A DNA stretch of 64,000 nt from Kiloniella majae (GTDB taxonomy: Bacteria > Pseudomonadota > Alphaproteobacteria > Kiloniellales > Kiloniellaceae). Positions within the stretch are counted from its first letter, which is position 1. Every line of letters begins with the position of its first letter. The position numbers and the translations under genes are program-made. Where the stretch lies: contig NZ_MTSZ01000001.1 in NCBI RefSeq assembly GCF_002118315.1, forward strand, positions 744,001 through 808,000, in the 5' to 3' direction. The notes below the pieces were generated by a model. The model ran no database searches, had not been told where the DNA came from, and saw nothing but the letters and a program-made list of their open reading frames with translations. Shown piece after piece: positions 1 to 64,000 of the stretch.

Positions 1-281
1 CGAGATACATAAGTATCTGGCAGATGATCCCAACCCTTTGGAAGTTGCTTTTCCGTGACGCGTTTTAGCGGCAGATTATCAGGCGCCCAGATCGTGAGCA
101 TGACCAAAGGCGGTAGAGTAGACGCAGCCTCATGGACAAAGCGTTCCAGCGCAGCCAGAGAACGCGAAGAAGCAGTATAGAGAACCGGCACCCCCTTATG
201 ATGCCAACGGCCTGAACCGTAAAGCCCGCCCCGCCCTGATAGATCTGTATAGTTTTTATGGGCAAGCCGATACAGTTCCAC
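1..281 (-). CDS. RES-domain toxin, 3' part beyond window
   Basis: RES toxins are NAD+-consuming enzymes paired with Xre/MbcA/ParS antitoxins. Reading the minus strand from a GTG at 281 gives 93 open codons that run off the window edge. The visible part carries the family signature: an early YRLA, a glycine-rich stretch ending in GRW at about residues 24-26, VLYTASSRSLAALE at 34-47, and a following helix plus beta strand (MLTIWAP). The GTG lies one base after the antitoxin stop codon. The same frame is closed by a TGA four codons upstream, so this start is well supported. Toxin downstream of antitoxin is the usual order for RES-Xre modules. The C-terminus, with the remaining active-site residues, is not visible, so activity cannot be judged. 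Confidence 0.85.
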   Translation of the reverse strand, partial: MELYRLAHKNYTDLSGRGGLYGSGRWHHKGVPVLYTASSRSLAALERFVHEAASTLPPLVMLTIWAPDNLPLKRVTEKQLPKGWDHLPDTYVS

Positions 282-282
282 T

Positions 283-702
283 TTAGGCCGTCATCCCGTA
301 TTTCATGCGGTTGATGATGTCATTGACAAAGCTGATACCCGCCATCGTGTCCAGGTAGGAAAACGCGTTTTTGTTTCCCAAGGCAATCTGTGGCGTTTTC
401 ATCCATTCCAACGCCGTTTCCCGGTCATTGAAATAGTCTGTGGCAGAGGTCAGAACTCCCATGATCGCCAAGGTATGCTCACTCTGTTGCGGGGTAAGAT
501 TCCCGTCGCCTTTTTTACGTTGAATACTGCGCAGGTTTGCCCCAATCAAAGGCACCAGATCACCTTTGGCCACACGCAAAACGTCCCCGGCATGATCAAT
601 CATATCTACCGGTAGACCCTGCCGGATCACATTCAACGCATTTTCTGTGGTATTCATTGCCTTGGCATTGCCCCCAAGCAGGGCATATTCCGTCGCGTAC
701 AT
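283..702 (-). CDS. Xre/MbcA/ParS-type (DUF2384) antitoxin
   Basis: This is a 139-residue antitoxin that would bind and neutralise the RES protein encoded next to it and repress the shared promoter. The C-terminal half has the DUF2384/MbcA pattern: ATDYFNDRETALEWMKTPQIALGNKNAFSYLDTMAGI, broken here only by position, spans about residues 89-125, including the typical 'A..WL..P...LG...P.d.l.t..G' spacing. I chose the ATG at 702 because GAGAGG sits five bases upstream of it; an in-frame GTG at 708 overlaps that ribosome site. The N-terminal DNA-binding region is helical but no canonical helix-turn-helix is obvious by eye. The promoter lies 40-65 bases upstream. Confidence 0.85.
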   Translation of the reverse strand: MYATEYALLGGNAKAMNTTENALNVIRQGLPVDMIDHAGDVLRVAKGDLVPLIGANLRSIQRKKGDGNLTPQQSEHTLAIMGVLTSATDYFNDRETALEWMKTPQIALGNKNAFSYLDTMAGISFVNDIINRMKYGMTA

Positions 703-738
703 GATCACCTCTCAAAGGTTAGTATCACTTCACCTATA

Positions 739-766
739 AAGATAGTGACAAATGACGCTTTGTCAA
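739..766 (-). promoter_or_regulatory. Predicted promoter of the RES-Xre operon
   Basis: On the minus strand TTGACA (761-766) is followed after 16 bases by TATCTT (739-744), a good sigma-70 match 37 bases before the antitoxin ATG. Several TGTCA/TGACA half sites lie over and just upstream of the -35 box (about 745-778), suggesting an autoregulatory operator. That operator role is inference. Confidence 0.55.
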
Positions 767-844
767 TGGACATATGACACAATACATTCAAGGTTATTGG
801 TAAAAGTCTCAGATTATCAATCGAGAAATGAATTCAAATTTCAT

Positions 845-2548
845 TCAGTATTTGAGCTGCTCTCTTAACAAAAACTTTTTGACTTTCCCTGTGGATGTTT
901 TGGGTAATGCGTCAAAAACAACCATTTTCGGTGTTTTGAAACCCGCTAGATGGTCACGGCAAAAAGCAATAATCTCTTCTTCATCACAGTCTCTTCCCGC
1001 TTTCAGTTCCAAAAAAGCACAGGGAACTTCCCCCCACTTGTCATGCTGCTTAGCAACGACAGCCGCAACCAAGACGGCAGGATGTTTGTAGAGAACATTT
1101 TCAACCTCAACGGATGAAATGTTTTCCCCGCCGGAAATAATGATGTCCTTGAGCCTGTCTTTTACCTCTATGTATCCATCACCGTGAACAACTGCGATAT
1201 CACCGGAATGAAACCATCCACCCTCAAAGGCTTCGTCTGTGGCTTCTGAGTTTTTCAGATAGCCTTTCATAATGGTATTGCCACGGATCTGAATTTCACC
1301 CATGGCTTTCCCATTTTTGGCAACTTCCTCGCCCGTTTCCAGATTGACAACACGCAATCCCTCTGTGGTTGGAAACCGCACCCCTTGGCGGGCTTTCAAA
1401 CCAGCTTGTTGGGCATTGGGTAATTGATTCCATTCTTCTTTCCAGGTGCAATGGACCACATGACCATAAGTTTCCGTCAGGCCGTAAACCTGCATCACGT
1501 CAAAGCCAAGCGCCTGTATGCCCGCCAGAATAGATGGCGGCGGTGGCGCCCCAGCCGTCATAACCTTGATAGATTTCTGACTATCGACCAAATGCCTGAT
1601 CAGCTTGCGTTCCCGATCAGTGGCATTGACCAGCATATTGAGGACAACCGGTGCCCCGCCAAAATGGGTAATGCCCTGTTCGCTAATCGCTTGGAAAATG
1701 GCCTCTGCTGTTATCGTACGACAGCAGACAACCGTGCCCGCCAAGGCAGCCATCGTCCATGCATGCCCCCAACCATTACAGTGGAACATCGGAACGGTAT
1801 AGAGATACACAGGATGTCCCGCCAGTTCCCAGCCAAGAACAGTCCCCATTGCCATAAGGTATGCCCCCCGATGATGATAGAGGACACCCTTGGGCCGCCC
1901 ACTGGTTCCCGATGTATAGTTAAGCGCCAGCGATTGCCATTCTTCTGTTGGTAGGAACCAGTGATCATCAAAAGTACCACTTTCGAGAAAAGCCTCGTAA
2001 TCCATAACACCAAGCCTCGAAAAGCCTGGATTTGTTTCATTCACTAACGAGCCATTTTGTAAACCTGCGGATACATCCTGCCTATCCACAATATCAATCA
2101 CGGTAATGTCCTGACGATTTGCCAGCGCCAGAGCTTTTTTCACCACAGAAGAAAACGCAACATCCGTAAGCAATACTTTGGTTTCCGCATGCTCGAAAAT
2201 ATAAGCAATTGTATCAGGATCTAATCGGGTATTAATGGTATTGAGAACCGCGCCAGACATGGGCACGCCAAAATGGGCTTCGAACAGTTCAGGTGTATTT
2301 GCTGCAATAATTGAAACAACATCGCCTTTTTTCACACCCTGTTTTGTCAGAGCGGAAGCCAGTTGTGTGCACCGCTGATAGGTTTGCGCCCAACTGTATT
2401 TGCGAGTGCCGTAAATCACAGCAGCGCGTTCAGGGTAGATATCTTTGGCGCGCTCAATAAAGGAAAGAGGAGAAAGCGGTACATAATTCGCCAGATTTTG
2501 CGCAAGTTCATGATGGTTTTGACCTCCAGAACGATGATTATCCACCAT
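845..2548 (-). CDS. Acyl-CoA synthetase (AMP-binding, ANL family)
   Basis: This 567-residue enzyme would activate a carboxylic acid to its acyl-CoA through an acyl-adenylate in the cytoplasm. All ANL core motifs are present: YTSGTSGRPKG (211-221), QVYGLTETYG (about 353), WFHSGD and the DRLKDIIISGGENIS hinge region, and the C-terminal catalytic lysine K555 in STGK. Length and the long N-terminal domain fit medium/long-chain fatty-acid or methylmercaptopropionate (DmdB-like) ligases; the substrate cannot be set from sequence alone. AGGAGAG lies five bases before the ATG at 2548. It follows the DUF1326 gene by 76 bases on the same strand, so it may be the last gene of a DUF2182-DUF1326-ligase unit. 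Confidence 0.9.
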   Translation of the reverse strand: MVDNHRSGGQNHHELAQNLANYVPLSPLSFIERAKDIYPERAAVIYGTRKYSWAQTYQRCTQLASALTKQGVKKGDVVSIIAANTPELFEAHFGVPMSGAVLNTINTRLDPDTIAYIFEHAETKVLLTDVAFSSVVKKALALANRQDITVIDIVDRQDVSAGLQNGSLVNETNPGFSRLGVMDYEAFLESGTFDDHWFLPTEEWQSLALNYTSGTSGRPKGVLYHHRGAYLMAMGTVLGWELAGHPVYLYTVPMFHCNGWGHAWTMAALAGTVVCCRTITAEAIFQAISEQGITHFGGAPVVLNMLVNATDRERKLIRHLVDSQKSIKVMTAGAPPPPSILAGIQALGFDVMQVYGLTETYGHVVHCTWKEEWNQLPNAQQAGLKARQGVRFPTTEGLRVVNLETGEEVAKNGKAMGEIQIRGNTIMKGYLKNSEATDEAFEGGWFHSGDIAVVHGDGYIEVKDRLKDIIISGGENISSVEVENVLYKHPAVLVAAVVAKQHDKWGEVPCAFLELKAGRDCDEEEIIAFCRDHLAGFKTPKMVVFDALPKTSTGKVKKFLLREQLKY

Positions 2549-2580
2549 ACTTTCTCTCCTAAAATCGCGTTACAAGACCC

Positions 2581-2616
2581 TTGTCGTCAGTCTTTGTCAC
2601 CAGTTCTTGTCATCAG
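2581..2616. repeat. Three tandem 13-bp repeats in spacer
   Basis: The decamer TTGTCGTCAG is repeated as TTGTCACCAG and TTGTCATCAG with a strict 13-base period (starts 2581, 2594, 2607). It fills much of the spacer between the DUF1326 gene and the acyl-CoA ligase. Confidence 0.7.
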
Positions 2617-2624
2617 GCAAATAA

Positions 2625-3245
2625 TTAACCGGACCAATCAATCTGGCAGATTTCTGCACTACGGCCTTCGAAATCCCACACTCGGCCAAAGGCGCGAACA
2701 CGCCCTCGGTTTGCTTTGGCAATCGTAACATCGGCACCCATCCAGTATTCTGTATTGGTGACTTTAACTTCCTGTTCTTCATCCTTGCCACCGATGGGTT
2801 CGATTTCACCAATGATTTTACGGCCCACAGCGAGGCGGCGTTTATTGCCTTCGGTCTGGTATTCAACAGGTGCTCGTTCTGCCCCTAGAAAGGTTCCAAC
2901 CAACATGGAAAAAAGACCTGTGGTTCCCCCGGCCTGTCCCGAGAAGATTTTCAAAATCCCTTCATAGGCATCTTCACTGGCCCGCTCATCAATATAGGCC
3001 CCAACGGTCCAGTTTCCTCGCCCCATATTGCCGGGAATGTCCAATACCATTCCGACATTCAGGCCAGAAAGATCAGCATCATTGAAATGGCCACTATCAA
3101 TGCGCACCCCCAACCAGGCCTGACAATAGCCTTCTGTAGGCGGGTGCTTGCCAAGGGATACAACACAGGGACAAAAAACCGTGCAGTTACAGTTCAGTAT
3201 CAATTCACCCTTGATGGACCAATTTGTATCAGATTTGGCAGACAT
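2625..3245 (-). CDS. DUF1326 family protein
   Basis: This 206-residue protein of unknown function belongs to the DUF1326 family. It shows the cysteine cluster near the N-terminus (NCNCTVFCPC, C19, C21, C25, C27), a further CQAW, and the GNWTVGAYID and LVGTFLGAER segments typical of the family. The cysteines suggest metal or redox chemistry, but no activity is established. The ATG at 3245 has GGAG eight bases upstream; an upstream in-frame start at 3287 would add an unlikely hydrophobic leader. The next gene upstream encodes a DUF2182 membrane protein; the two families commonly occur side by side, which supports both calls and suggests a joint membrane-linked role. Confidence 0.85.
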   Translation of the reverse strand: MSAKSDTNWSIKGELILNCNCTVFCPCVVSLGKHPPTEGYCQAWLGVRIDSGHFNDADLSGLNVGMVLDIPGNMGRGNWTVGAYIDERASEDAYEGILKIFSGQAGGTTGLFSMLVGTFLGAERAPVEYQTEGNKRRLAVGRKIIGEIEPIGGKDEEQEVKVTNTEYWMGADVTIAKANRGRVRAFGRVWDFEGRSAEICQIDWSG

Positions 3246-3291
3246 TGATGTAACTCCGTAATAGATAAACCAAACAAAAAGGGACAACGTT

Positions 3292-3321
3292 CCAATGAAA
3301 CTAGGGTCCCAATGAAACTAG
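3292..3321. repeat. 17-bp-period direct repeat
   Basis: CCAATGAAACTAG occurs at 3292-3304 and again at 3309-3321, with a degenerate third copy (GACGAAACCTAG) just after. The pair sits in the spacer between the DUF2182 and DUF1326 genes. Confidence 0.7.
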
Positions 3322-3336
3322 TGATCCAGACGAAAC

Positions 3337-4236
3337 CTAGCTAAGTGACAAGACACCGAGTGTCTGTCCTAAAAACAGAAATGCCGCGGCCAACAGAACG
3401 ATACCCAGCGGTCGAGTGATATAACGACCAATATCAGGTAGCTTTTCGCAGATCATTAAAACCATGGCACCGAACATCCACAGCGGGTTCATCGTGCCAC
3501 CAACAAAACCGAGAAGCATCAAGGCCCAGCAGCAACCAACGCAGATTGCACCATGATGCAATCCCATTCGATAAGCACCCGCTATACCCGGTTGCCAGCG
3601 ACCCATAAAATAGGCCATCGGGGAACGGCATTTGCTCAAACAGGCTTCTTTAATCGGAGTGAATTGATAGATACCAGCCAGCGCCAACAGGCCTGTTGTA
3701 AGCCATCCAGACAAGCTGGTGCCATCAACGGCAAGCAGATCAAATGTAGCGAGCAGTAGCTGTAATCCCGCAGCCGGAATTGAGAAGCAGATCCAGACAG
3801 TCAGATAGCCGCCCAGCAAAGCCCAAAAAGCGCGAGGCGATATCTTGCCATTACCCGCAACCAAAATGTCTTGATAACTTTTCAACATTGGCACGGCGGT
3901 CGGTGCCATCATGGCGAGGGACATGATCGACCACATCGCAACAAGACCAATAAAGGTCAGCTCGTTCGTTGCGGTTAAACAGAGAGAAAGCAAAAGATCA
4001 GCATTTATGCCTAGTGGCAAAGACGCTTCTGAAGAAGAAGATGACAGATCAAAACCTGAAGAGGGAAAATCACCGCCAGAAAACGAAGTATTACGGATGG
4101 CATTGTGTTCTACCGACATCCATAACAAGGCCCACCAAGAAACAATAATGCTAACAAAGAATGTTACCCACGCAACAGCTGGCCCGTAGCTGCCATAAGA
4201 TTGAGAAAAAGACGGCGTGGTAATTTTTGCTGACAT
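3337..4236 (-). CDS. DUF2182 multi-pass membrane protein
   Basis: This is an inner-membrane protein of 299 residues with about seven hydrophobic segments. Family hallmarks are visible: WSIMSLAMMAPTAVPM at about 102-117, YQFTPIKEACLSKC with paired cysteines at about 190-203, and a HHGAICVGCCWALM segment at about 227-240 followed by a conserved EK. Cysteine, histidine and methionine in membrane segments suggest metal handling, and the family has been annotated as predicted metal-binding, but function is unproven. It precedes the DUF1326 gene by 91 bases. A serine-rich loop (about 55-75) looks lineage-specific. There is no strong ribosome site before the ATG, so the start is moderately sure. Confidence 0.85.
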   Translation of the reverse strand: MSAKITTPSFSQSYGSYGPAVAWVTFFVSIIVSWWALLWMSVEHNAIRNTSFSGGDFPSSGFDLSSSSSEASLPLGINADLLLSLCLTATNELTFIGLVAMWSIMSLAMMAPTAVPMLKSYQDILVAGNGKISPRAFWALLGGYLTVWICFSIPAAGLQLLLATFDLLAVDGTSLSGWLTTGLLALAGIYQFTPIKEACLSKCRSPMAYFMGRWQPGIAGAYRMGLHHGAICVGCCWALMLLGFVGGTMNPLWMFGAMVLMICEKLPDIGRYITRPLGIVLLAAAFLFLGQTLGVLSLS

Positions 4237-4512
4237 CCAACCGTAACCATTCCAGTAAAATCAGATTTTACATAAATTCATGTACCTCTAAAATTTACCC
4301 AAAAACGGATAACAATGTAATACGGGTAATTTTCATAGCATCATTAAAAAATTTGATAATGATACATTCAATGCACCTTCCCCAAACCTTGTTTAACAAT
4401 TCAAAAAATGCCTTTTTAAACATCCCACTTATTTAAAAATTTTCCATTATGCTTCACGATATTTTTTTAAATTCAAAGGGCTTGAGTATTTATCCTGTGA
4501 TAGATCCAAATA

Positions 4513-5586
4513 TCAAATAGCTGTTACAGCAGTAACGCGACTCAGAGCCAGTTCGACAATTTTCAAAGCAACGTCGGCGTATGACATATCAGAATTACCA
4601 TTTTTCTGTCGGCTTTCTGAGCTGTTAAATATACAGGCGCGAGGAAAATAACTGCTGTCCGGTGTCATCCCCGGCATCAGGTTGGCTTCTAGAAAATGAG
4701 GTTTACCATAAGAATCAAGCTTGATATCAATTCGACCGAAGTCCTGTGCGCCAAGTTTGGTAAAAACATCTCCCGCCAGCTGGTTGATTTCCGAACGCAA
4801 GGGCTCTTCAATCAAGCGGAGACGTTCTTCATTTTGTAATTTGGCTTCGCTTCCCAGTATGCGATCACCTTTACTGTTTTTTGGTGGAATGATTTCCAGC
4901 GGCAGAATCATCCGTGTTGTCTTTACCTTGTTATCTAGAACAGCAACTGTAAACTCGCGCCCCGACAACACTTGTTCTACAAGTACCTTAGCTCCAAAGG
5001 CAAGAAACAGTTCGGCTAGTTTCAGGCGATAACTTTCAAAATCACGCACGATTGAATTTTCATCAATCCCGTTACCGTTCGCAGCATCAAGTGGTTTGAG
5101 AAATAAAGGCAGAGGCAGGGGGAGATGACTTTCGCTCTTGAATTCATCCGGGTGAGCCAGAAAAAATCTGGCCGTCGCAATACCGTTGTTCAACAGAACT
5201 GTTTTTGCCTTGCTTTTATTCGAATCAAATTCAAGCGTTTCTCTATCAGATCCAGTAAAAGCAATACCGTGAATAGCAAAGTACTCAGAAAACCAAACCT
5301 TATCATTGGCTGTTGTTGCGGGTAAATATTTACTGCACAAAACAACAAGGTCTGGCCTTTCCCTAGCGATTATATCCAACGAGGATTTTGTTGTTACTTC
5401 ATGAAAAGTCACCCGTTGATAACGCTCACCAAGCGCATTGTAAAAGGCTTTACACGTCTCAAGAGAACCAAAGCCTGTTTCCTTCATACCTTCGGTATTT
5501 GTCGCCACAACTGCAATATGTTTTTTTATTTTAGGATCATATGTAATGGGTGTTAATTCCTGCGCATCCGTGCCGATTAACTTCAT
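4513..5586 (-). CDS. ATP-grasp ligase, D-Ala-D-Ala ligase-like
   Basis: This 357-residue cytoplasmic ligase resembles D-alanine-D-alanine ligases. It has the central ATP-grasp features: LFLKPLDAANGNGID, VLVEQVLSGREFTVAVL, then FGRIDIKLDSYGKPHFLEANLMPGM near residues 285-315, where the Mg-binding D/E/N residues fall. The N-terminal substrate domain is divergent and lacks the clear family start seen in Ddl. No peptidoglycan or mur genes are near it, so it is more likely a paralogue making another dipeptide or amide bond than the housekeeping Ddl. It stands alone, with AT-rich spacers of about 270 bases on both sides. Confidence 0.75.
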   Translation of the reverse strand: MKLIGTDAQELTPITYDPKIKKHIAVVATNTEGMKETGFGSLETCKAFYNALGERYQRVTFHEVTTKSSLDIIARERPDLVVLCSKYLPATTANDKVWFSEYFAIHGIAFTGSDRETLEFDSNKSKAKTVLLNNGIATARFFLAHPDEFKSESHLPLPLPLFLKPLDAANGNGIDENSIVRDFESYRLKLAELFLAFGAKVLVEQVLSGREFTVAVLDNKVKTTRMILPLEIIPPKNSKGDRILGSEAKLQNEERLRLIEEPLRSEINQLAGDVFTKLGAQDFGRIDIKLDSYGKPHFLEANLMPGMTPDSSYFPRACIFNSSESRQKNGNSDMSYADVALKIVELALSRVTAVTAI

Positions 5587-5679
5587 GATTTTATACCTGT
5601 TTTATATCGCTTGGCGTTGCCAAAGCGGCCTTTGTGCAAGTGAGACGACATGCACCATAAGCAAGATTCAGAGAAAAAT

Positions 5680-5708
5680 GACGCCCAATTTTTGATTCAT
5701 TGAGCGTC
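5680..5708 (-). terminator. Probable intrinsic terminator of WxC-repeat gene
   Basis: On the minus strand a nine-base stem, GACGCTCAA with TTGGGCGTC (one G-U pair), closes an 11-base loop and is followed by ATTTTTCTC. It lies about 150 bases beyond the stop of the WxC-repeat gene. Confidence 0.55.
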
Positions 5709-5794
5709 GCTATAAGCGTTAATTTTTTTTGCTTCCGGGGGCGTTTTGTTGGAAAAACTACAGCTTCCTAATCCCAACTCACAAACCCCGGATT

Positions 5795-5823
5795 CCGGCT
5801 CTCAGTACCCGGCTTCTCAGTAC
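5795..5823. repeat. 14/15-bp tandem repeat
   Basis: CCGGCTCTCAGTAC (5795-5808) is followed directly by CCGGCTTCTCAGTAC (5809-5823). It lies just downstream of the WxC-repeat gene stop. Confidence 0.7.
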
Positions 5824-5856
5824 AAGGTACTTCGGTGAATTATTTGATGTAGCGAC

Positions 5857-6651
5857 TTATCGCAGGATGCATTCTTCACCATTCTTTTCGAACGGCCTGT
5901 CACATTCCCAATCTGTACCGAAATAATCCAGATGGGCGTTAGCCGGTAAAGAAACGGGCACACATATTCCTTCCTGTGTTTGATAACCACGTTCACATTT
6001 CCAACCGCCATCAAAGGAATCTCCGGTCAAATAAGCATGATCAGGCACGTTGATTTCTTGGCATTTATTGTTGACCTCAATAAAACCGTGCCTGCACTCC
6101 CACCCGTTTCCAAAGGACGAATAAGTAAGTACAGCATTTTTTGGGGCAGTAATCATCAGGCAAGAATTTTGGACTTTTCGAAAAGGAGTTTCGCACTCCC
6201 ATGCGTTCCCCTGACGTACTAGAAAAGCATTTTCTGGAATATCAATAGCCTTGCATAGCCCGTTATTATTTTTCTGGAAGCCACGGTCACATCGCCATTT
6301 CTGACCAAACGCATCAAGATAAGCATTTCCCGGAATAACAATCGCGCTGCAAAGTTCGCCTATGGCTTCAAAGCCTCTTTTACATTCCCATCCCTGGCCA
6401 TAAGGTCGCCCCGTCAGATATGCATTTTTCGGGGCTATAATGGCATCGCAGGCTTCCCCATTTTTACGAAAGCCTCTTTTACATTCCCATCCCCCGACAT
6501 ATGTACTAGCTATTGCATTAAGAGGCATAGGTGATTGTGGTAATTGTGGTGTCTGTCCAATAGCCCTTAGTGGGTAAATTAAACCAGCCACTAAAAGAAG
6601 GCATGTCAGTAATTTTTTGAACTGAGAAAGACCGTCAAAATCAGCGGTCAA
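5857..6651 (-). CDS. Secreted protein with seven WxC repeats
   Basis: No function is assigned. After a hydrophobic N-terminal signal (KKLLTCLLLVAGLIYPLRA) come seven tandem units of about 31 residues. Each has Trp-x-Cys, an R-G-F/Y-like turn, a second Cys 8-9 residues later, then I-x-x-P-x-N-A-x-L and a glycine/aromatic linker. Every unit therefore carries two cysteines, so seven disulfides in the periplasm or outside the cell are likely. The best start is uncertain: the listed TTG at 6651 has no clear ribosome site, and the frame stays open upstream. The repeat scaffold could be a binding or surface-exposed structural protein. A terminator hairpin follows at 5680-5708. Confidence 0.7.
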   Translation of the reverse strand: MTADFDGLSQFKKLLTCLLLVAGLIYPLRAIGQTPQLPQSPMPLNAIASTYVGGWECKRGFRKNGEACDAIIAPKNAYLTGRPYGQGWECKRGFEAIGELCSAIVIPGNAYLDAFGQKWRCDRGFQKNNNGLCKAIDIPENAFLVRQGNAWECETPFRKVQNSCLMITAPKNAVLTYSSFGNGWECRHGFIEVNNKCQEINVPDHAYLTGDSFDGGWKCERGYQTQEGICVPVSLPANAHLDYFGTDWECDRPFEKNGEECILR

Positions 6652-6765
6652 AAGTCGAAAAGCTTTTTTACAAAAAGCTAAAAATTCGAGCGAACCAATG
6701 AAAAAGCCACCCGGAAAAGAGAATAATTCTCTACATTTAATGTGAACACCCCGACCAAAGTCGTT

Positions 6766-6990
6766 TTAATCAACCTCGATATTATGCACGGCGACTTTAC
6801 CGCTATCAGGGTCGGTATGTGTATCAAATTTTACTTTTTGCCCCTGTGTCAGGCTTTTAATGTCCGCACGAGAAAGAGCAGAAAGTAAAATACGAACATC
6901 CTTCTCGCTATCGTCAGGCTTGATATACCCAAAGCCTCTTTCAGCATTATAAAATTTCACTGTGCCTTTAATCATTGTACCGTTAATCAT
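6766..6990 (-). CDS. Divergent cold-shock-domain protein
   Basis: A 74-residue single cold-shock domain expected to bind single-stranded RNA or DNA. The first half is canonical: GTVKFYNAERGFGYIKPDD, with the RNP1 motif (RGFGYI). The RNP2 motif, normally VFVHFSAL, reads VRILLSALSR here, so two aromatic/histidine nucleic-acid-stacking residues are missing. The C-terminal strands (VKFD..., AVHNIEV) are intact. I chose the ATG at 6990 because GGGA lies six bases upstream; an ATG at 6975 gives the minimal domain and a longer frame to 7035 adds an atypical leader. It is not in an operon with its neighbours. The missing RNP2 residues suggest altered binding. Confidence 0.8.
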   Translation of the reverse strand: MINGTMIKGTVKFYNAERGFGYIKPDDSEKDVRILLSALSRADIKSLTQGQKVKFDTHTDPDSGKVAVHNIEVD

Positions 6991-7289
6991 TTTATTTCCC
7001 ATTTTTGAAGCAGTAAAAACCACTCTCGAGCTCATGCACGAAAGTTCAGTGAATTATTCAATTTTTAGAATTTTCAGAAATACCCTTCAGGGACCAATGC
7101 ACAATCAGGCACATTACCTTTCAACGGCCGCAAGGCTTGCTTAGCTATACGTATATGGTGACGATAAAAGTAATTTCAATTGGTACGCAGCTATTTATCT
7201 CTCAAAAATAGCTTTTCTCGGCATTCCTGTTCTGCATTCTGGTTTTTCACCTCTACTCCAACCAAGAACGCCTATCACGTTGGAAGCTC

Positions 7290-8363
7290 CTAGGAAGCAA
7301 TATCCCGATTGATTTTACGACAGAGAGAACCCATGACACGAGATCTGGCTGATCGAACCTGACGTTGCTTATATTGTTCGTGCGATGCCTCGCCATTGCG
7401 GTTGGCCTGATAGCTCTCTTCATCCTGTATCTGGATTTCATAGGGGAAATAAAAACGACGCGGACTACCATCTGTATCTCTGAGCTTAATCCGCTGGCGA
7501 CAGGTAAACTGCAAAGCGCGATAGCTATCACCACTAAAGACATTATCGCTCATACGCCCCACTTCTTTTGGATACTGCATTTCCTGCAGATCCGCGCTGA
7601 CCTGTGCCAGATCTTCAACACCTTTCCAGCGTTCTTCGACCCAATCCACGTCTATAAGACTATTGCGAGATCGTGATGGCTTGATATTGGCGAACATCAC
7701 AACATTATGGTTCCGCAAATAGCAAAGAACCCGAAGTGCATCCAGTGGATAGCGTGTCACCATGCGGATCCCGATCCAGTCAAAGATATCAGCAGCAACA
7801 TTCTCAGCTTTGTGTAACAGCTTAAGCACCGCAGACTTACGGGATTTGGACGCCCGGCTTTCATATGACATCAGCTCTATATCTCCGATAAATATACCGT
7901 TGGATGTATAGCGGATGTGTTGTTCAAAGCGATGAAAGATCTGATCTTGAATTTGACCATGGTAATGTTCGTTAAAAAAGGATCCGCAGTGCGCAAAGGT
8001 GTGCATGACACGCAACAAGGCACAGCTCCACTGTGAGCGCTCTGTCGTTTTGGTCTCGGACACCCACATCAACAGATGCAAAATGTTTTCCTGATTGCGG
8101 ACCTCTGATGGAATTTCTTCATCACTTTCCAACAAAACATCTTCTATAAAATCGATGGCTTCCTGACGGATAGATTCGATTTCCTGACGGTCTTCAAGTT
8201 GATCGTAGTCATAACCATAACATTCAAGGAAGGCTTCGCCCTCTTCAAGTGAAGTGACCTGTAATCGCGGGGAATCAATAATGGATTGACCGTTAAGTAC
8301 CGTCTTTAACGATGCGCCAGCCCAAAGTTTGAGTTCTTCGTTCATTAAATCAGAATTTCCCAT
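7290..8363 (-). CDS. RelA/SpoT-synthetase-fold protein, uncharacterised
   Basis: A 357-residue cytoplasmic protein that I read as a distant relative of the RelA/SpoT (p)ppGpp synthetase domain. The clues lie in order in the second half: a K/R-rich helix SRKSAVLKLLHK (174-185), DIFDWIGIRMV (192-202) matching the 'D-L-x-G-x-R' strand, SYRALQ (280-285) matching the Y-x-S-L-H strand, and PYEIQIQ (307-313) matching the E-x-Q catalytic strand. The N-terminal 160 residues are helical and unlike the HD or TGS domains. It may belong to the poorly described TIGR04552-type group; that is from memory and unchecked. Substrate and activity are unknown. No partner gene is adjacent. The start is the ATG at 8363; a second ATG at 8345 is possible. 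Confidence 0.6.
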   Translation of the reverse strand: MGNSDLMNEELKLWAGASLKTVLNGQSIIDSPRLQVTSLEEGEAFLECYGYDYDQLEDRQEIESIRQEAIDFIEDVLLESDEEIPSEVRNQENILHLLMWVSETKTTERSQWSCALLRVMHTFAHCGSFFNEHYHGQIQDQIFHRFEQHIRYTSNGIFIGDIELMSYESRASKSRKSAVLKLLHKAENVAADIFDWIGIRMVTRYPLDALRVLCYLRNHNVVMFANIKPSRSRNSLIDVDWVEERWKGVEDLAQVSADLQEMQYPKEVGRMSDNVFSGDSYRALQFTCRQRIKLRDTDGSPRRFYFPYEIQIQDEESYQANRNGEASHEQYKQRQVRSARSRVMGSLCRKINRDIAS

Positions 8364-8698
8364 ATGGATCGACCCACTCGAATAACGCGTTCGGGTAGCC
8401 TACAGGTGGGGTAAAAACAAACTGACTTCGCAAGCAAGCGGGTACTTTGACAAATGAAAGCTAAATAAAGATTAAATTTGCTAATAAGTATAAAAGCCCG
8501 CCTCTCCAAATTCCCCAGAAGAGCCAATTTCCCCATAGAACACTGATCACTTTTAATAGGGCTCTCTTCATTAAAGAGCCTACTGTTAATCATCCAGTGA
8601 AAGAGCTATGTTTTATCTGGTCTAGAGGCAAAAATTTTCAAGCAAAAACAGATCAAAACCCCGTGAACAATTAAGACCCTGTGAACAATCAAGATCAA
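8364..8698. other. Spacer with hairpin and 18-bp direct repeat
   Basis: No convincing gene. A minus-strand frame at 8345-8593 overlaps the next gene and has no family features. Near 8549-8581 a hairpin (GGCTCT / AGAGCC arms) could end transcription of the oxygenase gene. CCCCGTGAACAATTAAG (8659-8675) is repeated as CCCTGTGAACAATCAAG (8677-8693). Confidence 0.5.
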
Positions 8699-9271
8699 CT
8701 ATCTAAAAGCTGGACCGTGCACCCACGCAACCAAAGCGTATCGCGTACCCTTTGTCACTGGACGCACCTGATGCTGTATAAAGCTGGAAAAAATGACCGC
8801 CGTTCCCTGATCTTTTGGCGCGGCCCAGTCTTTACCTTCGTTATCCACACTCAATTCACCACCATTATAGCTTGCGCCATGACTGAGTTGAATAGAAATG
8901 GATAACTTTCGACTAACTGTAGAACCAGAAGCACCAACATCCATGTGCGCACCGTAATGCCCGGCTGGTGCTTTGGGATCTTCCGGTGCATCGTATCTGA
9001 TTAGCTGCAAACCTTCTTTGAAATCGTCCAGATCAAACTGGAACCAGTCCTGATTAACCCGAGACACCAATCCGGCAAGCTTTTTGAAAACCCATGACGT
9101 TTCGACTGTATCATCCAGCCACAAATAGCTGCACTCACGAAGCTTGCTCTTTACCCCGCCAGCCAATTTGGCCTCAGCCACATCAGACGAAGCTTCAAAC
9201 AGGTCAATTAGCTGCTGACATTCCCTGGGGGACAGTACTTTTTCCCTCACACAGGGACGGGTCATTTTCAT
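8699..9271 (-). CDS. 2-oxoglutarate/Fe(II)-dependent oxygenase (PKHD/PiuC-like)
   Basis: A 190-residue oxygenase of the prolyl-hydroxylase-like superfamily, which hydroxylates a substrate using Fe(II), O2 and 2-oxoglutarate. The iron triad is visible: H109 and D111 in GAHMDVG and H167 in FIQHQVRPV. R177 in TKGTRYALVAWVHG is the 2-oxoglutarate-binding residue at the usual ten-residue spacing. YNGGELSV at 135-142 and GTAVIFSS are family strands. It is a single gene with AT-rich spacers on both sides, so the substrate is unknown. Similar proteins (PiuC, YbiX) are often iron-regulated, but no Fur site is evident here. Confidence 0.85.
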   Translation of the reverse strand: MKMTRPCVREKVLSPRECQQLIDLFEASSDVAEAKLAGGVKSKLRECSYLWLDDTVETSWVFKKLAGLVSRVNQDWFQFDLDDFKEGLQLIRYDAPEDPKAPAGHYGAHMDVGASGSTVSRKLSISIQLSHGASYNGGELSVDNEGKDWAAPKDQGTAVIFSSFIQHQVRPVTKGTRYALVAWVHGPAFR

Positions 9272-9604
9272 AGTAATGAAAGCTCACATTTATAAATAAA
9301 CGCACAATTCTGTTGTGGATATATCAGCCACAAAACACCCCCAAGATACAAGGGAAAAAATTTAAAAAGAAATTGTATAATTTTGTGGATCTGTGCATCC
9401 TCTGTTTTAAAATAATTATCTATTTCAGAGAGATAAGAATAAATCGCAACAACCCATGATTACAAATCAAGTCAATACTTCAAACATAAGAACATAAAAA
9501 TAATAACAAAGATCAACGATTGGCAGCTAACTTATGATATGCTGCACACGTTAACGACACATTAGTATTTTTCGCCTCAATATTATGCTGTCAGGGGAGT
9601 CATA
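9272..9604. other. AT-rich divergent promoter spacer
   Basis: It separates the minus-strand oxygenase from the plus-strand multicopper-oxidase operon, so it should hold both promoters. I see no confident -35/-10 pair and no gene. AGGGGAGT at about 9593 is a strong ribosome site for the oxidase. Confidence 0.5.
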
Positions 9605-11140
9605 ATGAAAAAAATAGAACGGCGAACGTTTTTGAAAGGGGCTGCCGCCCTTTCAGCTGGTGGTATCGTATTCAAGGGTATCACAGACAGCGGTTTCAGT
9701 TACGCACAGGAAGTCCTCGCCAGCACGTCACCACTGGGAATTTCTGACGACCTGCGCAATCCACCGGAATTAAGGTCTGTGGACGGACAACTCCGTGCCC
9801 AGATATATATGAGTTATAACAAGGTTGAACTTCCCAGTGGCACTGCGCTGTTGCGAAATTTCAACAATAGCCTGCCCGGTCCGACATTACGCATTGATCC
9901 CGGCGATACACTCGAACTCGCATTTGAAAATCGCATGCCGGAGAATTCACCGGATCAACCGACCGAAGTGAACATTCCAAATCACTTCAACACCACAAAC
10001 ATGCACTATCACGGGTTTCATGTCAGCCCGAAAGGCAACAGCGATAACGTCTATTTGAATATCGAACCAGATCAGAAGTTTAACTATGTTGTTGAAATAC
10101 CGGATGATCATCCCGCGGGTAGTTACTGGTATCACCCGCACCGCCACGGATCTGTTTCTGCTCAGGTGGCCTCTGGTGCTGCGGGCATGGCAGTGATCAC
10201 TGGTACGCTGGATGATGTACCGGAAATCAAAGAAGCGGTTGAACGCGTTCTTGTTATTCAGGCCCCGATCCCCGGGGTTGATGGCATACTTGATGCTGAA
10301 GATCCAATCTGGCCCCTTGATGCGGAACGCAACTTTTTGGTCAATGGCGAATACCAGCCTCGGATTTATATCCGTGAAGGCGAAGTTCAACGTTGGCGTA
10401 TTCTGCATGCTGGTGACGCCCAGTTCTTCCCCTTCAAAATGGACGGATTGGAAATTTATGAAATTGGCCGCGATGGTAACCCGCTGCCCAAAGCCCAGCG
10501 TCGCGAGGAGATTCACCTCGCCCCTGGCAATCGCGTTGATATTCTGGTCAAGGCTGTTAAGCCCGGTGCCTACGTTCTTCGCCGCCCGATGTTTGATCAG
10601 GGCAAAGCATCTTTGCCGCCCGTGCATCTCGCCAATGTCTTTGTAATCCCCAAAGACGATCCTCGGGTTCCGGCGGGCACGCCCTTTGGGCGGGCTATTC
10701 CACAAGGTGATCTGCCAAAAAACAGGATACTTACCGATATCACCGACGACGAATTGACGGGCCATCGCAAGATTGTTCTGGGCGTCGAAGATGTGAAGGG
10801 TTTCTTCCACGACACTCTCTTTACCATTAATGGAGAGCCTTTTGATCCACGCCGTGATGACGTGGTCTCCAAGGTTGGCGCAGTCGAAGAATGGACGTTG
10901 ATCAATACAACGCCTTTCCCGCACCCGATCCATATTCATGTGAACCCTTTTCAGGTGAGATCAATCAATGGTGTTCCTGATCCGGACAAACCCTGGATGG
11001 ATACTATCGGGGTACCTGCCGCAGGCTCTGTGACCTTCCGGACCCGTTTTCTGGATTTCTCTGGTCGCTATGTCATGCACTGCCACATTCTTCCCCATGA
11101 AGACACCGGCATGATGATTAATGTGAATATCGAAGCTTAG
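9605..11140 (+). CDS. Tat-exported multicopper oxidase
   Basis: A 511-residue periplasmic oxidase that takes single electrons from a substrate and reduces O2 to water at a trinuclear copper site. The N-terminus has a twin-arginine signal (ERRTFLKG). All four copper motifs are intact: HYH (134-136), HPH (177-179), HPIHIH (H440, H443, H445), and HCHILPHEDTGMM (H492, C493, H494, H498, M503), the methionine pointing to a laccase/CueO-like type-1 site. CueO's methionine-rich insert is absent. It is the first gene of a run of eight. A cytochrome c and a phytochelatin-synthase-like protein follow, so its reductant may be a cytochrome or a thiol/metal substrate; that is inference. Confidence 0.93.
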   Translation: MKKIERRTFLKGAAALSAGGIVFKGITDSGFSYAQEVLASTSPLGISDDLRNPPELRSVDGQLRAQIYMSYNKVELPSGTALLRNFNNSLPGPTLRIDPGDTLELAFENRMPENSPDQPTEVNIPNHFNTTNMHYHGFHVSPKGNSDNVYLNIEPDQKFNYVVEIPDDHPAGSYWYHPHRHGSVSAQVASGAAGMAVITGTLDDVPEIKEAVERVLVIQAPIPGVDGILDAEDPIWPLDAERNFLVNGEYQPRIYIREGEVQRWRILHAGDAQFFPFKMDGLEIYEIGRDGNPLPKAQRREEIHLAPGNRVDILVKAVKPGAYVLRRPMFDQGKASLPPVHLANVFVIPKDDPRVPAGTPFGRAIPQGDLPKNRILTDITDDELTGHRKIVLGVEDVKGFFHDTLFTINGEPFDPRRDDVVSKVGAVEEWTLINTTPFPHPIHIHVNPFQVRSINGVPDPDKPWMDTIGVPAAGSVTFRTRFLDFSGRYVMHCHILPHEDTGMMINVNIEA

Positions 11141-11168
11141 ATCCGCTCAACGAACTGGATTACTGAAC

Positions 11169-11501
11169 ATGACGAAATTAAAAACGATTTACGCCACCAG
11201 TGCCCTTTTGGTTGGTGGCATATTCCTAGGGAACACAGTGCTGGCTGATACTCCCGCTCCTACGCCTATTCCAGCGTCAGGCTCGCAATGCCTTTCCTGT
11301 CACGGTGAAGACGGGCGCCCCGCCTTGGCTGATGTGCCGATCATCGCCGGACAACAACCGATCTATCTGGCAAATGCCTTGCGCCATTACAAAAACGGAC
11401 AGCGCACAGGCGGACAGGCCCTCGTGATGCAGGAAATGGTCAAAGACCTTACAGACAAAGATATTGAAGAACTCGCAAAATGGTTTGGAGAACAGAAATG
11501 A
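11169..11501 (+). CDS. Periplasmic class I cytochrome c, single haem
   Basis: A 110-residue c-type cytochrome with a Sec signal (about residues 1-26, ending LADT) and a haem-attachment site CLSCH at 41-45. The later QALVMQEMV offers methionine axial ligands. The sequence resembles small c552/c553-type electron carriers, with IIAGQQPIYLANAL typical of that group. It lies 28 bases after the multicopper oxidase and overlaps the next gene by four bases (ATGA). It is the only cytochrome in the run, so it is the likely electron carrier between the FAD dehydrogenase encoded downstream and the multicopper oxidase upstream (inference). Confidence 0.92.
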   Translation: MTKLKTIYATSALLVGGIFLGNTVLADTPAPTPIPASGSQCLSCHGEDGRPALADVPIIAGQQPIYLANALRHYKNGQRTGGQALVMQEMVKDLTDKDIEELAKWFGEQK

Positions 11502-12217
11502 GAACGTTCCTATTAAATACAGTTGCCGCAGCCACTCTTATTACTCTGTCCCTAACTGGTGCCGTGCAGGCTGACAGCACGACCAAGGCTGATAACAACA
11601 TCTACCTAACCTCGCCACAGGGTGAGCAACTCTTCCGCGATGCCGAAATTCTGACGGATTACCTAAAACTGGCAAGCTATCTGGAAAGCGAACACATCCT
11701 GACTTTCTGTGGCCCCGCCTCCATTGCGGGGGTTATGAACTCACTGGATATTGAACGCCCTGTGCCACCACAGCTTTATCCTTGGCCCCTCTTTACCCAG
11801 GTCTCAATCTTCACCCCGGAAAACCAGAAGGTAAAATCCTATGCCATGGTTGAACACGAAGGGCTGGAATTACCGCAAATAGCCCAGTTCTTCATTAACC
11901 TAGGGGCAAAGGCAGAGTTTAAACACGCAGATGACTTTGATGAAAACTGGCTGCGTGAAACCATTACCAAAACGCTTGCCGATCCGAACAAACGTTTTGT
12001 CGCCAACTATTCACGCAAACCTATCGGTCAAATCGGTGGTGGACATATTTCACCCGTAGCAGCCTATGATGCCGACACGGACCGTGTCCTGGTAATGGAT
12101 GTTGCCCGCTATAAATACCCGCCAGTGTGGCTCACTATTGCCGAACTATATGGCGCAATGATGGACAAAGATTCCACATCAAACAGAGCACGTGGTGCTG
12201 TCATCGTCAGTCAATAG
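11498..12217 (+). CDS. Phytochelatin-synthase-like (glutathione-cleaving) protein
   Basis: A 239-residue exported member of the phytochelatin synthase family, a papain-like fold. Bacterial members mostly cleave glycine from glutathione or its conjugates. The catalytic triad is complete: C71 in TFCGPASIAGVM, H183 in GGGHISPVAAYD, D201 in LVMDVARYKYPPVW. This spacing is nearly that of the cyanobacterial NsPCS triad. A signal peptide spans about residues 1-25, so it acts in the periplasm. The ATG at 11498 overlaps the cytochrome stop codon and has GGAG seven bases upstream. Its location among redox genes and an ATC hydrolase-like gene suggests work on a thiol peptide or cysteine-derived molecule. 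Confidence 0.9.
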   Translation: MRTFLLNTVAAATLITLSLTGAVQADSTTKADNNIYLTSPQGEQLFRDAEILTDYLKLASYLESEHILTFCGPASIAGVMNSLDIERPVPPQLYPWPLFTQVSIFTPENQKVKSYAMVEHEGLELPQIAQFFINLGAKAEFKHADDFDENWLRETITKTLADPNKRFVANYSRKPIGQIGGGHISPVAAYDADTDRVLVMDVARYKYPPVWLTIAELYGAMMDKDSTSNRARGAVIVSQ

Positions 12218-12307
12218 ATCAGCACTTGGAGTAGCCTCATTCGCTGGGCAAAAGATCCACCAGCAACCAACTCACAAGGGCACCAAGAGAACCGCATAAA
12301 AAAACAA

Positions 12308-12323
12308 GACCTCTATAGAGGTC
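12308..12323. promoter_or_regulatory. Perfect 16-bp palindrome before dehydrogenase small subunit
   Basis: GACCTCTATAGAGGTC is a perfect palindrome in the 121-base spacer after the phytochelatin-synthase-like gene, ending just before the AGGAG ribosome site at 12327. It could be a protein-binding operator or a small RNA hairpin that separates expression of the two halves of the gene run. Confidence 0.5.
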
Positions 12324-12338
12324 GTCAGGAGAAGTCAT

Positions 12339-12815
12339 ATGAAACTAAGCAGACGCTCTTTACTGGCTTCTGCAGCGCTGATCCCCTTGGCAGGACAGGC
12401 ACAGGCGTTAAGTCTGGGGTCGGGTTCTCGGGTATTTAGCGAAGCAGTTCGTCAGATCGGTGGCGTGGTTGATATCGCCGATCATATGGTCCGTGCAGTC
12501 GAGACAGAGTTCCTTGCTGTCTATGGACAAGATGCCATGAATACCTTTATCCAGCTGGTTGACGGGCGCTCGATTACCGAGGCCCTGATCAGTGCCAGCG
12601 ATGACTTCAAGGAACAGACAAAACTAATCGCCCGGGTTCTCTATACCGGCGAAATCACGCGCACAGATGATAAGGGTAACAGCACAACAACTGTCCCGTA
12701 CTATCCCTGGTCACTGGCCTGGTCATCCCTTGCCTTTGCAAAAGCACCCGGCATCTGCGGGGGGCCTAAGTTCGGGCACTGGACACATGGCCCTATTAAG
12801 GGAGGTGTGATGTAA
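12339..12815 (+). CDS. Tat-signal small subunit of FAD-dependent dehydrogenase
   Basis: A 158-residue protein of the FAD-dependent sorbitol/gluconate/glucose dehydrogenase small-subunit family. It carries a Tat signal (SRRSLLASAALIPL) and the conserved C-terminal block YYPWSLAWSSLAFAKAPGICGGPKFGHW. Such subunits chaperone the cytoplasmically folded flavoprotein through the Tat system, since the large subunit has no signal of its own. AGGAG lies six bases before the ATG. The stop codon shares one base with the start of the large-subunit gene, as expected for a stoichiometric pair. Confidence 0.88.
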   Translation: MKLSRRSLLASAALIPLAGQAQALSLGSGSRVFSEAVRQIGGVVDIADHMVRAVETEFLAVYGQDAMNTFIQLVDGRSITEALISASDDFKEQTKLIARVLYTGEITRTDDKGNSTTTVPYYPWSLAWSSLAFAKAPGICGGPKFGHWTHGPIKGGVM

Positions 12816-14452
12816 TGGCTGAAGAAAACAAAATGAATGCCGATGTGGTCATTATCGGTGCCGGTATGGCCGGCGCACATCTTGCCCGCTCTTTACGCGA
12901 AAAAGGCATAGATGTCCTGATTTTGGAAGCCGGGGACAGACGCCCCCGCGGTGACTTCCTCAAAGTTTTCTACGAGAACCCGGTTAAAGGTCCTCAAGCC
13001 CCCTACCCAAGCATACCTTCAGCGCCACACCCTGAAGATAACGGCTATGCTGATTTCTATGTTCAAGACAAAGATACATTGAAAGAAAATCTCTTTATCG
13101 GGGCTTACTTACGTATCTTTGGTGGGACAACATGGCACTGGACGGGTTTCGCAGATCGCCTGCGCCCGGCAGATTTCCGTATGAAGAGTCTCTATGGCGT
13201 AGCCGAAGACTGGCCCATCGATTACGAGCTTCTGGAACCCTTTTACGAAGTTGCAGAAAAACGCTGGGGTGTCGCAGGTGATCCCAACCACGTCTGGGGA
13301 GCACCGCGCAAGACACCTTATCAGATGCCACCAATTCCCGAGACTTATCTAGATATACAGGTTACCAAGGCACTCACCAAGATGGGCCTGCATTCGGCGA
13401 TCTTCTCTCATGCACGTAATTCTGTGATCTATGATAACCGCCCTGTTTGCTGTGGTAACAATACCTGCGTCCCAATCTGTCCTATTGGGGCCAAATACGA
13501 CGCATCTGTGGATGCACAAAAGGCAGAAGAAGAAGGCGCACGTATAGAGGTCAATGCCCTTGTGACCTTTATGGAAGTTGATAAAGACCAGAAGATCACC
13601 CGCGTCAAAGTCCAAAAGCCGGATGGATCAACCTTCTGGGTTGGCGGCAAGGCTTTTGCTCTTTGTGGTCACGCCATCGAAAACCCAAGACTCTTGCTCA
13701 ATTCCAAACAGGAAAACGCAAGCAAAGGCGTTGCAAATTCATCTGATTCTGTGGGGCGCTATTTGCTGACCCAGGCAAATCAGGATACTACCGGATTTAC
13801 CCCGGATCCCGTCTTCCCCTATCGCGGGCCACAACAGACCTCTGGTCTCGTCGAGCGACGCGATGGTGAATTCAGAAGCAAGATGGCCGCCATTGGTACA
13901 TCCTTTATGAATAATGGTTGGTCAGGGAACAGCGATGCTATCAACATGGCCCACGATCTTATTGATCAGGGTGTTGTCGGTGCAGAGCTTTCAAAACAGA
14001 TTAATGAGAAGGTTTCCCGTCACCTACGCCTGAATTCTTCGGCAGAGGTATTACCGGATCGAAACAATAGGCTTGAACTTTCTGATCAAATGGACACCGC
14101 TGGCATCCCCAAACCCAAGATTACCTTCAAGATGGATGACTATACCAAAGAAGGCCTCAAAGTAGGCTTGGACATCAATCTGGAAGTCTTCAAAAACATG
14201 GGGGCGACAGAGGTCAAACACAACGATCCTTACCTGTCCAATGCCATCATTGGCGGCACGACACGTATGGGAACCGATGTAAAAACCTCTGTGGTTAATG
14301 CTGATCTGGTTGCGCACGATCACGACAATCTTTATATCATTGGCTCCAGCAGTCATGTCACCACTCCGGTTAATGCCCCGTCTCTCACCATTGCAGCGCT
14401 TGCCATCCGTGCGGCAGGACACATGGAAAAGAAACTGGCCCAAACACCATAG
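12815..14452 (+). CDS. GMC-family FAD dehydrogenase large subunit with Cys cluster
   Basis: A 545-residue flavoprotein of the GMC family that oxidises an alcohol or sugar-like substrate. The FAD dinucleotide motif GAGMAG is at 15-20, followed by EAG at 38-40. The C-terminal active-site region reads SSSHVTTPVNAPSLTIAAL, with the catalytic His. A cluster CCGNNTCVPICP (C212, C213, C218, C222) matches the 3Fe-4S ligand pattern of bacterial FAD glucose dehydrogenase, so electrons probably leave through an iron-sulphur centre. No multihaem cytochrome subunit follows, unlike the three-subunit enzymes; the single-haem cytochrome upstream may take its place. The substrate is unknown. Start shares a base with the small-subunit stop; GGAGG is nine bases upstream. 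Confidence 0.9.
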   Translation: MAEENKMNADVVIIGAGMAGAHLARSLREKGIDVLILEAGDRRPRGDFLKVFYENPVKGPQAPYPSIPSAPHPEDNGYADFYVQDKDTLKENLFIGAYLRIFGGTTWHWTGFADRLRPADFRMKSLYGVAEDWPIDYELLEPFYEVAEKRWGVAGDPNHVWGAPRKTPYQMPPIPETYLDIQVTKALTKMGLHSAIFSHARNSVIYDNRPVCCGNNTCVPICPIGAKYDASVDAQKAEEEGARIEVNALVTFMEVDKDQKITRVKVQKPDGSTFWVGGKAFALCGHAIENPRLLLNSKQENASKGVANSSDSVGRYLLTQANQDTTGFTPDPVFPYRGPQQTSGLVERRDGEFRSKMAAIGTSFMNNGWSGNSDAINMAHDLIDQGVVGAELSKQINEKVSRHLRLNSSAEVLPDRNNRLELSDQMDTAGIPKPKITFKMDDYTKEGLKVGLDINLEVFKNMGATEVKHNDPYLSNAIIGGTTRMGTDVKTSVVNADLVAHDHDNLYIIGSSSHVTTPVNAPSLTIAALAIRAAGHMEKKLAQTP

Positions 14453-14489
14453 TTAAGACAAAACAATCGCAGGACAAGTCAGGTACTTG

Positions 14490-14522
14490 CTCAATGAATA
14501 AGGTTTAAACTCAATGAACAAG
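14490..14522 (+). repeat. Duplicated start region with decoy MNKV mini-ORF
   Basis: CTCAATGAATAAG (14490-14502) recurs as CTCAATGAACAAG (14510-14522) with a 20-base period. The first copy encodes Met-Asn-Lys-Val-stop. The second contains the real start (Met-Asn-Lys-Ile) of the MFS gene. It looks like a tandem duplication of the initiation region. Confidence 0.7.
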
Positions 14523-15992
14523 ATATTTGGCGTTGTCAGTCTGGAAATTCTCTCTTTTGTCTTCCTCGGAAACGCATTGAAATCTGTTGTCACCTCGACA
14601 GTTTTTGTTTCCGAGGGCGAATTTGCCAGTTTCCTGAATATCTCTGTCGACAAAACCCAAATCCTAGTCGAGTTGCTGATTGGCAGTTCAGTCATGGCAC
14701 TAGCAGTGGCGCCCTTTTTGCTAACGCGTCAACGGGCACACAAAATTGCATCTATCTCAGCCTTGGTCGCCGCAGGATGCTATGCCGCACTTGGCCTGAC
14801 CATGACCATGGGGCCAGCTCTTTTTGTCCGTGAGTTAATGGTAATCATCACCTTTGCATTGGGCGGTTTTTTTATCTCTTTCTTTGCCCCCATAGCCCAA
14901 CTGGCCATCAACGATGTGGAGAACGAACGTGAACGGGTTTTCCTAACCACCGTCTGGACCTCGGCGCAACCCGTTGCTTTTTTGATTACACCACAGTTGG
15001 TTAAATACGTTGCGCTGGATATCGGAACTGGAAATTACTTTCTGATTTTTGCCATTTTCCCAATCTTTTACCTGTTTCTCACCCGGACAGTTTTAAAAAC
15101 CGTCACGGATCAAAACACCCGTCAAACAGTAGAACAAAACAAACCGTTGGAAAGTGGCAGGATTGACTGGCGCACCATTGGCTTTATCATCGTCGCGATA
15201 GCAGCATTCGAAGCATGGACCCTGTCCAATTCACTCGCAGGGGTTATATCACCAATAAGTCTTTCGTTAATGGTAGCCTTTTTTATAATTGCGGGAATTT
15301 CCGGCCTTTATCTCAAGAGAAAACAACAAAAAACAAAGGCACTCTATAGCTCCGCAACCTCTGTGCCCAAGGGTCTTCCGCCAACGGCGACTTTCATGCT
15401 GATTGGCCTTTTTATTATGGAGATTCCCTCTACAGGTTTTTTTGACGGGGCCTATCTTGTCCGGCACCTTTGCGCTCCGGGACTTATCGAAGATCGTGCC
15501 TCGTTAGGTGCAGCGGCCCAAATTGCCGCGGTCGCCCTTGGCGGTGCACTTTTTGTCCGTTGGCCTCGTATGATGCCGGCCTTGCTCATTATTGGCATTC
15601 TTCTGCTGCTTGTTGGGTCCATTGGCTTTATCCGCTATCCGGACCTGCCAGTTGATGCGGGCTTCTTTTACACGTCCAAGATGATCGCTTCTGCTGGCAT
15701 GGGGCTTGTCACAACCATCATCGTTGGTGTGGTCATGGCAGAGTGTCGCGGCAACCCGGTTATGGCGCTGTTACCTGCCCTCGTCATCATGTTCGGAACT
15801 GAATTTGGACTTGAGATACTGGAAATCGTTTATCAAGGGGCCAAGCTTTATGGCTTGGAAGAAGTCGAAACCTATCGCGCTATCTTTATCGCACAAGTTA
15901 TCGTCATTGTTTTTGCCTTGATCCCCTGTATCGAAGGTTTGTATCTCAGGCACAAACAGCTCAAAGCTTCACAAATTGCGACGACCTCGTAA
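14514..15992 (+). CDS. MFS-type membrane transporter
   Basis: A 492-residue inner-membrane carrier with 12-14 hydrophobic segments and a cytoplasmic loop at about 200-220. It has the general MFS layout (basic loop TRQRAHK after the second helix), but I cannot name a substrate. Position 61 bases after the dehydrogenase gene and just before two further same-strand genes suggests it moves the substrate or product of the pathway encoded by this run. The start region is duplicated (see the repeat at 14490-14522). No SD-like sequence of note lies upstream of the ATG. Confidence 0.8.
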   Translation: MNKIFGVVSLEILSFVFLGNALKSVVTSTVFVSEGEFASFLNISVDKTQILVELLIGSSVMALAVAPFLLTRQRAHKIASISALVAAGCYAALGLTMTMGPALFVRELMVIITFALGGFFISFFAPIAQLAINDVENERERVFLTTVWTSAQPVAFLITPQLVKYVALDIGTGNYFLIFAIFPIFYLFLTRTVLKTVTDQNTRQTVEQNKPLESGRIDWRTIGFIIVAIAAFEAWTLSNSLAGVISPISLSLMVAFFIIAGISGLYLKRKQQKTKALYSSATSVPKGLPPTATFMLIGLFIMEIPSTGFFDGAYLVRHLCAPGLIEDRASLGAAAQIAAVALGGALFVRWPRMMPALLIIGILLLLVGSIGFIRYPDLPVDAGFFYTSKMIASAGMGLVTTIIVGVVMAECRGNPVMALLPALVIMFGTEFGLEILEIVYQGAKLYGLEEVETYRAIFIAQVIVIVFALIPCIEGLYLRHKQLKASQIATTS

Positions 15993-16005
15993 GGACCCCG
16001 CCATT

Positions 16006-16317
16006 ATGATCGAAGCCTATAAAATCCTCGAAGATACGCCAGAGCGTATAACCTATGAATACAATGCTCTTCTAACCTGGGGGATTTTCGCAGCCCTCGG
16101 CATGGGTTTAGCCGGGGTTTTCCTCGGGATATTTTTGTTACAGGTACTCTGCGGTATTGCGATGGTGATTTATCTCTATATCGGCTTCACAAAGGTAAAT
16201 CCGATTAACAAAAAAGTGCGAAAAGCCCTGCGCGAGGGGACCCTTACTATGGAAGGCAGCAAGTATTCCTTTCAGCGTCCCTTACGCCTGACGATCACAC
16301 ACAGCAACGCAGAGTAA
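16006..16317 (+). CDS. Small two-helix membrane protein, unknown
   Basis: A 103-residue protein with a soluble N-terminus, two transmembrane helices joined by a short turn (about residues 23-64) and a basic C-terminal tail (NPINKKVRKALREG). No family is recognised. The ATG at 16006 follows AAGGA by about ten bases; the longer frame from 15976 overlaps the transporter. It sits 13 bases after the transporter and three bases before the ATC hydrolase-like gene, so it is almost certainly co-expressed with them. Confidence 0.75.
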   Translation: MIEAYKILEDTPERITYEYNALLTWGIFAALGMGLAGVFLGIFLLQVLCGIAMVIYLYIGFTKVNPINKKVRKALREGTLTMEGSKYSFQRPLRLTITHSNAE

Positions 16318-16320
16318 CAG

Positions 16321-16869
16321 ATGAGCAAAACAGACTTACCAATTCTGGAACAGCGCCGGATAGAGGCAAATATCATTAAACCAATCTATGATGAAATGGT
16401 TGCCGAAGTCGGTGCTGAACGAGCTAAGTCAATTTTGAAAAATGCCATTGTTAAAAATGCAATCTCACACGGCAAAGCCTATGCAGACACGCAAGAAAAA
16501 GACACATCGCTGTTAAGTTTTCACGCGCTGTTGCCACAATGGATGGCAAATGGTGCGTTAGAGATTGATGTCCTTCAGGAAAATGAAAACAACGTGGATT
16601 ATAACGTAACGCGTTGCCGCTTTGCTGAAATGTACGCCGACATGGGATTAGGCGAAATCGGTCATATTCTATCCTGTAGCCGGGATGGAACCTTTTGCAC
16701 GGGCTATGACCCTAAAATCAAACTAGACCGTAGCCAAACCATTATGGAAGGCGCAAGCCATTGTGACTTTCGCTATCACTACAGCTCAGATAATGCCAAT
16801 CCAAATTATGATGGCCCAAATCATAACGGCCCAAGCCACAAAGATAGTGGCGATGACAAGGACACCTAA
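16321..16869 (+). CDS. L-2-amino-thiazoline-4-carboxylate hydrolase-like protein
   Basis: A 182-residue cytoplasmic protein of the ATC hydrolase family, named for opening the thiazoline ring of L-ATC on the way to L-cysteine. The core is conserved: NVTRCRFAEMYADMGLGEIG, LSCSRDGTFCTGYDPKIKL and EGASHCDFRY. The C-terminal tail from about residue 153 is rich in Asn, Asp, His and Pro with repeated GPNH-like units and looks unstructured, possibly metal-binding. Its place at the end of the run with a phytochelatin-synthase-like protein points to cysteine or thiol chemistry, although characterised substrates of most family members are unknown. Confidence 0.8.
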   Translation: MSKTDLPILEQRRIEANIIKPIYDEMVAEVGAERAKSILKNAIVKNAISHGKAYADTQEKDTSLLSFHALLPQWMANGALEIDVLQENENNVDYNVTRCRFAEMYADMGLGEIGHILSCSRDGTFCTGYDPKIKLDRSQTIMEGASHCDFRYHYSSDNANPNYDGPNHNGPSHKDSGDDKDT

Positions 16870-16875
16870 AAATTA

Positions 16876-16913
16876 GGCCTTGAAGCAACAGGTTTCTCTA
16901 TTGCTTCAAGGCC
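16876..16913. terminator. Bidirectional terminator hairpin
   Basis: A perfect 13-bp stem, GGCCTTGAAGCAA with TTGCTTCAAGGCC, around a 12-base loop lies between convergent genes. The minus-strand side is followed by TAATTTTT, so it should end the RTX transcript efficiently; the plus-strand side has a weaker tail. A 10-bp direct repeat CACCAGATAT follows at 16923 and 16948. Confidence 0.75.
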
Positions 16914-16981
16914 ATTACTTACCACCAGATATATCACTGGCACATATCACCAGATATCAGAAGTTAATCTGCCTGGAATAA

Positions 16982-19720
16982 TTACCCCAACACATCCAGA
17001 CTATCTGAATCCAACAGCGACTTAATAGCATCCAGTTCAGAAGTTCCGCCGTTGAGCAGGTTCACATTATCCAGTTCGATAACAACGTTATCCCCACCCG
17101 GTAGCGCCCCATTACTATCAACGGTAATGGTTGTGTCTGACCCATTGGTAGAAACATTAAGGTAATCGTTCAGTGCAGCAGCCAGTTCAGAATTATCTGT
17201 CGCAGCAGCCAGTGATCCGTCATCCATTAACAGCTCGCTTAGGTCCAAAACGTCACCTTGGCCAGTATTAAAGCCGACAATTGTATCGGTACCGTCTGCA
17301 TCTGCGCCAGAGAACTGGTATGTATCTGCACCTGATCCGCCGTTCAGTATATCATCACCGGCACCACCAATCAGAAGATCATCACCACTTTCGCCGGACA
17401 GGATATCGTTACCAATACCACCGATCAGCGTATCTTCGCCGTCACCAGTCCACATTCTGTCGTTTCCAGCACCACCATCAACGGTATCATTGCCAGACCC
17501 ATTATAGCGATCATCAAAGGTATCATTACCACCTCCTAATGAAATTTCGTTATCCGTAGCACTACCATAAACGTAATCTCCAAAATCAGTTGCGACCAGA
17601 TTATCAATACCTTCAAGGCTTTCATCGCTGACCAGCTCTTTAGAAAGTCCGACTTTGCCTTTAATCTCAGAATTGTTCGCACCACCCGAAGGTGCATTGG
17701 CACCGCCAACCGGACCACCGTCATAATCCAGAAATGCCTGAATTCCGGCTGTTGCAGTTGAATAGTCAGCATTGGCACCATCCACAACCAGACTTAATGT
17801 ACTGGATGCCGTATCACCGTCACCATCTGTAACTTCATAGGTAAAGACATCTGTGCCTGCACCCTGTTCTTCTGTGGTAAAGCTAACCTGACGTACAAAG
17901 TAATCAGATGAATCGCCCCGGCGGCTACCGCCATCAGCATAGTCAATTGCATCAAATACCAGATATTGGAACTTAACACCCCCGGTATCAATTGTCGCAG
18001 TACCTACATTGCTGCCGTTGTAATCAATTGTTGGGTCATTCAGAATACCAGACGCAACCTTGTTGCCGTCGGCATCATAGGCAGTCCACTGTCCCTGTTC
18101 GCCCTTGCTCTCTGTTTTATAGAGGTTAGAAACTTTAACAGTGGCTGATGTTGCATCCGCTTGCAGATCAATAACCAGCTTTTCACTTTCACCAGTTACC
18201 GCGTCATGATTGATCTGAGTAGGTGCAGGCGATCCACCGGATACACCAATACCGCGACTACCAAATGTTACATTTGCGCCTGTGCTTGCCAAAGCATCAA
18301 AATCAGGCGTGTCGCTCATGCCATATGCATATAGTTTAACATCACCCCAATCACTGCTACGACCACCCGTTCCCGAGCGACCAACAGAAAAATTACCACC
18401 AGCCTGATAGCCTGTCGCCGTATAGGTATAAGCACCATCTGCGGAAATCTGTAGCGTACCGTTCGTGCCAACGATCTCTGTCACACCATCTGCAGCAACA
18501 GCATGTTCTTTACCGTCAAAAGTAACCGATGTAATCGTCCCACCATCCGCACCAACACCGTCGTTATCAAGAACATTACCTGTTACTGATGTATTTGTAC
18601 CCGTACCCGCCAAGGTTTCACTATCGGCAACAGCAACGGGAACATCATCTTCAATTGTTACTGTAACCGCAGTTTCAAGAACAACCTCGTCACCATCAGT
18701 ATCAAAGGCTTTGAAAGCACCTGAAATATCAAGATCAAGCGATTGCCCATCATCATTGGCAGGGGTATTCGGTGTGTGATCAATTTGATCTTTAAGGGCA
18801 AAGTTAAAATCGTCACCATCTTTGGTTAGCTCAAAAATAACGCGCTCACCATCACCAGAACCTGTGACACCCTGAACAGCAATAACCGTACCCGAACCAT
18901 CGGTAATGACTTTATAGCTTACGGCTTCACCCTGAGAGGTTATACCAACCGGGCCAGCGATGTTTTCGTTAAAATCAAAACCGCCCAGACCATCTGTTCC
19001 GGCATCAACCGTGGTTGCCAAAGCTTCGGCAGTAATCGTAATTTCAGTTGTCTGACCTTGGCCAGTTTCAGCATTCGCCCCTTTTAAGGCATCTTCGTGA
19101 ACTTCAACATTAACAGGTGCCACAGCATTATTAACCGGCACACCATTTAATTCTGCCAGAGTTTCTTCGTCGCCATCATCCAACAAATTAAAATCAAGCT
19201 CAGTACGGCCTAATGTGTCCTGTGCGTCCAGTAGATCAACAAGATCACCCGTCTCATCATCATACTGACTGCCGCCGCCACCTTGTGGTCCAGCACCTGC
19301 ACCTGCTGCTGTTTCCAATGTTTCTCCGGCGTTTAGTGCTTGTGCCTGACCAATCAAAAGACCAGCGGAAAGTTCAACACCACCGATAATTAGAACCGGC
19401 GCATCAGCACCTTGCGCTTCTTCAACCAGGTTTTCAAAAATGATCCGACTATCGGAAGCACCATCGCCATTACGATCAAAGGTCAGAACAAAGTCATTAC
19501 CTTCGAGAACGGGGGTTGCACCAGATGCGTCAAAATTCAGGTTGGCTGATTGCCCTTTGGTAAGCGTAACCGTTGTCGTCTCGCCCGCATTCGGAACCGT
19601 TACATCAACAGTTGTTGCCGCTTGACCAACAAGCTGATCGCGACCAGCTTCGCCAGAAACATCACCTGTAGGTTTATCAGAGACAATTTCGCTTGCAACT
19701 TTAGTCAACATAATCACCAT
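16982..19720 (-). CDS. LapA-type RTX adhesin, 912 aa
   Basis: A secreted surface protein exported by a type I system. Order: an N-terminal module (about 1-135), TAAG at 137-140 within a Gly/Ala linker (the motif cut by LapG-type periplasmic proteases), VCBS/cadherin-like beta domains with IEDDVP and VTDGDGDTAS junctions, a glycine-rich lectin-like insert at about 450-650, RTX calcium repeats (GGxGNDxxxG) at about 750-815, and a C-terminal secretion signal domain with DVLDLSELL. The N-terminal module would hold the protein in the outer-membrane pore until cleavage; this is inferred from the layout, since the module is not the Pseudomonas LapA type by eye. No T1SS or lapD/lapG genes are in the window. 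It is a paralogue of the next gene upstream. Confidence 0.88.
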   Translation of the reverse strand: MVIMLTKVASEIVSDKPTGDVSGEAGRDQLVGQAATTVDVTVPNAGETTTVTLTKGQSANLNFDASGATPVLEGNDFVLTFDRNGDGASDSRIIFENLVEEAQGADAPVLIIGGVELSAGLLIGQAQALNAGETLETAAGAGAGPQGGGGSQYDDETGDLVDLLDAQDTLGRTELDFNLLDDGDEETLAELNGVPVNNAVAPVNVEVHEDALKGANAETGQGQTTEITITAEALATTVDAGTDGLGGFDFNENIAGPVGITSQGEAVSYKVITDGSGTVIAVQGVTGSGDGERVIFELTKDGDDFNFALKDQIDHTPNTPANDDGQSLDLDISGAFKAFDTDGDEVVLETAVTVTIEDDVPVAVADSETLAGTGTNTSVTGNVLDNDGVGADGGTITSVTFDGKEHAVAADGVTEIVGTNGTLQISADGAYTYTATGYQAGGNFSVGRSGTGGRSSDWGDVKLYAYGMSDTPDFDALASTGANVTFGSRGIGVSGGSPAPTQINHDAVTGESEKLVIDLQADATSATVKVSNLYKTESKGEQGQWTAYDADGNKVASGILNDPTIDYNGSNVGTATIDTGGVKFQYLVFDAIDYADGGSRRGDSSDYFVRQVSFTTEEQGAGTDVFTYEVTDGDGDTASSTLSLVVDGANADYSTATAGIQAFLDYDGGPVGGANAPSGGANNSEIKGKVGLSKELVSDESLEGIDNLVATDFGDYVYGSATDNEISLGGGNDTFDDRYNGSGNDTVDGGAGNDRMWTGDGEDTLIGGIGNDILSGESGDDLLIGGAGDDILNGGSGADTYQFSGADADGTDTIVGFNTGQGDVLDLSELLMDDGSLAAATDNSELAAALNDYLNVSTNGSDTTITVDSNGALPGGDNVVIELDNVNLLNGGTSELDAIKSLLDSDSLDVLG

Positions 19721-20116
19721 TATCTAAATTCATAACATAGCTCTGGTTGTACCCAAGACCTTAAATCAACAGGTCAAAAAGAGCTTTTTTGCACCTATAC
19801 ATCATAGCTGGAAATACAAATTTTTGATAGAAAAACATCTTAAAAGCCTACACAAATATGTATGATATAAATTTAATAATTATTTTATTTTTATCTTTAA
19901 TTTTAAATAGTTAGTAAAAATGACCATTTAGATAAAAATTGATGTAAATACATTTTAAATTCAAAAATAATTTCAGATAAAATCAATCTTTTTATCGCAA
20001 TTTTTTTTCAATTGTTTGGCGTATGTTTTTGGACCAAAAACAATCCTATACAGCCCCATACCAGAAAACAGATCAAATGCCTTTTCATTGAATTTTCACA
20101 ACGTGGAGAGAGTGAA

Positions 20117-20278
20117 ATGGAAGGTATCTCTGTCATTTCACAGATAAATGGTTTTGTACTATTAGAAGAAAGCACCTTCATCCAACATAGGATGGGAATG
20201 ATCATCAATGAGCATCTGACCACTCCAGATGGCTATAAAAGTATAAAAGGCGCTTTGTTACAATCTGTCATAGAATAA
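20117..20278 (+). CDS. Possible 53-aa small protein or gene fragment
   Basis: This short frame starts with ATG and has GGAGAG seven bases upstream, a better ribosome site than most genes here. The product (MEGISVISQINGFVLLEEST...) has no recognised domain. A +1 open frame continues across its stop codon to 20571, so it could be the 5' part of a frameshifted gene of about 150 codons. It lies alone on the plus strand between two minus-strand RTX genes. Confidence 0.3.
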   Translation: MEGISVISQINGFVLLEESTFIQHRMGMIINEHLTTPDGYKSIKGALLQSVIE

Positions 20279-20593
20279 AAAGAAATCATAATATTAATGG
20301 ATACATTTATGACCATGATCAGACCTATAAGATAATTGAAGAGATCGAGGCTCTATTACCTTTGAGTATAACTCGATCCTCAGCTGGGCAAATCCTCAGC
20401 GGCCTTATCATCGCAATCCATTTCTACCTCGCTATCTTTCAGACCGTTGCGATCACACGAGAAATACGAGTAGCCAAGCGTGCAAATTTACTCGAACTCA
20501 AAGGCAGCAAACATTCCCTTGCCAATCCTCTGTGCTATTCTCTGACAAAAAATTCCAAATCACTTTGTTAACAGCCACATAGATACAAAAAAA

Positions 20594-20619
20594 AGCCCCG
20601 GACAATCAAGTCCGGGGCT
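20594..20619. terminator. Intrinsic terminator of the large RTX gene
   Basis: AGCCCCGGAC and GTCCGGGGCT form a ten-bp GC-rich stem with a six-base loop, flanked by A-runs on the left and T-runs on the right, so it works in both directions. It lies 35 bases past the stop of the 1831-aa RTX gene. Confidence 0.9.
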
Positions 20620-20653
20620 TTTTAATTCTTCGCAGAACAAAGATCGTTACAAT

Positions 20654-23600
20654 TTACTCTACAATCAAATTATTTGCATCAAGCAAAGATTGGATCGCAT
20701 CGTGTTCTGAAATCGAACCACCAGAGGTGAGATCATTATTCTCAAGCCTGATTGTTACATCGCTATCAGAACCAGAGCCATCTTGATCTATGGTAATTAC
20801 TGTTGTCGAACCATCCTGACTGATTGACAGATAATCTTGCAGAACTGTTGCTGTCGCATCGCTATCAGCACCAGCGGCAAAACCTGTAAGAAGTTCACTC
20901 AGATCAAGAGCATCACCATCAGACGCTTTAAAATCTCGAACAGTATCGATATCACCAACAGTATCAGCTTTGAAGACAAAGGTATCAGAACCAGAACCGC
21001 CAGACATACGGTCATTACCTGAACCACCGATCAAGATATCATTACCAGCTTCACCTGACAGGTTGTCATTGCCAGTACCGCCGATCAGGATATCTTCTCC
21101 ATCGCCGGTCCACATGGTATCGTTACCAGTACCGCCATCAACACGATCATTGCCTGAACCGTTATGACGATCATCAAAAGTATCGTTACCCGCACCAAGT
21201 AGAACAATGTTGTCTGCCTCGCTACCGTACACATAATCTCCGTGATCAGTCGCAACCAGATTATCAATGCCATCAAGCGTGCCGTCTGCTTCTCCAAAGA
21301 GCCCAGAGAACCCATCAGCAGGTCTGCTTCCTGGTGCATTAGCACCACCCACAGGACCATTATCATAGTTCAAGAATGCCTGGATGCCTTCACCACTATC
21401 TGAGAAATCAACAGTATTATCAGCATCAACAGAAACACTAAATGTACTGCTGGATTTATCACCGTCACCGTCTGTGATTTCATAGGTAAAGACATCATCA
21501 CCACCGGCTTCACTTGCAACCAGACTTACATTATCAATGTAGGCCCCAAATGTGTTCGCTGTTCCGGCACCTTTAAAGGCCAAGACTGTATCAGCAGCCC
21601 CTGTTCCTTTAACAACAACGGTAATCGTTCTCCAACCATTAGCCAAACCGGTTGAGTCAATCTCTTTGACCTGAACCCCATTCCAGAACACGTTCATGCT
21701 ACTGCTATCAGCAGCGCCATCACCTGGACGTGGAGAGTAAGAGAACGTCAAGGTATAGTCCTGCCCCTCTTTGGTTCCAGCTACAACTTGTTGAACAGTG
21801 GCATTAGGATTGCTACCATGTCCATCAAGTTCAACCTTGGCAGTACCATCTTCAGCTTCCAATCCACCAAGTTTACCAGAACTGTTCTGAACTTCGAACT
21901 TTGATCCGTCACCCTTTGTCCAGCCCTCAATACTGTCAAATGTTCCCCATCTGCCATTACCAAGGCCATGGCCATTTTCAAAACTACCATTCTGGATCAA
22001 GTTAGTATCATCATTCTGGAAAGCTTCGTAGCGAAATTCACCATCAGACGAAATCGTCAATTTACCATGATCGCCAATAATGACAGTCTCAACAGATGTA
22101 GAAACTGCATGTTCGTCACCTTCAAAAGTTACCTTGGTAACCTTAGCACCATCAGCACCCTGAGTATCATTATCAAGAACATTGCCCTCAACAACATCAT
22201 CACCATAAGCAATGGCAGACGCGGTATCCGCAACGGCGATAGGTTCGTCATCTACGATATTCACACGAATATTTGCAGTCGCCGTATCACCATCACCATC
22301 GGTCACTGTATAGAACAGTTTATTCAGGTTGATATCTTCGTCGTGCGACCCTTTATTCGGATGTTCAACACCACGGTATTGAACGAAATAAACATTAGCA
22401 CTTTCTGAAGATGTAGAATGCGACATGTAGGCAACAAAAACAATTTCACCGCTATCCAAACGCCCTACGACGGTGTTTTCATCTTCGCTAAACAGCTTGA
22501 TATCTTGATCTGTCGCTGCATCTTTCAAACCGGATAATTCGCCAGTATAGGCATTGCCGTCAGCATTTGTCAGATCAACTTTTCCGCCAATTTTGTCTTT
22601 ACCAAAATCAAAGGAAAGGCTCTCTTTAGCCGCTGAAATCGGATCTCCATCAACAAGATCAGGGAAATCATTTGGCAGATCTCGGAAGCGGATCTCATCT
22701 GTATTGCGCTGACGTCCAGATGTTTCATCAGTATAAACTGCATCTGCCTGGGCAGAAGGACCATCATCATCAATGTTGATTGTTGCAACTGCAGAAGCCG
22801 TGTCACCATCACCATCGGTCAATGTCACATTGAAACCAAGCGCAAGCAGGTCATCATGATCCGCAGGTGTAGATCCATCCTGATCGTGATCAAGCTGACG
22901 ATACTGTGTGAACTCGTATTTACCGTTAGTCGTATCAAACACGAAGGTATAAACAGCATCACCGCCAGTTGTTTCCGCTTCAATTGTAATAAAGCGGCCA
23001 TCAGCAGAAGTAGAAGTTTCCGTTGTGACGGTTTCTGTTGCTGATGTAACACCCGTTGGGGCCTCAACATTAAAGCTATGACCAACCACGTCGGTTCCAA
23101 CATCAAATGTCATTTGACCGACGGCCACACCACATCCATCAACAGGGTCAGCACCCGTCACCTTAACAATTAAGTTTACATCATTGTAATCCCCATCACC
23201 TTTAGGATTACGCAGATCTTCCCAATTTTGGTTGCCGGGATACGTGTTGTTCACAACATGCGAGGAACCATCCGGGTTCAGACCAGAGTTAGAGAAATAA
23301 GCAGGCTCTTGGCTACCAGAAAGAGCATCAGTGCCTTTATAAGCAACCCACTTGCCGCCTTCAAATTTGAAGGTAACATCATCACCAGCCGCAAGGCCTG
23401 AATTTTGATTATCACCATTCGGGATCAAGAAGATACCAACGGTGGCACCCTCTGGGTAATCAGCTTTGTTAAAGGTAACAGAGGTAGAAGTCAGATCGTG
23501 CGCGTCTGGCTGAATAATTTTGCCACCGATAGGATTGCCGTCAGCATCGGAAACATAGTATCCGATCGTGTTATGGAACCCTGCAGAATCGCGCCCGGCA

Positions 23601-26149
23601 TCAGCAACATCAATTGTTACGGTCTCATCAGCACCAAACAGGCTGTATGTACCATAAAGTGCGTCACTTTCATCCATCGACGCAGATGAAGTTTGGATTG
23701 ATGGGCCATCATCTTGAACAGTTACAGTAACGCTCTGAGAAGCTGCATCACCCTCGTCATCAGTAACTTTGTAAGCAAGTTCGAATGAGAATGTATCATC
23801 ATACTCACCTTCGTCACCGTCACCGTCTGTAGAGTGATCGATCTGCGCATACTGTACGAAAGTAATCTGACCAGTATTGTCCCCATCATTCAACGTACCG
23901 TCAATGTGAAGGGCAAAGACTATTCCACCGTTCGAAGTCACCCCCCAAACAACCTGTGGATCAGTTGGGTCCTGCTGCAAAGAAACAACTGAGCCAGCTG
24001 ATTCCATACCGTTAAGATTCACGCTGGAAAGATCAAATTCAATGGCTTCCTGCTCATCAGTAGCAGCATTGTCATTCGCAAGATCAGAGTTATTTTCCTC
24101 ATCATTTGCGCCATCTGTTTTCAGATCATAATGAATAGCATTTACCGCCTGACCGATTGCCTCGGGAAGTGATCTTGGCGGAAGAATAATCTGCTCGCCT
24201 TCTGTTACAGAAGCAAGGGTTGGTTGCTGCGGCACACCAAACATGCGATTAAAGCTATCTGTGATATCACTTGGAACATCGATTTCTTCATCATTTTCGC
24301 CACCATTCACATTCCCCTTACCATCATCATTAGCAGTTCCAGGTGTTTCATCGTGAACAAGCGTTACGGGTTGAAGTTCTGGTGCATCTTCGGCCACAGA
24401 AACATTTACAATAACAGTATCTGTAACCGCTTGATTATTCTCATCAACAGGTGTTCCATCAGCGTCCGTCAACTCATCACCAGAAGTCGCATTGCCGACT
24501 TCTGTTGCAACAGCACGAATTGAAATATTAGCATCACCATCTTTGTGCAATTGACCATTGGCAAGACGTTGATCTGTCCAGTCATTTGGACTGAAGACAA
24601 CATTTGTGGTTAATGTGCCGCTTCCATCATTATCAGAATCAAAGTTGCCGCCATCATCTACGTCATCGTTTTCTTTATCAACCTTTTCGGACACGTCGAT
24701 GATATAGCGAACAAAGTTGTCACCGCCTTGTTCGCTTTTTAACGGCTGGAAAGGTGCTTCGTCATCAGAAGGATCAACATCAGTAATTGCAAACTGAAGG
24801 GCAGCAGGCCATTTAGAAGTATCCGTAATAGGATCACCAAGCACCGCTTCACCATCTACAAAGGTTACTTCCCTGACAACATCCCCATCGACTTGCCATA
24901 TTTTTGCACCACTTATCTCGTGGATGCTCCAGTCTGTAGGCACACCATCCAGAACCAGTTCATGAACTTCTGAATCATCAGCATAGTCCGGGAAAGTAAC
25001 CGTTACAGGTAATCTGATATCCGCATTATCAGCATCTCCCTCGTTTCCGGTTTCACCCTCTCTATCGGCGCCCTCTTCCTTAATTGAAACGTCCTTCAGG
25101 CTCTCTGTCTGACTTCTTAAATCATCACTATTATTACCATCTTCAAAAGTTGGTAAATCAGCGGCTGCATCAACAATAGCAACCGATGTTGCTGGAATTG
25201 ACGCGCTTTCGCCAGAATCAGGATCTGAAATATTTGCCGTTGCATTCACGGTAATGTCAGCATCGGAATGTTCTGGTGGGCGAATAAAGACAGCATCAAA
25301 ATCTTCTGGATTAATCGTAACCGGGAAAGAGCCTGTAAAGAGGTCCCCCGCCTCACTTCCGCCGATATATAGCTCAACACCTTCAGGCAGAGCTTCAATT
25401 ACAACAGAATCAAGTGTTTCGTTATCAGCAGGGGTAAAGTTAAACTCAACCTGCATTGGGAATGTACTTTCATCGCCCAAATGCTGATTTGGCTGCCAGT
25501 CTTCAAAACCGCCAGAGAAAGTACCGGAAACAAAGTTTTCTTCGTCACCTTCATCAGGAACTTCAGTTTGTACTGTCAAAAATGACAGTTCAAATACTCC
25601 TTCGGCCGGATCAGTGATATCACCACCATCAGCAAGTAACTCAAATTCCAGACCAGTACCACCAAGTCCTTGCTGCGCTTGTAACAAATCAATAATGTCA
25701 CCAAGATTTTCATCATAGGTGCTACCGCCACCGCCTTGTGGGCCAGCGCCTGCGCCAGCTGCGGTCTCTAGCGTTTCACCTTCGGCAAGGGCTTGGGCCT
25801 GACCAATCAGAAGGTTGGAAGAAAGTTCGATACCACCAATAACAAGAACAGGCGCATCCGCACCCTGTGCGTTTTCAACCAGATTCTCAAAAACGATACG
25901 ACTGTCGGCGCTACCGTCACCGTTACTGTCGAAGGTCAGAACAAAGTCATTGCCTTCCAGTACCGGGGTTGCAGCTGTCGCATCAAAGCTCAGAGTTGCT
26001 GTCTGACCCTTCTCAAGAGAGATGGTTTTGGTTTCACCACCTGCAGGGGCTGTTACCTCAAGAGCAGAAGCAGCCTGCCCAACCAGAAGATCTTTGCCTT
26101 CTTCTCCAGAAACAGTTTCGTTACCTGTATTTGTCAGACCATCAGTCAT
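20654..26149 (-). CDS. Giant LapA-type RTX adhesin, 1831 aa
   Basis: The largest gene here encodes an acidic, Asp/Gly/Thr-rich surface protein. The N-terminal module parallels that of the 912-aa paralogue and has TAAG at 129-132 followed by a Gly-rich linker. Then come several immunoglobulin/cadherin-like repeats of 120-190 residues with VTDDEGDAAS, LTDGDGDTAS and VTDGDGDTAT junctions, a DUF4114-like calcium domain (TVGIFLIPNGDNQN...), a galactose-binding-like beta-sandwich starting NLIQNGSFENG, RTX nonapeptides (GGTGND, GGSGND) near 1640-1710 and a type I secretion C-terminus with ALDLSELL. I moved the start to the ATG at 26149; the frame opens at a TTG (26179) without a ribosome site. Likely role: biofilm or particle attachment, releasable by a LapG-type protease. 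Confidence 0.9.
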   Translation of the reverse strand: MTDGLTNTGNETVSGEEGKDLLVGQAASALEVTAPAGGETKTISLEKGQTATLSFDATAATPVLEGNDFVLTFDSNGDGSADSRIVFENLVENAQGADAPVLVIGGIELSSNLLIGQAQALAEGETLETAAGAGAGPQGGGGSTYDENLGDIIDLLQAQQGLGGTGLEFELLADGGDITDPAEGVFELSFLTVQTEVPDEGDEENFVSGTFSGGFEDWQPNQHLGDESTFPMQVEFNFTPADNETLDSVVIEALPEGVELYIGGSEAGDLFTGSFPVTINPEDFDAVFIRPPEHSDADITVNATANISDPDSGESASIPATSVAIVDAAADLPTFEDGNNSDDLRSQTESLKDVSIKEEGADREGETGNEGDADNADIRLPVTVTFPDYADDSEVHELVLDGVPTDWSIHEISGAKIWQVDGDVVREVTFVDGEAVLGDPITDTSKWPAALQFAITDVDPSDDEAPFQPLKSEQGGDNFVRYIIDVSEKVDKENDDVDDGGNFDSDNDGSGTLTTNVVFSPNDWTDQRLANGQLHKDGDANISIRAVATEVGNATSGDELTDADGTPVDENNQAVTDTVIVNVSVAEDAPELQPVTLVHDETPGTANDDGKGNVNGGENDEEIDVPSDITDSFNRMFGVPQQPTLASVTEGEQIILPPRSLPEAIGQAVNAIHYDLKTDGANDEENNSDLANDNAATDEQEAIEFDLSSVNLNGMESAGSVVSLQQDPTDPQVVWGVTSNGGIVFALHIDGTLNDGDNTGQITFVQYAQIDHSTDGDGDEGEYDDTFSFELAYKVTDDEGDAASQSVTVTVQDDGPSIQTSSASMDESDALYGTYSLFGADETVTIDVADAGRDSAGFHNTIGYYVSDADGNPIGGKIIQPDAHDLTSTSVTFNKADYPEGATVGIFLIPNGDNQNSGLAAGDDVTFKFEGGKWVAYKGTDALSGSQEPAYFSNSGLNPDGSSHVVNNTYPGNQNWEDLRNPKGDGDYNDVNLIVKVTGADPVDGCGVAVGQMTFDVGTDVVGHSFNVEAPTGVTSATETVTTETSTSADGRFITIEAETTGGDAVYTFVFDTTNGKYEFTQYRQLDHDQDGSTPADHDDLLALGFNVTLTDGDGDTASAVATINIDDDGPSAQADAVYTDETSGRQRNTDEIRFRDLPNDFPDLVDGDPISAAKESLSFDFGKDKIGGKVDLTNADGNAYTGELSGLKDAATDQDIKLFSEDENTVVGRLDSGEIVFVAYMSHSTSSESANVYFVQYRGVEHPNKGSHDEDINLNKLFYTVTDGDGDTATANIRVNIVDDEPIAVADTASAIAYGDDVVEGNVLDNDTQGADGAKVTKVTFEGDEHAVSTSVETVIIGDHGKLTISSDGEFRYEAFQNDDTNLIQNGSFENGHGLGNGRWGTFDSIEGWTKGDGSKFEVQNSSGKLGGLEAEDGTAKVELDGHGSNPNATVQQVVAGTKEGQDYTLTFSYSPRPGDGAADSSSMNVFWNGVQVKEIDSTGLANGWRTITVVVKGTGAADTVLAFKGAGTANTFGAYIDNVSLVASEAGGDDVFTYEITDGDGDKSSSTFSVSVDADNTVDFSDSGEGIQAFLNYDNGPVGGANAPGSRPADGFSGLFGEADGTLDGIDNLVATDHGDYVYGSEADNIVLLGAGNDTFDDRHNGSGNDRVDGGTGNDTMWTGDGEDILIGGTGNDNLSGEAGNDILIGGSGNDRMSGGSGSDTFVFKADTVGDIDTVRDFKASDGDALDLSELLTGFAAGADSDATATVLQDYLSISQDGSTTVITIDQDGSGSDSDVTIRLENNDLTSGGSISEHDAIQSLLDANNLIVE

Positions 26150-26496
26150 ATGTGAGAACCCCGTTCGATATTTCGTCAAAACAGGCTGTCACAATTTAAT
26201 CCGGCAGCCTGTAAGAAAACTAATAATATTGGCATCAACTATATAGATGATTGGAAAAATCGCAATCGCGTTATCTTGAAAAACTATAGTAATATGTATG
26301 ATTTTTATATTGATTATATAGCTTATTTATTTTTAATTTTATACACTTATCGGAATCGGGTTATTTCTGGTGCACAAAAATACATGTTCCCTAAATTGTT
26401 TATTTCCTCAAAGTCTGAATATCATTATCTTCAACTCAGAGAATATAAGCACAACACATAAAGCATACATAAAAAGCATCGGGGGCCTGAATACAT
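26150..26496. other. AT-rich divergent promoter region
   Basis: This holds the promoters of the giant adhesin (minus) and the DsbA-like gene (plus). I see no gene; a 61-codon frame at 26276-26461 is AT-driven. A short direct repeat, ACATAAAGCAT (26456-26466) then ACATAAAAAGCAT (26467-26479), lies just before the GGGGGC ribosome site. Confidence 0.45.
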
Positions 26497-27108
26497 ATGA
26501 AAACTATCGATTATTATTATTCAACACGGTCTAACTTTACCTACCTCGGTGCTGCCCGCTTGAATGCGCTGGCACAAAAATATAATCGCAAAATTATTCA
26601 TCGCCCGATCATCCTTTCGATCACGATGCCTGCCATTGGCGGCCTCCCCTTTGATAATCGTCCGACGATGTTACGTAACTACGCCATGAATGATGCGCTA
26701 CGTTGGGCAGAATATCTCGGCATTTCTCTCCAGCGCGAACCCATCCACCACGATGGCCCTGTAGAGCTCCCTTCTGGTATTGTTATTGCCGCTCAACGCG
26801 CAAAAGAGCGTGAAGAAACGGGAGACCTGAATTTACTCAGCCTCAAGGTTGTGGAAGCCCTTTGGCGGGATGATCGTGATATCGCTGATGAAGATGTAAT
26901 AGTAGAACTTTGCGAAAGTGCTGGTTTTGAAAACCTGCCAAACCTTATCAAAGAAGCGCTGTCGCCCGAAGTTCAAGCTGAACTGCAGCGCAATTGTCGA
27001 GAAGCCATTATGCGCGGTGTCATTGGTGCCCCAACATACTTTGTTAATGGCGAGAACTTTTATGGGCAGGACCGACTGGACTTTGTCGAACGTGCGATTC
27101 AAGGTTAA
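26497..27108 (+). CDS. DsbA-like 2-hydroxychromene-2-carboxylate isomerase family protein
   Basis: A 203-residue thioredoxin-fold protein of the HCCA isomerase/DsbA superfamily. It begins DYYYSTRSNFTYLGAARL, where the usual CxxC is replaced by S-x-x-S as in the glutathione-dependent kappa-class isomerases, and ends with the cis-proline segment GVIGAPTYFVNGENFYGQDRLDFVE. Members use glutathione to isomerise aromatic catabolites, but many have unknown substrates. No aromatic-degradation genes are near. It converges on the MOSC gene with a 35-base gap. Confidence 0.82.
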   Translation: MKTIDYYYSTRSNFTYLGAARLNALAQKYNRKIIHRPIILSITMPAIGGLPFDNRPTMLRNYAMNDALRWAEYLGISLQREPIHHDGPVELPSGIVIAAQRAKEREETGDLNLLSLKVVEALWRDDRDIADEDVIVELCESAGFENLPNLIKEALSPEVQAELQRNCREAIMRGVIGAPTYFVNGENFYGQDRLDFVERAIQG

Positions 27109-27143
27109 CAAGACAAACTCCAAAAAATAAAACAAAGCCCGCG

Positions 27144-27842
27144 TCAGGTCGGTGTTTCCAATCGTGGGCGCCAGTCTTCCACTTCAAGGCGAGACAAACG
27201 CTTGTGGACCAGCGCTTGCCAGTTTTCTGCCAGCTCTTTCAATGATGCCAGTGCCTGCAAATTTTCCCGATTGAGAGTGTCAACATAGAGGACATTCTGA
27301 ATACGTGCCAAATTCCAATCTGGATTAGGTTGCTCGATCAAACTTAATACATCACCTTGCTCAACACTTCCTTCTTCCAGAACACGATAATACCAACCCG
27401 TGCGACCAGTTTTCTGAACAAGCGCCGCCATTTTGGAAAAAGAAAAGCGGACATTCAGTTTCCAGCAAGGCTGACGTCCCTGCGCAACCTGAACGGTCGC
27501 AGACCCAAAGCGGAAGACGTCTCCGATGCAAACATCCTTTTCCTGCAATCCTGATGTCGAAATATTTTCGCCAAACCCGCCAACCTTCAACACATCAGGA
27601 TTGATATCCGGGTATTCAGAAAGCCAAGTTTGATAATGATCACGCGTATAGTGGTGCAACGATTTTTCCGGCCCACCGTGATGTCTTGGATCAGCTTGCT
27701 CATCATCAACAAAGCCCAGCTTTGTAACTTTCAGCACACCAGACACTGATTTCTTCGCGATAGCACTTGGCTGCCCCTTTGGTCCAAAGGGCACAGATTT
27801 TCCCGTTAGAATATTCTCAAGAATATAATTCTGGTTGACCAT
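27144..27842 (-). CDS. MOSC-domain protein (YiiM-like)
   Basis: A 232-residue cytoplasmic MOSC protein with a C-terminal 3-alpha domain, the layout of E. coli YiiM, which with the molybdenum cofactor reduces N-hydroxylated compounds. Visible features are DEQADPRHHGGPEKSLHHY (48-66), GGFGENIS (88-95) and the cofactor-binding cysteine C126 in GRQPCWKLNVRF. I use the ATG at 27842; the open frame extends to 27926, but that would add a hydrophobic leader and overlaps the hairpin region. It stands alone. Confidence 0.85.
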   Translation of the reverse strand: MVNQNYILENILTGKSVPFGPKGQPSAIAKKSVSGVLKVTKLGFVDDEQADPRHHGGPEKSLHHYTRDHYQTWLSEYPDINPDVLKVGGFGENISTSGLQEKDVCIGDVFRFGSATVQVAQGRQPCWKLNVRFSFSKMAALVQKTGRTGWYYRVLEEGSVEQGDVLSLIEQPNPDWNLARIQNVLYVDTLNRENLQALASLKELAENWQALVHKRLSRLEVEDWRPRLETPT

Positions 27843-27922
27843 AAACAGGATCTCAATTCTGGATATCAAATAATATAAGGCAGGATTAAAACTTATCCCA
27901 AAGCTCCTCATGAGAAGCAAGA

Positions 27923-27963
27923 TCAAACAAGGGCCTGGAAAATCATTCCAGGCCCTTGTTTGA
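27923..27963. terminator. 18-bp hairpin after dihydroorotase gene
   Basis: TCAAACAAGGGCCTGGAA pairs perfectly with its complement across a five-base loop. It lies 39 bases past the dihydroorotase stop codon and 80 bases upstream of the MOSC start. The T-tract is short, so it may be a terminator or an mRNA-stabilising hairpin. Confidence 0.7.
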
Positions 27964-28002
27964 TAGTATCACTATTCTAATGCTGCTCTTAGGCTATTCG
28001 GA

Positions 28003-29349
28003 TCAGGAGTTCTTAGCGGGTTCCGTATCCGTAAAACGAACCGGTTTCCCCTGTGGATCACCAATCAACTCACCATCTTTCATGACAACAGTGCCACGGA
28101 TAATTGTCGCCATCGGCCACCCCTTAACCGTCACACCTTCGAAAGGAGACCACCCGCACTTATAGGCTAGCCAATCTTTGCTGATGGTTTCTTCCTTGTT
28201 CATATCAACAATCGTGAAGTCGGCATCAAAGCCACAAGCGATGCGCCCTTTCCCCGCGATATTATAAATACGTGCCGGACCTGAAGCCGTCAGATCAACC
28301 AAACGTTCAAGCGACAGATTGCCCTTGTTCACATGATCGAGCATTAAAGGCATTAACGTTTGCACGCCCGGCATGCCCGATGGGGACGCAGGGTAAGGCT
28401 TTTGTTTTTCTTCCAGTGTATGAGGTGCATGATCTGATCCCAGCACATCAACAATGCCCGTGCGAATACCTTCCCATAAACCAAGACGATGTTCTTCATC
28501 CCGAATTGGTGGATTCATCTGGGCAAAGGTACCAAGTTCTTCATAACATCCCGGCGCACTGAGCGTCAGGTGTTGCGGCGTGGTTTCAACCGTCACCAGG
28601 TCTTTGTTTGCCGCAAGAATTGGCATTTCATCCTTACTTGTCACATGCAACACATGGACACGGCGACCTGTCTGGCGAGCAAGACGACAGATCCGGGTTG
28701 TGGCCAGGACAGCCGCTTCCGGGTCTCTCCAGACTGGATGCATCGTCGGCTCCGCACCGTCACGGACGAGGGAAAAACGTTCTCTAAGGCGGTTTTCATC
28801 TTCTGCATGTACCGGGCAGCGACGTGTTCCGTTTTTCAGAACCTCAACCAACAATCCCTCTTCTTCGACCAGTAGGCTTCCGGTTGAAGAGCCCATGAAG
28901 ATCTTGATCCCGGCACAGCCCGGAAGCTTTTCAAGCTCGCCAAGTTCATCCACATTCTCTTCGGCAGCCCCGATAAAGAAAGCATGGTCGGTCCAAGCTC
29001 TGTTTTCACAACGGGCCAGCTTGTCAGCAAGCTCCACAGGACCAAGGGTATTAGGATTGGTATTCGGCATCTCAAAGATGGCAACAATACCACCCAACGC
29101 TGCAGCAGCGGTACCGCAAGCCAAGTCTTCCTTGTGCTCCAGTCCGGGTTCGCGAAAATGAACTTGAGTATCTATGGCCCCGGGCAGAACATGTTGTCCT
29201 GTCGCATCATATTCATCTCTGGACGTTGCCCCATCTAGATTACCGAGAGCAACAATGCGCCCGTCCTTCACACCGACATCAATTTTCTCGGTTCCGTTCG
29301 GTGTAACAACATCACCGCCCTTAATGATCAGGTCGTAGCTTTCGCTCAT
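28003..29349 (-). CDS. pyrC: Dihydroorotase, class I type
   Basis: A 448-residue amidohydrolase that closes carbamoyl aspartate to dihydroorotate in pyrimidine synthesis. Metal-site elements are visible: the bridging lysine in GIKIFMGSS, histidines in CPVHAED and HVLHVTSKD, and the catalytic aspartate in GSDHAPH. The first motif, usually H-x-H, reads QVHFREPG (Q62, H64), so one zinc ligand is replaced by Gln. To my knowledge this variant occurs in other alphaproteobacterial dihydroorotases, so it may not be a loss of function. The start overlaps the stop of the upstream glycosyltransferase gene by four bases (ATGA), an unusual pairing. Confidence 0.9.
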   Translation of the reverse strand: MSESYDLIIKGGDVVTPNGTEKIDVGVKDGRIVALGNLDGATSRDEYDATGQHVLPGAIDTQVHFREPGLEHKEDLACGTAAAALGGIVAIFEMPNTNPNTLGPVELADKLARCENRAWTDHAFFIGAAEENVDELGELEKLPGCAGIKIFMGSSTGSLLVEEEGLLVEVLKNGTRRCPVHAEDENRLRERFSLVRDGAEPTMHPVWRDPEAAVLATTRICRLARQTGRRVHVLHVTSKDEMPILAANKDLVTVETTPQHLTLSAPGCYEELGTFAQMNPPIRDEEHRLGLWEGIRTGIVDVLGSDHAPHTLEEKQKPYPASPSGMPGVQTLMPLMLDHVNKGNLSLERLVDLTASGPARIYNIAGKGRIACGFDADFTIVDMNKEETISKDWLAYKCGWSPFEGVTVKGWPMATIIRGTVVMKDGELIGDPQGKPVRFTDTEPAKNS

Positions 29350-30392
29350 GAAGCAATCCTTTTTTCTTGCGCTAATAGTTTCTCAAAGAGATCAATGTAG
29401 TTTTGTACACATGCCTCTTCTGTATAGTCTTTCCTGTAAGTCTCAAAACCAGCTACCGACAGGCGCTCGGCCAAGCCTTCCTCATCTATAACCCGGGAAA
29501 TCGCCGCTGCCATCCCCTTATAATCATCAACAGGTACCATAAGTGCATCATGATTGTCAGCGGCCATCTCTTCCGGTCCGGCTGTCCGCGTTGTCACCAA
29601 CGGCGTTTTTGTGGCCCAAGCCTCGATCATAACAGAACCAAAAGGTTCGAACCGAGAGGGGAAAACACAAATATCTGCCGCCGCCAATAATGCCCCGCGA
29701 TCATTGCGCCAACCCAAAAAGCGGACACGATCCAGTACACCAAGGTCTTTAGCCAGGGTCTCAAGCTCTTCACGAAGAGGCCCTTCACCCGCAATCCATA
29801 CATAGGGGCGGGTTTCTATTTCCACCGCACGCAACAAGATATCAAAGGCTTTGTTTTCATGCAGTCGTCCCAAAGACAACAGGACAGTCGCATCATCAGG
29901 TGTATTCAGATCCGCTCTGGAAGCTGGGGCCGCATCAACCTCAACAGAGGCAAAATTGGGGACGTGGTGGGATTTTTCCGCAGGCCATCCAACTGACGTC
30001 AAATAATCCACGATATCCCGAGTATTACCGATCAGATGATCACAATTTTTATAGTTCTTGAGCTTATAGTACCCCCCCAAACGGGCAATGTGCAAAAAAT
30101 CACCTTTTGGGCACAAGGACGTGGCCCTGTTCATAAAGGTCATGACCACATCAGGCCTGAATTCTTTGATTTTCTGCTTTAGTCCTTTTTTGGTCTTAAA
30201 ATCAAAAAGCTTACCAAAGGGAAGAACAAGCGTCTCGATACCCGCAAATTTAAACAGATCAACACGATTATCGTTTTGTCGAAGAGCAGCTTGAGTTTCA
30301 ATACCTGCACGATGGAGAGCCAGTGTTATATGTATATAGAAGGTTTCAGCTCCGCCTTCGCCCCCTGCGCCCAAAACCAATAGGACCTTCAC
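29346..30392 (-). CDS. GT4-family glycosyltransferase
   Basis: A 348-residue GT-B-fold transferase, cytoplasmic or membrane-associated. The N-terminal GGEGGAETF glycine loop and the C-terminal donor-binding region with LSLGRLHENKAFDILLRA (about 183) and the E-x7-E motif in PSRFEPFGSVMIEAWA are typical of family 4. It likely adds a sugar to LPS core or a capsule. It is the first gene of a two-gene unit with dihydroorotase, yet is near three more glycosyltransferases across a 467-base spacer. Confidence 0.9.
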   Translation of the reverse strand: MKVLLVLGAGGEGGAETFYIHITLALHRAGIETQAALRQNDNRVDLFKFAGIETLVLPFGKLFDFKTKKGLKQKIKEFRPDVVMTFMNRATSLCPKGDFLHIARLGGYYKLKNYKNCDHLIGNTRDIVDYLTSVGWPAEKSHHVPNFASVEVDAAPASRADLNTPDDATVLLSLGRLHENKAFDILLRAVEIETRPYVWIAGEGPLREELETLAKDLGVLDRVRFLGWRNDRGALLAAADICVFPSRFEPFGSVMIEAWATKTPLVTTRTAGPEEMAADNHDALMVPVDDYKGMAAAISRVIDEEGLAERLSVAGFETYRKDYTEEACVQNYIDLFEKLLAQEKRIAS

Positions 30393-30859
30393 CTTGTCGG
30401 TTCTCCCCGGTTAAACCCTGATACCTGATTCGCCCAATCATTTATGAGCATGTACTCAAGATGAAAGCTCAATAATTCAGCCTTCTCTTTACCCTAGATC
30501 TCAATAAAAACAAACTTTAACTAGACGATTAAGTAAAGATAATCACTAATTAACTGAAATAATATCTCTAAATATATAAAAGAATTTTTGTGACCAAATT
30601 GCGTCCAAGGCACAAAACCATATTCTTAAAAAAAAATTTCGATTAAGCTATTACACTATAAGGTTTTCATAACACTATTTTCAGATTACATCCTTATCGA
30701 CACCTTTCATACTGAAAGTGTGCTATGCTTGCTGTTTTCAAGTCTTGGCTGTTTTGGATTTTGGAGAAAGTTTTATGCTTTCATAAATTATCGGTATAAA
30801 CCAACCAACGAAGCCAAACTAACAGTGTGTTCGAAGAAATAAACTAACATGGTAGAAGC
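30393..30859. other. 467-base divergent promoter spacer
   Basis: AT-rich, no gene seen. It should carry promoters for the GT4 gene (minus) and the GT9 gene (plus). A small inverted repeat CTTTCA-TAC-TGAAAG near 30704-30718 is a possible operator. Confidence 0.45.
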
Positions 30860-31885
30860 ATGACAGTTGAACGCCCTGACATAACGACAGAAGACCCTGA
30901 TCTTGTTGCCTTTGACGGCGCGACGAATGTTGGTGACACCACACCAACACCAGGGGTTCCCAAACGAGTTTTGGTCATTAAATTATCAGCTTTTGGCGAT
31001 TTCATTCTCTCCATACGTTCATTCCAAGCTATTCGAGCATATCATCCAAACGCGGATATCACTCTATTAACCACGAAACCCTACCTTGCACTTGCAAAAG
31101 CCAGCGGCTGCTTCAACTCTGTACTTACAGACAGCAAACCAAAGATCTATGAAATACCCGCCATTCTAAAACTTCGGAAAACCCTGCGTTCGCACAAATT
31201 CGACCGAGTGTATGATTTACAACGCAATGAACGCACCAGCTTTTATTACAAGTTGTTTCCAGCAAAAAAACCAGAATGGGTCGGGAATGTTCGCGGGTGT
31301 TCACATTATTATGAAAAGCCAGCCGAGGGTATTTTTCATATTTCTGTAAGAGAAAAAGCACAGCTTGCTGTCGCCGGTATTACAAATATCCAACTTCCGG
31401 ATCTGTCATTTATCAAAGCAGATGTCGATGATCTCGCATTACCAAGATCTTACGCCCTTCTTGTACCTGGTGGGGCTCCTCATCGCCCTGAAAAACGATG
31501 GCCCGTTGTGCGTTATTCCGAGCTCGCCAACCATATGACTCATTTGGGGATCACACCGGTCATTATAGGAACAAAAGCAGAGCGGGAAGAATGCGATCAA
31601 ATCAAAAATTCTTGCTCGGCAGCAGTTAATCTTTGTGAAAAAACAAATCTGGAACAAATCGCCGTTATCGCAAGAAAAGCTCAGTTCTCAGTTGGGAATG
31701 ATACCGGACCAATGCATCTGATTTCTGCAGCGGATTGCCCTGTTGTTGTGCTCTTTTCAAATGCCTCAGATCCCAACAAAATTTCCCCGATTGGCCCGGA
31801 TGTAGAAATCATACAGGTTGATGATTTACAGAATCTAGAACTTGAAAGAGTGGCCGCCGCCATACCTGCATCAAAGTCCCATTAA
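30860..31885 (+). CDS. GT9 (heptosyltransferase-like) glycosyltransferase
   Basis: A 341-residue GT-B transferase of family 9, which adds heptose or related sugars to LPS core on the cytoplasmic face. After an acidic, Thr-rich N-terminal extension of about 35 residues comes VLVIKLSAFGDFILSIRSFQAIR, typical of the family, and later VPGGAPHRPEKRWP and GNDTGPMHLISAADCPVVVLF, the donor-binding region. It converges on the GT2 gene with only 20 bases between stops. Which heptosyltransferase it is cannot be told. Confidence 0.88.
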   Translation: MTVERPDITTEDPDLVAFDGATNVGDTTPTPGVPKRVLVIKLSAFGDFILSIRSFQAIRAYHPNADITLLTTKPYLALAKASGCFNSVLTDSKPKIYEIPAILKLRKTLRSHKFDRVYDLQRNERTSFYYKLFPAKKPEWVGNVRGCSHYYEKPAEGIFHISVREKAQLAVAGITNIQLPDLSFIKADVDDLALPRSYALLVPGGAPHRPEKRWPVVRYSELANHMTHLGITPVIIGTKAEREECDQIKNSCSAAVNLCEKTNLEQIAVIARKAQFSVGNDTGPMHLISAADCPVVVLFSNASDPNKISPIGPDVEIIQVDDLQNLELERVAAAIPASKSH

Positions 31886-31905
31886 TTCGCGCAACAGTTT
31901 GATCC

Positions 31906-32706
31906 TTAAGGCTTTAACTGTTCTGCTTCGTAGCGTGCCTTAATATGCGAAACCATCGGATAAAGTGCGGCAAACGTTGCGATAAGAAAACCATAGCCCC
32001 CTTCCCTATACCCTTTCCGGCGGACAAAACAGCGCCAAAAACGGCTAAAAATACGGCGGGCATTATGCGGCATGGTCCCGATCTCGCCACTATCAATCAA
32101 ATCTTTTGCCCTGGCTGTGGTATAGGAATCAAAACGCCTGATCATATCAGAAATATTATTATCCACATAATGAACTAATCTGTTTTCCAGTTTTACGCCG
32201 CGACGAGTACCTTCTTTCCAGTGCAGCTTAGGGTGTACCCGATCATTCCCCCAGCGCTTAACGCCTTTTCTACACAAACAAGAAGCAGACGCTTTTCCAA
32301 ACTGAGCACCCCATCCATAGCGAACCAAATTACTGCCGATATAATTATCAACTGGAATTAAATAATAATCAGCATCATCCCGCTGAATAGTTGATCTGAT
32401 TTCCTGGGCCAATTCAGGGGTAATATGTTCATCAGCGTCAATTTCCAGAACCCATTGCCCTCGACACATATCGTTGCCCGTATTTCTCCGGTCACCTTCT
32501 ATAGGCCAACCGCCCTCAACAATACGATCTGTATATTCCAAAACAATGTCTTTTGATCGATCAGTACAGCGGTCAAGCACAACAACAATCTCGTCGCAGA
32601 ACTTAACACGTTCAAGACAATCACGAATACGCTCTTCCTCGTTATGGATAACAAGCAACGCCGACAACTGAATATCAGCGTGGGGCGTATCATTTTCTAT
32701 AAGCAT
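31906..32706 (-). CDS. GT2 glycosyltransferase, WaaE/KdtX-like
   Basis: A 266-residue inverting GT-A transferase, similar to the WaaE/KdtX group that decorates LPS inner core. Motifs are SALLVIHNEEERIRDCL (15-31), ADEHIT preceded by EID for the metal-binding DxD-like site (about 92-96), and WGNDRVHPKL for the acceptor side. A short amphipathic C-terminus may touch the membrane. It lies 30 bases after the second GT9 gene on the same strand and is probably co-transcribed with it. Confidence 0.85.
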   Translation of the reverse strand: MLIENDTPHADIQLSALLVIHNEEERIRDCLERVKFCDEIVVVLDRCTDRSKDIVLEYTDRIVEGGWPIEGDRRNTGNDMCRGQWVLEIDADEHITPELAQEIRSTIQRDDADYYLIPVDNYIGSNLVRYGWGAQFGKASASCLCRKGVKRWGNDRVHPKLHWKEGTRRGVKLENRLVHYVDNNISDMIRRFDSYTTARAKDLIDSGEIGTMPHNARRIFSRFWRCFVRRKGYREGGYGFLIATFAALYPMVSHIKARYEAEQLKP

Positions 32707-32736
32707 ATATTTTTCCTATATACAGGCGGGAGCTTT

Positions 32737-33705
32737 TTATAAAACGGTATCCATGTTGTGCCCCCGATTGTAGAGCTCTTCTGCTGCAGTAACAACGGTA
32801 TCAACAGCAAGGGATCTCATATAACTCTCAGCACCATGCCTATAATCATAGTTTGGATGATTGATAATTTCCCGATAGCTTTCTGGCGTCCGGACACAAG
32901 CACAATCGCCCCCCCAAGGATGATAGCGCCACTCAGGGCTAGGACCAAACAAGCCCAAAGTTTTTACACCGGCGGCAGCGGCAAGGTGCATCAAACCAGA
33001 ATCATTGCCAACGAAAAGGCTGCTCCGCTTTAGGCAAGCTGCAACTGTAACCAAATCATGACCAATAAGATCAATCACCCGGTTTTCAGGTAAAGAGGTT
33101 AATACAGATGCGATCTGTTCTCTCTCATGTGACGCAGCCAGAACCACAAGGCGCGCATCGGGCAAGAGACCACGGGGACGGACCAGCATTTGTACTAATT
33201 GAGAAAAATTTTCTGCGGGCCATTGCTTACCACTCCAATTTGCCGCAGGGCCTATAGCCAGAACTTCTTTGCCATCAGGGATAAGCTCTGCAGCTTTTTT
33301 ATTGTGATTAGCATCAGTCCAAATAACTGGAGAAGGAGGTTCCACACTATCTAACACTTTTGATAGCTCAACAACACGATGAACCTGTCCATCTTTCGAT
33401 GTGTGAATCAATCGGCGCTTTGCGGCGAGAAAATAGCTAATGCCCGTACCACGCATATCCACGACCACATCCCAACGTTTTTTGACACACCGTGCCCAAA
33501 GTTTGAGCCAATGAGCATGATATTTTAACTTTGAGACAGGGATTATCTCTTCCAGACCGGGTACTGCTTCGTAAAGGGAAGCCACAATGCTCCCTGTAGC
33601 AATAGTAACTTTAGCACCCGGATATTGATCTAACATTGATTGTAAGACACCATTTGATAAAACGGCATCACCAATTCTGTTAGATGTAATAAAAAGTATT
33701 CTCAA
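32737..33705 (-). CDS. GT9 (heptosyltransferase-like) glycosyltransferase
   Basis: A 322-residue family 9 transferase, distinct from the plus-strand one nearby. It starts MRILFITSNRIGDAVLSNGVLQ, with IGPAANWSGKQWPAENF at about 151 and VGNDSGLMHLAAAAGVKTLGLFGPS at about 232 forming the donor site. The C-terminal HPWGGDCACV may bind acceptor or metal. It heads a minus-strand pair with the GT2 gene. Together with GT4 and GT9 (plus strand) it forms a surface-glycan island of four transferases with no sugar-nucleotide synthesis genes. Confidence 0.88.
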   Translation of the reverse strand: MRILFITSNRIGDAVLSNGVLQSMLDQYPGAKVTIATGSIVASLYEAVPGLEEIIPVSKLKYHAHWLKLWARCVKKRWDVVVDMRGTGISYFLAAKRRLIHTSKDGQVHRVVELSKVLDSVEPPSPVIWTDANHNKKAAELIPDGKEVLAIGPAANWSGKQWPAENFSQLVQMLVRPRGLLPDARLVVLAASHEREQIASVLTSLPENRVIDLIGHDLVTVAACLKRSSLFVGNDSGLMHLAAAAGVKTLGLFGPSPEWRYHPWGGDCACVRTPESYREIINHPNYDYRHGAESYMRSLAVDTVVTAAEELYNRGHNMDTVL

Positions 33706-33883
33706 CGCAGCTATTCCAGCAAAGGGCTTAAATAAGTTTTAGATGATTTATAGCAAGCTTACTCTTTCATCAACACTTCTAACAGCTTATATATCATACT
33801 AAATATTTCAATGCGGCTGACTACCCTCACAAACATCCTGGTTATTCAGTTCATCACATAATCGTTCACAGAGATTGAAAAAA

Positions 33884-34777
33884 ATGAGTGATATTGTTGT
33901 AACAAAACTTGAACATCGAACTGCTCTAAAACTGGACGGTGACGAACTCATTCCCTTTTTGCAAGCTGTTGTTACTCAAGATATTAGTCAGGTTACCTCG
34001 ACAAAGTCAGTCTGGTCAGCTTTGTTAACACCGCAAGGTAAATTCCTTCACGAATTTTTTGTGACCTCATCTCCTTATGGAGGTCTTTTTCTGGATTGTG
34101 AAAAAGAGCGCGCCGCCGACCTGTTGAGACGCCTTAAACTTTATAAGATGCGATCAAAAGCAACACTTGAACAAACAAATGATCAATACACAATCCTTGC
34201 ATTACAAGGTCGCGACCTAAGCAAACAGTTTGAGGTCCCAAACGAAAAAGGTGTCAGCAAAGAAGTATTAGGTGGCTGTATTTACATCGACCCCCGCCAT
34301 CAGGCCATGGGGGCAAGAGCTATTATCCCCACTGAAAGCCTTGCCGTATTCCTTGAAAAATATGCCCTAACAGAAGGTACTCTCGAAAACTATGACCGAG
34401 CAAGGGTCGCTCTTGGAATTCCTGACGGTAGCCGCGACCTTGAAATCGAAAAGTCAATCCTACTTGAAAATGGCTTTAATGAGTTAGGCGCGATTGATTG
34501 GGATAAGGGTTGTTATATTGGTCAGGAGCTTACAGCCCGTACCAAATACCGTGCACTCATAAAAAAACGCCTTGTCCCTGTGACATTAACAGGTTCGTTA
34601 CCCGCTATTGGTTCAGATATCACCAACACAGGAGAAAACGTTGGTGTCTTGAGGTCCCTTTATGGCAATCAGGGCCTAGCAACACTTAAAATTGACGCAC
34701 TAGGATCTGACCAGTTGCTTTGTGATAAAGCAATTGTAACACCCCAACTTCCCGACTGGATAGAAATCACTTCATGA
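33884..34777 (+). CDS. ygfZ: Folate-binding YgfZ family protein
   Basis: A 297-residue relative of the glycine-cleavage T protein that supports maturation of certain Fe-S enzymes using tetrahydrofolate. The family signature KGCYIGQELTART (about 209-221), with its essential cysteine, is intact. The start is the ATG at 33884; the frame opens at a TTG nine bases earlier. The stop overlaps the GNAT gene by four bases (ATGA), so the two are translated together. Confidence 0.92.
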   Translation: MSDIVVTKLEHRTALKLDGDELIPFLQAVVTQDISQVTSTKSVWSALLTPQGKFLHEFFVTSSPYGGLFLDCEKERAADLLRRLKLYKMRSKATLEQTNDQYTILALQGRDLSKQFEVPNEKGVSKEVLGGCIYIDPRHQAMGARAIIPTESLAVFLEKYALTEGTLENYDRARVALGIPDGSRDLEIEKSILLENGFNELGAIDWDKGCYIGQELTARTKYRALIKKRLVPVTLTGSLPAIGSDITNTGENVGVLRSLYGNQGLATLKIDALGSDQLLCDKAIVTPQLPDWIEITS

Positions 34778-35316
34778 AAAAGCTTGATCAAAAATTCAAG
34801 CAAAACCCGGTAGCCGACACCGATGCCTCCTCATTAATCAAGTTGATAAAATCTTGTTATGAGGAGTACAAAAATCAAGGTGTTATCTTCGATATACAGG
34901 AAGAAATAGAACTTCTGAAACCTGCGTCTCACTTTGAAGATCACAATGGTAAGCTATTAGGGATCCGGTCATCATTTGATCCAGAAAACTTAGTCGCAGT
35001 TTGCGGTTTTACACAATCAGAACCTCGCTTATCGGGCACTAGGAAAATGGAGTTAAAAAAGCTCTATGTTTCACCCAATTACCGGGAGCATGGCCTTGCG
35101 CAACACCTGGTGAATGAAGTCATAAAAGAAGCCCGCCATAGAAATATTGCGGAACTATTTCTTTGGACGGATACACGCTTTACCAAAGCACATCAATTAT
35201 ATGAGAAGTTAGATTTCATCAAACAGGCAACAACACGAAAATTACCAGATAAAAGTAATTCAGAAGAATTCTGCTATCGTTTAGCTATAAAACCAGCGAA
35301 TGGATCAATGTCCTGA
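34774..35316 (+). CDS. GNAT-family N-acetyltransferase
   Basis: A 180-residue acetyltransferase with the acetyl-CoA-binding motif A visible: MELKKLYVSPNYREHGLAQHLVNEVIKEA at about 90-118, followed by the motif B region FLWTDTRFTKAHQLYEKLDF. The acceptor is unknown. It is translationally coupled to ygfZ, and its 3' end overlaps the convergent SMR gene by 12 bases. Confidence 0.88.
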   Translation: MKKLDQKFKQNPVADTDASSLIKLIKSCYEEYKNQGVIFDIQEEIELLKPASHFEDHNGKLLGIRSSFDPENLVAVCGFTQSEPRLSGTRKMELKKLYVSPNYREHGLAQHLVNEVIKEARHRNIAELFLWTDTRFTKAHQLYEKLDFIKQATTRKLPDKSNSEEFCYRLAIKPANGSMS

Positions 35317-35637
35317 TGCATTTGAAATCAGATTAAGGATTAGCACTCCGCCTATGATCATTCCGATCCCGATAACACCAGCCAGATCCATTTTCTCACC
35401 GTAGATGACAATGCCAAGTCCGGCGGTTAGAACGATACCAGCACCAGACCAGACGGCATAGGTAACACCAATAGACAGTTGTCTGGTCACAATCGACAAC
35501 AAATAGACCGCGATTAAATAACCAACAATCGAGACAGTCGTCGGCAAAGGCTTTGTAAAACCATCCGCTGCTTTTAATGAAAGCGTTGCTATGACTTCGC
35601 TTACGATCGCAATTGCCAATATGACATAAACGGACAT
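35305..35637 (-). CDS. SMR-family small transporter (EmrE/SugE type)
   Basis: A 110-residue inner-membrane protein with four transmembrane helices and the essential helix-1 glutamate E14 in SEVIATLSLKAADGF. YAVWSGAGIVLTAGLG in helix 3 is the SMR signature. The family exports cationic drugs (EmrE-like) or guanidinium (Gdx-like), always as a dimer. Residues here (LSLKAADGFT) are nearer the EmrE/QacE drug exporters, but this is not certain. A long imperfect hairpin lies in the leader (35647-35713). Confidence 0.9.
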   Translation of the reverse strand: MSVYVILAIAIVSEVIATLSLKAADGFTKPLPTTVSIVGYLIAVYLLSIVTRQLSIGVTYAVWSGAGIVLTAGLGIVIYGEKMDLAGVIGIGMIIGGVLILNLISNASGH

Positions 35638-35646
35638 GGGACTTAG

Positions 35647-35713
35647 CCTTTAGGTAAAAGATAGCTCACAATTAGAACTCGTCATCCATTTAGACCATAA
35701 AGCTATCTAAAGG
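35647..35713 (-). promoter_or_regulatory. Long leader hairpin between CARF-nuclease and SMR genes
   Basis: CCTTTA/TAAAGG outer arms and GATAGCT/AGCTATC inner arms form a 13-bp stem with a seven-base bulge on one side, enclosing 34 bases. It starts one base after the CARF-nuclease stop codon and ends before the SMR ribosome site. It could terminate the upstream operon or regulate the transporter. I could not match it to the known guanidine riboswitch classes by eye. Confidence 0.45.
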
Positions 35714-35714
35714 A

Positions 35715-36941
35715 CTAGTTTGTTTGCGGCACTTCAATCCAGTTTTTAAGAAAAGTTTTTAAGTCTGCAATATCCGGCCATCCCGCCACGACATCAATAT
35801 GCATCTGTCGCGCGCGTTCCCGATCATGATCAGGTAAAGAGCGGTAACTAAAAATAGCTGTTTTACTGGCAGGCGCCCCTAAATCTTTTAGCCAATCCAG
35901 TTTATAGAGCATCGTACTCGATGGGCCTGAGGAATGAGAACTGGAGCTAAAATACCCGGTTTTACACTCAATAAGATAGAGACGATTGTTACAAAGAAAG
36001 GCAATGTCAATTTCGTTTCGCGAGCCTGTTGGTGCTTCAATATTTACGCCACTTGCAATGTCACCAATCTGCACCGGATAATTCTGTTCTGCCCATTCGC
36101 GTTTGAGCTGGTTAATAACAGCATAGCCATATAGCTCAAACCAACCACCTCTCAAAAATTTCGCAGCATCCTGTCCCCTGAACACCAAATGCTGCTTTTT
36201 CCATTCAAGAAATCCAGTTTCTCGAAAGCAATCTACCATATGTATAAAATCATTATTTTTAAGTAACTTATGTGAAACAGGTCCGGCTTGGTAGTAACCT
36301 TTGTTTTCTTTTACCCGGCTCATATATCCGTTAAAAGCACCAATAACTGGTGAAAATTTCTTCGCATTTTTGGCCATTCTCTCCCCAAGTCGCACCATCT
36401 TCTCGCTGAGATCATGTCGCACAGGATTCGGTGAGGTAATTTTAAATCCATTACCCGATAATACATCTTCAAGAGAGGCATTATCAGGAATATCAAGATT
36501 TGATCGCTCCGCGCCGCTTAACCACACAATTCGATCATTTTTTGCATCCACCAAAAAAGCTGGAAGGTGATTACGCATAAAAACGGATACAGCAGCTAAA
36601 CTAAGTGCTTTCCCGCCGCCAGAAGCATTGAGTACAACTGATTGCTTTTCATCAGGAGAAAGAGTTTCGAACACAGTAGAAATTTGCCCAACTAAAGGTG
36701 AAATTTCTACCGGATCAAGCCCGTCGCCAATGGTGTGAATATCAACAGCTATTTGGTGATCCACAAGTGTCTCTTTAAGATAACGCGCCTGTTCCAGATG
36801 GCGGGTATCACATAGAAGTAATACACGCTTGGCAGGGAAAAATCGGCTCTCTGCTATCTTCGCCAAAGCCGGATTGAGGTTTGGCAAACTGGTATCAGAT
36901 ACCAGACAGATATGGACAGGCCCTGATCTTGTCTCTGTCAT
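35715..36941 (-). CDS. CARF-nuclease protein of the Card1/DUF1887 family
   Basis: A 408-residue protein built like Card1/Can2: an N-terminal CARF Rossmann domain (to about 165) with the nucleotide-contacting NASGGGK at 105-111, a linker winged helix, then a PD-(D/E)xK nuclease. The nuclease residues are all visible: E269 in GGWFELYGY, D312 in RNEIDIAF, and E325-C-K327 in YLIECKTG. In type III CRISPR systems such proteins cut RNA or DNA when CARF binds cyclic oligoadenylate. No cas gene or repeat array occurs in the window; DUF1887 members outside CRISPR are known (VC1899). It starts in the stop codon of meaB (ATGA overlap), so the pair is translationally coupled. Ligand and role are open. Confidence 0.85.
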   Translation of the reverse strand: MTETRSGPVHICLVSDTSLPNLNPALAKIAESRFFPAKRVLLLCDTRHLEQARYLKETLVDHQIAVDIHTIGDGLDPVEISPLVGQISTVFETLSPDEKQSVVLNASGGGKALSLAAVSVFMRNHLPAFLVDAKNDRIVWLSGAERSNLDIPDNASLEDVLSGNGFKITSPNPVRHDLSEKMVRLGERMAKNAKKFSPVIGAFNGYMSRVKENKGYYQAGPVSHKLLKNNDFIHMVDCFRETGFLEWKKQHLVFRGQDAAKFLRGGWFELYGYAVINQLKREWAEQNYPVQIGDIASGVNIEAPTGSRNEIDIAFLCNNRLYLIECKTGYFSSSSHSSGPSSTMLYKLDWLKDLGAPASKTAIFSYRSLPDHDRERARQMHIDVVAGWPDIADLKTFLKNWIEVPQTN

Positions 36942-37903
36942 TCAGCTATCACAAAATCAAGTTTACTATTTATCTGCCCCAACAGTTTAAAGGGAGAAAA
37001 TTGATCTAAATTATCGGATAGGAGTTTTTTTTGCTGGATAAAATCAAGGCCTTTACGTCCAAAGTTCTCTCTTAGTCCCTCAAACAACCAATGCTGTGCC
37101 TGTCTGTAACGCCTTTCAGTAAGTTTTCCGTTTGCTTGCATATACTGATAATGCTCATCAAGGGCGGATATGAATTCCTGCACACCATTCTGACTATTGG
37201 AGGTATGATCTTTTGCTGAAAGCGATAAAATTCGAATATCCCATTCATCTGAACGTGTGGACGTCAAAGATAAAGCCCCGCGCAAGTCGGCTTTTGCCCG
37301 CTCTGCCGTTTTCCCTAAATCGGCCTTTGTCACCAAAGCTATATCAGGAATTTCAGCAATACCGGCCTTCATAAATTGTAAGGAATCACCCGATCCAGGT
37401 TGAACGCAAAACACAATGCTATCCGCAACACTGGATATATCTGTCTCAGACTGCCCGACCCCGACGGTTTCAATCAAGACGATATCAAATACAGCGCGCA
37501 TCAGAACCATTGCGGCAGTGGCGTGATCAGCCAGTCCCCCTAATCTTTGACGTGCCGCCATCGACCGCACAAAAACCCCCTGATCTTCCGGATCCGTAAC
37601 AAAACGAACCCGATCCCCCAGAAAAGCCCCACCAGATTGTTTTGACGAGGGATCAATTGCAATAACCCCGACGGTTTGTCCCTTCGCGCGATAGAGCGAA
37701 ATCATTTCAGACAACAAAGTCGATTTACCAACCCCGGGCGGCCCTGTAATGCCAATGACCTGGGCACAAGGTTCGGCATAACATTCACTCAAAAGGGGCA
37801 GCATTTTCTCATAAGATTGTTCCAGCCCGGAAAGCGCGCGTGAAAAAGCTAACTTTCCACCTTGCCGAAGAGATACCAGCCCCAGTGTCACACACTCTGT
37901 CAT
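36938..37903 (-). CDS. meaB: MeaB/ArgK-type P-loop GTPase
   Basis: A 321-residue G3E-family GTPase that loads and protects adenosylcobalamin on methylmalonyl-CoA mutase or related B12 mutases. The P-loop is GPPGVGKST (54-62), the switch region IAIDPSSKQSGGAFLGDRVR (81-100), VGVGQSE follows the ETVG motif, and TKAD gives base recognition. No mutase gene is nearby, although the family is usually linked to one. It precedes the CARF-nuclease gene with an ATGA overlap. A neighbouring ABC importer at 48.8-52 kb could conceivably supply cobalamin, but this is speculation. Confidence 0.9.
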   Translation of the reverse strand: MTECVTLGLVSLRQGGKLAFSRALSGLEQSYEKMLPLLSECYAEPCAQVIGITGPPGVGKSTLLSEMISLYRAKGQTVGVIAIDPSSKQSGGAFLGDRVRFVTDPEDQGVFVRSMAARQRLGGLADHATAAMVLMRAVFDIVLIETVGVGQSETDISSVADSIVFCVQPGSGDSLQFMKAGIAEIPDIALVTKADLGKTAERAKADLRGALSLTSTRSDEWDIRILSLSAKDHTSNSQNGVQEFISALDEHYQYMQANGKLTERRYRQAQHWLFEGLRENFGRKGLDFIQQKKLLSDNLDQFSPFKLLGQINSKLDFVIAE

Positions 37904-38064
37904 TATCCAATGTGCCCCTTAATCAAACTCTGCAAAGCGCAATGCTAGCAAAAGCAACCTGCCACGGCATTAAAATAACTACCGCTTTGCTTTATTTCAC
38001 TATAGATTTCTTAGATAATAAAAGCACATCCACCTAAAGCCCCGAAACAAAAAGAAGGTCAAGG

Positions 38065-38118
38065 ATGAGACAAGAACGTGGGATGAAAGAAGAGCGTCAA
38101 ATGAAAGAAGAGCAAGGT
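38065..38118 (+). repeat. Three tandem 18-bp repeats at a start codon
   Basis: The first 54 bases of the methyltransferase gene are three 18-base units, each starting with ATG: encoding MRQERG, MKEERQ, MKEEQG. The last two units are identical for their first 13 bases (ATGAAAGAAGAGC). Each unit provides an in-frame ATG. Confidence 0.85.
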
Positions 38119-38994
38119 ATTAAATATGGTGACGAGACTAATCTTGCAGAAAAAGTCGCAAGTTTGCTAAAGGTAGATACCTCCTATCTACGGCATGAGA
38201 CAAGTAATCAAGAGAGCAATGACAATACACAAAAGCCCCCTTACAGTGCGCAGGATTTTTCAGTTTTTGATCATCTCCATTCCAGAGGCCGTGCCTCGAC
38301 ACAAGAACTAAGCGAATACCTTTCCGCACATCCCGGATCCGAGCTTCTGGATATTGGCTGTGGCATTGGTGGACCAGCTCGTTTTATCGCCGAGAGATTT
38401 GTCTGTAAGGTTCATGGCATTGATCTGACAAAAGATTTTTGTGAAACAGCAATATTGCTAAATCGTCTTTGTGGGTTAGATAAACGTATTCATATCACCC
38501 ATGGAAATGCCTGTAACATGCCCTATGACGATAATCATTTTGATACCGTCTGGACCCAGCACACATCAATGAATATTGCAGATAAAAAAGCTTTTTATTC
38601 CGAAATAAAACGAGTTCTTAAGCCCGGTGGCACGTTTCTGTTTCACGACATCTTTTCGAACGATAGCCTTAAAACAGACGAAGAACGTCAAATACACCTG
38701 CCGGTTCCCTGGGCAAGCCGTGCCGAACACAACCACCTGGTCGCCGGAGAAGTCATTCGGGATATTCTGAAAGATCTCGGATTTCACAGAGAAATCTGGA
38801 CCGATGTAACCGCTGAAACTCACTTGTGGTTTCATAACTACAGCGCTACAGGGAATGACCAGAACAAATTATCTAACGACCTTAATCCAGCACTTTTTAT
38901 TGGCAAAGATTTTCCTGAACGCGCCAAGAATTTGAAAAAGAACCTGGCGCTAAACAAAATATCCGTCATTCAGGGTGTTTTTAGAAAGGGCTAA
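38065..38994 (+). CDS. Class I SAM-dependent methyltransferase (UbiE/GSMT-like)
   Basis: A 309-residue enzyme that transfers a methyl group from S-adenosylmethionine. The SAM-binding motif I LDIGCGIGGPARFIAE lies near 94-109, motif II DNHFDTVWTQHTSMNI near 155-170, and post-motif GGTFLFHDIF near 190. The fold is close to tocopherol, sterol or glycine/sarcosine methyltransferases; the acceptor is unknown. The N-terminus is a threefold repeat (MRQERG, MKEERQ, MKEEQG), so any of three ATGs could be the start; AAGG sits six to seven bases before the first. A VOC-family gene follows by 106 bases. Confidence 0.85.
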   Translation: MRQERGMKEERQMKEEQGIKYGDETNLAEKVASLLKVDTSYLRHETSNQESNDNTQKPPYSAQDFSVFDHLHSRGRASTQELSEYLSAHPGSELLDIGCGIGGPARFIAERFVCKVHGIDLTKDFCETAILLNRLCGLDKRIHITHGNACNMPYDDNHFDTVWTQHTSMNIADKKAFYSEIKRVLKPGGTFLFHDIFSNDSLKTDEERQIHLPVPWASRAEHNHLVAGEVIRDILKDLGFHREIWTDVTAETHLWFHNYSATGNDQNKLSNDLNPALFIGKDFPERAKNLKKNLALNKISVIQGVFRKG

Positions 38995-39100
38995 TACTTA
39001 TAAGTCATTACGAAGGAAAGTAATCCGGCAAGAAAGTATTGAAACCTCAAATAACATTAGAAAACATACTCCAATAAAAAAACATGAGAAAGCTATAAAG

Positions 39101-39532
39101 ATGCTAACACCTTTCCATATTGCTGTTCCGGTTCGGGATATTGACGAAGCCAGAGAATTCTATGGCACAAAGATGGGCTTTTCCGAGGGCAGGAGCAGCG
39201 ATAAATGGATTGATTACAATATGTTTGGGCATCAATTCGTGGTTCATCTGGATGAAACATTGGGGAAAAACGGTAGCGTCGCTCAAATCCGAAATGCCGT
39301 TGATGGCCATGGCGTCCCGGTTCCACACTGTGGGGTTGTTTTACAAATGCAAGACTGGCAAGCCCTCGCAGAACGCATGCGCGGTATCATCGATGATTTT
39401 ATAATAGAGCCTTACATTCGCTTCAAAGGGGAAGCAGGGGAACAAGGAACCATGTTCTTCACTGATCCCACAGGGAACGCGCTGGAGTTCAAGGGCTTCA
39501 AAAACATTGAAAAAGAGCTATTTGCTACCTGA
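39101..39532 (+). CDS. VOC-superfamily glyoxalase/dioxygenase-like protein
   Basis: A 143-residue single-chain VOC (vicinal oxygen chelate) protein with paired beta-alpha-beta-beta-beta units. FHIAVPVRDIDEAREFYGTKMGF opens the fold with a metal-ligand His, and TMFFTDPTGNALEFKGF closes it with a metal-ligand Glu. It resembles dioxygenase-like VOC members of unknown substrate. I chose the ATG at 39101, which has GAGAAAG about ten bases upstream; the frame to 38975 overlaps the methyltransferase. A terminator follows at 39620. Confidence 0.85.
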   Translation: MLTPFHIAVPVRDIDEAREFYGTKMGFSEGRSSDKWIDYNMFGHQFVVHLDETLGKNGSVAQIRNAVDGHGVPVPHCGVVLQMQDWQALAERMRGIIDDFIIEPYIRFKGEAGEQGTMFFTDPTGNALEFKGFKNIEKELFAT

Positions 39533-39619
39533 ATAGAAAATCAATAACCAAATTTATTTTTCCCTGTTCGTATTCTATAGCAATACGGCATTAGCCGATA
39601 GAAGATATACCGCAGCAAA

Positions 39620-39642
39620 AAGGGCCGCAAAATGCGGCCCTT
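39620..39642 (+). terminator. Intrinsic terminator after VOC gene
   Basis: AAGGGCCGC and GCGGCCCTT form a nine-bp stem around AAAAT, followed by TTCTTCTTT and preceded by an A-run, so it can serve both the plus-strand VOC gene and the minus-strand operon ending at 39737. Confidence 0.9.
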
Positions 39643-39736
39643 TCTTCTTTGCTTTCGGATGGAACCTATCGGGGAATAGAAAACCCGAAAGCGCAGAATT
39701 AGTTTTACGCCCAAAAAGAAACATTGGTATTACTTA

Positions 39737-41041
39737 CTAGAAATAGTAACTAAGGCGCACCTGAAGATGGTCATCCCGACGAACGTCATACTGCAGTTCT
39801 TTAGTTGTCAGACCATCAGTGATCCGCAACTCCGCTTCAATTGTCCACCTGTCATTAAGGCGTCGATCTGCCTCGATAGAAAAGCTTCGAGCATGACTTA
39901 AACGGTCAACAATAACACCTGCGAGGAAGTCAGTATCTTCAACATCGTTGAGAGTTATACGCGCCCCAACGAAGATATCATCATCCAACACAGCACCAGG
40001 TGCTTCATCCTGATCTCGACCATCATAGTGATATTCGGCCAGTAATCCCAAATCACCAGAATCACCGATAATCCCAAAGAAAGTATATTCAACACCCCCG
40101 GAAAAGGCGATGAAGTCATCCCCCTGCCCTCGGCGATATATGCCTTCACCTTTCCAAAGCCACTCATCAAAAGTGGCCTGAACATCAATCGAGCTTTGAT
40201 TGATAATATCATAGAAAGGAATCAATTTTGGCTGCCCGTTACCATCCGGTTTAACCACAAACCGAGGTTCCCGGCTTGTTCCATAAAAATGAGCAAGTCC
40301 CAGATCCCAATCACCAAGAACAGTCGAATAACGTAGAGCAAAATCAGGATGGAACTCTTCCAGATCAGACTCATATTCTGCGTTATCAGTATCTACGGGC
40401 AATGCAGATCTTAAGCGCCCTTTCCGCCCTGGGAAGGTACGCTCCCGGAAATAGGGCATAGCAAAGATGTTAATGTCACCCCAAGTATTCTGGATACCCA
40501 GATTGACCATGGGTTGGCCTAGTTTGTCTTCACCATCGACATCTTCAACGCCATCAGTTTGATTGATAATATCAACAAGATGTCGTGATTCTGTTACGCC
40601 CCAAAAGACCTTGTCTGCCCCGACTTTCAGATCCCAACCATCATCAATGTGCTGGTATTTCAACTCGCGGATATCACCGTGGCGACGCTCATCATCCTGT
40701 GCATCCAGTCGAAGAAAGGGTTTAAAGTCGATACGATCATCGCCATCGTTCCATTCCACCAGAAACTCTGGTTCCAGAACGACAGAGGGGTTCAAATGTT
40801 GATCCCGTTGTCCGCTGTGCAGGGCTGAATCAGGAAAAACCCGTAAGTCCAAACTCGCAGAACCAGAGTATTCCCAATAAATGTCGCTTTCTTCTTCATC
40901 TGCCTGTTCCTGAGCTTGCGCCTGACTGGCAGATACCGCAGAAAGAATAGACGCCCCCAATGCGACGGCCCCGGTTACAATAACCAGAGCAGCCAACTTG
41001 ATCAGCTTCACTTTTTTAAAAAGGATGAAACGCGATCTCAT
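39737..41041 (-). CDS. Outer-membrane beta-barrel of RND operon
   Basis: A 434-residue exported protein with a long signal (about residues 1-43, ending AQAQ) and an antiparallel-strand pattern ending in Tyr-Tyr-Phe, the usual recognition C-terminus of outer-membrane barrels. It resembles the DUF1302-like/alginate-porin barrels found with RND permeases and LolA-like carriers. Trp, Asp and Gly-rich turns alternate through the chain. It is the third gene of the operon, 12 bases after the carrier gene, and probably takes the transported molecule at the outer membrane. Confidence 0.75.
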   Translation of the reverse strand: MRSRFILFKKVKLIKLAALVIVTGAVALGASILSAVSASQAQAQEQADEEESDIYWEYSGSASLDLRVFPDSALHSGQRDQHLNPSVVLEPEFLVEWNDGDDRIDFKPFLRLDAQDDERRHGDIRELKYQHIDDGWDLKVGADKVFWGVTESRHLVDIINQTDGVEDVDGEDKLGQPMVNLGIQNTWGDINIFAMPYFRERTFPGRKGRLRSALPVDTDNAEYESDLEEFHPDFALRYSTVLGDWDLGLAHFYGTSREPRFVVKPDGNGQPKLIPFYDIINQSSIDVQATFDEWLWKGEGIYRRGQGDDFIAFSGGVEYTFFGIIGDSGDLGLLAEYHYDGRDQDEAPGAVLDDDIFVGARITLNDVEDTDFLAGVIVDRLSHARSFSIEADRRLNDRWTIEAELRITDGLTTKELQYDVRRDDHLQVRLSYYF

Positions 41042-41053
41042 CTATTCACTTTC

Positions 41054-41875
41054 TTATCTCACACGCTTGAGCGTGTTTTTGGTAAGCTCGCTATCCTTCA
41101 AGCCCTTCTGGAACTCGATCTTGGAAAAGACAAGACGTGTCTTTTTGCCCGTTTGATGATTTTCCATGTACATGTTGTAGGGACGCCAGTACTTATCGAG
41201 ATGCTGTTTGAAGTCCGAAGAAATAAGTGTTTTCAACAGCTTGCCCTTACGATCATAATAATCGATTTTCTGCTGGCGATATTCTGACAGGTCATACCAA
41301 GTGATCATCTTGGTATAGCCAGAATTCTCATAGGTTGGCGTTTGCTCGACAACAGCACACTGCAACTCGCCACAAGGCTCGTCTCGCAGCCATTTGTAGG
41401 TGTATTTTTTCAACTCTTGCGCTGATAAATCTTCATAGGCAAATTCTGACCCCAAAAATGGCCCGGATTTATTCTTGGAGGAAATACGTTTCACACGTTT
41501 AACAGCTGGCAAATACATCCATTGATCATCAGGATCAAAAATCTTGGCAAAGCTCAAGAACGCAGTCCCTTTAACATCCCGTGGCTTGTCAAAGATCGTC
41601 AGACTTTTATCCCCGACATCGTGTCCCGGAACTTCCAGCGTTTTCTGGCGCATTTCACGGATAGACTTATCACCGTGACGGTTTTCCAACTGCATTTCCA
41701 TAAAGGATTCAGTATCACCAAATCCCCAATCACGGCGATCCCATTCCTCGGCAATCGCAGTTCCCTTTGCAATATCTGCAGCTTCATCCGCCAGTGCGGC
41801 GCTAGAGAGCGCCGTACCGGAAGTGAATGCCACAAGGGAAAGAGAGAAAATCGTCGATAACAGTTTTTTACTCAT
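41054..41875 (-). CDS. LolA-like periplasmic carrier protein
   Basis: A 273-residue exported protein of the outer-membrane lipoprotein-sorting (LolA-like) group, with a signal peptide of about 30 residues (ending ALADEA). Such proteins have a half-barrel fold that holds a lipid-like ligand in the periplasm. Conserved blocks are DKSLTIFDKPRDVKGTAFL, DDQWMYLPAVKRVKRI and SGPFLGSEFAYED. I set the start at the ATG at 41875, with GGAG nine bases upstream; the open frame to 42103 runs inside the RND gene and is not real. It lies between the RND permease and the beta-barrel, giving a continuous inner-to-outer membrane path. Confidence 0.88.
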   Translation of the reverse strand: MSKKLLSTIFSLSLVAFTSGTALSSAALADEAADIAKGTAIAEEWDRRDWGFGDTESFMEMQLENRHGDKSIREMRQKTLEVPGHDVGDKSLTIFDKPRDVKGTAFLSFAKIFDPDDQWMYLPAVKRVKRISSKNKSGPFLGSEFAYEDLSAQELKKYTYKWLRDEPCGELQCAVVEQTPTYENSGYTKMITWYDLSEYRQQKIDYYDRKGKLLKTLISSDFKQHLDKYWRPYNMYMENHQTGKKTRLVFSKIEFQKGLKDSELTKNTLKRVR

Positions 41876-41895
41876 TTTTAAAAACTCCAACTTCT

Positions 41896-44238
41896 TTATT
41901 CTGCTGGCGCAGCTGGTGCTGTACTTGTTGTCGTTGCCTTTTCGCCATCGAACAACATCAACAGTGGCGGCAACAAAAGGAAATCGATGAACAGTGCAAT
42001 GGCAATTGTAATCGCCGTCAACAAGCCCATATCGGCATTCACAGAGAACGTAGACAGGGACAGGATCGCAAAACCGGCAACCAGTACAGCTGTTGTAATC
42101 CACAGCGCACTCCCCACAGTTCTAAAACCATAGCGAACAGCATCAGCAGAAGATTCACCCCGCTCTGTACGAGCACGATTGTACTTGCTGAGGAAGTGAA
42201 CGGTCGCATCAACAATCAGACCAAGCGATGTCGCTGCAATCACGGAAACGGCCAAACCGACCTGACCAACAAACAATCCCCAAACACCAAAGGCCATAAT
42301 CGCAGGAACCATATTTGGGATCAGGCTAATCAGACCCAACTTCAGGCTACGTAGTGCAAATACGAGGGAAAGAGAGATCAGGACAAAAGCCAGGGCTGTA
42401 CCACTCAGCATGGATTTAATGTTACGATCAGCAAGGTGGGCAAACATCACCGAAGCACCGGATCCATCAGCTTCCATGTAACCCGGGGCATTATCCCGCA
42501 ACCACTGTGTTGATTCCAGAGCGATATCACGCATGTCGTTGGAAGAAACATTATCCAAAGTCACAGTCATACGAGATGCCGATTTGTCGATATTGATCTG
42601 GCTGTTAAGGTCAAGACCATATGGCAAAGACATTTCATACAACAACAGATACTGTGCCGCGAGATCACGCTCATCAGGTAATTTATACCAACTGTCATCA
42701 TCTCCATGCATTGATTTGTTCAGGCGTTTGAGAATGTCTGTTATAGAATTTACATGAACAACCTCTGGCTTTGAACGCAACCAGTTTGCGAAATCTTCCA
42801 GATGCGCCAGATATACTGGGCTGGAAACACCACCTGATTCTTCTGCATCAATTGAAAATTCGACCTGATAAACCCCGGTCAGATTATCCCGTGTAAAGTC
42901 ACTATCAACACGGAAAGGAACAGTTGTATCGAAGTATTCGATGAAGCGGTCATCAAGCTCAATCTTTGAGATAAAAGATGATGTCCCAATAACAATCAGT
43001 CCCATGCCTAACAGAAGTTTTGTTCTGTGGCCGATTACAAACTCGCCAAGACGTTCCATTACAGATGATTTACCTGTTACAACGGGTTTAACCCGAACAG
43101 GCATCACGGCAATAAAGGCAGGCAAGAAAGCAATAGAGATAATCCAGGCCGCGATAACTCCAACAGCCGCAATGTTTCCAAGATCATGGAACGGCGGTGC
43201 TTCAGAGAAATTAAGGCTCAGGAAACCAATAACTGTTGTCAATGACGTTAGGAACACAGGCTGCATATTAACGCGCAGACTTTCCACAATAGCATCGCGT
43301 TTTGCCGTACCGTGACGCATTTCATGGAACATCGTCACCAAAATATGTACGCAGTCAGCAATGGCAATTGTCAGAATAATTGTAGGTGCCATAGCAGACG
43401 GCGGTGTCATTTTGATGCCTGCAAAGCCCGCTGCGCCCATAGCAACCATTGTCGAGAAAATCGTCACCAGCAATGTGCCTAAGGTACCCGTGAAAGAGCG
43501 CAAAAAAGCAACCAGGAAGATAATGATCACGAGGAACATCAATGGTGTCAGTGTGCTCATATCTGCCATGGAAGCCGCTGGAAAGGCATTACTTAATGGT
43601 GCAAGGCCTGTAATTGCCACTTCCAATTCTGGATTAGCTGCTTCTATGTTTGCAGCCATATTTTCGGCGTACTTTACAGCCTGATCAAGAGCAACAGCAT
43701 CATCTGGCGGAAGCTGAAGAGTAATCTGGACCCCGGTTGTCGTGCTGTCTTCGGAAATAATACGCTTTGCCAATGCTGGCTCACTCAGCGCAATTTGTTC
43801 AATCCGATCCAACCCGACCTGGCTTAAACCACCGGTTTCTTCAACCAAGTCAGCAACCGTCAAATCGTCTTCTACGGCTTCCGTATGTTGAAAATTCGTA
43901 ATGGAATCCACACGAATAGAATAGGGAATTTGCCAAGACTCTTCGGTCAAATCCTGTACAACTTCCAACCACTGTGGGGTAAAGACTTTGCCATTATTTG
44001 GCTTGAGAACAAAAAGAATATTATCCGTTTTGGTATATATATCCTGCAAACTTTCGAATGCATTCAATTGTGGGTTATCGTCACCAAAAAAGACACGATA
44101 ATCACTTGTAAAGGAAAGAAAACGCCCACCCGATGCGACGCCCAATGTCGCCAAAATTGTGACCAGGAGGACGAGCCAGCGCCAGCGGATTATGCCTTTT
44201 GCATAACTGACTGACAGGCGGTCCATGAAATTGCTCAT
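41896..44238 (-). CDS. RND/MMPL-family membrane transporter
   Basis: A 780-residue inner-membrane transporter with 12 membrane segments in two halves, each with a large periplasmic loop, typical of the MMPL/HpnN-like RND group that moves lipids, hopanoids or other hydrophobic molecules. Signature stretches are FTSDYRVFFGDDNPQL in loop 1 and LISLIPNMVPAIMAFGVWG and SVIAATSLGLIVDATVHFL near the end. No membrane-fusion protein is encoded; the LolA-like carrier takes that place. I chose the ATG at 44238 (GGAG eight bases upstream). It is the first gene of the operon and is divergent from the TetR gene. Confidence 0.9.
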   Translation of the reverse strand: MSNFMDRLSVSYAKGIIRWRWLVLLVTILATLGVASGGRFLSFTSDYRVFFGDDNPQLNAFESLQDIYTKTDNILFVLKPNNGKVFTPQWLEVVQDLTEESWQIPYSIRVDSITNFQHTEAVEDDLTVADLVEETGGLSQVGLDRIEQIALSEPALAKRIISEDSTTTGVQITLQLPPDDAVALDQAVKYAENMAANIEAANPELEVAITGLAPLSNAFPAASMADMSTLTPLMFLVIIIFLVAFLRSFTGTLGTLLVTIFSTMVAMGAAGFAGIKMTPPSAMAPTIILTIAIADCVHILVTMFHEMRHGTAKRDAIVESLRVNMQPVFLTSLTTVIGFLSLNFSEAPPFHDLGNIAAVGVIAAWIISIAFLPAFIAVMPVRVKPVVTGKSSVMERLGEFVIGHRTKLLLGMGLIVIGTSSFISKIELDDRFIEYFDTTVPFRVDSDFTRDNLTGVYQVEFSIDAEESGGVSSPVYLAHLEDFANWLRSKPEVVHVNSITDILKRLNKSMHGDDDSWYKLPDERDLAAQYLLLYEMSLPYGLDLNSQINIDKSASRMTVTLDNVSSNDMRDIALESTQWLRDNAPGYMEADGSGASVMFAHLADRNIKSMLSGTALAFVLISLSLVFALRSLKLGLISLIPNMVPAIMAFGVWGLFVGQVGLAVSVIAATSLGLIVDATVHFLSKYNRARTERGESSADAVRYGFRTVGSALWITTAVLVAGFAILSLSTFSVNADMGLLTAITIAIALFIDFLLLPPLLMLFDGEKATTTSTAPAAPAE

Positions 44239-44427
44239 TTGCCAAGCTCCGAATAGATATCGTCTGCTTCGTGGCAATTATGTTTCTTTTGCTTTTCCCA
44301 AAACTGCCCCTCTGAAACCCGGCAAACTTTGAAGGAGATTCAGTTTTTTCCGCATCAAAGACTGCTTTTACTTTGGAAATCAGACGTTTTCCGGTATTAC
44401 CTAACTTGAAACATAGTCACCACTAAA

Positions 44428-44488
44428 GTAAACTAGTCGGTGTAGTTTACTTATTTATATTTCAATGTAAACTACACGGTGTAGTTTA
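44428..44488. promoter_or_regulatory. Two near-identical palindromic TetR operators
   Basis: GTAAACTAGTCGGTGTAGTTTAC (split at 44428-44439 and 44440-44450) and GTAAACTACACGGTGTAGTTTA (44467-44488) are copies of one palindrome with centres 39 bases apart. The right copy is almost perfectly symmetric. They lie between the RND operon and the TetR gene, the right one ending 14 bases before the TetR start, so the regulator likely represses both directions. Confidence 0.8.
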
Positions 44489-44501
44489 TTTGGAGTCGAA
44501 T

Positions 44502-45245
44502 TTGACAAAAGACAATTGCATCCTAGGCGCACTGGGGCGTAGAGCCTCTAAAAAAGAATTAAATACGGATCAAGACTCGGTTCAAAAGCCATCGGTTTGG
44601 GATCGGGACAAATGCCTTTTTGCCTCACTTGGTCAAAAATTAAGTCGCTCGGAACAGAAAAGAAACGACATTCGAAACGCCGCCAGTGAAATTTTTATTA
44701 CGCAGGGCTTCGATGCCGCAAGCATGGATAAAATCGCGGCCCTTGCCGGCGTGTCAAAACGTACTGTCTACAGTCATTTTGGATCAAAAGAAGAACTATT
44801 TACACACGTTATTACTAATTTTTGTGACATCAAACGCGAAGAACTTGATGTTAAACCCGATCATAGTTTGCCCTTAAAAGAATGTCTCATAAAACTGGGA
44901 ACAAAGTTTCTTCATATGCTGCACTATCATGGCAGTGTTTCCCTTTTTCGTATTCTGATTTCACAAGCAGAAACGGACCCTAGTCACGGCATTGAATTCA
45001 TGAATCAAGGGCCAAAACTTTCAAGAGAGATTCTCGCTGCCTATCTGGAAGAAAAAATTTCAGAAGGAGAGATCGATGTTGCAGACCCTCTTGATGCAGC
45101 TCAAAGTTTTTATTCCATGCTCTTCGGGGCACGCTATCTCAACTGCCTGGTCACAGCGGCCCCACCACCATCTCATGAAGAGATCGATGAAATCGTGGAA
45201 AACACCGTCGAACGCTTTATCTATGGGTTGAAGGTTAAAAAGTAA
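44502..45245 (+). CDS. TetR-family regulator with duplicated N-terminal motif
   Basis: A 247-residue transcription factor. The TetR helix-turn-helix lies at about 55-100: RNDIRNAASEIFITQGFDAAS, then MDKIAALAGVSKRTVYSHFGSKEEL, further C-terminal ligand-binding helices follow. A 50-residue N-terminal extension precedes it and contains two copies of D-N/K-C-I/L-x3-L-G-x2-x-S-x2-E (DNCILGALGRRASKKE and DKCLFASLGQKLSRSE). I use the TTG at 44502, six bases after GGAG; a TTG at 44490 overlaps that site. It probably controls the divergent RND operon through the two operators next to it. Confidence 0.88.
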   Translation: MTKDNCILGALGRRASKKELNTDQDSVQKPSVWDRDKCLFASLGQKLSRSEQKRNDIRNAASEIFITQGFDAASMDKIAALAGVSKRTVYSHFGSKEELFTHVITNFCDIKREELDVKPDHSLPLKECLIKLGTKFLHMLHYHGSVSLFRILISQAETDPSHGIEFMNQGPKLSREILAAYLEEKISEGEIDVADPLDAAQSFYSMLFGARYLNCLVTAAPPPSHEEIDEIVENTVERFIYGLKVKK

Positions 45246-45312
45246 AAATACACAATCAATTTTAATCCATTCCTGTTCAACTTAGCTATTGATTTTATTT
45301 GGCGAGGACGGG

Positions 45313-46200
45313 TTAAATATCCTGAAAATGATCCATCCCATGATCACTCGCACACACTTCAAATTCTAGCTCCTTAAACTTCTCATCATCCGGAAGAAGC
45401 GGTTGATGATCAAAATCATCAACACAAGACAACATAAGTTGTTCGGGTTTCAAATTCTCCGAAGTTCTAAAATCTGTTTTAGAAATATCCGCATTTTCAA
45501 AATTAACATTTTCTAAACTTGCAAAACTAAAATCTGTATATGTTAACGTTGTTCCAGCAAAACTAGCTCCATTTACTACACTCTCCTTGAAAGAAGCACC
45601 GAGCAAAAACGCCCCCTCAAAATCACTGTTCTGAAGCCAAGTATTTTCAAATTTTGCAGATTTTGCCCATGCCTTTTTTAGCTTAGCCTGTCTCATATCT
45701 GAATAATTAAAAACAGCTTCATAGAGCGTTGCATTATAAAAATTTACACCCAACAGAGAAGCAGCAGTAAGGTTAACGTGATTCAAGAAAGGTCCATGCT
45801 TTAAATCTAATGAAGAAAAATCGACACCGTCCAGCCTCTCTTTTTTAAACAAACAAGTTGTCGAGAAAGGTATACAGTATCTATTACGATTTAAGAATTC
45901 CAAGGCAGTTACTTTGCCCAAATTACCTGATGATTGCAGCGCCAATATCTGCCAAGCATTTATTTTTCTTTGTTCAGCCAAAGCAAATAATTCGGCATAG
46001 GTAACCCAAACTCCCAAAATAACAGTTAGAAGCCGAAAAATGGCACTCTTCAAAAAAGATGAAATACAGTGCTTTGTCAAAAATTTGTACGAATTGAAGA
46101 ATCTTCTGACCTTACAATAAAGATCACTACCTAAATGTTGGATTTTGTTAACAATCGCTATATTCAGCATGTACATACCATCAACTACGTAAAAATTCAC
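45313..46200 (-). CDS. Membrane-anchored pentapeptide-repeat protein
   Basis: A 295-residue protein with a hydrophobic segment at about 52-75 (FRLLTVILGVWVTYAELF) and then a right-handed beta-helix of pentapeptide repeats with central Leu/Phe, A(D/N)LxX-like, from about 120 to 255 (for example LDGVDFSSLDLKH, LTAASLLGVNF, LENVNFENADISKTDF). The last 40 residues are acidic. The function is unknown; such domains are scaffolds or, less often, DNA mimics. The GTG start at 46200 has AAGG five bases upstream; ATGs at residues 9 and 11 are alternatives. It stands alone. Confidence 0.75.
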   Translation of the reverse strand: MNFYVVDGMYMLNIAIVNKIQHLGSDLYCKVRRFFNSYKFLTKHCISSFLKSAIFRLLTVILGVWVTYAELFALAEQRKINAWQILALQSSGNLGKVTALEFLNRNRYCIPFSTTCLFKKERLDGVDFSSLDLKHGPFLNHVNLTAASLLGVNFYNATLYEAVFNYSDMRQAKLKKAWAKSAKFENTWLQNSDFEGAFLLGASFKESVVNGASFAGTTLTYTDFSFASLENVNFENADISKTDFRTSENLKPEQLMLSCVDDFDHQPLLPDDEKFKELEFEVCASDHGMDHFQDI

Positions 46201-46342
46201 GGGGACCTTAAGTATTAAATCTCTGATGTAATCAAATTCAGCTGTGAACTAGGAAAGTGAAAATTCAGGAAAATATTACCTTTTTAACATCGGGTCACAA
46301 AAAGCAACCCCATGCTTTGTACTCTTTTAATTAGTAATTTGA

Positions 46343-47848
46343 TCAGCCAATATCAAAGGTAATACCTTGGGCCAGAGGTAATTCGCGGGAATAGTTCACG
46401 GTATTTGTCTGGCGACGCATATAGGCTTTCCAAGCATCAGAACCACTTTCGCGGCCGCCACCAGTTTCTTTTTCGCCGCCAAAAGCACCACCGATTTCCG
46501 CACCACTAGGTCCGATGTTTACATTTGCAATGCCACAATCTGATCCGACGTCAGAGAGAAACTGTTCGGCTTCGCGCACATCCGTGGTGAAGATACAGGA
46601 TGAAAGCCCCTGCGGTACGTCGTTCTGCATTTCTATTGCGGCCTCGAAGTCATCGTATTTCATAGCATAAAGGATGGGAGCGAAAGTTTCTGTCTTCACG
46701 ACATCATTCTGTTCTGGCATTTCAACGACTGCCGGACGGACATAAAATCCATTGGGAAAAGTATCTTCCAGCTCGCGATTACCACCATGAACAATGCCGC
46801 CAGAATTTCTGGCCGCAGCAAGGGCACTTTGCATATTATCAAATGATCCCTGATCCACTAACGGCCCAACAAGTGTTCCCTGAACCAATGGATCACCAAC
46901 CTGTACGGATTGGTATGCAGAGATCACACGCGGCATGAGTTGATCATAAATATCCTCGTGCACAATCAATCGGCGTAGAGTTGTACAACGTTGACCTGCC
47001 GTCCCCACAGCAGAAAATAAAATAGCGCGAACAGCCATATCAAGATCTGCACTCGGCGAGACAATCATCGCGTTGTTGCCCCCGAGTTCCAGAATGGAAC
47101 GACCAAAGCGTTCGGCAACTTTGGGGCCAACCTGACGCCCCATCGCTGTACTTCCCGTTGCAGAGACAATCGGAACATCTTCACTACTGACCAGTACATC
47201 CCCGACATCACGACCACCAACAATCACATGATGCAAATCTTGTGGCGCATCACTCCCAAAACGAGCCACAGCCCGTTCAAATATCTTTTGACAGGCCAAA
47301 GCGGTCAAAGGTGTTTTTTCCGAGGGCTTCCAAATAACCGAATTTCCGCAAACAAGAGCAAGTGCTGTATTCCAGGACCAGACAGCTACCGGGAAATTAA
47401 AGGCCGAAATAACACCACAGACCCCTTGTGGGTGCCAGGTTTCCCGCATGTGATGCCCAGGCCGTTCGGACGCAATTGTCAAACCGTAGAGCTGGCGAGA
47501 AAGACCCACGGCAAAATCACAGATGTCGATCATCTCCTGTACTTCGCCCAAGCCTTCTTCGTAAATTTTACCGCACTCAAGCGTTACAAGGCGACCAAGA
47601 TCTTCTTTGGATGCACGCAGTTCTTCCCCAAGCAACCTGACCAACTCTCCCCGTCTTGGCGCCGGGACGTTGCGCCATACTTTAAAAGCACTTTTAGAAG
47701 CCGAGATAATGCTCGAAACTTTGTTCGCGGGAATTTCATGAACATTAGCAATTTCTGAACCATCAACAGATGATGTAACACATAGGGAACCACCAGAGGT
47801 TTCTTCTTTTGTCAGACCAAGGCGTTCAAGAATATCTGTATAGCTCAT
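46343..47848 (-). CDS. Aldehyde dehydrogenase, ALDH7 (antiquitin/AmaB) type
   Basis: A 501-residue NAD-dependent dehydrogenase that oxidises an aldehyde to an acid. The catalytic Cys is C288 in GTAGQRCTTLRR, the general base E254 in LELGGNN, and N151 in AFNFPVAVWSWN. The sequence pattern fits the ALDH7 group, whose bacterial members oxidise alpha-aminoadipic semialdehyde in lysine catabolism, or act as general aldehyde guards. GGGAGA lies six bases before the ATG. No lysine-catabolism partner is near, so the substrate remains likely rather than shown. Confidence 0.9.
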   Translation of the reverse strand: MSYTDILERLGLTKEETSGGSLCVTSSVDGSEIANVHEIPANKVSSIISASKSAFKVWRNVPAPRRGELVRLLGEELRASKEDLGRLVTLECGKIYEEGLGEVQEMIDICDFAVGLSRQLYGLTIASERPGHHMRETWHPQGVCGVISAFNFPVAVWSWNTALALVCGNSVIWKPSEKTPLTALACQKIFERAVARFGSDAPQDLHHVIVGGRDVGDVLVSSEDVPIVSATGSTAMGRQVGPKVAERFGRSILELGGNNAMIVSPSADLDMAVRAILFSAVGTAGQRCTTLRRLIVHEDIYDQLMPRVISAYQSVQVGDPLVQGTLVGPLVDQGSFDNMQSALAAARNSGGIVHGGNRELEDTFPNGFYVRPAVVEMPEQNDVVKTETFAPILYAMKYDDFEAAIEMQNDVPQGLSSCIFTTDVREAEQFLSDVGSDCGIANVNIGPSGAEIGGAFGGEKETGGGRESGSDAWKAYMRRQTNTVNYSRELPLAQGITFDIG

Positions 47849-48249
47849 TGTGGTTCTCCCGGGAAAAATCGTTATAAAGATAACGACGAAACATAAATTG
47901 TATATTTTCTAAAATATTAAATTAACCAAATCACGAAGAGTCGCAATAAAGGAATTATCGCAATATCATAACAAAAACTCATGAAGTTGATTGCATAGGG
48001 AGTAATTAAGGGTATATAAGCCTCCTTAACATGACATATTATCAAGCCTGATTTATCTGGGCCTTTACCAGAAATATAAACATCGCTTTTTAATTAGTTT
48101 TTTTCTTCGAACCGTGACAGGATAGCCCCGCTTGTCATTGAATTCGGTTTGTTACGCGTTATGTTCCTCTCCCCTGCACCTTTCGTGCAATTCTCACCAA
48201 TTGATATTACTTCTCTCCATACCAACGGGAGCGAACAACAGGTGCAATT
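47849..48249. other. 401-base divergent spacer
   Basis: Contains promoters for the ALDH gene (minus) and the STAS-like gene (plus). No gene, repeat or hairpin I can support; the frame at 48132-48353 has no coding features. Confidence 0.45.
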
Positions 48250-48798
48250 TTGAAAAATTCAGGAAAAAGCCCCGATACTTTCAAAAATTCAGTAGAGGAT
48301 TCAGAGGAAAATTCAATAAAGAATTCAGGCCAAAACACTCATTCTGCTCATAACATAGAAATAGAAGAAGAGTTTTCAACGCCACTTCACTACAGTTTCG
48401 ACAATCCCCCGATCCAAAAACCACCGCGTGTGGAGTGTTACCTGGATCAGGAAAACAACATCCGGCACATGATTTATATCGGGGTCATCCACCACGACCA
48501 ACTGGTCCGGGAAGTTGTCGAAATCTGGCACAAAATTGGCCACCTTGACCGCTATGACAACCTGATTGACCTTCGGTTTCACAAAGGCGATGTTGGCTGG
48601 CATACTGTGAGGGAAATCGGACGCCAATGGGACCTTTATTTCAAAGGTGATGCTCCCCGGATACGCACGGCCTTTATCTCGCGCCACATCACGTTCAACC
48701 TCTTGATTAAAGCCATGCAGGCCTTGGCCCCGGAACATACCTTTCAGTCTTTTAAAACCAAGCAAGCTGGTTTGGACTGGCTCAAGGAATCAAAATAA
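48250..48798 (+). CDS. STAS/SpoIIAA-like domain protein
   Basis: A 182-residue protein. The first 50 residues are low-complexity (Ser, Asn, Lys, Glu), encoded by DNA with scattered ATTCAG/ATTCA copies. The rest looks like the SpoIIAA/SEC14-like STAS fold: HMIYIGVIHHDQLVREVVEIW, then NLIDLRFHKGDVGWHTVREIGRQW and RIRTAFISRHITFNLLIKAMQAL. These domains bind ligands or partner proteins, but no kinase partner is near. The TTG start is weak, and no in-frame ATG precedes the domain. It converges on the ABC ATPase gene with an 11-base gap. Confidence 0.6.
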   Translation: MKNSGKSPDTFKNSVEDSEENSIKNSGQNTHSAHNIEIEEEFSTPLHYSFDNPPIQKPPRVECYLDQENNIRHMIYIGVIHHDQLVREVVEIWHKIGHLDRYDNLIDLRFHKGDVGWHTVREIGRQWDLYFKGDAPRIRTAFISRHITFNLLIKAMQALAPEHTFQSFKTKQAGLDWLKESK

Positions 48799-48809
48799 TT
48801 TTTCTATCT

Positions 48810-49583
48810 TTACGCAGATAATCGCGCATCTACATAGAGTGTATCACGGCTGGTTTTTTCCAGGTTGGTCATAACCCTGTAGGTCTCGTCAATTTCCTTG
48901 AGCTCTAAAACCTGTTCCGGCCTTCCATCGGCCAGAACTTCACCTTCCCTAATCAGCACCAGACGATCACAGAACTGAGCAGCAAGGTTCAAATCATGCA
49001 GTGCGGCAATCACAATCATATTCTTATTGCGCATAAAAGAACGGATCGTCGAAAGAATTGAAAGTTGATGGTGCAAATCCAGCGCGGAAGTTGGCTCGTC
49101 CAGCAAAACCAGTCTGGGTTCTCGAACCAGTGTTTGAGCAACAGAAACCATCTGCGCCTGACCGCCACTCAGCTTTGAAATTCCCCGATCCGAAAGATGT
49201 GATAGTCCCAGAGCATGTAAAACACTGGAGACGCGTTGCAGATCATCTTGTTTTACCCGCCAACCAGTCATTTGCTTTAACGCGAGCAGTACACACTCAA
49301 AAACGGTTAAAACCGCATTACATCCATAAGATTGCGGCATATAGGCCACGACCTTGGAACGTTGCCCCCGGCTGGCACGCCTGAGATCCCGCCCATCAAG
49401 CGTAATTGCGCCATCAGTTGGTGTAACAGCCCCGGCAATCGATTTAAACAAGGTCGATTTACCGGATGCATTTGGGCCAATAAGTCCGACAAACTCACCG
49501 CCCGACACCTTTGCAATCGAGACATTCTTGAGGATCTGCTTGCGCCCATAGCCAGAACAAAGTCCAGAAATTTCAAGCGTCAT
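48810..49583 (-). CDS. ABC importer ATPase, iron-siderophore/cobalamin type
   Basis: A 257-residue nucleotide-binding subunit of the FecE/BtuD family. Walker A is GPNASGKST (36-44), signature LSGGQ (138-142), Walker B LVLLDEP (158-164) and H-loop H196. It powers the permease encoded directly upstream, with which it overlaps by four bases (ATGA). It is the last gene of the three-gene import operon. Confidence 0.93.
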   Translation of the reverse strand: MTLEISGLCSGYGRKQILKNVSIAKVSGGEFVGLIGPNASGKSTLFKSIAGAVTPTDGAITLDGRDLRRASRGQRSKVVAYMPQSYGCNAVLTVFECVLLALKQMTGWRVKQDDLQRVSSVLHALGLSHLSDRGISKLSGGQAQMVSVAQTLVREPRLVLLDEPTSALDLHHQLSILSTIRSFMRNKNMIVIAALHDLNLAAQFCDRLVLIREGEVLADGRPEQVLELKEIDETYRVMTNLEKTSRDTLYVDARLSA

Positions 49584-50689
49584 GATAATCGTTCCTTTCG
49601 AGTGCTTAGGATAAGCGAAATAAAAACAGGAACCCCAATCAAGGCTGTAATAATACCAATCGGATAAATGATCCCCGGGGTAATCATTTTGCTGATAATA
49701 GATGTAAGAGAGAGGGTCAGCGCACCGACCAACGCAGACAGTGGAATGAAAAAGCGCTGGTCTTCCCCGACAATCAAGCGGGCAATATGCGGACCGACCA
49801 AACCCACAAAACCAACGGTTCCCACAAAGGCAACCGCCGTTGCAGCAAGTAAAGAAATTACAATCAACATTTCAACTCGTAACCGAGCGACATCAATTCC
49901 CAAACTAATCGCCGTATCATCCCCCATCCGCAAGGCCGTCAACTGCCAGGTCCGATAGAAACTATAGGGAAGCGCAAGACTTAACAGGATCGCCCCCAGA
50001 GATATCTTTTCCCAACTTGCACGAGATAAAGATCCCATCATCCAAAAGACAATGCGGGCAAGCTCATCTTCGGATGCCATGTACTGCATCATGGCAAGTG
50101 CCGCATTAAAAGCAAAGAAGATGGCAATCCCGAATAGAATCATCGTCTCGGTGCCAACCCCTTTAATACGTGTTGCCACCAGAATGAAAACGCAGGTCAT
50201 CAAGGCAAAAACAAAGGCATTAAACGTCACCAGCAAAGGCCCTAGATTGGGCACGATGCTCCACCCAACAACAATGGCCAAGGCTGCACCAAAAGATGCC
50301 GCAGATGATACCCCCAATGTAAAGGGTTCAGCCAAAGGATTGTTCAACACCGTTTGCATCTGTGCCCCGGCAAGCGCCAGAATGGCCCCAACCAATACAG
50401 CAGTAATGGCAATCGGCAATCGATAATCCCAGATAATGACCTCTAGTTTTATCCCGTGCGCCTGCGGGTTCAGTAACGTCTCAAAAACAACAGAGAGAGG
50501 AAAGTTTCCGGGACCATTAGACACATCAAAAACAAAAGAGGCACACAGCAATAGGCTAACGCCTAACAGGGTTAAATAACGACGCCGTAATTGCCGATGA
50601 TACCCCACATGAGTAGTAAATTTTTCATACGTTTCGGTGGTAGCACCGACCTCATCTGTATTCCCGAACTTATCAGGGCTAAAGGACAT
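49580..50689 (-). CDS. FecCD-family ABC importer permease
   Basis: A 369-residue inner-membrane permease with about ten helices, type II importer fold, for iron-siderophore, haem or cobalamin uptake. Typical stretches are GAILALAGAQMQTVLNNPLAEPFTLGVSSAASFGAALAIV, split in two family motifs, and GFVGLVGPHIARLIVGEDQRFFIPLSALVGA near the end. The frame extends upstream to 50845, but that leader overlaps the hairpin and has no membrane pattern; I use the ATG at 50689. A 60-residue soluble N-terminus remains. One permease gene is present, so it likely works as a homodimer. Confidence 0.9.
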   Translation of the reverse strand: MSFSPDKFGNTDEVGATTETYEKFTTHVGYHRQLRRRYLTLLGVSLLLCASFVFDVSNGPGNFPLSVVFETLLNPQAHGIKLEVIIWDYRLPIAITAVLVGAILALAGAQMQTVLNNPLAEPFTLGVSSAASFGAALAIVVGWSIVPNLGPLLVTFNAFVFALMTCVFILVATRIKGVGTETMILFGIAIFFAFNAALAMMQYMASEDELARIVFWMMGSLSRASWEKISLGAILLSLALPYSFYRTWQLTALRMGDDTAISLGIDVARLRVEMLIVISLLAATAVAFVGTVGFVGLVGPHIARLIVGEDQRFFIPLSALVGALTLSLTSIISKMITPGIIYPIGIITALIGVPVFISLILSTRKERLS

Positions 50690-50786
50690 CACTGATCTTT
50701 CTGAATTACATACTCTGAAACAGAAAACCTGTTGAGAGGTTAAGAAAAAACTTTCACGCCTATACTCAACATCAAAAGATAAAAGA

Positions 50787-50839
50787 CCTGCGAGATATGT
50801 GCCCCAAAAGCTATTAAGGCGTATCACAAATCTCGCAGG
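50787..50839 (-). promoter_or_regulatory. Intergenic hairpin between binding protein and permease
   Basis: CCTGCGAGAT (50787-50796) and ATCTCGCAGG (50830-50839) pair over ten bases and include further weaker pairs inward. It lies just after the substrate-binding gene. It may stabilise the upstream mRNA segment or partly stop transcription so that the binding protein exceeds the permease. Confidence 0.6.
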
Positions 50840-50853
50840 CTTCATTTCATGTA

Positions 50854-52017
50854 TTACTGTGTTGCAGGTAAGGAGCCCCAGAACACACCGCTATAGTCAA
50901 TCGGGAGAAACTTGTCGTGTAACTCGACAAAGGTCGCTTCCGGATCGAGGTCGGCAAATTTCTCTGGATAAAACCATTTAGCGAAAGTTTGTAACGCCAC
51001 GAAATGATAAGGGCTGTTATAGAATTGGTGATAGATAGAATGAAAACGTCCTGATTTCACAGCCTTTAGCTCGCTCCACCCTTTGCGACCCGCCAAGGCT
51101 GCCAATCTTTGATTAACCAGATCTTCACTTGCTTCATAGCCAAACAAAACCGCCATTGTACCCGGCTGAGCTTCCGACCAGTTTGCACCTGTTCCCATGA
51201 TGATATCCGGATCGTCTGTAAAGATCACTTCCGGGTTCACTTTCCCCTTTAGTCCGGGGAATTTTTTCGTTCCCCAGTTCAATCCACCAGCCAGATCAAC
51301 AAGACGCCCCAGGTTAGCACTGCCGTAAGTGGTGCAACACTTGTCTGGATTGTATCCCGCCGCATTTTCGATAAAGACAACAGGTTTATCTTCGTCTTTG
51401 ATTTCTTCAATGCGTGAAAACACGGTCATCATGTTTTTCTGATAGTAATCAACAAACTCGTCTGCGTTATCGCGCTCATCAAAGATACGTCCCAGAATTT
51501 GTAAACTTGGAACAGTATGTTGAGTTGGACGTTGACGGAAATCGAGGAAAACCACAGGAATGCCAGCTTTGTTCAGCTTGTCCAGAAGACCGCTTTCCTG
51601 TGCTTTCAACAAATTACCCAGGTTAAGAAAAACAACATCCGTATCCAGCGAAATCACCGTTTCCAAACTATATTCCGCAGCATAAGGACTACCGAGGTTT
51701 TCAATGTTTGCCACTTCTGGAAAGCGCGCCATGTATTTACGGTAGGCATCAGGATCATAATTAATCAGATCATCTTTCCACCCGACAACTCGCTTGAAGG
51801 GGTTTTCTCTGTCGAGAACCGCGATGGAATAGATCATACGCCCCTCCCCCAGAACAATCTTCTCGGGATTTTTTTCCACCTCAACGGTACGACCAGCAAT
51901 ATCTGTAATCGTCACTTTGTCGGCCAGAGCTGTATTTGATACAGCAGCAAGCCCAACAGTCATCGCCAAAGTTGCAGCAAAACCAGTTGCAGCAGCTTTT
52001 AATTTCGTGATTTTCAT
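50854..52017 (-). CDS. ABC importer substrate-binding protein (iron/cobalamin type)
   Basis: A 387-residue periplasmic protein of the FecB/BtuF family, with a Sec signal (about 1-33, ending ALADK; no lipobox). Visible features are TDIAGRTVEVEKNPEKIVLGEG at the start of the mature chain and GSANLGRLVDLAGGLN and GTGANWSEAQPG later. It binds the ligand and passes it to the permease. The ATG at 52017 has GGAGG ten bases upstream; the open frame to 52149 would run through the tandem-repeat region and is not real. The Fur-like palindrome upstream suggests iron control. Confidence 0.9.
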   Translation of the reverse strand: MKITKLKAAATGFAATLAMTVGLAAVSNTALADKVTITDIAGRTVEVEKNPEKIVLGEGRMIYSIAVLDRENPFKRVVGWKDDLINYDPDAYRKYMARFPEVANIENLGSPYAAEYSLETVISLDTDVVFLNLGNLLKAQESGLLDKLNKAGIPVVFLDFRQRPTQHTVPSLQILGRIFDERDNADEFVDYYQKNMMTVFSRIEEIKDEDKPVVFIENAAGYNPDKCCTTYGSANLGRLVDLAGGLNWGTKKFPGLKGKVNPEVIFTDDPDIIMGTGANWSEAQPGTMAVLFGYEASEDLVNQRLAALAGRKGWSELKAVKSGRFHSIYHQFYNSPYHFVALQTFAKWFYPEKFADLDPEATFVELHDKFLPIDYSGVFWGSLPATQ

Positions 52018-52086
52018 TTGATTTCCTCCAACGGGGTCAAATTCCGCATTCAGTTGGGGGAAAAATAAGGATAATTCCCCCCCCAA

Positions 52087-52122
52087 GCACTGGCCAAAGC
52101 ACTGGCCAAAGCACTGGCCAAA
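52087..52122. repeat. Three perfect 12-bp tandem repeats in leader
   Basis: GCACTGGCCAAA is repeated three times without change (52087, 52099, 52111), followed by a partial copy (GCACCGACCAAC). Each unit contains the palindrome TGGCCA. It sits in the leader of the importer operon, within the 316-base spacer 52018-52333. Confidence 0.9.
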
Positions 52123-52183
52123 GCACCGACCAACGCATCGACAAAACATAGAATGGAGGCAGGATACTCAAAATAAATGAGAA

Positions 52184-52198
52184 TGCAAATGATTCGCA
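52184..52198. promoter_or_regulatory. Fur-like 7-1-7 palindrome
   Basis: TGCAAATGATTCGCA is a nearly perfect 7-1-7 inverted repeat of the Fur class, inside the AT-rich segment 52178-52216 that should contain the importer promoter. The plus-strand EamA gene starts 135 bases away, so it might also be affected. Assignment to Fur rather than another family regulator is inference. Confidence 0.5.
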
Positions 52199-52333
52199 AT
52201 AATTATGATTATCAACTATCAAACAAGGCCATAACGTCAATCTGTCCCTATCAATAAATCCACATTGGCTATATCCATCAGCTTTTTTGCTTGATAGTGT
52301 GCTGAGTACTTTCCTGTTCTGGATCATCCCATC

Positions 52334-53218
52334 ATGACAATAAGCAAAAAACCTCTGTGGTTAATACTTGCACCTGTAACTTTCACATTCCTTTGGGCCG
52401 GCGGTTACGGCATTGCCAAAGTCGGTTTGCAATATGCTGAACCCATGACGCTGCTTTCCATGCGGTTTTCATTTGTCGTGATCTTGCTTATCCCCTTTTA
52501 TTTTTTCTTCAAACCATCTCTCCCCCAGCGGATGGCTGACTGGCTTCACCTGGTTGTTGTCGGGGTTCTGGTCCAAGCAGTATATTTTGGCTTTTGTTGG
52601 TGGGCTTTCAGATCCGGCGTATCAGCCGGTGTTTTGGCGATATTCATGTCTTTACAGCCCATACTTGTCGCGATATTAGCCCCCAAACTTGCACAAGAAA
52701 AAGTCAGCTGGCTTCGCTGGCTTGGCTTACTCTTAGGATTAACCGGCGTCCTAATTGTGATCATCGCCAGATCAGATATCGAGCCGCCTACCCTGATTGG
52801 CGTCAGTTTTAGCATACTTGGATTACTCGGGATCACCAGCGGGGTACTCTATGAAAAACGCTTTGGCGGTGGCTATCACCCGATTGTTGCCAATATGGTG
52901 CAATACGCCGCTGGCTTTGCGGTTGTAGCCCCTATCGCCCTGACCTTTGAGACCATGCAAGTAAACTGGACCGTCGAATTCTTTGCCGCCCTTGGTTATC
53001 TGGCAATTGGTAACTCAATTCTGGCCATGAGCCTGCTGCTTGCAATGATACGCGCCGGAGAAGTATCCCGGGTTTCATCGTTGATGTTTCTTGTTCCGCC
53101 GCTTGCTGCTTTATTCGGGTGGGTGCTTCTGGACGAAGAAATGCCTCTGTTTGCCTGGGCTGGAATGGCGGTTGCCGCCATTGGGGTATTGATCGTTTCC
53201 AGAAACAGAACCGCTTAG
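52334..53218 (+). CDS. EamA/DMT-family transporter
   Basis: A 294-residue inner-membrane exporter of the drug/metabolite superfamily with ten predicted helices in two EamA repeats. Typical motifs are FLWAGGYGIAKVGLQYAEP in repeat 1 and GNSILAMSLLLAMIRAGEVSRVSSLMFLVPPLAALFGWVLLDEE in repeat 2, the latter broken by short turns. The substrate is unknown (amino acids or related compounds in characterised members). It converges on the solute-binding gene with only four bases between stops. Confidence 0.88.
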   Translation: MTISKKPLWLILAPVTFTFLWAGGYGIAKVGLQYAEPMTLLSMRFSFVVILLIPFYFFFKPSLPQRMADWLHLVVVGVLVQAVYFGFCWWAFRSGVSAGVLAIFMSLQPILVAILAPKLAQEKVSWLRWLGLLLGLTGVLIVIIARSDIEPPTLIGVSFSILGLLGITSGVLYEKRFGGGYHPIVANMVQYAAGFAVVAPIALTFETMQVNWTVEFFAALGYLAIGNSILAMSLLLAMIRAGEVSRVSSLMFLVPPLAALFGWVLLDEEMPLFAWAGMAVAAIGVLIVSRNRTA

Positions 53219-53222
53219 CCTC

Positions 53223-53966
53223 TTATTTCTTTTTACCCGCCATCACACGAACAGCCTTAAATGCATCCAGATAAAGCTTGTCCAGTTCGCCATTTTTACG
53301 CAGCAGTTCAATCTCTGTATTAAGAGCAGGAACCAGGTCTGCGTGACGTTTATGGAGATAATGGAATAAGGATACTATTTTAAGTGCAGGACCGTGTGTT
53401 CTTATGTTTCTTCCTTGATAGTTATTGAGAACTTCAAGGCCACCGATCAAATCTGTTGCAATTACAACATCAACATTTCCGGCATCCAGTTGCTCAAATA
53501 ACTCTCCGACAGAATTAAAAAGAGACGGATTTAACCCTTTCGTCATTTCCTCGGAAATCAGCACTCCCTTTTCGATACCAATTCGTGTGTTCTTCCAACT
53601 ATCAACTGTCGGAAAAAAGCCCGCTTCACGGTTCGTATAAATACGAAACCGAAGATCCACATGAGGGGAAGATAGCTGAATAAGATTTGGATAGTCCGAC
53701 GATAAACCTGCCCGACGCATGTTTTCGCCATCTGTTATTCCTGCGTTTGCTTTTACTAATGATTCACGTCCTTGATAGTCAGCGAAGGAAATCTGGTATC
53801 CCACCCGTTCATAAATTTTCTCAAGCACATAGGAAATGGCAAGGTCCCCATCGCCGTGCCCCAATCGAGAAATGATCAATTTTTTTTCTGTGTCGGCAAA
53901 AGCACCTGTACAGGACAAGCTAATGACCAAAAGAGCCATCCAAGAAATTCTAAAACTTTGCCACAT
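53223..53966 (-). CDS. Periplasmic solute-binding protein (SBP family 3), copy 1
   Basis: A 247-residue exported protein with signal MWQSFRISWMALLVISLSCTG and a two-lobed family 3 fold, like amino-acid ABC binding proteins but without a linked permease or ATPase. The pattern ISRLGHGDGDLAISYVLEKIYERVGYQISF and NTRIGIEKGVLISEEMTKGL matches its tandem neighbour closely. The frame opens earlier at 54002; the ATG at 53966 begins a proper signal. Orphan family-3 proteins of this type are common in marine alphaproteobacteria and may feed a sensor rather than a transporter. Confidence 0.75.
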   Translation of the reverse strand: MWQSFRISWMALLVISLSCTGAFADTEKKLIISRLGHGDGDLAISYVLEKIYERVGYQISFADYQGRESLVKANAGITDGENMRRAGLSSDYPNLIQLSSPHVDLRFRIYTNREAGFFPTVDSWKNTRIGIEKGVLISEEMTKGLNPSLFNSVGELFEQLDAGNVDVVIATDLIGGLEVLNNYQGRNIRTHGPALKIVSLFHYLHKRHADLVPALNTEIELLRKNGELDKLYLDAFKAVRVMAGKKK

Positions 53967-54222
53967 ATATTGTTTTCTGCCTACTCTAATGATCAAACAC
54001 ATTACACGAGAATATTTTCACACTATCACATCAGTGTTGTTCGCCTGATTTCATCCAGAACAAAACACTCTATTTGGCCAGCATAGTATAAAGATCTTAA
54101 TGGATTATTTTCTAGGTGCAGCTTTGGGCAGATAATTACTTCTAAAGAAAATGTTCAAGTTCACTTAGAAGATCTAATTTTATAGCCAACGAGCACGCAT
54201 CGTCTCAACACCAATGGCTCCC

Positions 54223-54978
54223 CTACTCATTATCATCTGTCTGCGCACGAACGAATTTAAACCCTTCGACATAGAGCTTTTGTAATTCTCCGTTTTTGCG
54301 CAGATGTTCTATTTCTTTATTGAGTATCGGGACAAGGTGTTCGTTCTTTTTATGAAGATAGTGATACAGAGATATCGTTTTAAGAGTTTCTCCGTGAGCT
54401 TTGATATTTTCACGCTGATGGTTCATAAAAACTTCCAGGCCACCAATCAGATCAGTGGCAATGGCTACGTCGATTTTTCCCAGGTTTAGCTGTTCAAAAA
54501 GATCACCAACGGAATCATGCAAAACGGGATTTAACCCCCTTGTCATTTCTTCTGCAACGATTACCCCTTTGACAATGCCAATTCGGGTATTTTTCCAACT
54601 ATCTGCCGCAGGTAAGAAGCCTTCATCACCTTTGATATAAAGTCGAAAATTAATGTCCACGTGTGGATAGGACAATTGGACCAGATTAGAGTAAACACTT
54701 TCCAGACCAGCGCGGCGCATATTTTCACCGTCGGCTTCCCCGGCATTCGCCTTTATAACAGATGTTTTCCCCGGGAAATCGACAAAAGTAATTTCATAGC
54801 CGATACGTTTGTAAATCTGTTCCAGTACATAGGAAACAACCTTGTCTCCATCAGCATTTTTAAACCGGGAGATAACAAGTTTTTTTTCTGAAGCTACTGC
54901 AAGTTCTGCGAAAAAAACCACACTAAATAAGCTGATTGCGGCAATTCCAATACACAAAGACCTAACGCTTTGCCACAT
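54223..54978 (-). CDS. Periplasmic solute-binding protein (SBP family 3), copy 2
   Basis: A 251-residue paralogue of the gene that follows it. Both share the motif ISR..(H/N).DGD..(I/V)SYVLE.IY.R(I/V)GY, NTRIGI.KG and LRKNGEL.KLY. It carries a signal peptide (about 1-29, ending AVASEK). The two copies are separated by a 256-base spacer, so they arose by tandem duplication and have diverged. No transport genes are linked. Confidence 0.78.
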   Translation of the reverse strand: MWQSVRSLCIGIAAISLFSVVFFAELAVASEKKLVISRFKNADGDKVVSYVLEQIYKRIGYEITFVDFPGKTSVIKANAGEADGENMRRAGLESVYSNLVQLSYPHVDINFRLYIKGDEGFLPAADSWKNTRIGIVKGVIVAEEMTRGLNPVLHDSVGDLFEQLNLGKIDVAIATDLIGGLEVFMNHQRENIKAHGETLKTISLYHYLHKKNEHLVPILNKEIEHLRKNGELQKLYVEGFKFVRAQTDDNE

Positions 54979-55303
54979 TCCTTGTACCCCATCTACCCCA
55001 ACAATCGAACACGCCTTACATTGGTGAATTATTTGGCTTCTATATTATTCTCACTGCCCCTAATCACATTTCAGACCACAAAGAAGCTCTTTTGTACAAG
55101 TATAGCTTGAAGACGTTAAAACATCCTTGCGCTATATTTATACCATTTTTTGTACGCTACAAACTTACAACAGAAAAATAAATACGTAAAAACAACTACA
55201 TCAATCATTTTAAGAGCATGCACTGCAAAACCTTAAAGGTACCGCCTAAACAAAAAGGGTGGTCGAAACCACCCTTTTCCATAACTGCGTTTTTTGGCCA
55301 GTG
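54979..55303. other. Spacer with ppdK terminator
   Basis: AT-rich, with no gene. Near the right end, AAAAGGGTGGT (55253-55263) and ACCACCCTTTT (55268-55278) form an 11-bp hairpin with a CGAA tetraloop and U-runs on both strands; it is the ppdK terminator. Confidence 0.75.
55253..55278 (-). terminator. Intrinsic terminator after ppdK
   Basis: An 11-bp stem (AAAAGGGTGGT/ACCACCCTTTT) with a four-base CGAA loop, 26 bases past the ppdK stop. The minus-strand side ends in a run of five U residues. Confidence 0.92.
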
Positions 55304-57964
55304 TTATTTTTTGATCGCGGCCTGCGCGGCTGCAAGACGTGCGATTGGCACACGGAACGGAGAACAGGATACGTAGTTCAATCCAACCTTTTGGCAGAAG
55401 TTGATTGACGCGGGATCACCTCCGTGTTCACCACAGATACCCAGTTTGATATCGCCACGGGTCTTACGACCACGTTCCGCAGCAATTTCAACCAGTTCAC
55501 CAACACCTTCCTGATCAAGAGAGATGAAAGGATCCTGTTCAATGATGCCATTCCGCTCGTAAGCACCAAGGAAATTCCCCGCATCATCACGCGACAGGCC
55601 AAAGGTTGTCTGCGTCAAATCATTGGTTCCGAATGAGAAGAACTCAGCTTCTTCCGCAATATCAGCAGCACGCAGCGCAGCGCGTGGAAGTTCAATCATC
55701 GTACCAACAAGGTACTTCATCTCCACACCTTCGGCAGCCATCACTTCTTTGGCAACACGGTCGACAAGTGCCTTGAGGATTTCAAGCTCTTTCTTCATGC
55801 CAACCAGTGGAATCATTACCTCAGGCTCAACTGTATGACCTTCGGATTTTGAAACCTGTGCAGCGGCTTCAAAAATAGCACGCGCCTGCATTTCATAAAT
55901 TTCCGGATAGGAAATCCCCAACCGACACCCGCGGTGTCCAAGCATCGGGTTTGTTTCCGACATCTTTGCAGCACGCGCATGTAGCTTTTCAATCGGCACA
56001 CCCGCCGCATCCGCAACATCCTGCATTTCTTCTGTGCCATGAGGCAGGAATTCATGCAGTGGCGGATCAAGCAAACGGATTGTAACAGGCAGTCCCGCCA
56101 TAATTTTGAAGATCTCAACAAAATCTTCGCGCTGCATTGGCAGAATTTTATCCAAGGCTTTACGACGACCAGTCTCATCATCCGACAAAATCATTTCACG
56201 GACAGCAACAATACGGTCCGCATCAAAGAACATATGTTCAGTACGACAAAGTCCGATACCCTCTGCCCCAAAACTGCGTGCAGTACGACAGTCATTAGGT
56301 GTCTCGGCATTGGTCCGTACCTTCATGGTGCGAATTTTGTCTGCCCACTCCATAAGGGTAGAGAAGTTACCTGACATTTCCGGCTGGATTGTTGGAATTT
56401 CCCCTGCCATCACTTCGCCATTACTGCCATCGATGGTGATAATATCACCAGCTTTGAGTTCTTCGCCGCGGACAATCATGGTTTCATTTTTGTAATCCAT
56501 GCGCAGATCACCCGCACCGGACACACAGGGACGTCCCATACCACGCGCAACAACAGCCGCATGTGAAGTCATACCGCCACGAGAGGTAAGAATACCTTTG
56601 GCTGCGTGCATACCGTGAATATCTTCCGGCGATGTTTCCGTCCGGCAAAGAATAACTTCCTTACCGGATTGAGCCATCTTTTCGGCTTCATCGGCAGAGA
56701 AAACAATCTGACCAGATGCTGCGCCAGGCGAAGCCGGCAGGCCGTGCCCGATAACATTACGTTCCGCTTCGGGATCAAGCGTCGGGTGCAAGAGTTGATC
56801 AAGTGCAGCAGGTTCTACACGGCCAACGGCTTCTTCCTTTGTGATCAAGCCTTCCTCGACCATATCAACAGCAATCTGAAGCGCTGCAGCCGTTGTACGC
56901 TTACCAGCACGCGTCTGCAGCATAAAGAGTTTGTTGGACTGAACGGTGAATTCGATATCCTGCATATCGCGATAGTGTTTTTCAAGGATATGACGTGTTT
57001 CATCAAGCTGCTTGAACACCTCTGGCATTGTCTCTTCCATAGATGGAAGGTCAGAGTTTTGTTCTTCTTTGCCTTTGATGGTCAGGTTCTGCGGCGTACG
57101 GATCCCCGCAACCACATCTTCGCCCTGCGCATTGATTAGATACTCGCCATAGAAAGCATTTTCACCTGTAGAAGGATTACGGGTAAAGGCAACCCCTGTC
57201 GAACAGTCATCCCCCATGTTACCAAAAACCATGGCCTGCACGTTAACTGCTGTTCCCCAAGCCGCAGGGATATCGTTTAGTTTGCGATAGGTGGTCGCCC
57301 GGGCGTTCATCCAGGAACCAAATACAGCAGATACCGCGCCCCAAAGCTGTTCTTTCGGGTCCTGCGGGAAAGGCTTGCCGTATTCTTCTTCGACAATCTT
57401 TTTGTACTGGACGATGATGCCCTTCCAGTCTTCAGCAGAAAGTTCCGTGTCGAGGATCAGACCGTTATCTTCTTTGTGAAGCTCAAGGATTTCTTCGAAG
57501 AAGTGGTGATCAACTTCGAGAACTACATCACTGTACATCTGGATAAAGCGACGATAGCTGTCATAGGCGAAACGTTCATCACCCGATACATTGGCCAGAC
57601 CTTCGACCGTAATATCGTTCAGACCAAGGTTAAGGACAGTATCCATCATGCCTGGCATAGAGGCCCGTGCACCAGAACGAACAGAAACAAGCAGAGGGTT
57701 CGCGTTGTCTCCGAACTTTACACCAACAATATCTTCTATCTGGCCGAGAGCTTCATCAACCTGGCCAGCGAGATCATCCGGATAGTTTCGATCATTATCA
57801 TAATAGGCCGTACAGACTTCGGTGGAGATGGTAAAACCGGGTGGGACCGGAAGTCCCAGCGATGACATCTCGGCAAGGTTAGCACCCTTGCCGCCGAGTA
57901 GTTCCTTCATGTCGGCTTTGCCGTCAGCCTTGCCATTCCCGAAACTGTAGACCCATTTGGTCAT
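55304..57964 (-). CDS. ppdK: Pyruvate, phosphate dikinase
   Basis: An 886-residue enzyme interconverting pyruvate + ATP + Pi and PEP + AMP + PPi. The domains are complete: an N-terminal ATP-grasp domain starting KWVYSFGNGKADG and KELLGGKGANLAEM, the central swivelling domain with the phosphohistidine in GGMTSHAAVVARGMG (about 454), and a C-terminal TIM barrel with GLCRTEHMFF and FSFGTNDLTQTTFGLSRDD. I set the ATG at 57964, eight bases after the glyS stop; a longer frame opens at 58039 inside glyS. Gene order glyQ-glyS-ppdK supports an operon and an alphaproteobacterial host. A terminator follows. Confidence 0.95.
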   Translation of the reverse strand: MTKWVYSFGNGKADGKADMKELLGGKGANLAEMSSLGLPVPPGFTISTEVCTAYYDNDRNYPDDLAGQVDEALGQIEDIVGVKFGDNANPLLVSVRSGARASMPGMMDTVLNLGLNDITVEGLANVSGDERFAYDSYRRFIQMYSDVVLEVDHHFFEEILELHKEDNGLILDTELSAEDWKGIIVQYKKIVEEEYGKPFPQDPKEQLWGAVSAVFGSWMNARATTYRKLNDIPAAWGTAVNVQAMVFGNMGDDCSTGVAFTRNPSTGENAFYGEYLINAQGEDVVAGIRTPQNLTIKGKEEQNSDLPSMEETMPEVFKQLDETRHILEKHYRDMQDIEFTVQSNKLFMLQTRAGKRTTAAALQIAVDMVEEGLITKEEAVGRVEPAALDQLLHPTLDPEAERNVIGHGLPASPGAASGQIVFSADEAEKMAQSGKEVILCRTETSPEDIHGMHAAKGILTSRGGMTSHAAVVARGMGRPCVSGAGDLRMDYKNETMIVRGEELKAGDIITIDGSNGEVMAGEIPTIQPEMSGNFSTLMEWADKIRTMKVRTNAETPNDCRTARSFGAEGIGLCRTEHMFFDADRIVAVREMILSDDETGRRKALDKILPMQREDFVEIFKIMAGLPVTIRLLDPPLHEFLPHGTEEMQDVADAAGVPIEKLHARAAKMSETNPMLGHRGCRLGISYPEIYEMQARAIFEAAAQVSKSEGHTVEPEVMIPLVGMKKELEILKALVDRVAKEVMAAEGVEMKYLVGTMIELPRAALRAADIAEEAEFFSFGTNDLTQTTFGLSRDDAGNFLGAYERNGIIEQDPFISLDQEGVGELVEIAAERGRKTRGDIKLGICGEHGGDPASINFCQKVGLNYVSCSPFRVPIARLAAAQAAIKK

Positions 57965-57972
57965 GTTCTCAT

Positions 57973-60054
57973 CTATCCTTCTATTCGTGAGAAGTCTGCA
58001 ACCTGCCCCAGGATTACACCAATCCGAGATAGCAAGCACAGACGGTTTTTTCGCAAGGCCGGATCATCATCGTTCACCGTTACCTTATCAAAAAACGCGT
58101 CCATCGGAGGACGAAGTCCGGCAAGTGCCGCCATCGCCTCGGTGAAATCTTCACGTTCCAGTGCCTTTGTGGCTTCCTGGGAAGCTCCTTCCAGAGCTTC
58201 GTGCAACGCCTGTTCTTCAGACTGTTGCAACAACACAGTATCGACTGTCGCATCGAATACCGTTTTATCTTTTTTCTCTTCGATCCGAACAATGTTCGCT
58301 GCCCGACGGTAAGCGGCCAAAAGGTTGGCACCGTCATCAGTTTTCAGCAATCCGGCAAGTGCATCAACACGGGCCAGCAAACGAACCAGATCATCTTCGT
58401 CACCAAGAACAAAAACGGCTGTGATCAGATCATGACGAACACCTTTGTCTTTTAGAGCGACCTTGAGACGGTCAGCAATAAAGGACATCAAACCATCAAT
58501 GGTTTTATCTTCGGGTTCCGTCAATTGGCCTGTATAGGCCGAGAAACTTGCAGCGAATGCTTTGCGCAAATTAATCTGCAAGTTGTTTTCTGTAATCAGA
58601 CGAATAATGCTAAGTGCCGCACGACGCAACGCAAAGGGATCTTTTGACCCCGTTGGCAGCTCATCAATGCCAAAGAAACCGACAAGAGTATCAATTTTAT
58701 CAGCAAGTGCGACCGCTATAGAAATGGGTGCAGAAGGGCAGCGGTCAGATGGACCAAGTGGCGAGTAATGATCAGCAATGGCCTCAGCCACGAGCGGGCT
58801 TTCACCGTCATGCAAGGCGTAATAACGCCCCATAATGCCCTGTAGTTCCGGGAATTCATAGACCATGCCTGTGCTTAAATCCGCCTTGGCGAGTTCAGCT
58901 GCACGACGGGCGAACACAGGGTTACATCCAGTCTGCTCGGCAATGGAACCAGCAAGATCCTGAACCCGGATAACCTTTTCAGCCAACGTACCCAGCTTAG
59001 CTTGAAAAACAATCGTTTTCAGAGCTTTTACACGAGTTTCAAGTTTTGCTTTTTTATCCTGATCCCAGAAGAATTCAGCATCTGATAAACGAGACGCCAG
59101 AACACGCTCATTACCTGAGATAATGGTTTTGCCACCATCAACGGCTTCTGTGTTGGCTGCAAAAACAAAACGGTTTGCAAGTTTACCATCACCCTCAAGA
59201 ACAGAGAAGTACTTCTGATGCTCTTTCATCGAAGTGGAGAGCACTTCATGAGGTACAGACATAAAACGGTCTGCAATGCGCCCCATCAGCAGAACAGGCC
59301 ATTCCACCAGACCTGTGACCTCATTCAAAAGTCCCTGATCATCTTTTAAGCTCAATCCTTCAGCAACACACAGCGCTTTGGCCTGTGTTTCGATCAGGTC
59401 GCGACGTTCATTTTCGTCCACAAGAACCTTGGCGAGACGGAGTTTGTGCAGGTAATCGTCCAGGTTTTTAACTTCGAACCAGTCTGGCGCCAAAAAACGG
59501 TGACCACGGGTCTGGTTGCCAAAATCCAGCGTCTGATTTCCGAAATCGAACGCTCCCTTGAGAGTTTCGCCTTTGAAGATAGCCAGAATGGAATGCAGTG
59601 GACGCACCCAACGGAAAGAGTTTCTCGACCACTTCATGGATTTCGGCCATGGGAAACTCTTGATTGTTTCAACAACGATCTCGGAAAGAACCTCGGTGGT
59701 ATCCCGACCTTTGATTTCATTGACCACAAAATAAAAATCGCCCTTGGGCGTATTCCTGATTTCAGCCTGATCGATGGACGTCAAGCTGTTGGCCTTCATA
59801 AAACCTTCCAGTGCCTTTTCATGCGCACCGACTTTAGGGCCTTTTTTCTCCTCACTGACATCGGGTTGCTTTTCAGGCAAGCCATCAAGGACCAGCGTCA
59901 GACGACGCGGCGTTACAAAGGAACGCGCATCGGTAAAGGCCAAACCAGCCGCTTTCAACTGATCACATACGATTTTCTTAAGATCGGCTGCGGCTTTTGC
60001 CTGCATACGCGCAGGGATTTCTTCGGAATGCAGTTCAAGTAGAAATTCAGACAT
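57973..60054 (-). CDS. glyS: Glycyl-tRNA synthetase beta subunit
   Basis: A 693-residue subunit of the alpha2beta2 bacterial glycyl-tRNA synthetase; it carries the tRNA-binding parts. It begins [20 protein letters not shown], the family N-terminus, and has FSPLGPSD-like PLGPSDRCP and the HD-like central domain ([22 protein letters not shown] near 520). The ATG at 60054 lies four bases after glyQ; the open frame to 60129 is inside glyQ. It is cotranscribed with glyQ and probably ppdK. Confidence 0.95.
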
Positions 60055-60058
60055 ACCC

Positions 60059-61063
60059 TTAAGCCTCTTCCAACTGGGTTTTATTCCAGGCTTCGCAACA
60101 TGCTTTTGCCAACTCACGTACACGACCAATATAGGCCTGACGTTCCGTCACGGAGATCACACCGCGGGCATCGAGCAAGTTAAAGAGGTGACTGGCTTTC
60201 ATACATTGGTCATAGGCAGGCAGAGGCAAGAGATTACCTTTTGCTTTCCCGTTTTTCTCGGCATTGGCTTCACCGAACTTCAAGATCCGCGCGCATTCAG
60301 CTTCGGCATCTTCAAAGTGTCGGAACAATTCGTCTGTGGAGGCAATTTCAAAATTGAAGGTAGAAAACTCTACTTCATTCTGATGGAAAACATCGCCATA
60401 GGTTTTCCCGCCTTCTTCCGCAGGAACCCCGTCCCAATCCAGATCATAGACGTTTTCAACGCCCTGTACGTACATAAAGAGACGTTCAAGACCATAAGTC
60501 AGTTCCAAGGGAACCGGATTACATTCGATACCGCCAACCTGTTGGAAATAGGTAAACTGGCTAACTTCCATTCCATCGCACCAGACTTCCCAGCCCAGCC
60601 CCCAGGCGCCCAGTGTCGGGCTTTCCCAGTCATCTTCAACAAAACGAAGATCGTGTTTGGATGAATCAATGCCAATAGCATCCAGAGATCCCAGATAAAG
60701 TTCCTGCGAATTCGCGGGCGACGGCTTCATAATGACCTGAAACTGGTAATAGTGCTGCAGACGGTTTGGATTATCCCCATAACGACCATCAGCCGGGCGA
60801 CGGCATGGCTGCACATAGGCAGCGCGCCACGTATCCGGCCCCAAAGACCGAAGCGTTGTTGCGGGGTGGAACGTCCCGGCCCCGACTTCCATGTCATAGG
60901 GTTGAAGAATAACGCACCCCTGACGGGCCCAATAATCTTGAAGTTTAAGAATGAGGCGTTGCACACACCTTTCAGGGTCAACAATGACCTTGGTCTTGGG
61001 TGCGACAGACTTTGTAACGTCGGACTTTTTTGTGTCTGACTGGGACATATTGCTATTTGTCAT
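60059..61063 (-). CDS. glyQ: Glycyl-tRNA synthetase alpha subunit
   Basis: A 334-residue catalytic subunit that forms glycyl-adenylate. Recognisable stretches are [29 protein letters not shown], the class II motif [14 protein letters not shown] and [12 protein letters not shown]. Most GlyQ proteins have about 290-300 residues; here about 30 extra, Lys/Ser/Asp-rich residues precede the first conserved block, suggesting a disordered tail or a later start. The alternative ATG at 61048 would remove part of it. Confidence 0.93.
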
Positions 61064-61155
61064 TTTGCTGCAGTGCGAAATTTGAATGAACTTATAATGA
61101 CCGGCATCGGGAATCAACAGCCACAATGCCGGAGTCGAGATATTTTTTGTCGTTT

Positions 61156-61407
61156 CTAGCCGTTGCCACCGCAAGAGCATTTACTCTTGGCAGGGATATA
61201 GGCTTTGCAAGCCGGGCACTGAACCATATCCAGTGACCCGTTATCATCTTGATTTTCTTGATTTTGACTTGGTGTACGTCCAGTATTTTTCTTGCTGCCA
61301 TTACTACGAGATTGTTCTCGTCGACCTGCAGCTTTGAAAAACAGATAAACCCCGGCAATAACCAATCCGAGTATCAGCAACTTACCTATAGAGGGTATTC
61401 CGAACAT
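61156..61407 (-). CDS. Small membrane-anchored zinc-ribbon protein
   Basis: An 83-residue protein with one N-terminal transmembrane helix (residues 8-25), a charged Ser/Asn/Gln linker and a C-terminal CPAC...CSCG zinc-ribbon half (C64, C67, C76, C78). Proteins of this shape occur near glyQ in other alphaproteobacteria, from memory. The function is unknown. It lies between the S49 protease and glyQ on the same strand. Confidence 0.75.
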
Positions 61408-61449
61408 ACTATCCTAACCATACCGCGTATTACGGTCTTTATTTTAAAA

Positions 61450-61479
61450 GGAATCCGAAATAATAGTATCCCGGATTCC
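61450..61479 (-). terminator. Terminator after S49 protease gene
   Basis: GGAATCCG (61450-61457) and CGGATTCC (61472-61479) form an eight-bp stem with a 14-base loop; the minus-strand side is followed by TTTTAAAAT. It sits 40 bases past the protease stop. Confidence 0.7.
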
Positions 61480-61519
61480 GTTTTCTTAAATCGGCCACAA
61501 GCCGCCGTGTTTCGTAAGC

Positions 61520-62419
61520 CTAAAGGCCGTAACGGTCCCAATGAGCACGCTCTTCAACAGCGGCCATCACACCACCAGCGATATCAGCCGCATTCACACC
61601 ACCCAAACTGGCCAGTCCACCAGCACCTTTCAGAAGGGCATCACCGCCCCCAAGGCCCAGCTTTGCTTTAAGCCAACTGCGTTTGCCTTCAACTTTGATG
61701 AGCTTAACCTTCTCACCGTATTCAAAGCGCATGATCTGATGCATTGATCCAAGGCCATCAATCAGACCGTATTCTTTAGCCGTGACACCCGTCCAGAATT
61801 CACCGGAAAAAATCTCTTTCTCATCAGCTTTGAGCTTGCCTGTCCGGCGTCCACGGACCCAATCTATAAAGTTCTCATGGATTTGGGTCAGAATACCTTT
61901 GAGACGTTTCACATCTTTTGGGTTTTCTTTTTCAAAGGGATCAAGTGTTGATTTCAGATCGCCCGCAGTACGAACACGGCGCTCGATACCATGTTTTTTA
62001 ATGAGTTCTGGAAAACCGAAGCCAGACGAAATAACACCAATGGATCCAATCACAGATGATTCCATGGCATAAATTTCATCTGCAGCACACGCTAGCCAAT
62101 AGCCACCAGAAGCGGCAACATCTTCACAGAAAGCATAAACCTTCAATTCATGTTTATCGGCCAGATCCCGGACCAAGCGACCGATCAAATCAGATTGAAC
62201 AGGTGATCCGCCAGGAGAATTGATCGACAAGGCCACCGCCTTGATGCCATCCATCTTAAAAGCCTCTGTTAACTGATCTTCAACAGAGGCAAGCGTAAGA
62301 CCAGATCGCATTGGACCTGCCGCGCCGATCACGCCATTAAGGGCGACCACAGCAACCTTTGCAGGTGGATTACGAAAACGTTCGACAGGGAGTTTAGCTA
62401 ACAGCTTTTTCAGCTTCAT
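61520..62419 (-). CDS. S49 family serine protease (SppA/SohB-like)
   Basis: A 299-residue protease of the signal-peptide-peptidase A type, acting at the membrane or in the periplasm. The Ser/Lys dyad is visible: S104 in DVAASGGYWLACAADEI and K156 in TAGDLKSTLDPF. NSPGGSPVQSDLIG (67-80) is the family's oxyanion strand region. There is no long N-terminal membrane anchor, so this is the short, single-domain class. It stands upstream of the zinc-ribbon gene with its own terminator. Confidence 0.9.
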   Translation of the reverse strand: MKLKKLLAKLPVERFRNPPAKVAVVALNGVIGAAGPMRSGLTLASVEDQLTEAFKMDGIKAVALSINSPGGSPVQSDLIGRLVRDLADKHELKVYAFCEDVAASGGYWLACAADEIYAMESSVIGSIGVISSGFGFPELIKKHGIERRVRTAGDLKSTLDPFEKENPKDVKRLKGILTQIHENFIDWVRGRRTGKLKADEKEIFSGEFWTGVTAKEYGLIDGLGSMHQIMRFEYGEKVKLIKVEGKRSWLKAKLGLGGGDALLKGAGGLASLGGVNAADIAGGVMAAVEERAHWDRYGL

Positions 62420-62527
62420 AATGTGCCTTATTAAAATTGTTCCAAAAACTTGTAACTCTTGAAAAGAAATCCCACAACCGTGAACATCCGTACTTTATGG
62501 ACCAAAAGCAAAAAATCTTTTCGCTTC

Positions 62528-63298
62528 CTAAAGTGGGAGTACTTCTCCCCTTCTTAAAGCCCCGTCGATAATATCCGTATAAGAGCCATCCGTTTTATGT
62601 AGTTTATGCCCCGCTGTAATGATCATAGGCTTTGATATTCCCCGGCGGGCACGCACTATGACACGCTTGGCTGGTTGTCCCTCGTAAGGCCACAGCGGGC
62701 AGACTTCAATTGCCCCTGCCTTCTTCTCTCTAAACACAGACAAGATTTCATCCAAGCGGTCCGCCCGATGAATAATGGTAATCACACCTTTATGTTTGAC
62801 CAGTTTCAACGCTGCCAACATCCAGTCGCGCAAGGTCGCATCACCTTCATGGTTGGCAAGCAGCTTGATCGGGTCTGGAGATCCATGTGATGTCCCTTTG
62901 GGCATAAAGGGTGGATTACACATAACCTGATCAAAAGATCCCAAAGGCAGATCATCAGGTAATTGTAAAAGATCACCATTGACCAGAGACCAACGATCTT
63001 CCAGTTGGTTCGTTTGTTTGTTTTTTTGTGCAATTTGAAACAGAACTGTCTGTAATTCCAACCCGGTTACTTTTGCTTCTGGTACACGACCCATTAGACA
63101 GAGGCCGGCTGTTCCAACACCGCTGCCCAAATCTAGAATTTTCTCATCAGATTTCACATCAATCGTTGCCGCCAGAAGTACGGCATCAATACCTGCGCGG
63201 TATCCCTTGGCTGGTTGAAAAACAGTTACCTTACCACCAATAAACTCATCTTCTGTCAGATCAAAATTCTCGAGTAGATTCAAGGAAAGCTCGGGCAT
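62528..63298 (-). CDS. tRNA1(Val) adenine-N6-methyltransferase-like (TrmN6/YfiC)
   Basis: A 256-residue methyltransferase with SAM motif I LDLGSGVGTAGLCLMGRVPEAKVTGLE (about 55-81) and the N6-adenine catalytic NPPF (about 129-132). The N-terminal FIGGKVTVFQPAKGYRAGIDAVLLA is the typical opening of the YfiC/TrmN6 group, which methylates adenosine 37 of tRNA-Val in E. coli. Its start shares one base with the stop of the DUF2007 gene, a conserved alphaproteobacterial pair. Confidence 0.88.
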   Translation of the reverse strand: MPELSLNLLENFDLTEDEFIGGKVTVFQPAKGYRAGIDAVLLAATIDVKSDEKILDLGSGVGTAGLCLMGRVPEAKVTGLELQTVLFQIAQKNKQTNQLEDRWSLVNGDLLQLPDDLPLGSFDQVMCNPPFMPKGTSHGSPDPIKLLANHEGDATLRDWMLAALKLVKHKGVITIIHRADRLDEILSVFREKKAGAIEVCPLWPYEGQPAKRVIVRARRGISKPMIITAGHKLHKTDGSYTDIIDGALRRGEVLPL

Positions 63299-63525
63299 CA
63301 GATATTCTCCTCTATCTCACCCGCATCACTTAACACACGGCGGGCGCGCAGCGCATCTTCTTCCAGAACCATAACTCTCCGCTGGATAGCCCCGATCGAC
63401 CCTTCAATAATAGAAGCATGCTGATCAAGCACGGCGCACTCTATTCCAGCATCAGACAATAAAGCCTGAAGCCAGGAAAGTTTGACAATATCATTGGTTC
63501 GATAAATTTCGATCACACCAGCCAA
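63298..63525 (-). CDS. DUF2007 family protein
   Basis: A 75-residue protein with the DUF2007 ferredoxin-like fold: MAGVIEIYRTNDIVKLSWLQALLSDAGIECAVLDQH, in short family segments, and VMVLEEDALRARRVL at the C-terminus. The family is predicted to bind a ligand and regulate, but no role is proven. It is translationally coupled to the TrmN6-like gene (TGATG). Confidence 0.85.
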   Translation of the reverse strand: MAGVIEIYRTNDIVKLSWLQALLSDAGIECAVLDQHASIIEGSIGAIQRRVMVLEEDALRARRVLSDAGEIEENI

Positions 63526-63629
63526 CCAAACATAAGGGATAAACTTTCAGGAAAGCTACAGCTCAGACGACACTTCGACAAGCAGGAAGAAATATAAGAA
63601 AAAGGGAATAGTCTTTTTTTAAAAGGCTG

Positions 63630-64000
63630 TTATTGGACCAATTGATAAGTTGTCATAGCTGCATAGGTTCCATCAGCACGCATTTCTCTTAAGACTTCAT
63701 CCACCTGGTCTCTCAAAGACTTATGCTTTCGCTTCTTTGAAAAGGCAATGTAACTTGGTACAGACTGGATTGGGGGCGATAGTTCGACAACATCATTGAC
63801 GACACCAAGGCGCTGAAAGCGGTAATATCCTCCCAAGCGATTAAAAGGTATAACATCCACCCTCCGGCTCAACAGCATCTTGATCAAAGCATCTCCCTCT
63901 GTGGCCCTATAGACAGATTTTATCCTTTTGCTCTCAACAGCCTGATCAAATTTGTCACCATAGCTGACACCACGTCTGGTACCAAAGCGGTAATTTATGA
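63630..64000 (-). CDS. Periplasmic solute-binding protein (SBP family 3), 5' end beyond window
   Basis: The minus-strand frame is open from 63630 to the window edge and has no start inside it, so the first part of the gene is missing. The visible 123 codons read GTRRGVSYGDKFDQAVES..., EGDALIKMLLSRRVDVIP, and VPSYIAFSKKRKHKSLRDQVDEVLREMRADGTY, which is the second half of a family 3 binding fold. It is related to, but clearly distinct from, the two copies near 53-55 kb. A shorter internal frame from 63887 is a truncated view of the same protein. Confidence 0.8.
   Translation of the reverse strand, partial: INYRFGTRRGVSYGDKFDQAVESKRIKSVYRATEGDALIKMLLSRRVDVIPFNRLGGYYRFQRLGVVNDVVELSPPIQSVPSYIAFSKKRKHKSLRDQVDEVLREMRADGTYAAMTTYQLVQ

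Follow-up and report, generated by a model that had tools for sequence, protein, structure and literature searches.

Six genes, not eight, make up a conserved unit in the window, a 64,000-nucleotide stretch of the Kiloniella majae genome: a multicopper oxidase (MCO), a cytochrome c, a phytochelatin-synthase-like (PCS-like) protein, the small and catalytic subunits of a FAD-dependent dehydrogenase of the GMC family, and an MFS-type permease. The order and strand of these genes are kept in 25 of 26 compared loci, which is far above chance; in the 26th, the contig ends. An earlier sequence-only reading had described eight linked genes and regarded the copper ligands, the PCS triad, the CxxCH, and the dehydrogenase Cys cluster as intact; beyond that reading, both the GMC and the PCS-like active sites carry fixed replacements. 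A fixed set of six genes, with two enzymes that lack residues needed by their characterised relatives, points to an undescribed periplasmic reaction, and no described unit of this kind was found in the openly accessible literature, searched at listing level.

Gene content and conservation of the unit

All eight genes of the sequence-only reading are present as ORFs on the + strand at 9605–16869 (ORF check of the window), and Pfam matched seven of them at E 0.01, all but the 158-aa small subunit. The core genes encode, in order, a three-domain MCO with a TAT-type signal (9605..11140, +; Pfam Cu-oxidase, _2, and _3); a predicted exported monoheme cytochrome c (11169..11501, +; Pfam Cytochrom_C / Cytochrome_CBB3); a PCS-like Cys enzyme that is probably periplasmic (11480..12217, +, likely start 11498; PF05023, 8e-52); a putative TAT-signal small (gamma, hitchhiker) subunit (12339..12815, +); a predicted FAD/3Fe-4S GMC catalytic subunit with a remodelled active site (12815..14452, +; GMC_oxred_C); and the MFS-type permease (14514..15992, +; MFS_1, 1e-6, below the family cut-off). 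The reported ATGA overlap between the cytochrome and PCS-like genes is real if the latter starts at 11498 (the overlap is 22 bases for a start at 11480), and the two FAD subunits do share a single base, at 12815. No Rfam match was obtained within the window at gathering thresholds.

The same six-gene order was recovered in 21 of the 22 named loci (the contig of L112 ends after gene 3), in two further genomes (G355 and G761), and on a Salipiger plasmid, spanning nine genus labels and one plasmid across varied alphaproteobacteria. The conserved neighbourhood in distant genomes for which the sequence-only reading had proposed to search therefore exists for the six core genes. Outside the genus, 68 of the 85 junctions in 17 complete loci overlap (starts picked by script), with a gap of either −4 or 26 bases between the PCS-like and small-subunit genes; the gap before the MFS gene in Kiloniella (41–212 bases, eight loci) exceeds that of most other loci. 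Neighbouring ORFs of at least 80 aa were compared in 23 loci, 13 of which were listed: relatives of the core genes were present in 9–10 of the other 10 groups, and relatives of any one non-core gene in no more than four. Pairwise distances of the six core proteins correlate strongly over 25 loci (r 0.92–0.99), to which common species history also contributes. Among 385 genomes of the class, five carry the altered GMC, and the same five carry the Glu-type PCS-like protein (see below). In G391, the two variants lie on separate contigs, with a stop inside the PCS frame, and G049 (outside the 385; 69% complete) holds a fragment of an altered GMC but gave no PCS match. The operon has probably spread horizontally among Alphaproteobacteria; viral contigs scanned with the PCS protein yielded no relative. 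Thalassospira, Kiloniella, and Hoeflea are cultured bacteria, not known to be harmful, that carry the unit, which offers a small, testable operon.

Two genes follow the permease in the window: one for a small membrane protein (15976..16317, +, likely start 16006; TerC, 0.009, below cut-off), and one for a protein of the ATC hydrolase family that has no evident signal peptide (16321..16869, +; PF14196, 3e-36). The sequence-only reading joined all eight genes in a thiol/thiazoline pathway, and the ATC-hydrolase gene indeed follows the unit in five genomes of the genus. Each of the two genes adjoins five of the eight Kiloniella units; in the loci compared from other genera, neither was seen next to the unit. 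The ATC hydrolase occurs in six of nine genomes of the genus; it is absent from G002 and G003, both of which have the unit, and lies on another contig, apart from the unit, in G008. Among 18 non-genus genomes with the unit or both variant enzymes, one has a match over the family cut-off; a second match, in G355, is below it. Because the ATC hydrolase is scarce outside the genus and patchy within it, a thiazoline step cannot be general, and the eight-gene pathway, refuted as a general system, is extremely improbable; the ATC hydrolase may act as an add-on within the genus. The joining of the PCS fold, FAD/Fe-S dehydrogenase, cytochrome c, and MCO thus stands, whereas the last two genes drop out as accessories of some Kiloniella.

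The 16-base perfect palindrome at 12308..12323 (no strand), proposed as a possible break in the operon, is real and sits just upstream of the ribosome-binding site of the small-subunit gene. A pattern scan placed its T-run on the minus-strand side, and it was therefore rejected as a terminator for the operon. The spacer that holds it was found only in Kiloniella, where the palindrome is identical in two loci (L108 and L110) and altered in two others (L109 and L122). Beyond the ATC-hydrolase gene, a 16-pair hairpin (16876..16913, no strand) separates it from a convergent VCBS gene and is terminator-like for the VCBS side.

Kept and replaced catalytic residues

In the MCO, 12 positions that we take to be the ligand motifs of the T1, T2, and T3 copper sites are invariant in all 26 loci, and a twin-arginine motif is present in 23 of the 26; the nearest solved relatives by profile are laccases such as Thermus 2xu9, followed by 3zx1. 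The operon cytochrome has exactly one CxxCH in each of the 26 loci.

The GMC subunit is a whole-length homologue of the Burkholderia cepacia glucose dehydrogenase (6a2u/8hdd; profile E 5e-142) and is also related to fructose dehydrogenase (FDH; profile E 2e-125). H108, C212, C213, C218, and C222 are invariant in 25 of 25 loci, and are predicted to serve as the FAD-linking His (His105 → H108), the 3Fe-4S ligands (C212/C218/C222), and the partner of the small subunit in a Cys213–gamma-Cys disulfide, by comparison with roles described in PMC6719666. The catalytic pair is replaced in the same 25 loci (His476 → I478, Asn519 → A521), whereas it is kept in all 12 GMC relatives compared from outside the unit (nine aligned, three read by eye); the altered signature recurs in G391 and in L070, a fragment without the N-terminal part. 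With the catalytic pair of the related dehydrogenases missing, it may be that the flavin subunit is no alcohol dehydrogenase at all. H514 and N520 are invariant, which suggests a rebuilt active site; the AlphaFold2 model of this subunit is poor (mean pLDDT 59.6, with residues 511–521 below 50). The small subunit has an invariant Cys (C140, 25/25) and a twin-arginine motif in 21 of 25 loci. FAD-SLDH (PF12318) was matched in 3 of 13 small-subunit members, the window's own not among them, and a Foldseek search gave no match at E ≤ 0.001, with a fructose dehydrogenase chain (8k6j_B, E 0.27) at rank 1 and BcGDH complex chains at ranks 4 and 17.

The closest solved relative of the PCS-like protein is Nostoc Alr0975 (NsPCS). 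Its Cys/His/Asp triad (C77/H189/D207 counted from 11480; C71/H183/D201 in the sequence-only reading) is kept in 26 of 26 loci, as are R179, K212, and Y213, the equivalents of residues that PMC3855540 describes in the second-substrate cavity of PCS. A hydrophobic N-terminal stretch was likewise found in all 26 by a crude scan. The oxyanion-hole Gln is replaced by Glu (E71) in 26 of 26 loci, and is Gln in 22 of 23 other PCS-like proteins checked (L069, L150, the G054 match (L048), and the plasmid matches H2–H23 being omitted from the count). This residue, Gln64 of NsPCS, corresponds to Gln50 of AtPCS1, for which a Q50N variant is reported as inactive (PMC3855540). The statement of the sequence-only reading that its listed residues are all intact is therefore incomplete: the MCO ligands, the PCS triad, and GMC C212/C213/C218/C222 are kept, but the GMC His/Asn pair and the PCS oxyanion-hole Gln are replaced.

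These replacements might mean that neither the PCS-like nor the GMC protein is a working enzyme, and that both serve as structural or electron-carrying scaffolds (pseudo-enzymes) around the MCO, which would then do the catalysis, for instance as a metal or phenol oxidase. Such a division of labour would be consistent with replacement of the GMC pair and the PCS Gln in every member compared, alongside 12 intact ligand positions in the MCO. We consider it quite unlikely, however, because the FAD histidine, the cluster cysteines, and the Cys-His-Asp triad are invariant, which a scaffold would not need, and because H514 and N520 suggest that the GMC active site was rebuilt. For members of the unit, annotation as "phytochelatin synthase family" or "GMC family oxidoreductase" may be misleading.

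An oxyanion-hole change, Gln19Glu, reportedly turned papain into a nitrile hydratase. By analogy with it, the natural Gln-to-Glu replacement could allow the PCS-like enzyme to hydrate or hydrolyse a nitrile, thiocyanate, or imidate group carried by a compound resembling cysteine or glutathione. This step would be coupled to flavin oxidation by a GMC subunit whose active site has been rebuilt (H514/N520), and the unit would then be a periplasmic pathway of a new kind, with catalytic chemistry that is also new. The ATC-hydrolase add-on of Kiloniella would fit this speculative and rather improbable proposal, in that 2-aminothiazoline-4-carboxylate is described as forming from cyanide and cystine (PMC9291117).

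A candidate periplasmic oxidation system

On balance, we lean toward the six-gene operon encoding one periplasmic oxidation system. The GMC subunit, with covalent FAD and a 3Fe-4S cluster as predicted from its ligand residues, would be exported by hitch-hiking on the TAT small subunit and would oxidise a small substrate. The electron route put forward in the sequence-only reading is plausible: FAD would pass electrons by way of the 3Fe-4S cluster to the monoheme cytochrome c that the operon itself encodes, and the cytochrome would hand them to the MCO, which would reduce O2 to water. The unit could then reveal how a copper oxidase connects a flavin dehydrogenase with O2. The cytochrome could also feed an ordinary terminal oxidase, with the MCO doing something else. 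The PCS-like Cys enzyme, probably secreted, would share this substrate stream, with a compound related to glutathione or of gamma-glutamyl type as the likeliest candidate. Because core catalytic residues of both enzymes are replaced, the reaction would differ from ordinary sugar oxidation and from the usual deglycination of glutathione.

The MFS permease would carry either the substrate or the product through the inner membrane. Its gene is present in all 25 complete loci; MFS_1 was matched in 9 of 13 members (the window's copy falling below the family cut-off), there was no NCBIfam match and no PDB match by sequence, and a crude hydropathy scan counted 7–14 transmembrane helices over the 25 loci, with approximately 12 for the copy in the window. 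The permease might instead be an exporter in a biosynthetic or tailoring operon, in which the PCS-fold and GMC proteins build or modify an exported peptide-like molecule (such as a thiol metallophore), and the MCO oxidises the product in a copper-dependent manner. The combination of two oxidases and a permease in one unit, remodelled active sites suited to an unusual substrate, and the transpeptidase activity reported for a cyanobacterial PCS (PMC7411734) would all accord with such an operon. We nevertheless regard it as unlikely, as no additional gene recurs in more than four of the other 10 groups (a precursor peptide shorter than the 80-aa threshold might have been missed), and it would be unusual for biosynthesis in the periplasm to use a 3Fe-4S relay of the respiratory type.

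Comparison with characterised systems

The proposed oxidation system has partial counterparts among characterised proteins. Its MCO shares copper-ligand motifs and a TAT-type signal with three-domain MCOs (Thermus laccase 2xu9, oxidoreductase 3zx1, and CueO), but scores below both curated cut-offs, for CueO and for copper resistance (copper_res_A), and differs in being the operon partner of a flavin dehydrogenase. Like NsPCS (Alr0975), for which the main activity reported is glutathione cleavage, as distinct from the phytochelatin-making transpeptidase activity reported for a cyanobacterial PCS (PMC7411734), the PCS-like protein is a half-size protein with the PF05023 fold, the Cys-His-Asp triad, and the cavity Arg/Lys/Tyr; unlike NsPCS, members of the unit carry Glu for the oxyanion-hole Gln and are fixed within an oxidase operon. 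The dehydrogenase resembles the direct-electron-transfer complexes, B. cepacia FAD glucose dehydrogenase and Gluconobacter fructose dehydrogenase, in its GMC fold, in the residues predicted to bind FAD covalently (His) and to hold the 3Fe-4S cluster (Cys), and in a putative TAT small subunit with the candidate disulfide Cys. It differs from these complexes in having Ile/Ala for the catalytic His/Asn, in an operon that encodes a monoheme cytochrome (26/26 loci) instead of a triheme cytochrome subunit, and in being joined to a PCS fold, an MCO, and an MFS permease.

Gene content and spread of the unit

All eight ORFs that the sequence-only reading had joined into one eight-gene unit (9605-16869) are present on a single strand in the 4.38 Mb host genome, for which Kiloniella species are the closest named relatives. 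The six core genes encode a multicopper oxidase (MCO; 9605-11140; Pfam Cu-oxidase domains), a monoheme cytochrome c (11169-11501; Pfam cytochrome c match), a phytochelatin synthase (PCS)-like protein (11480-12217; Pfam phytochelatin synthase, 8e-52), a small subunit of 158 aa (12339-12815; no match in a Pfam search), a GMC subunit (12815-14452; Pfam GMC_oxred_C), and an MFS permease (14514-15992; Pfam MFS_1, 1e-6, under the family cut-off). These are followed by a small membrane protein (15976-16317; weak Pfam TerC match) and an ATC-hydrolase protein (16321-16869; Pfam ATC_hydrolase, 3e-36). For the PCS-like gene, the most likely start is 11498 (ATGA overlap) rather than the longest-ORF start of 11480, which explains a six-residue offset between the earlier PCS numbering and that used here. 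The motifs previously reported (copper ligands, PCS triad, CxxCH, and GMC Cys cluster) were confirmed by residue check.

Eight genomes of the genus, the window's own included (G000-G005, G007, and G008), and also G032 have the six genes in this order; for the ninth genome of the genus, G006 (77% complete), the PCS search gave no match. GTDB genomes were scanned with the PCS alignment, the named genomes in a single contig scan, which yielded 22 named loci, 21 of which hold all six genes in common order and strand; the contig of the 22nd (L112, a Sneathiella MAG) stops after the third gene. By label, the complete named loci belong to Kiloniella, Thalassospira, Hoeflea, Rhizobium, Neorhizobium, Alloyangia, Salipiger, Nitratireductor, and Aquibaculum; family or order is the lowest rank given for a further two complete loci, both MAGs. 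The unit is also encoded in G355, G761, and plasmid NZ_CP014600.1 (Salipiger sp. CCB-MM3). In total, 26 loci were compared, the window included, of which 25 are complete (the L124 permease is a match split in two pieces).

Of the 85 gene junctions in the 17 complete loci from outside the window's genus, 68 are overlaps (starts chosen by script), with gaps of 2, -1, -4, -1, -4 in a Thalassospira example and -20, -19, 26, -4, -4 in an Alloyangia example. Pairwise distances among the six unit proteins are correlated (r 0.92-0.99), as common species history would also yield. Across 23 loci (13 of them printed; ORFs of at least 80 aa), core genes have relatives in 9-10 of the other 10 groups, and non-core genes in at most four. 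In the PCS tree, Thalassospira groups with Hoeflea and Neorhizobium (support 95/82), and Kiloniella with the Sneathiella MAG; together with the plasmid copy, these groupings suggest horizontal spread of the unit.

The small membrane gene and the ATC-hydrolase gene each adjoin five of the eight units in the window's genus; thus, the eight-gene unit is reduced to the six genes conserved across genera. By family search, ATC hydrolase is present in six of the nine genomes of the genus, in G008 on a separate contig (L058) from the unit. Among the 18 outside-genus genomes with the unit or both variant enzymes (completeness known for four; the genome of L112 having only the contig-end part), one has an ATC hydrolase above cut-off (G391, on contigs other than those bearing its PCS and GMC genes), and the single match in G355 is under cut-off. 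Because of this scarcity, the thiazoline step proposed earlier was dropped from the general pathway.

A perfect 16-base palindrome, GACCTCTATAGAGGTC (12308-12323), immediately precedes the ribosome-binding site of the small-subunit gene. Two relatives have an identical copy and two others a changed one; the palindrome is a possible regulator site. Within the genus, a 2OG-Fe(II) oxygenase gene (8699-9271, minus strand) points away from the unit. In Hoeflea and G355, PhyH-type dioxygenases occur ~0.3-2.1 kb from the unit (L092:13228-14052; L116:14471-15325); this proximity may be chance. A RelA/SpoT-like gene (7290-8363, minus strand; under the Pfam cut-off) is retained close to the unit in the Kiloniella loci compared and was not found in the other loci. 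Large VCBS/RTX-like repeat proteins (labelled by eye; 16982-26179, minus strand) adjoin the unit, and the Kiloniella unit loci compared contain related stretches. In a Thalassospira genome, a ZnuA-type zinc-uptake gene (L115:14243-15337) is directly downstream of the unit.

Altered residues in the PCS-like and GMC proteins

The PCS-like protein, nearest to Nostoc Alr0975 (NsPCS; 2e-58), retains C77/H189/D207 and R179/K212/Y213. The oxyanion-hole Gln lies six residues ahead of the Cys (Gln64 in NsPCS, Gln50 in AtPCS1), and the AtPCS1 Q50N mutant is described as inactive (PMC3855540). The triad of NsPCS is kept, whereas Gln64 is replaced by Glu, as in 26/26 unit proteins. Gln is retained in 22 of 23 checked PCS-like proteins outside the unit; the sole exception is from G391, and falls with the unit proteins in the PCS tree (91/86, long branch).

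The closest relatives of the GMC subunit are Burkholderia cepacia glucose dehydrogenase (BcGDH; 5e-142) and fructose dehydrogenase (FDH; 2e-125). For BcGDH, PMC6719666 gives Cys212, Cys218, and Cys222 as 3Fe-4S cluster ligands, Cys213 as forming a disulfide with the small subunit, His105 as carrying bonded FAD, and His476/Asn519 as the likely catalytic pair; the positions of the H1147A and N1190A variants named in FDH structure titles are likewise 43 residues apart. In the unit, the FAD His (H108), all four cluster-region Cys, and small-subunit C140 are invariant (25/25), whereas both catalytic positions are replaced in all 25 (His476 by I478 and Asn519 by A521), as is Asn475 (by A477). The profile alignment is ungapped there, the SNAIIGG stretch contains no His, and H514 and N520 are invariant in unit members. 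His and Asn are retained in nine of nine aligned GMC relatives outside the unit (including L061, a second GMC of unit carrier G032) and in three of three read by eye; a tenth aligned relative (L070, a G049 fragment) has the altered signature. A Foldseek search with the small subunit gave nothing at E <= 0.001; the FDH chain at rank 1 (E 0.27) and the BcGDH chain at rank 4 (E 0.51, probability 0.82) are suggestive, not significant, fold matches. The AlphaFold2 model of the small subunit is of moderate quality, and that of the GMC subunit is poor.

Co-occurrence of the two altered enzymes

Of the 385 genomes sampled at class level, 20 gave a PCS-like match, all scored for Gln/Glu, and five of these are of the Glu type (G000, G005, G032, G355, and G391). 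GMC matches at E <= 1e-100, the only ones inspected (at most three candidates per genome), occur in eight of the 385, and the altered signature in precisely the same five. Two of the five belong to one genus, giving four lineages. In a phylum sample, 12/398 genomes have a PCS-like match, with other core genes nearby only in unit carriers G000, G032, and G761.

Two genomes nevertheless count against strict linkage. In G049 (69% complete; one of 58 relatives), the altered GMC is a fragment without the N-terminal part (L164, G049:C188:205-768), and the PCS search gave no match. In G391, the two altered enzymes are on different contigs: L160 (G391:C156) has the altered GMC (by eye, with N476 replaced by Q and A521 by P), a small subunit (by eye), and a more distant divergent multicopper oxidase ~2 kb off, and L093 (G391:C67) has a PCS of the Glu type whose frame contains a stop. 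This arrangement is possibly a dispersed or decaying form of the unit.

Proposed pathway and relation to known systems

We infer a pathway in which the GMC and small subunits would be exported together via TAT (export predictions and helix counts derive from crude sequence scans), and the GMC flavin would oxidize the substrate. The operon has no triheme subunit; electrons would pass from FAD via 3Fe-4S and the monoheme cytochrome to the multicopper oxidase and O2. The copper enzyme is the putative oxidant, as suggested by its place in the operon and its intact ligands. The PCS-like enzyme may turn over a glutathione-like compound, a substrate class suggested by its conserved pocket residues, in the same stream as the GMC substrate, and the MFS protein would handle transport.

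Among the papers listed in literature searches, none was seen to describe such a unit. Its parts are all from known families, but their defining residues bar the GMC and PCS-like proteins from being filed as working members of the nearest characterized enzymes. The unit is akin to FAD/Fe-S dehydrogenase complexes, and there is a real possibility that it is something beyond them.
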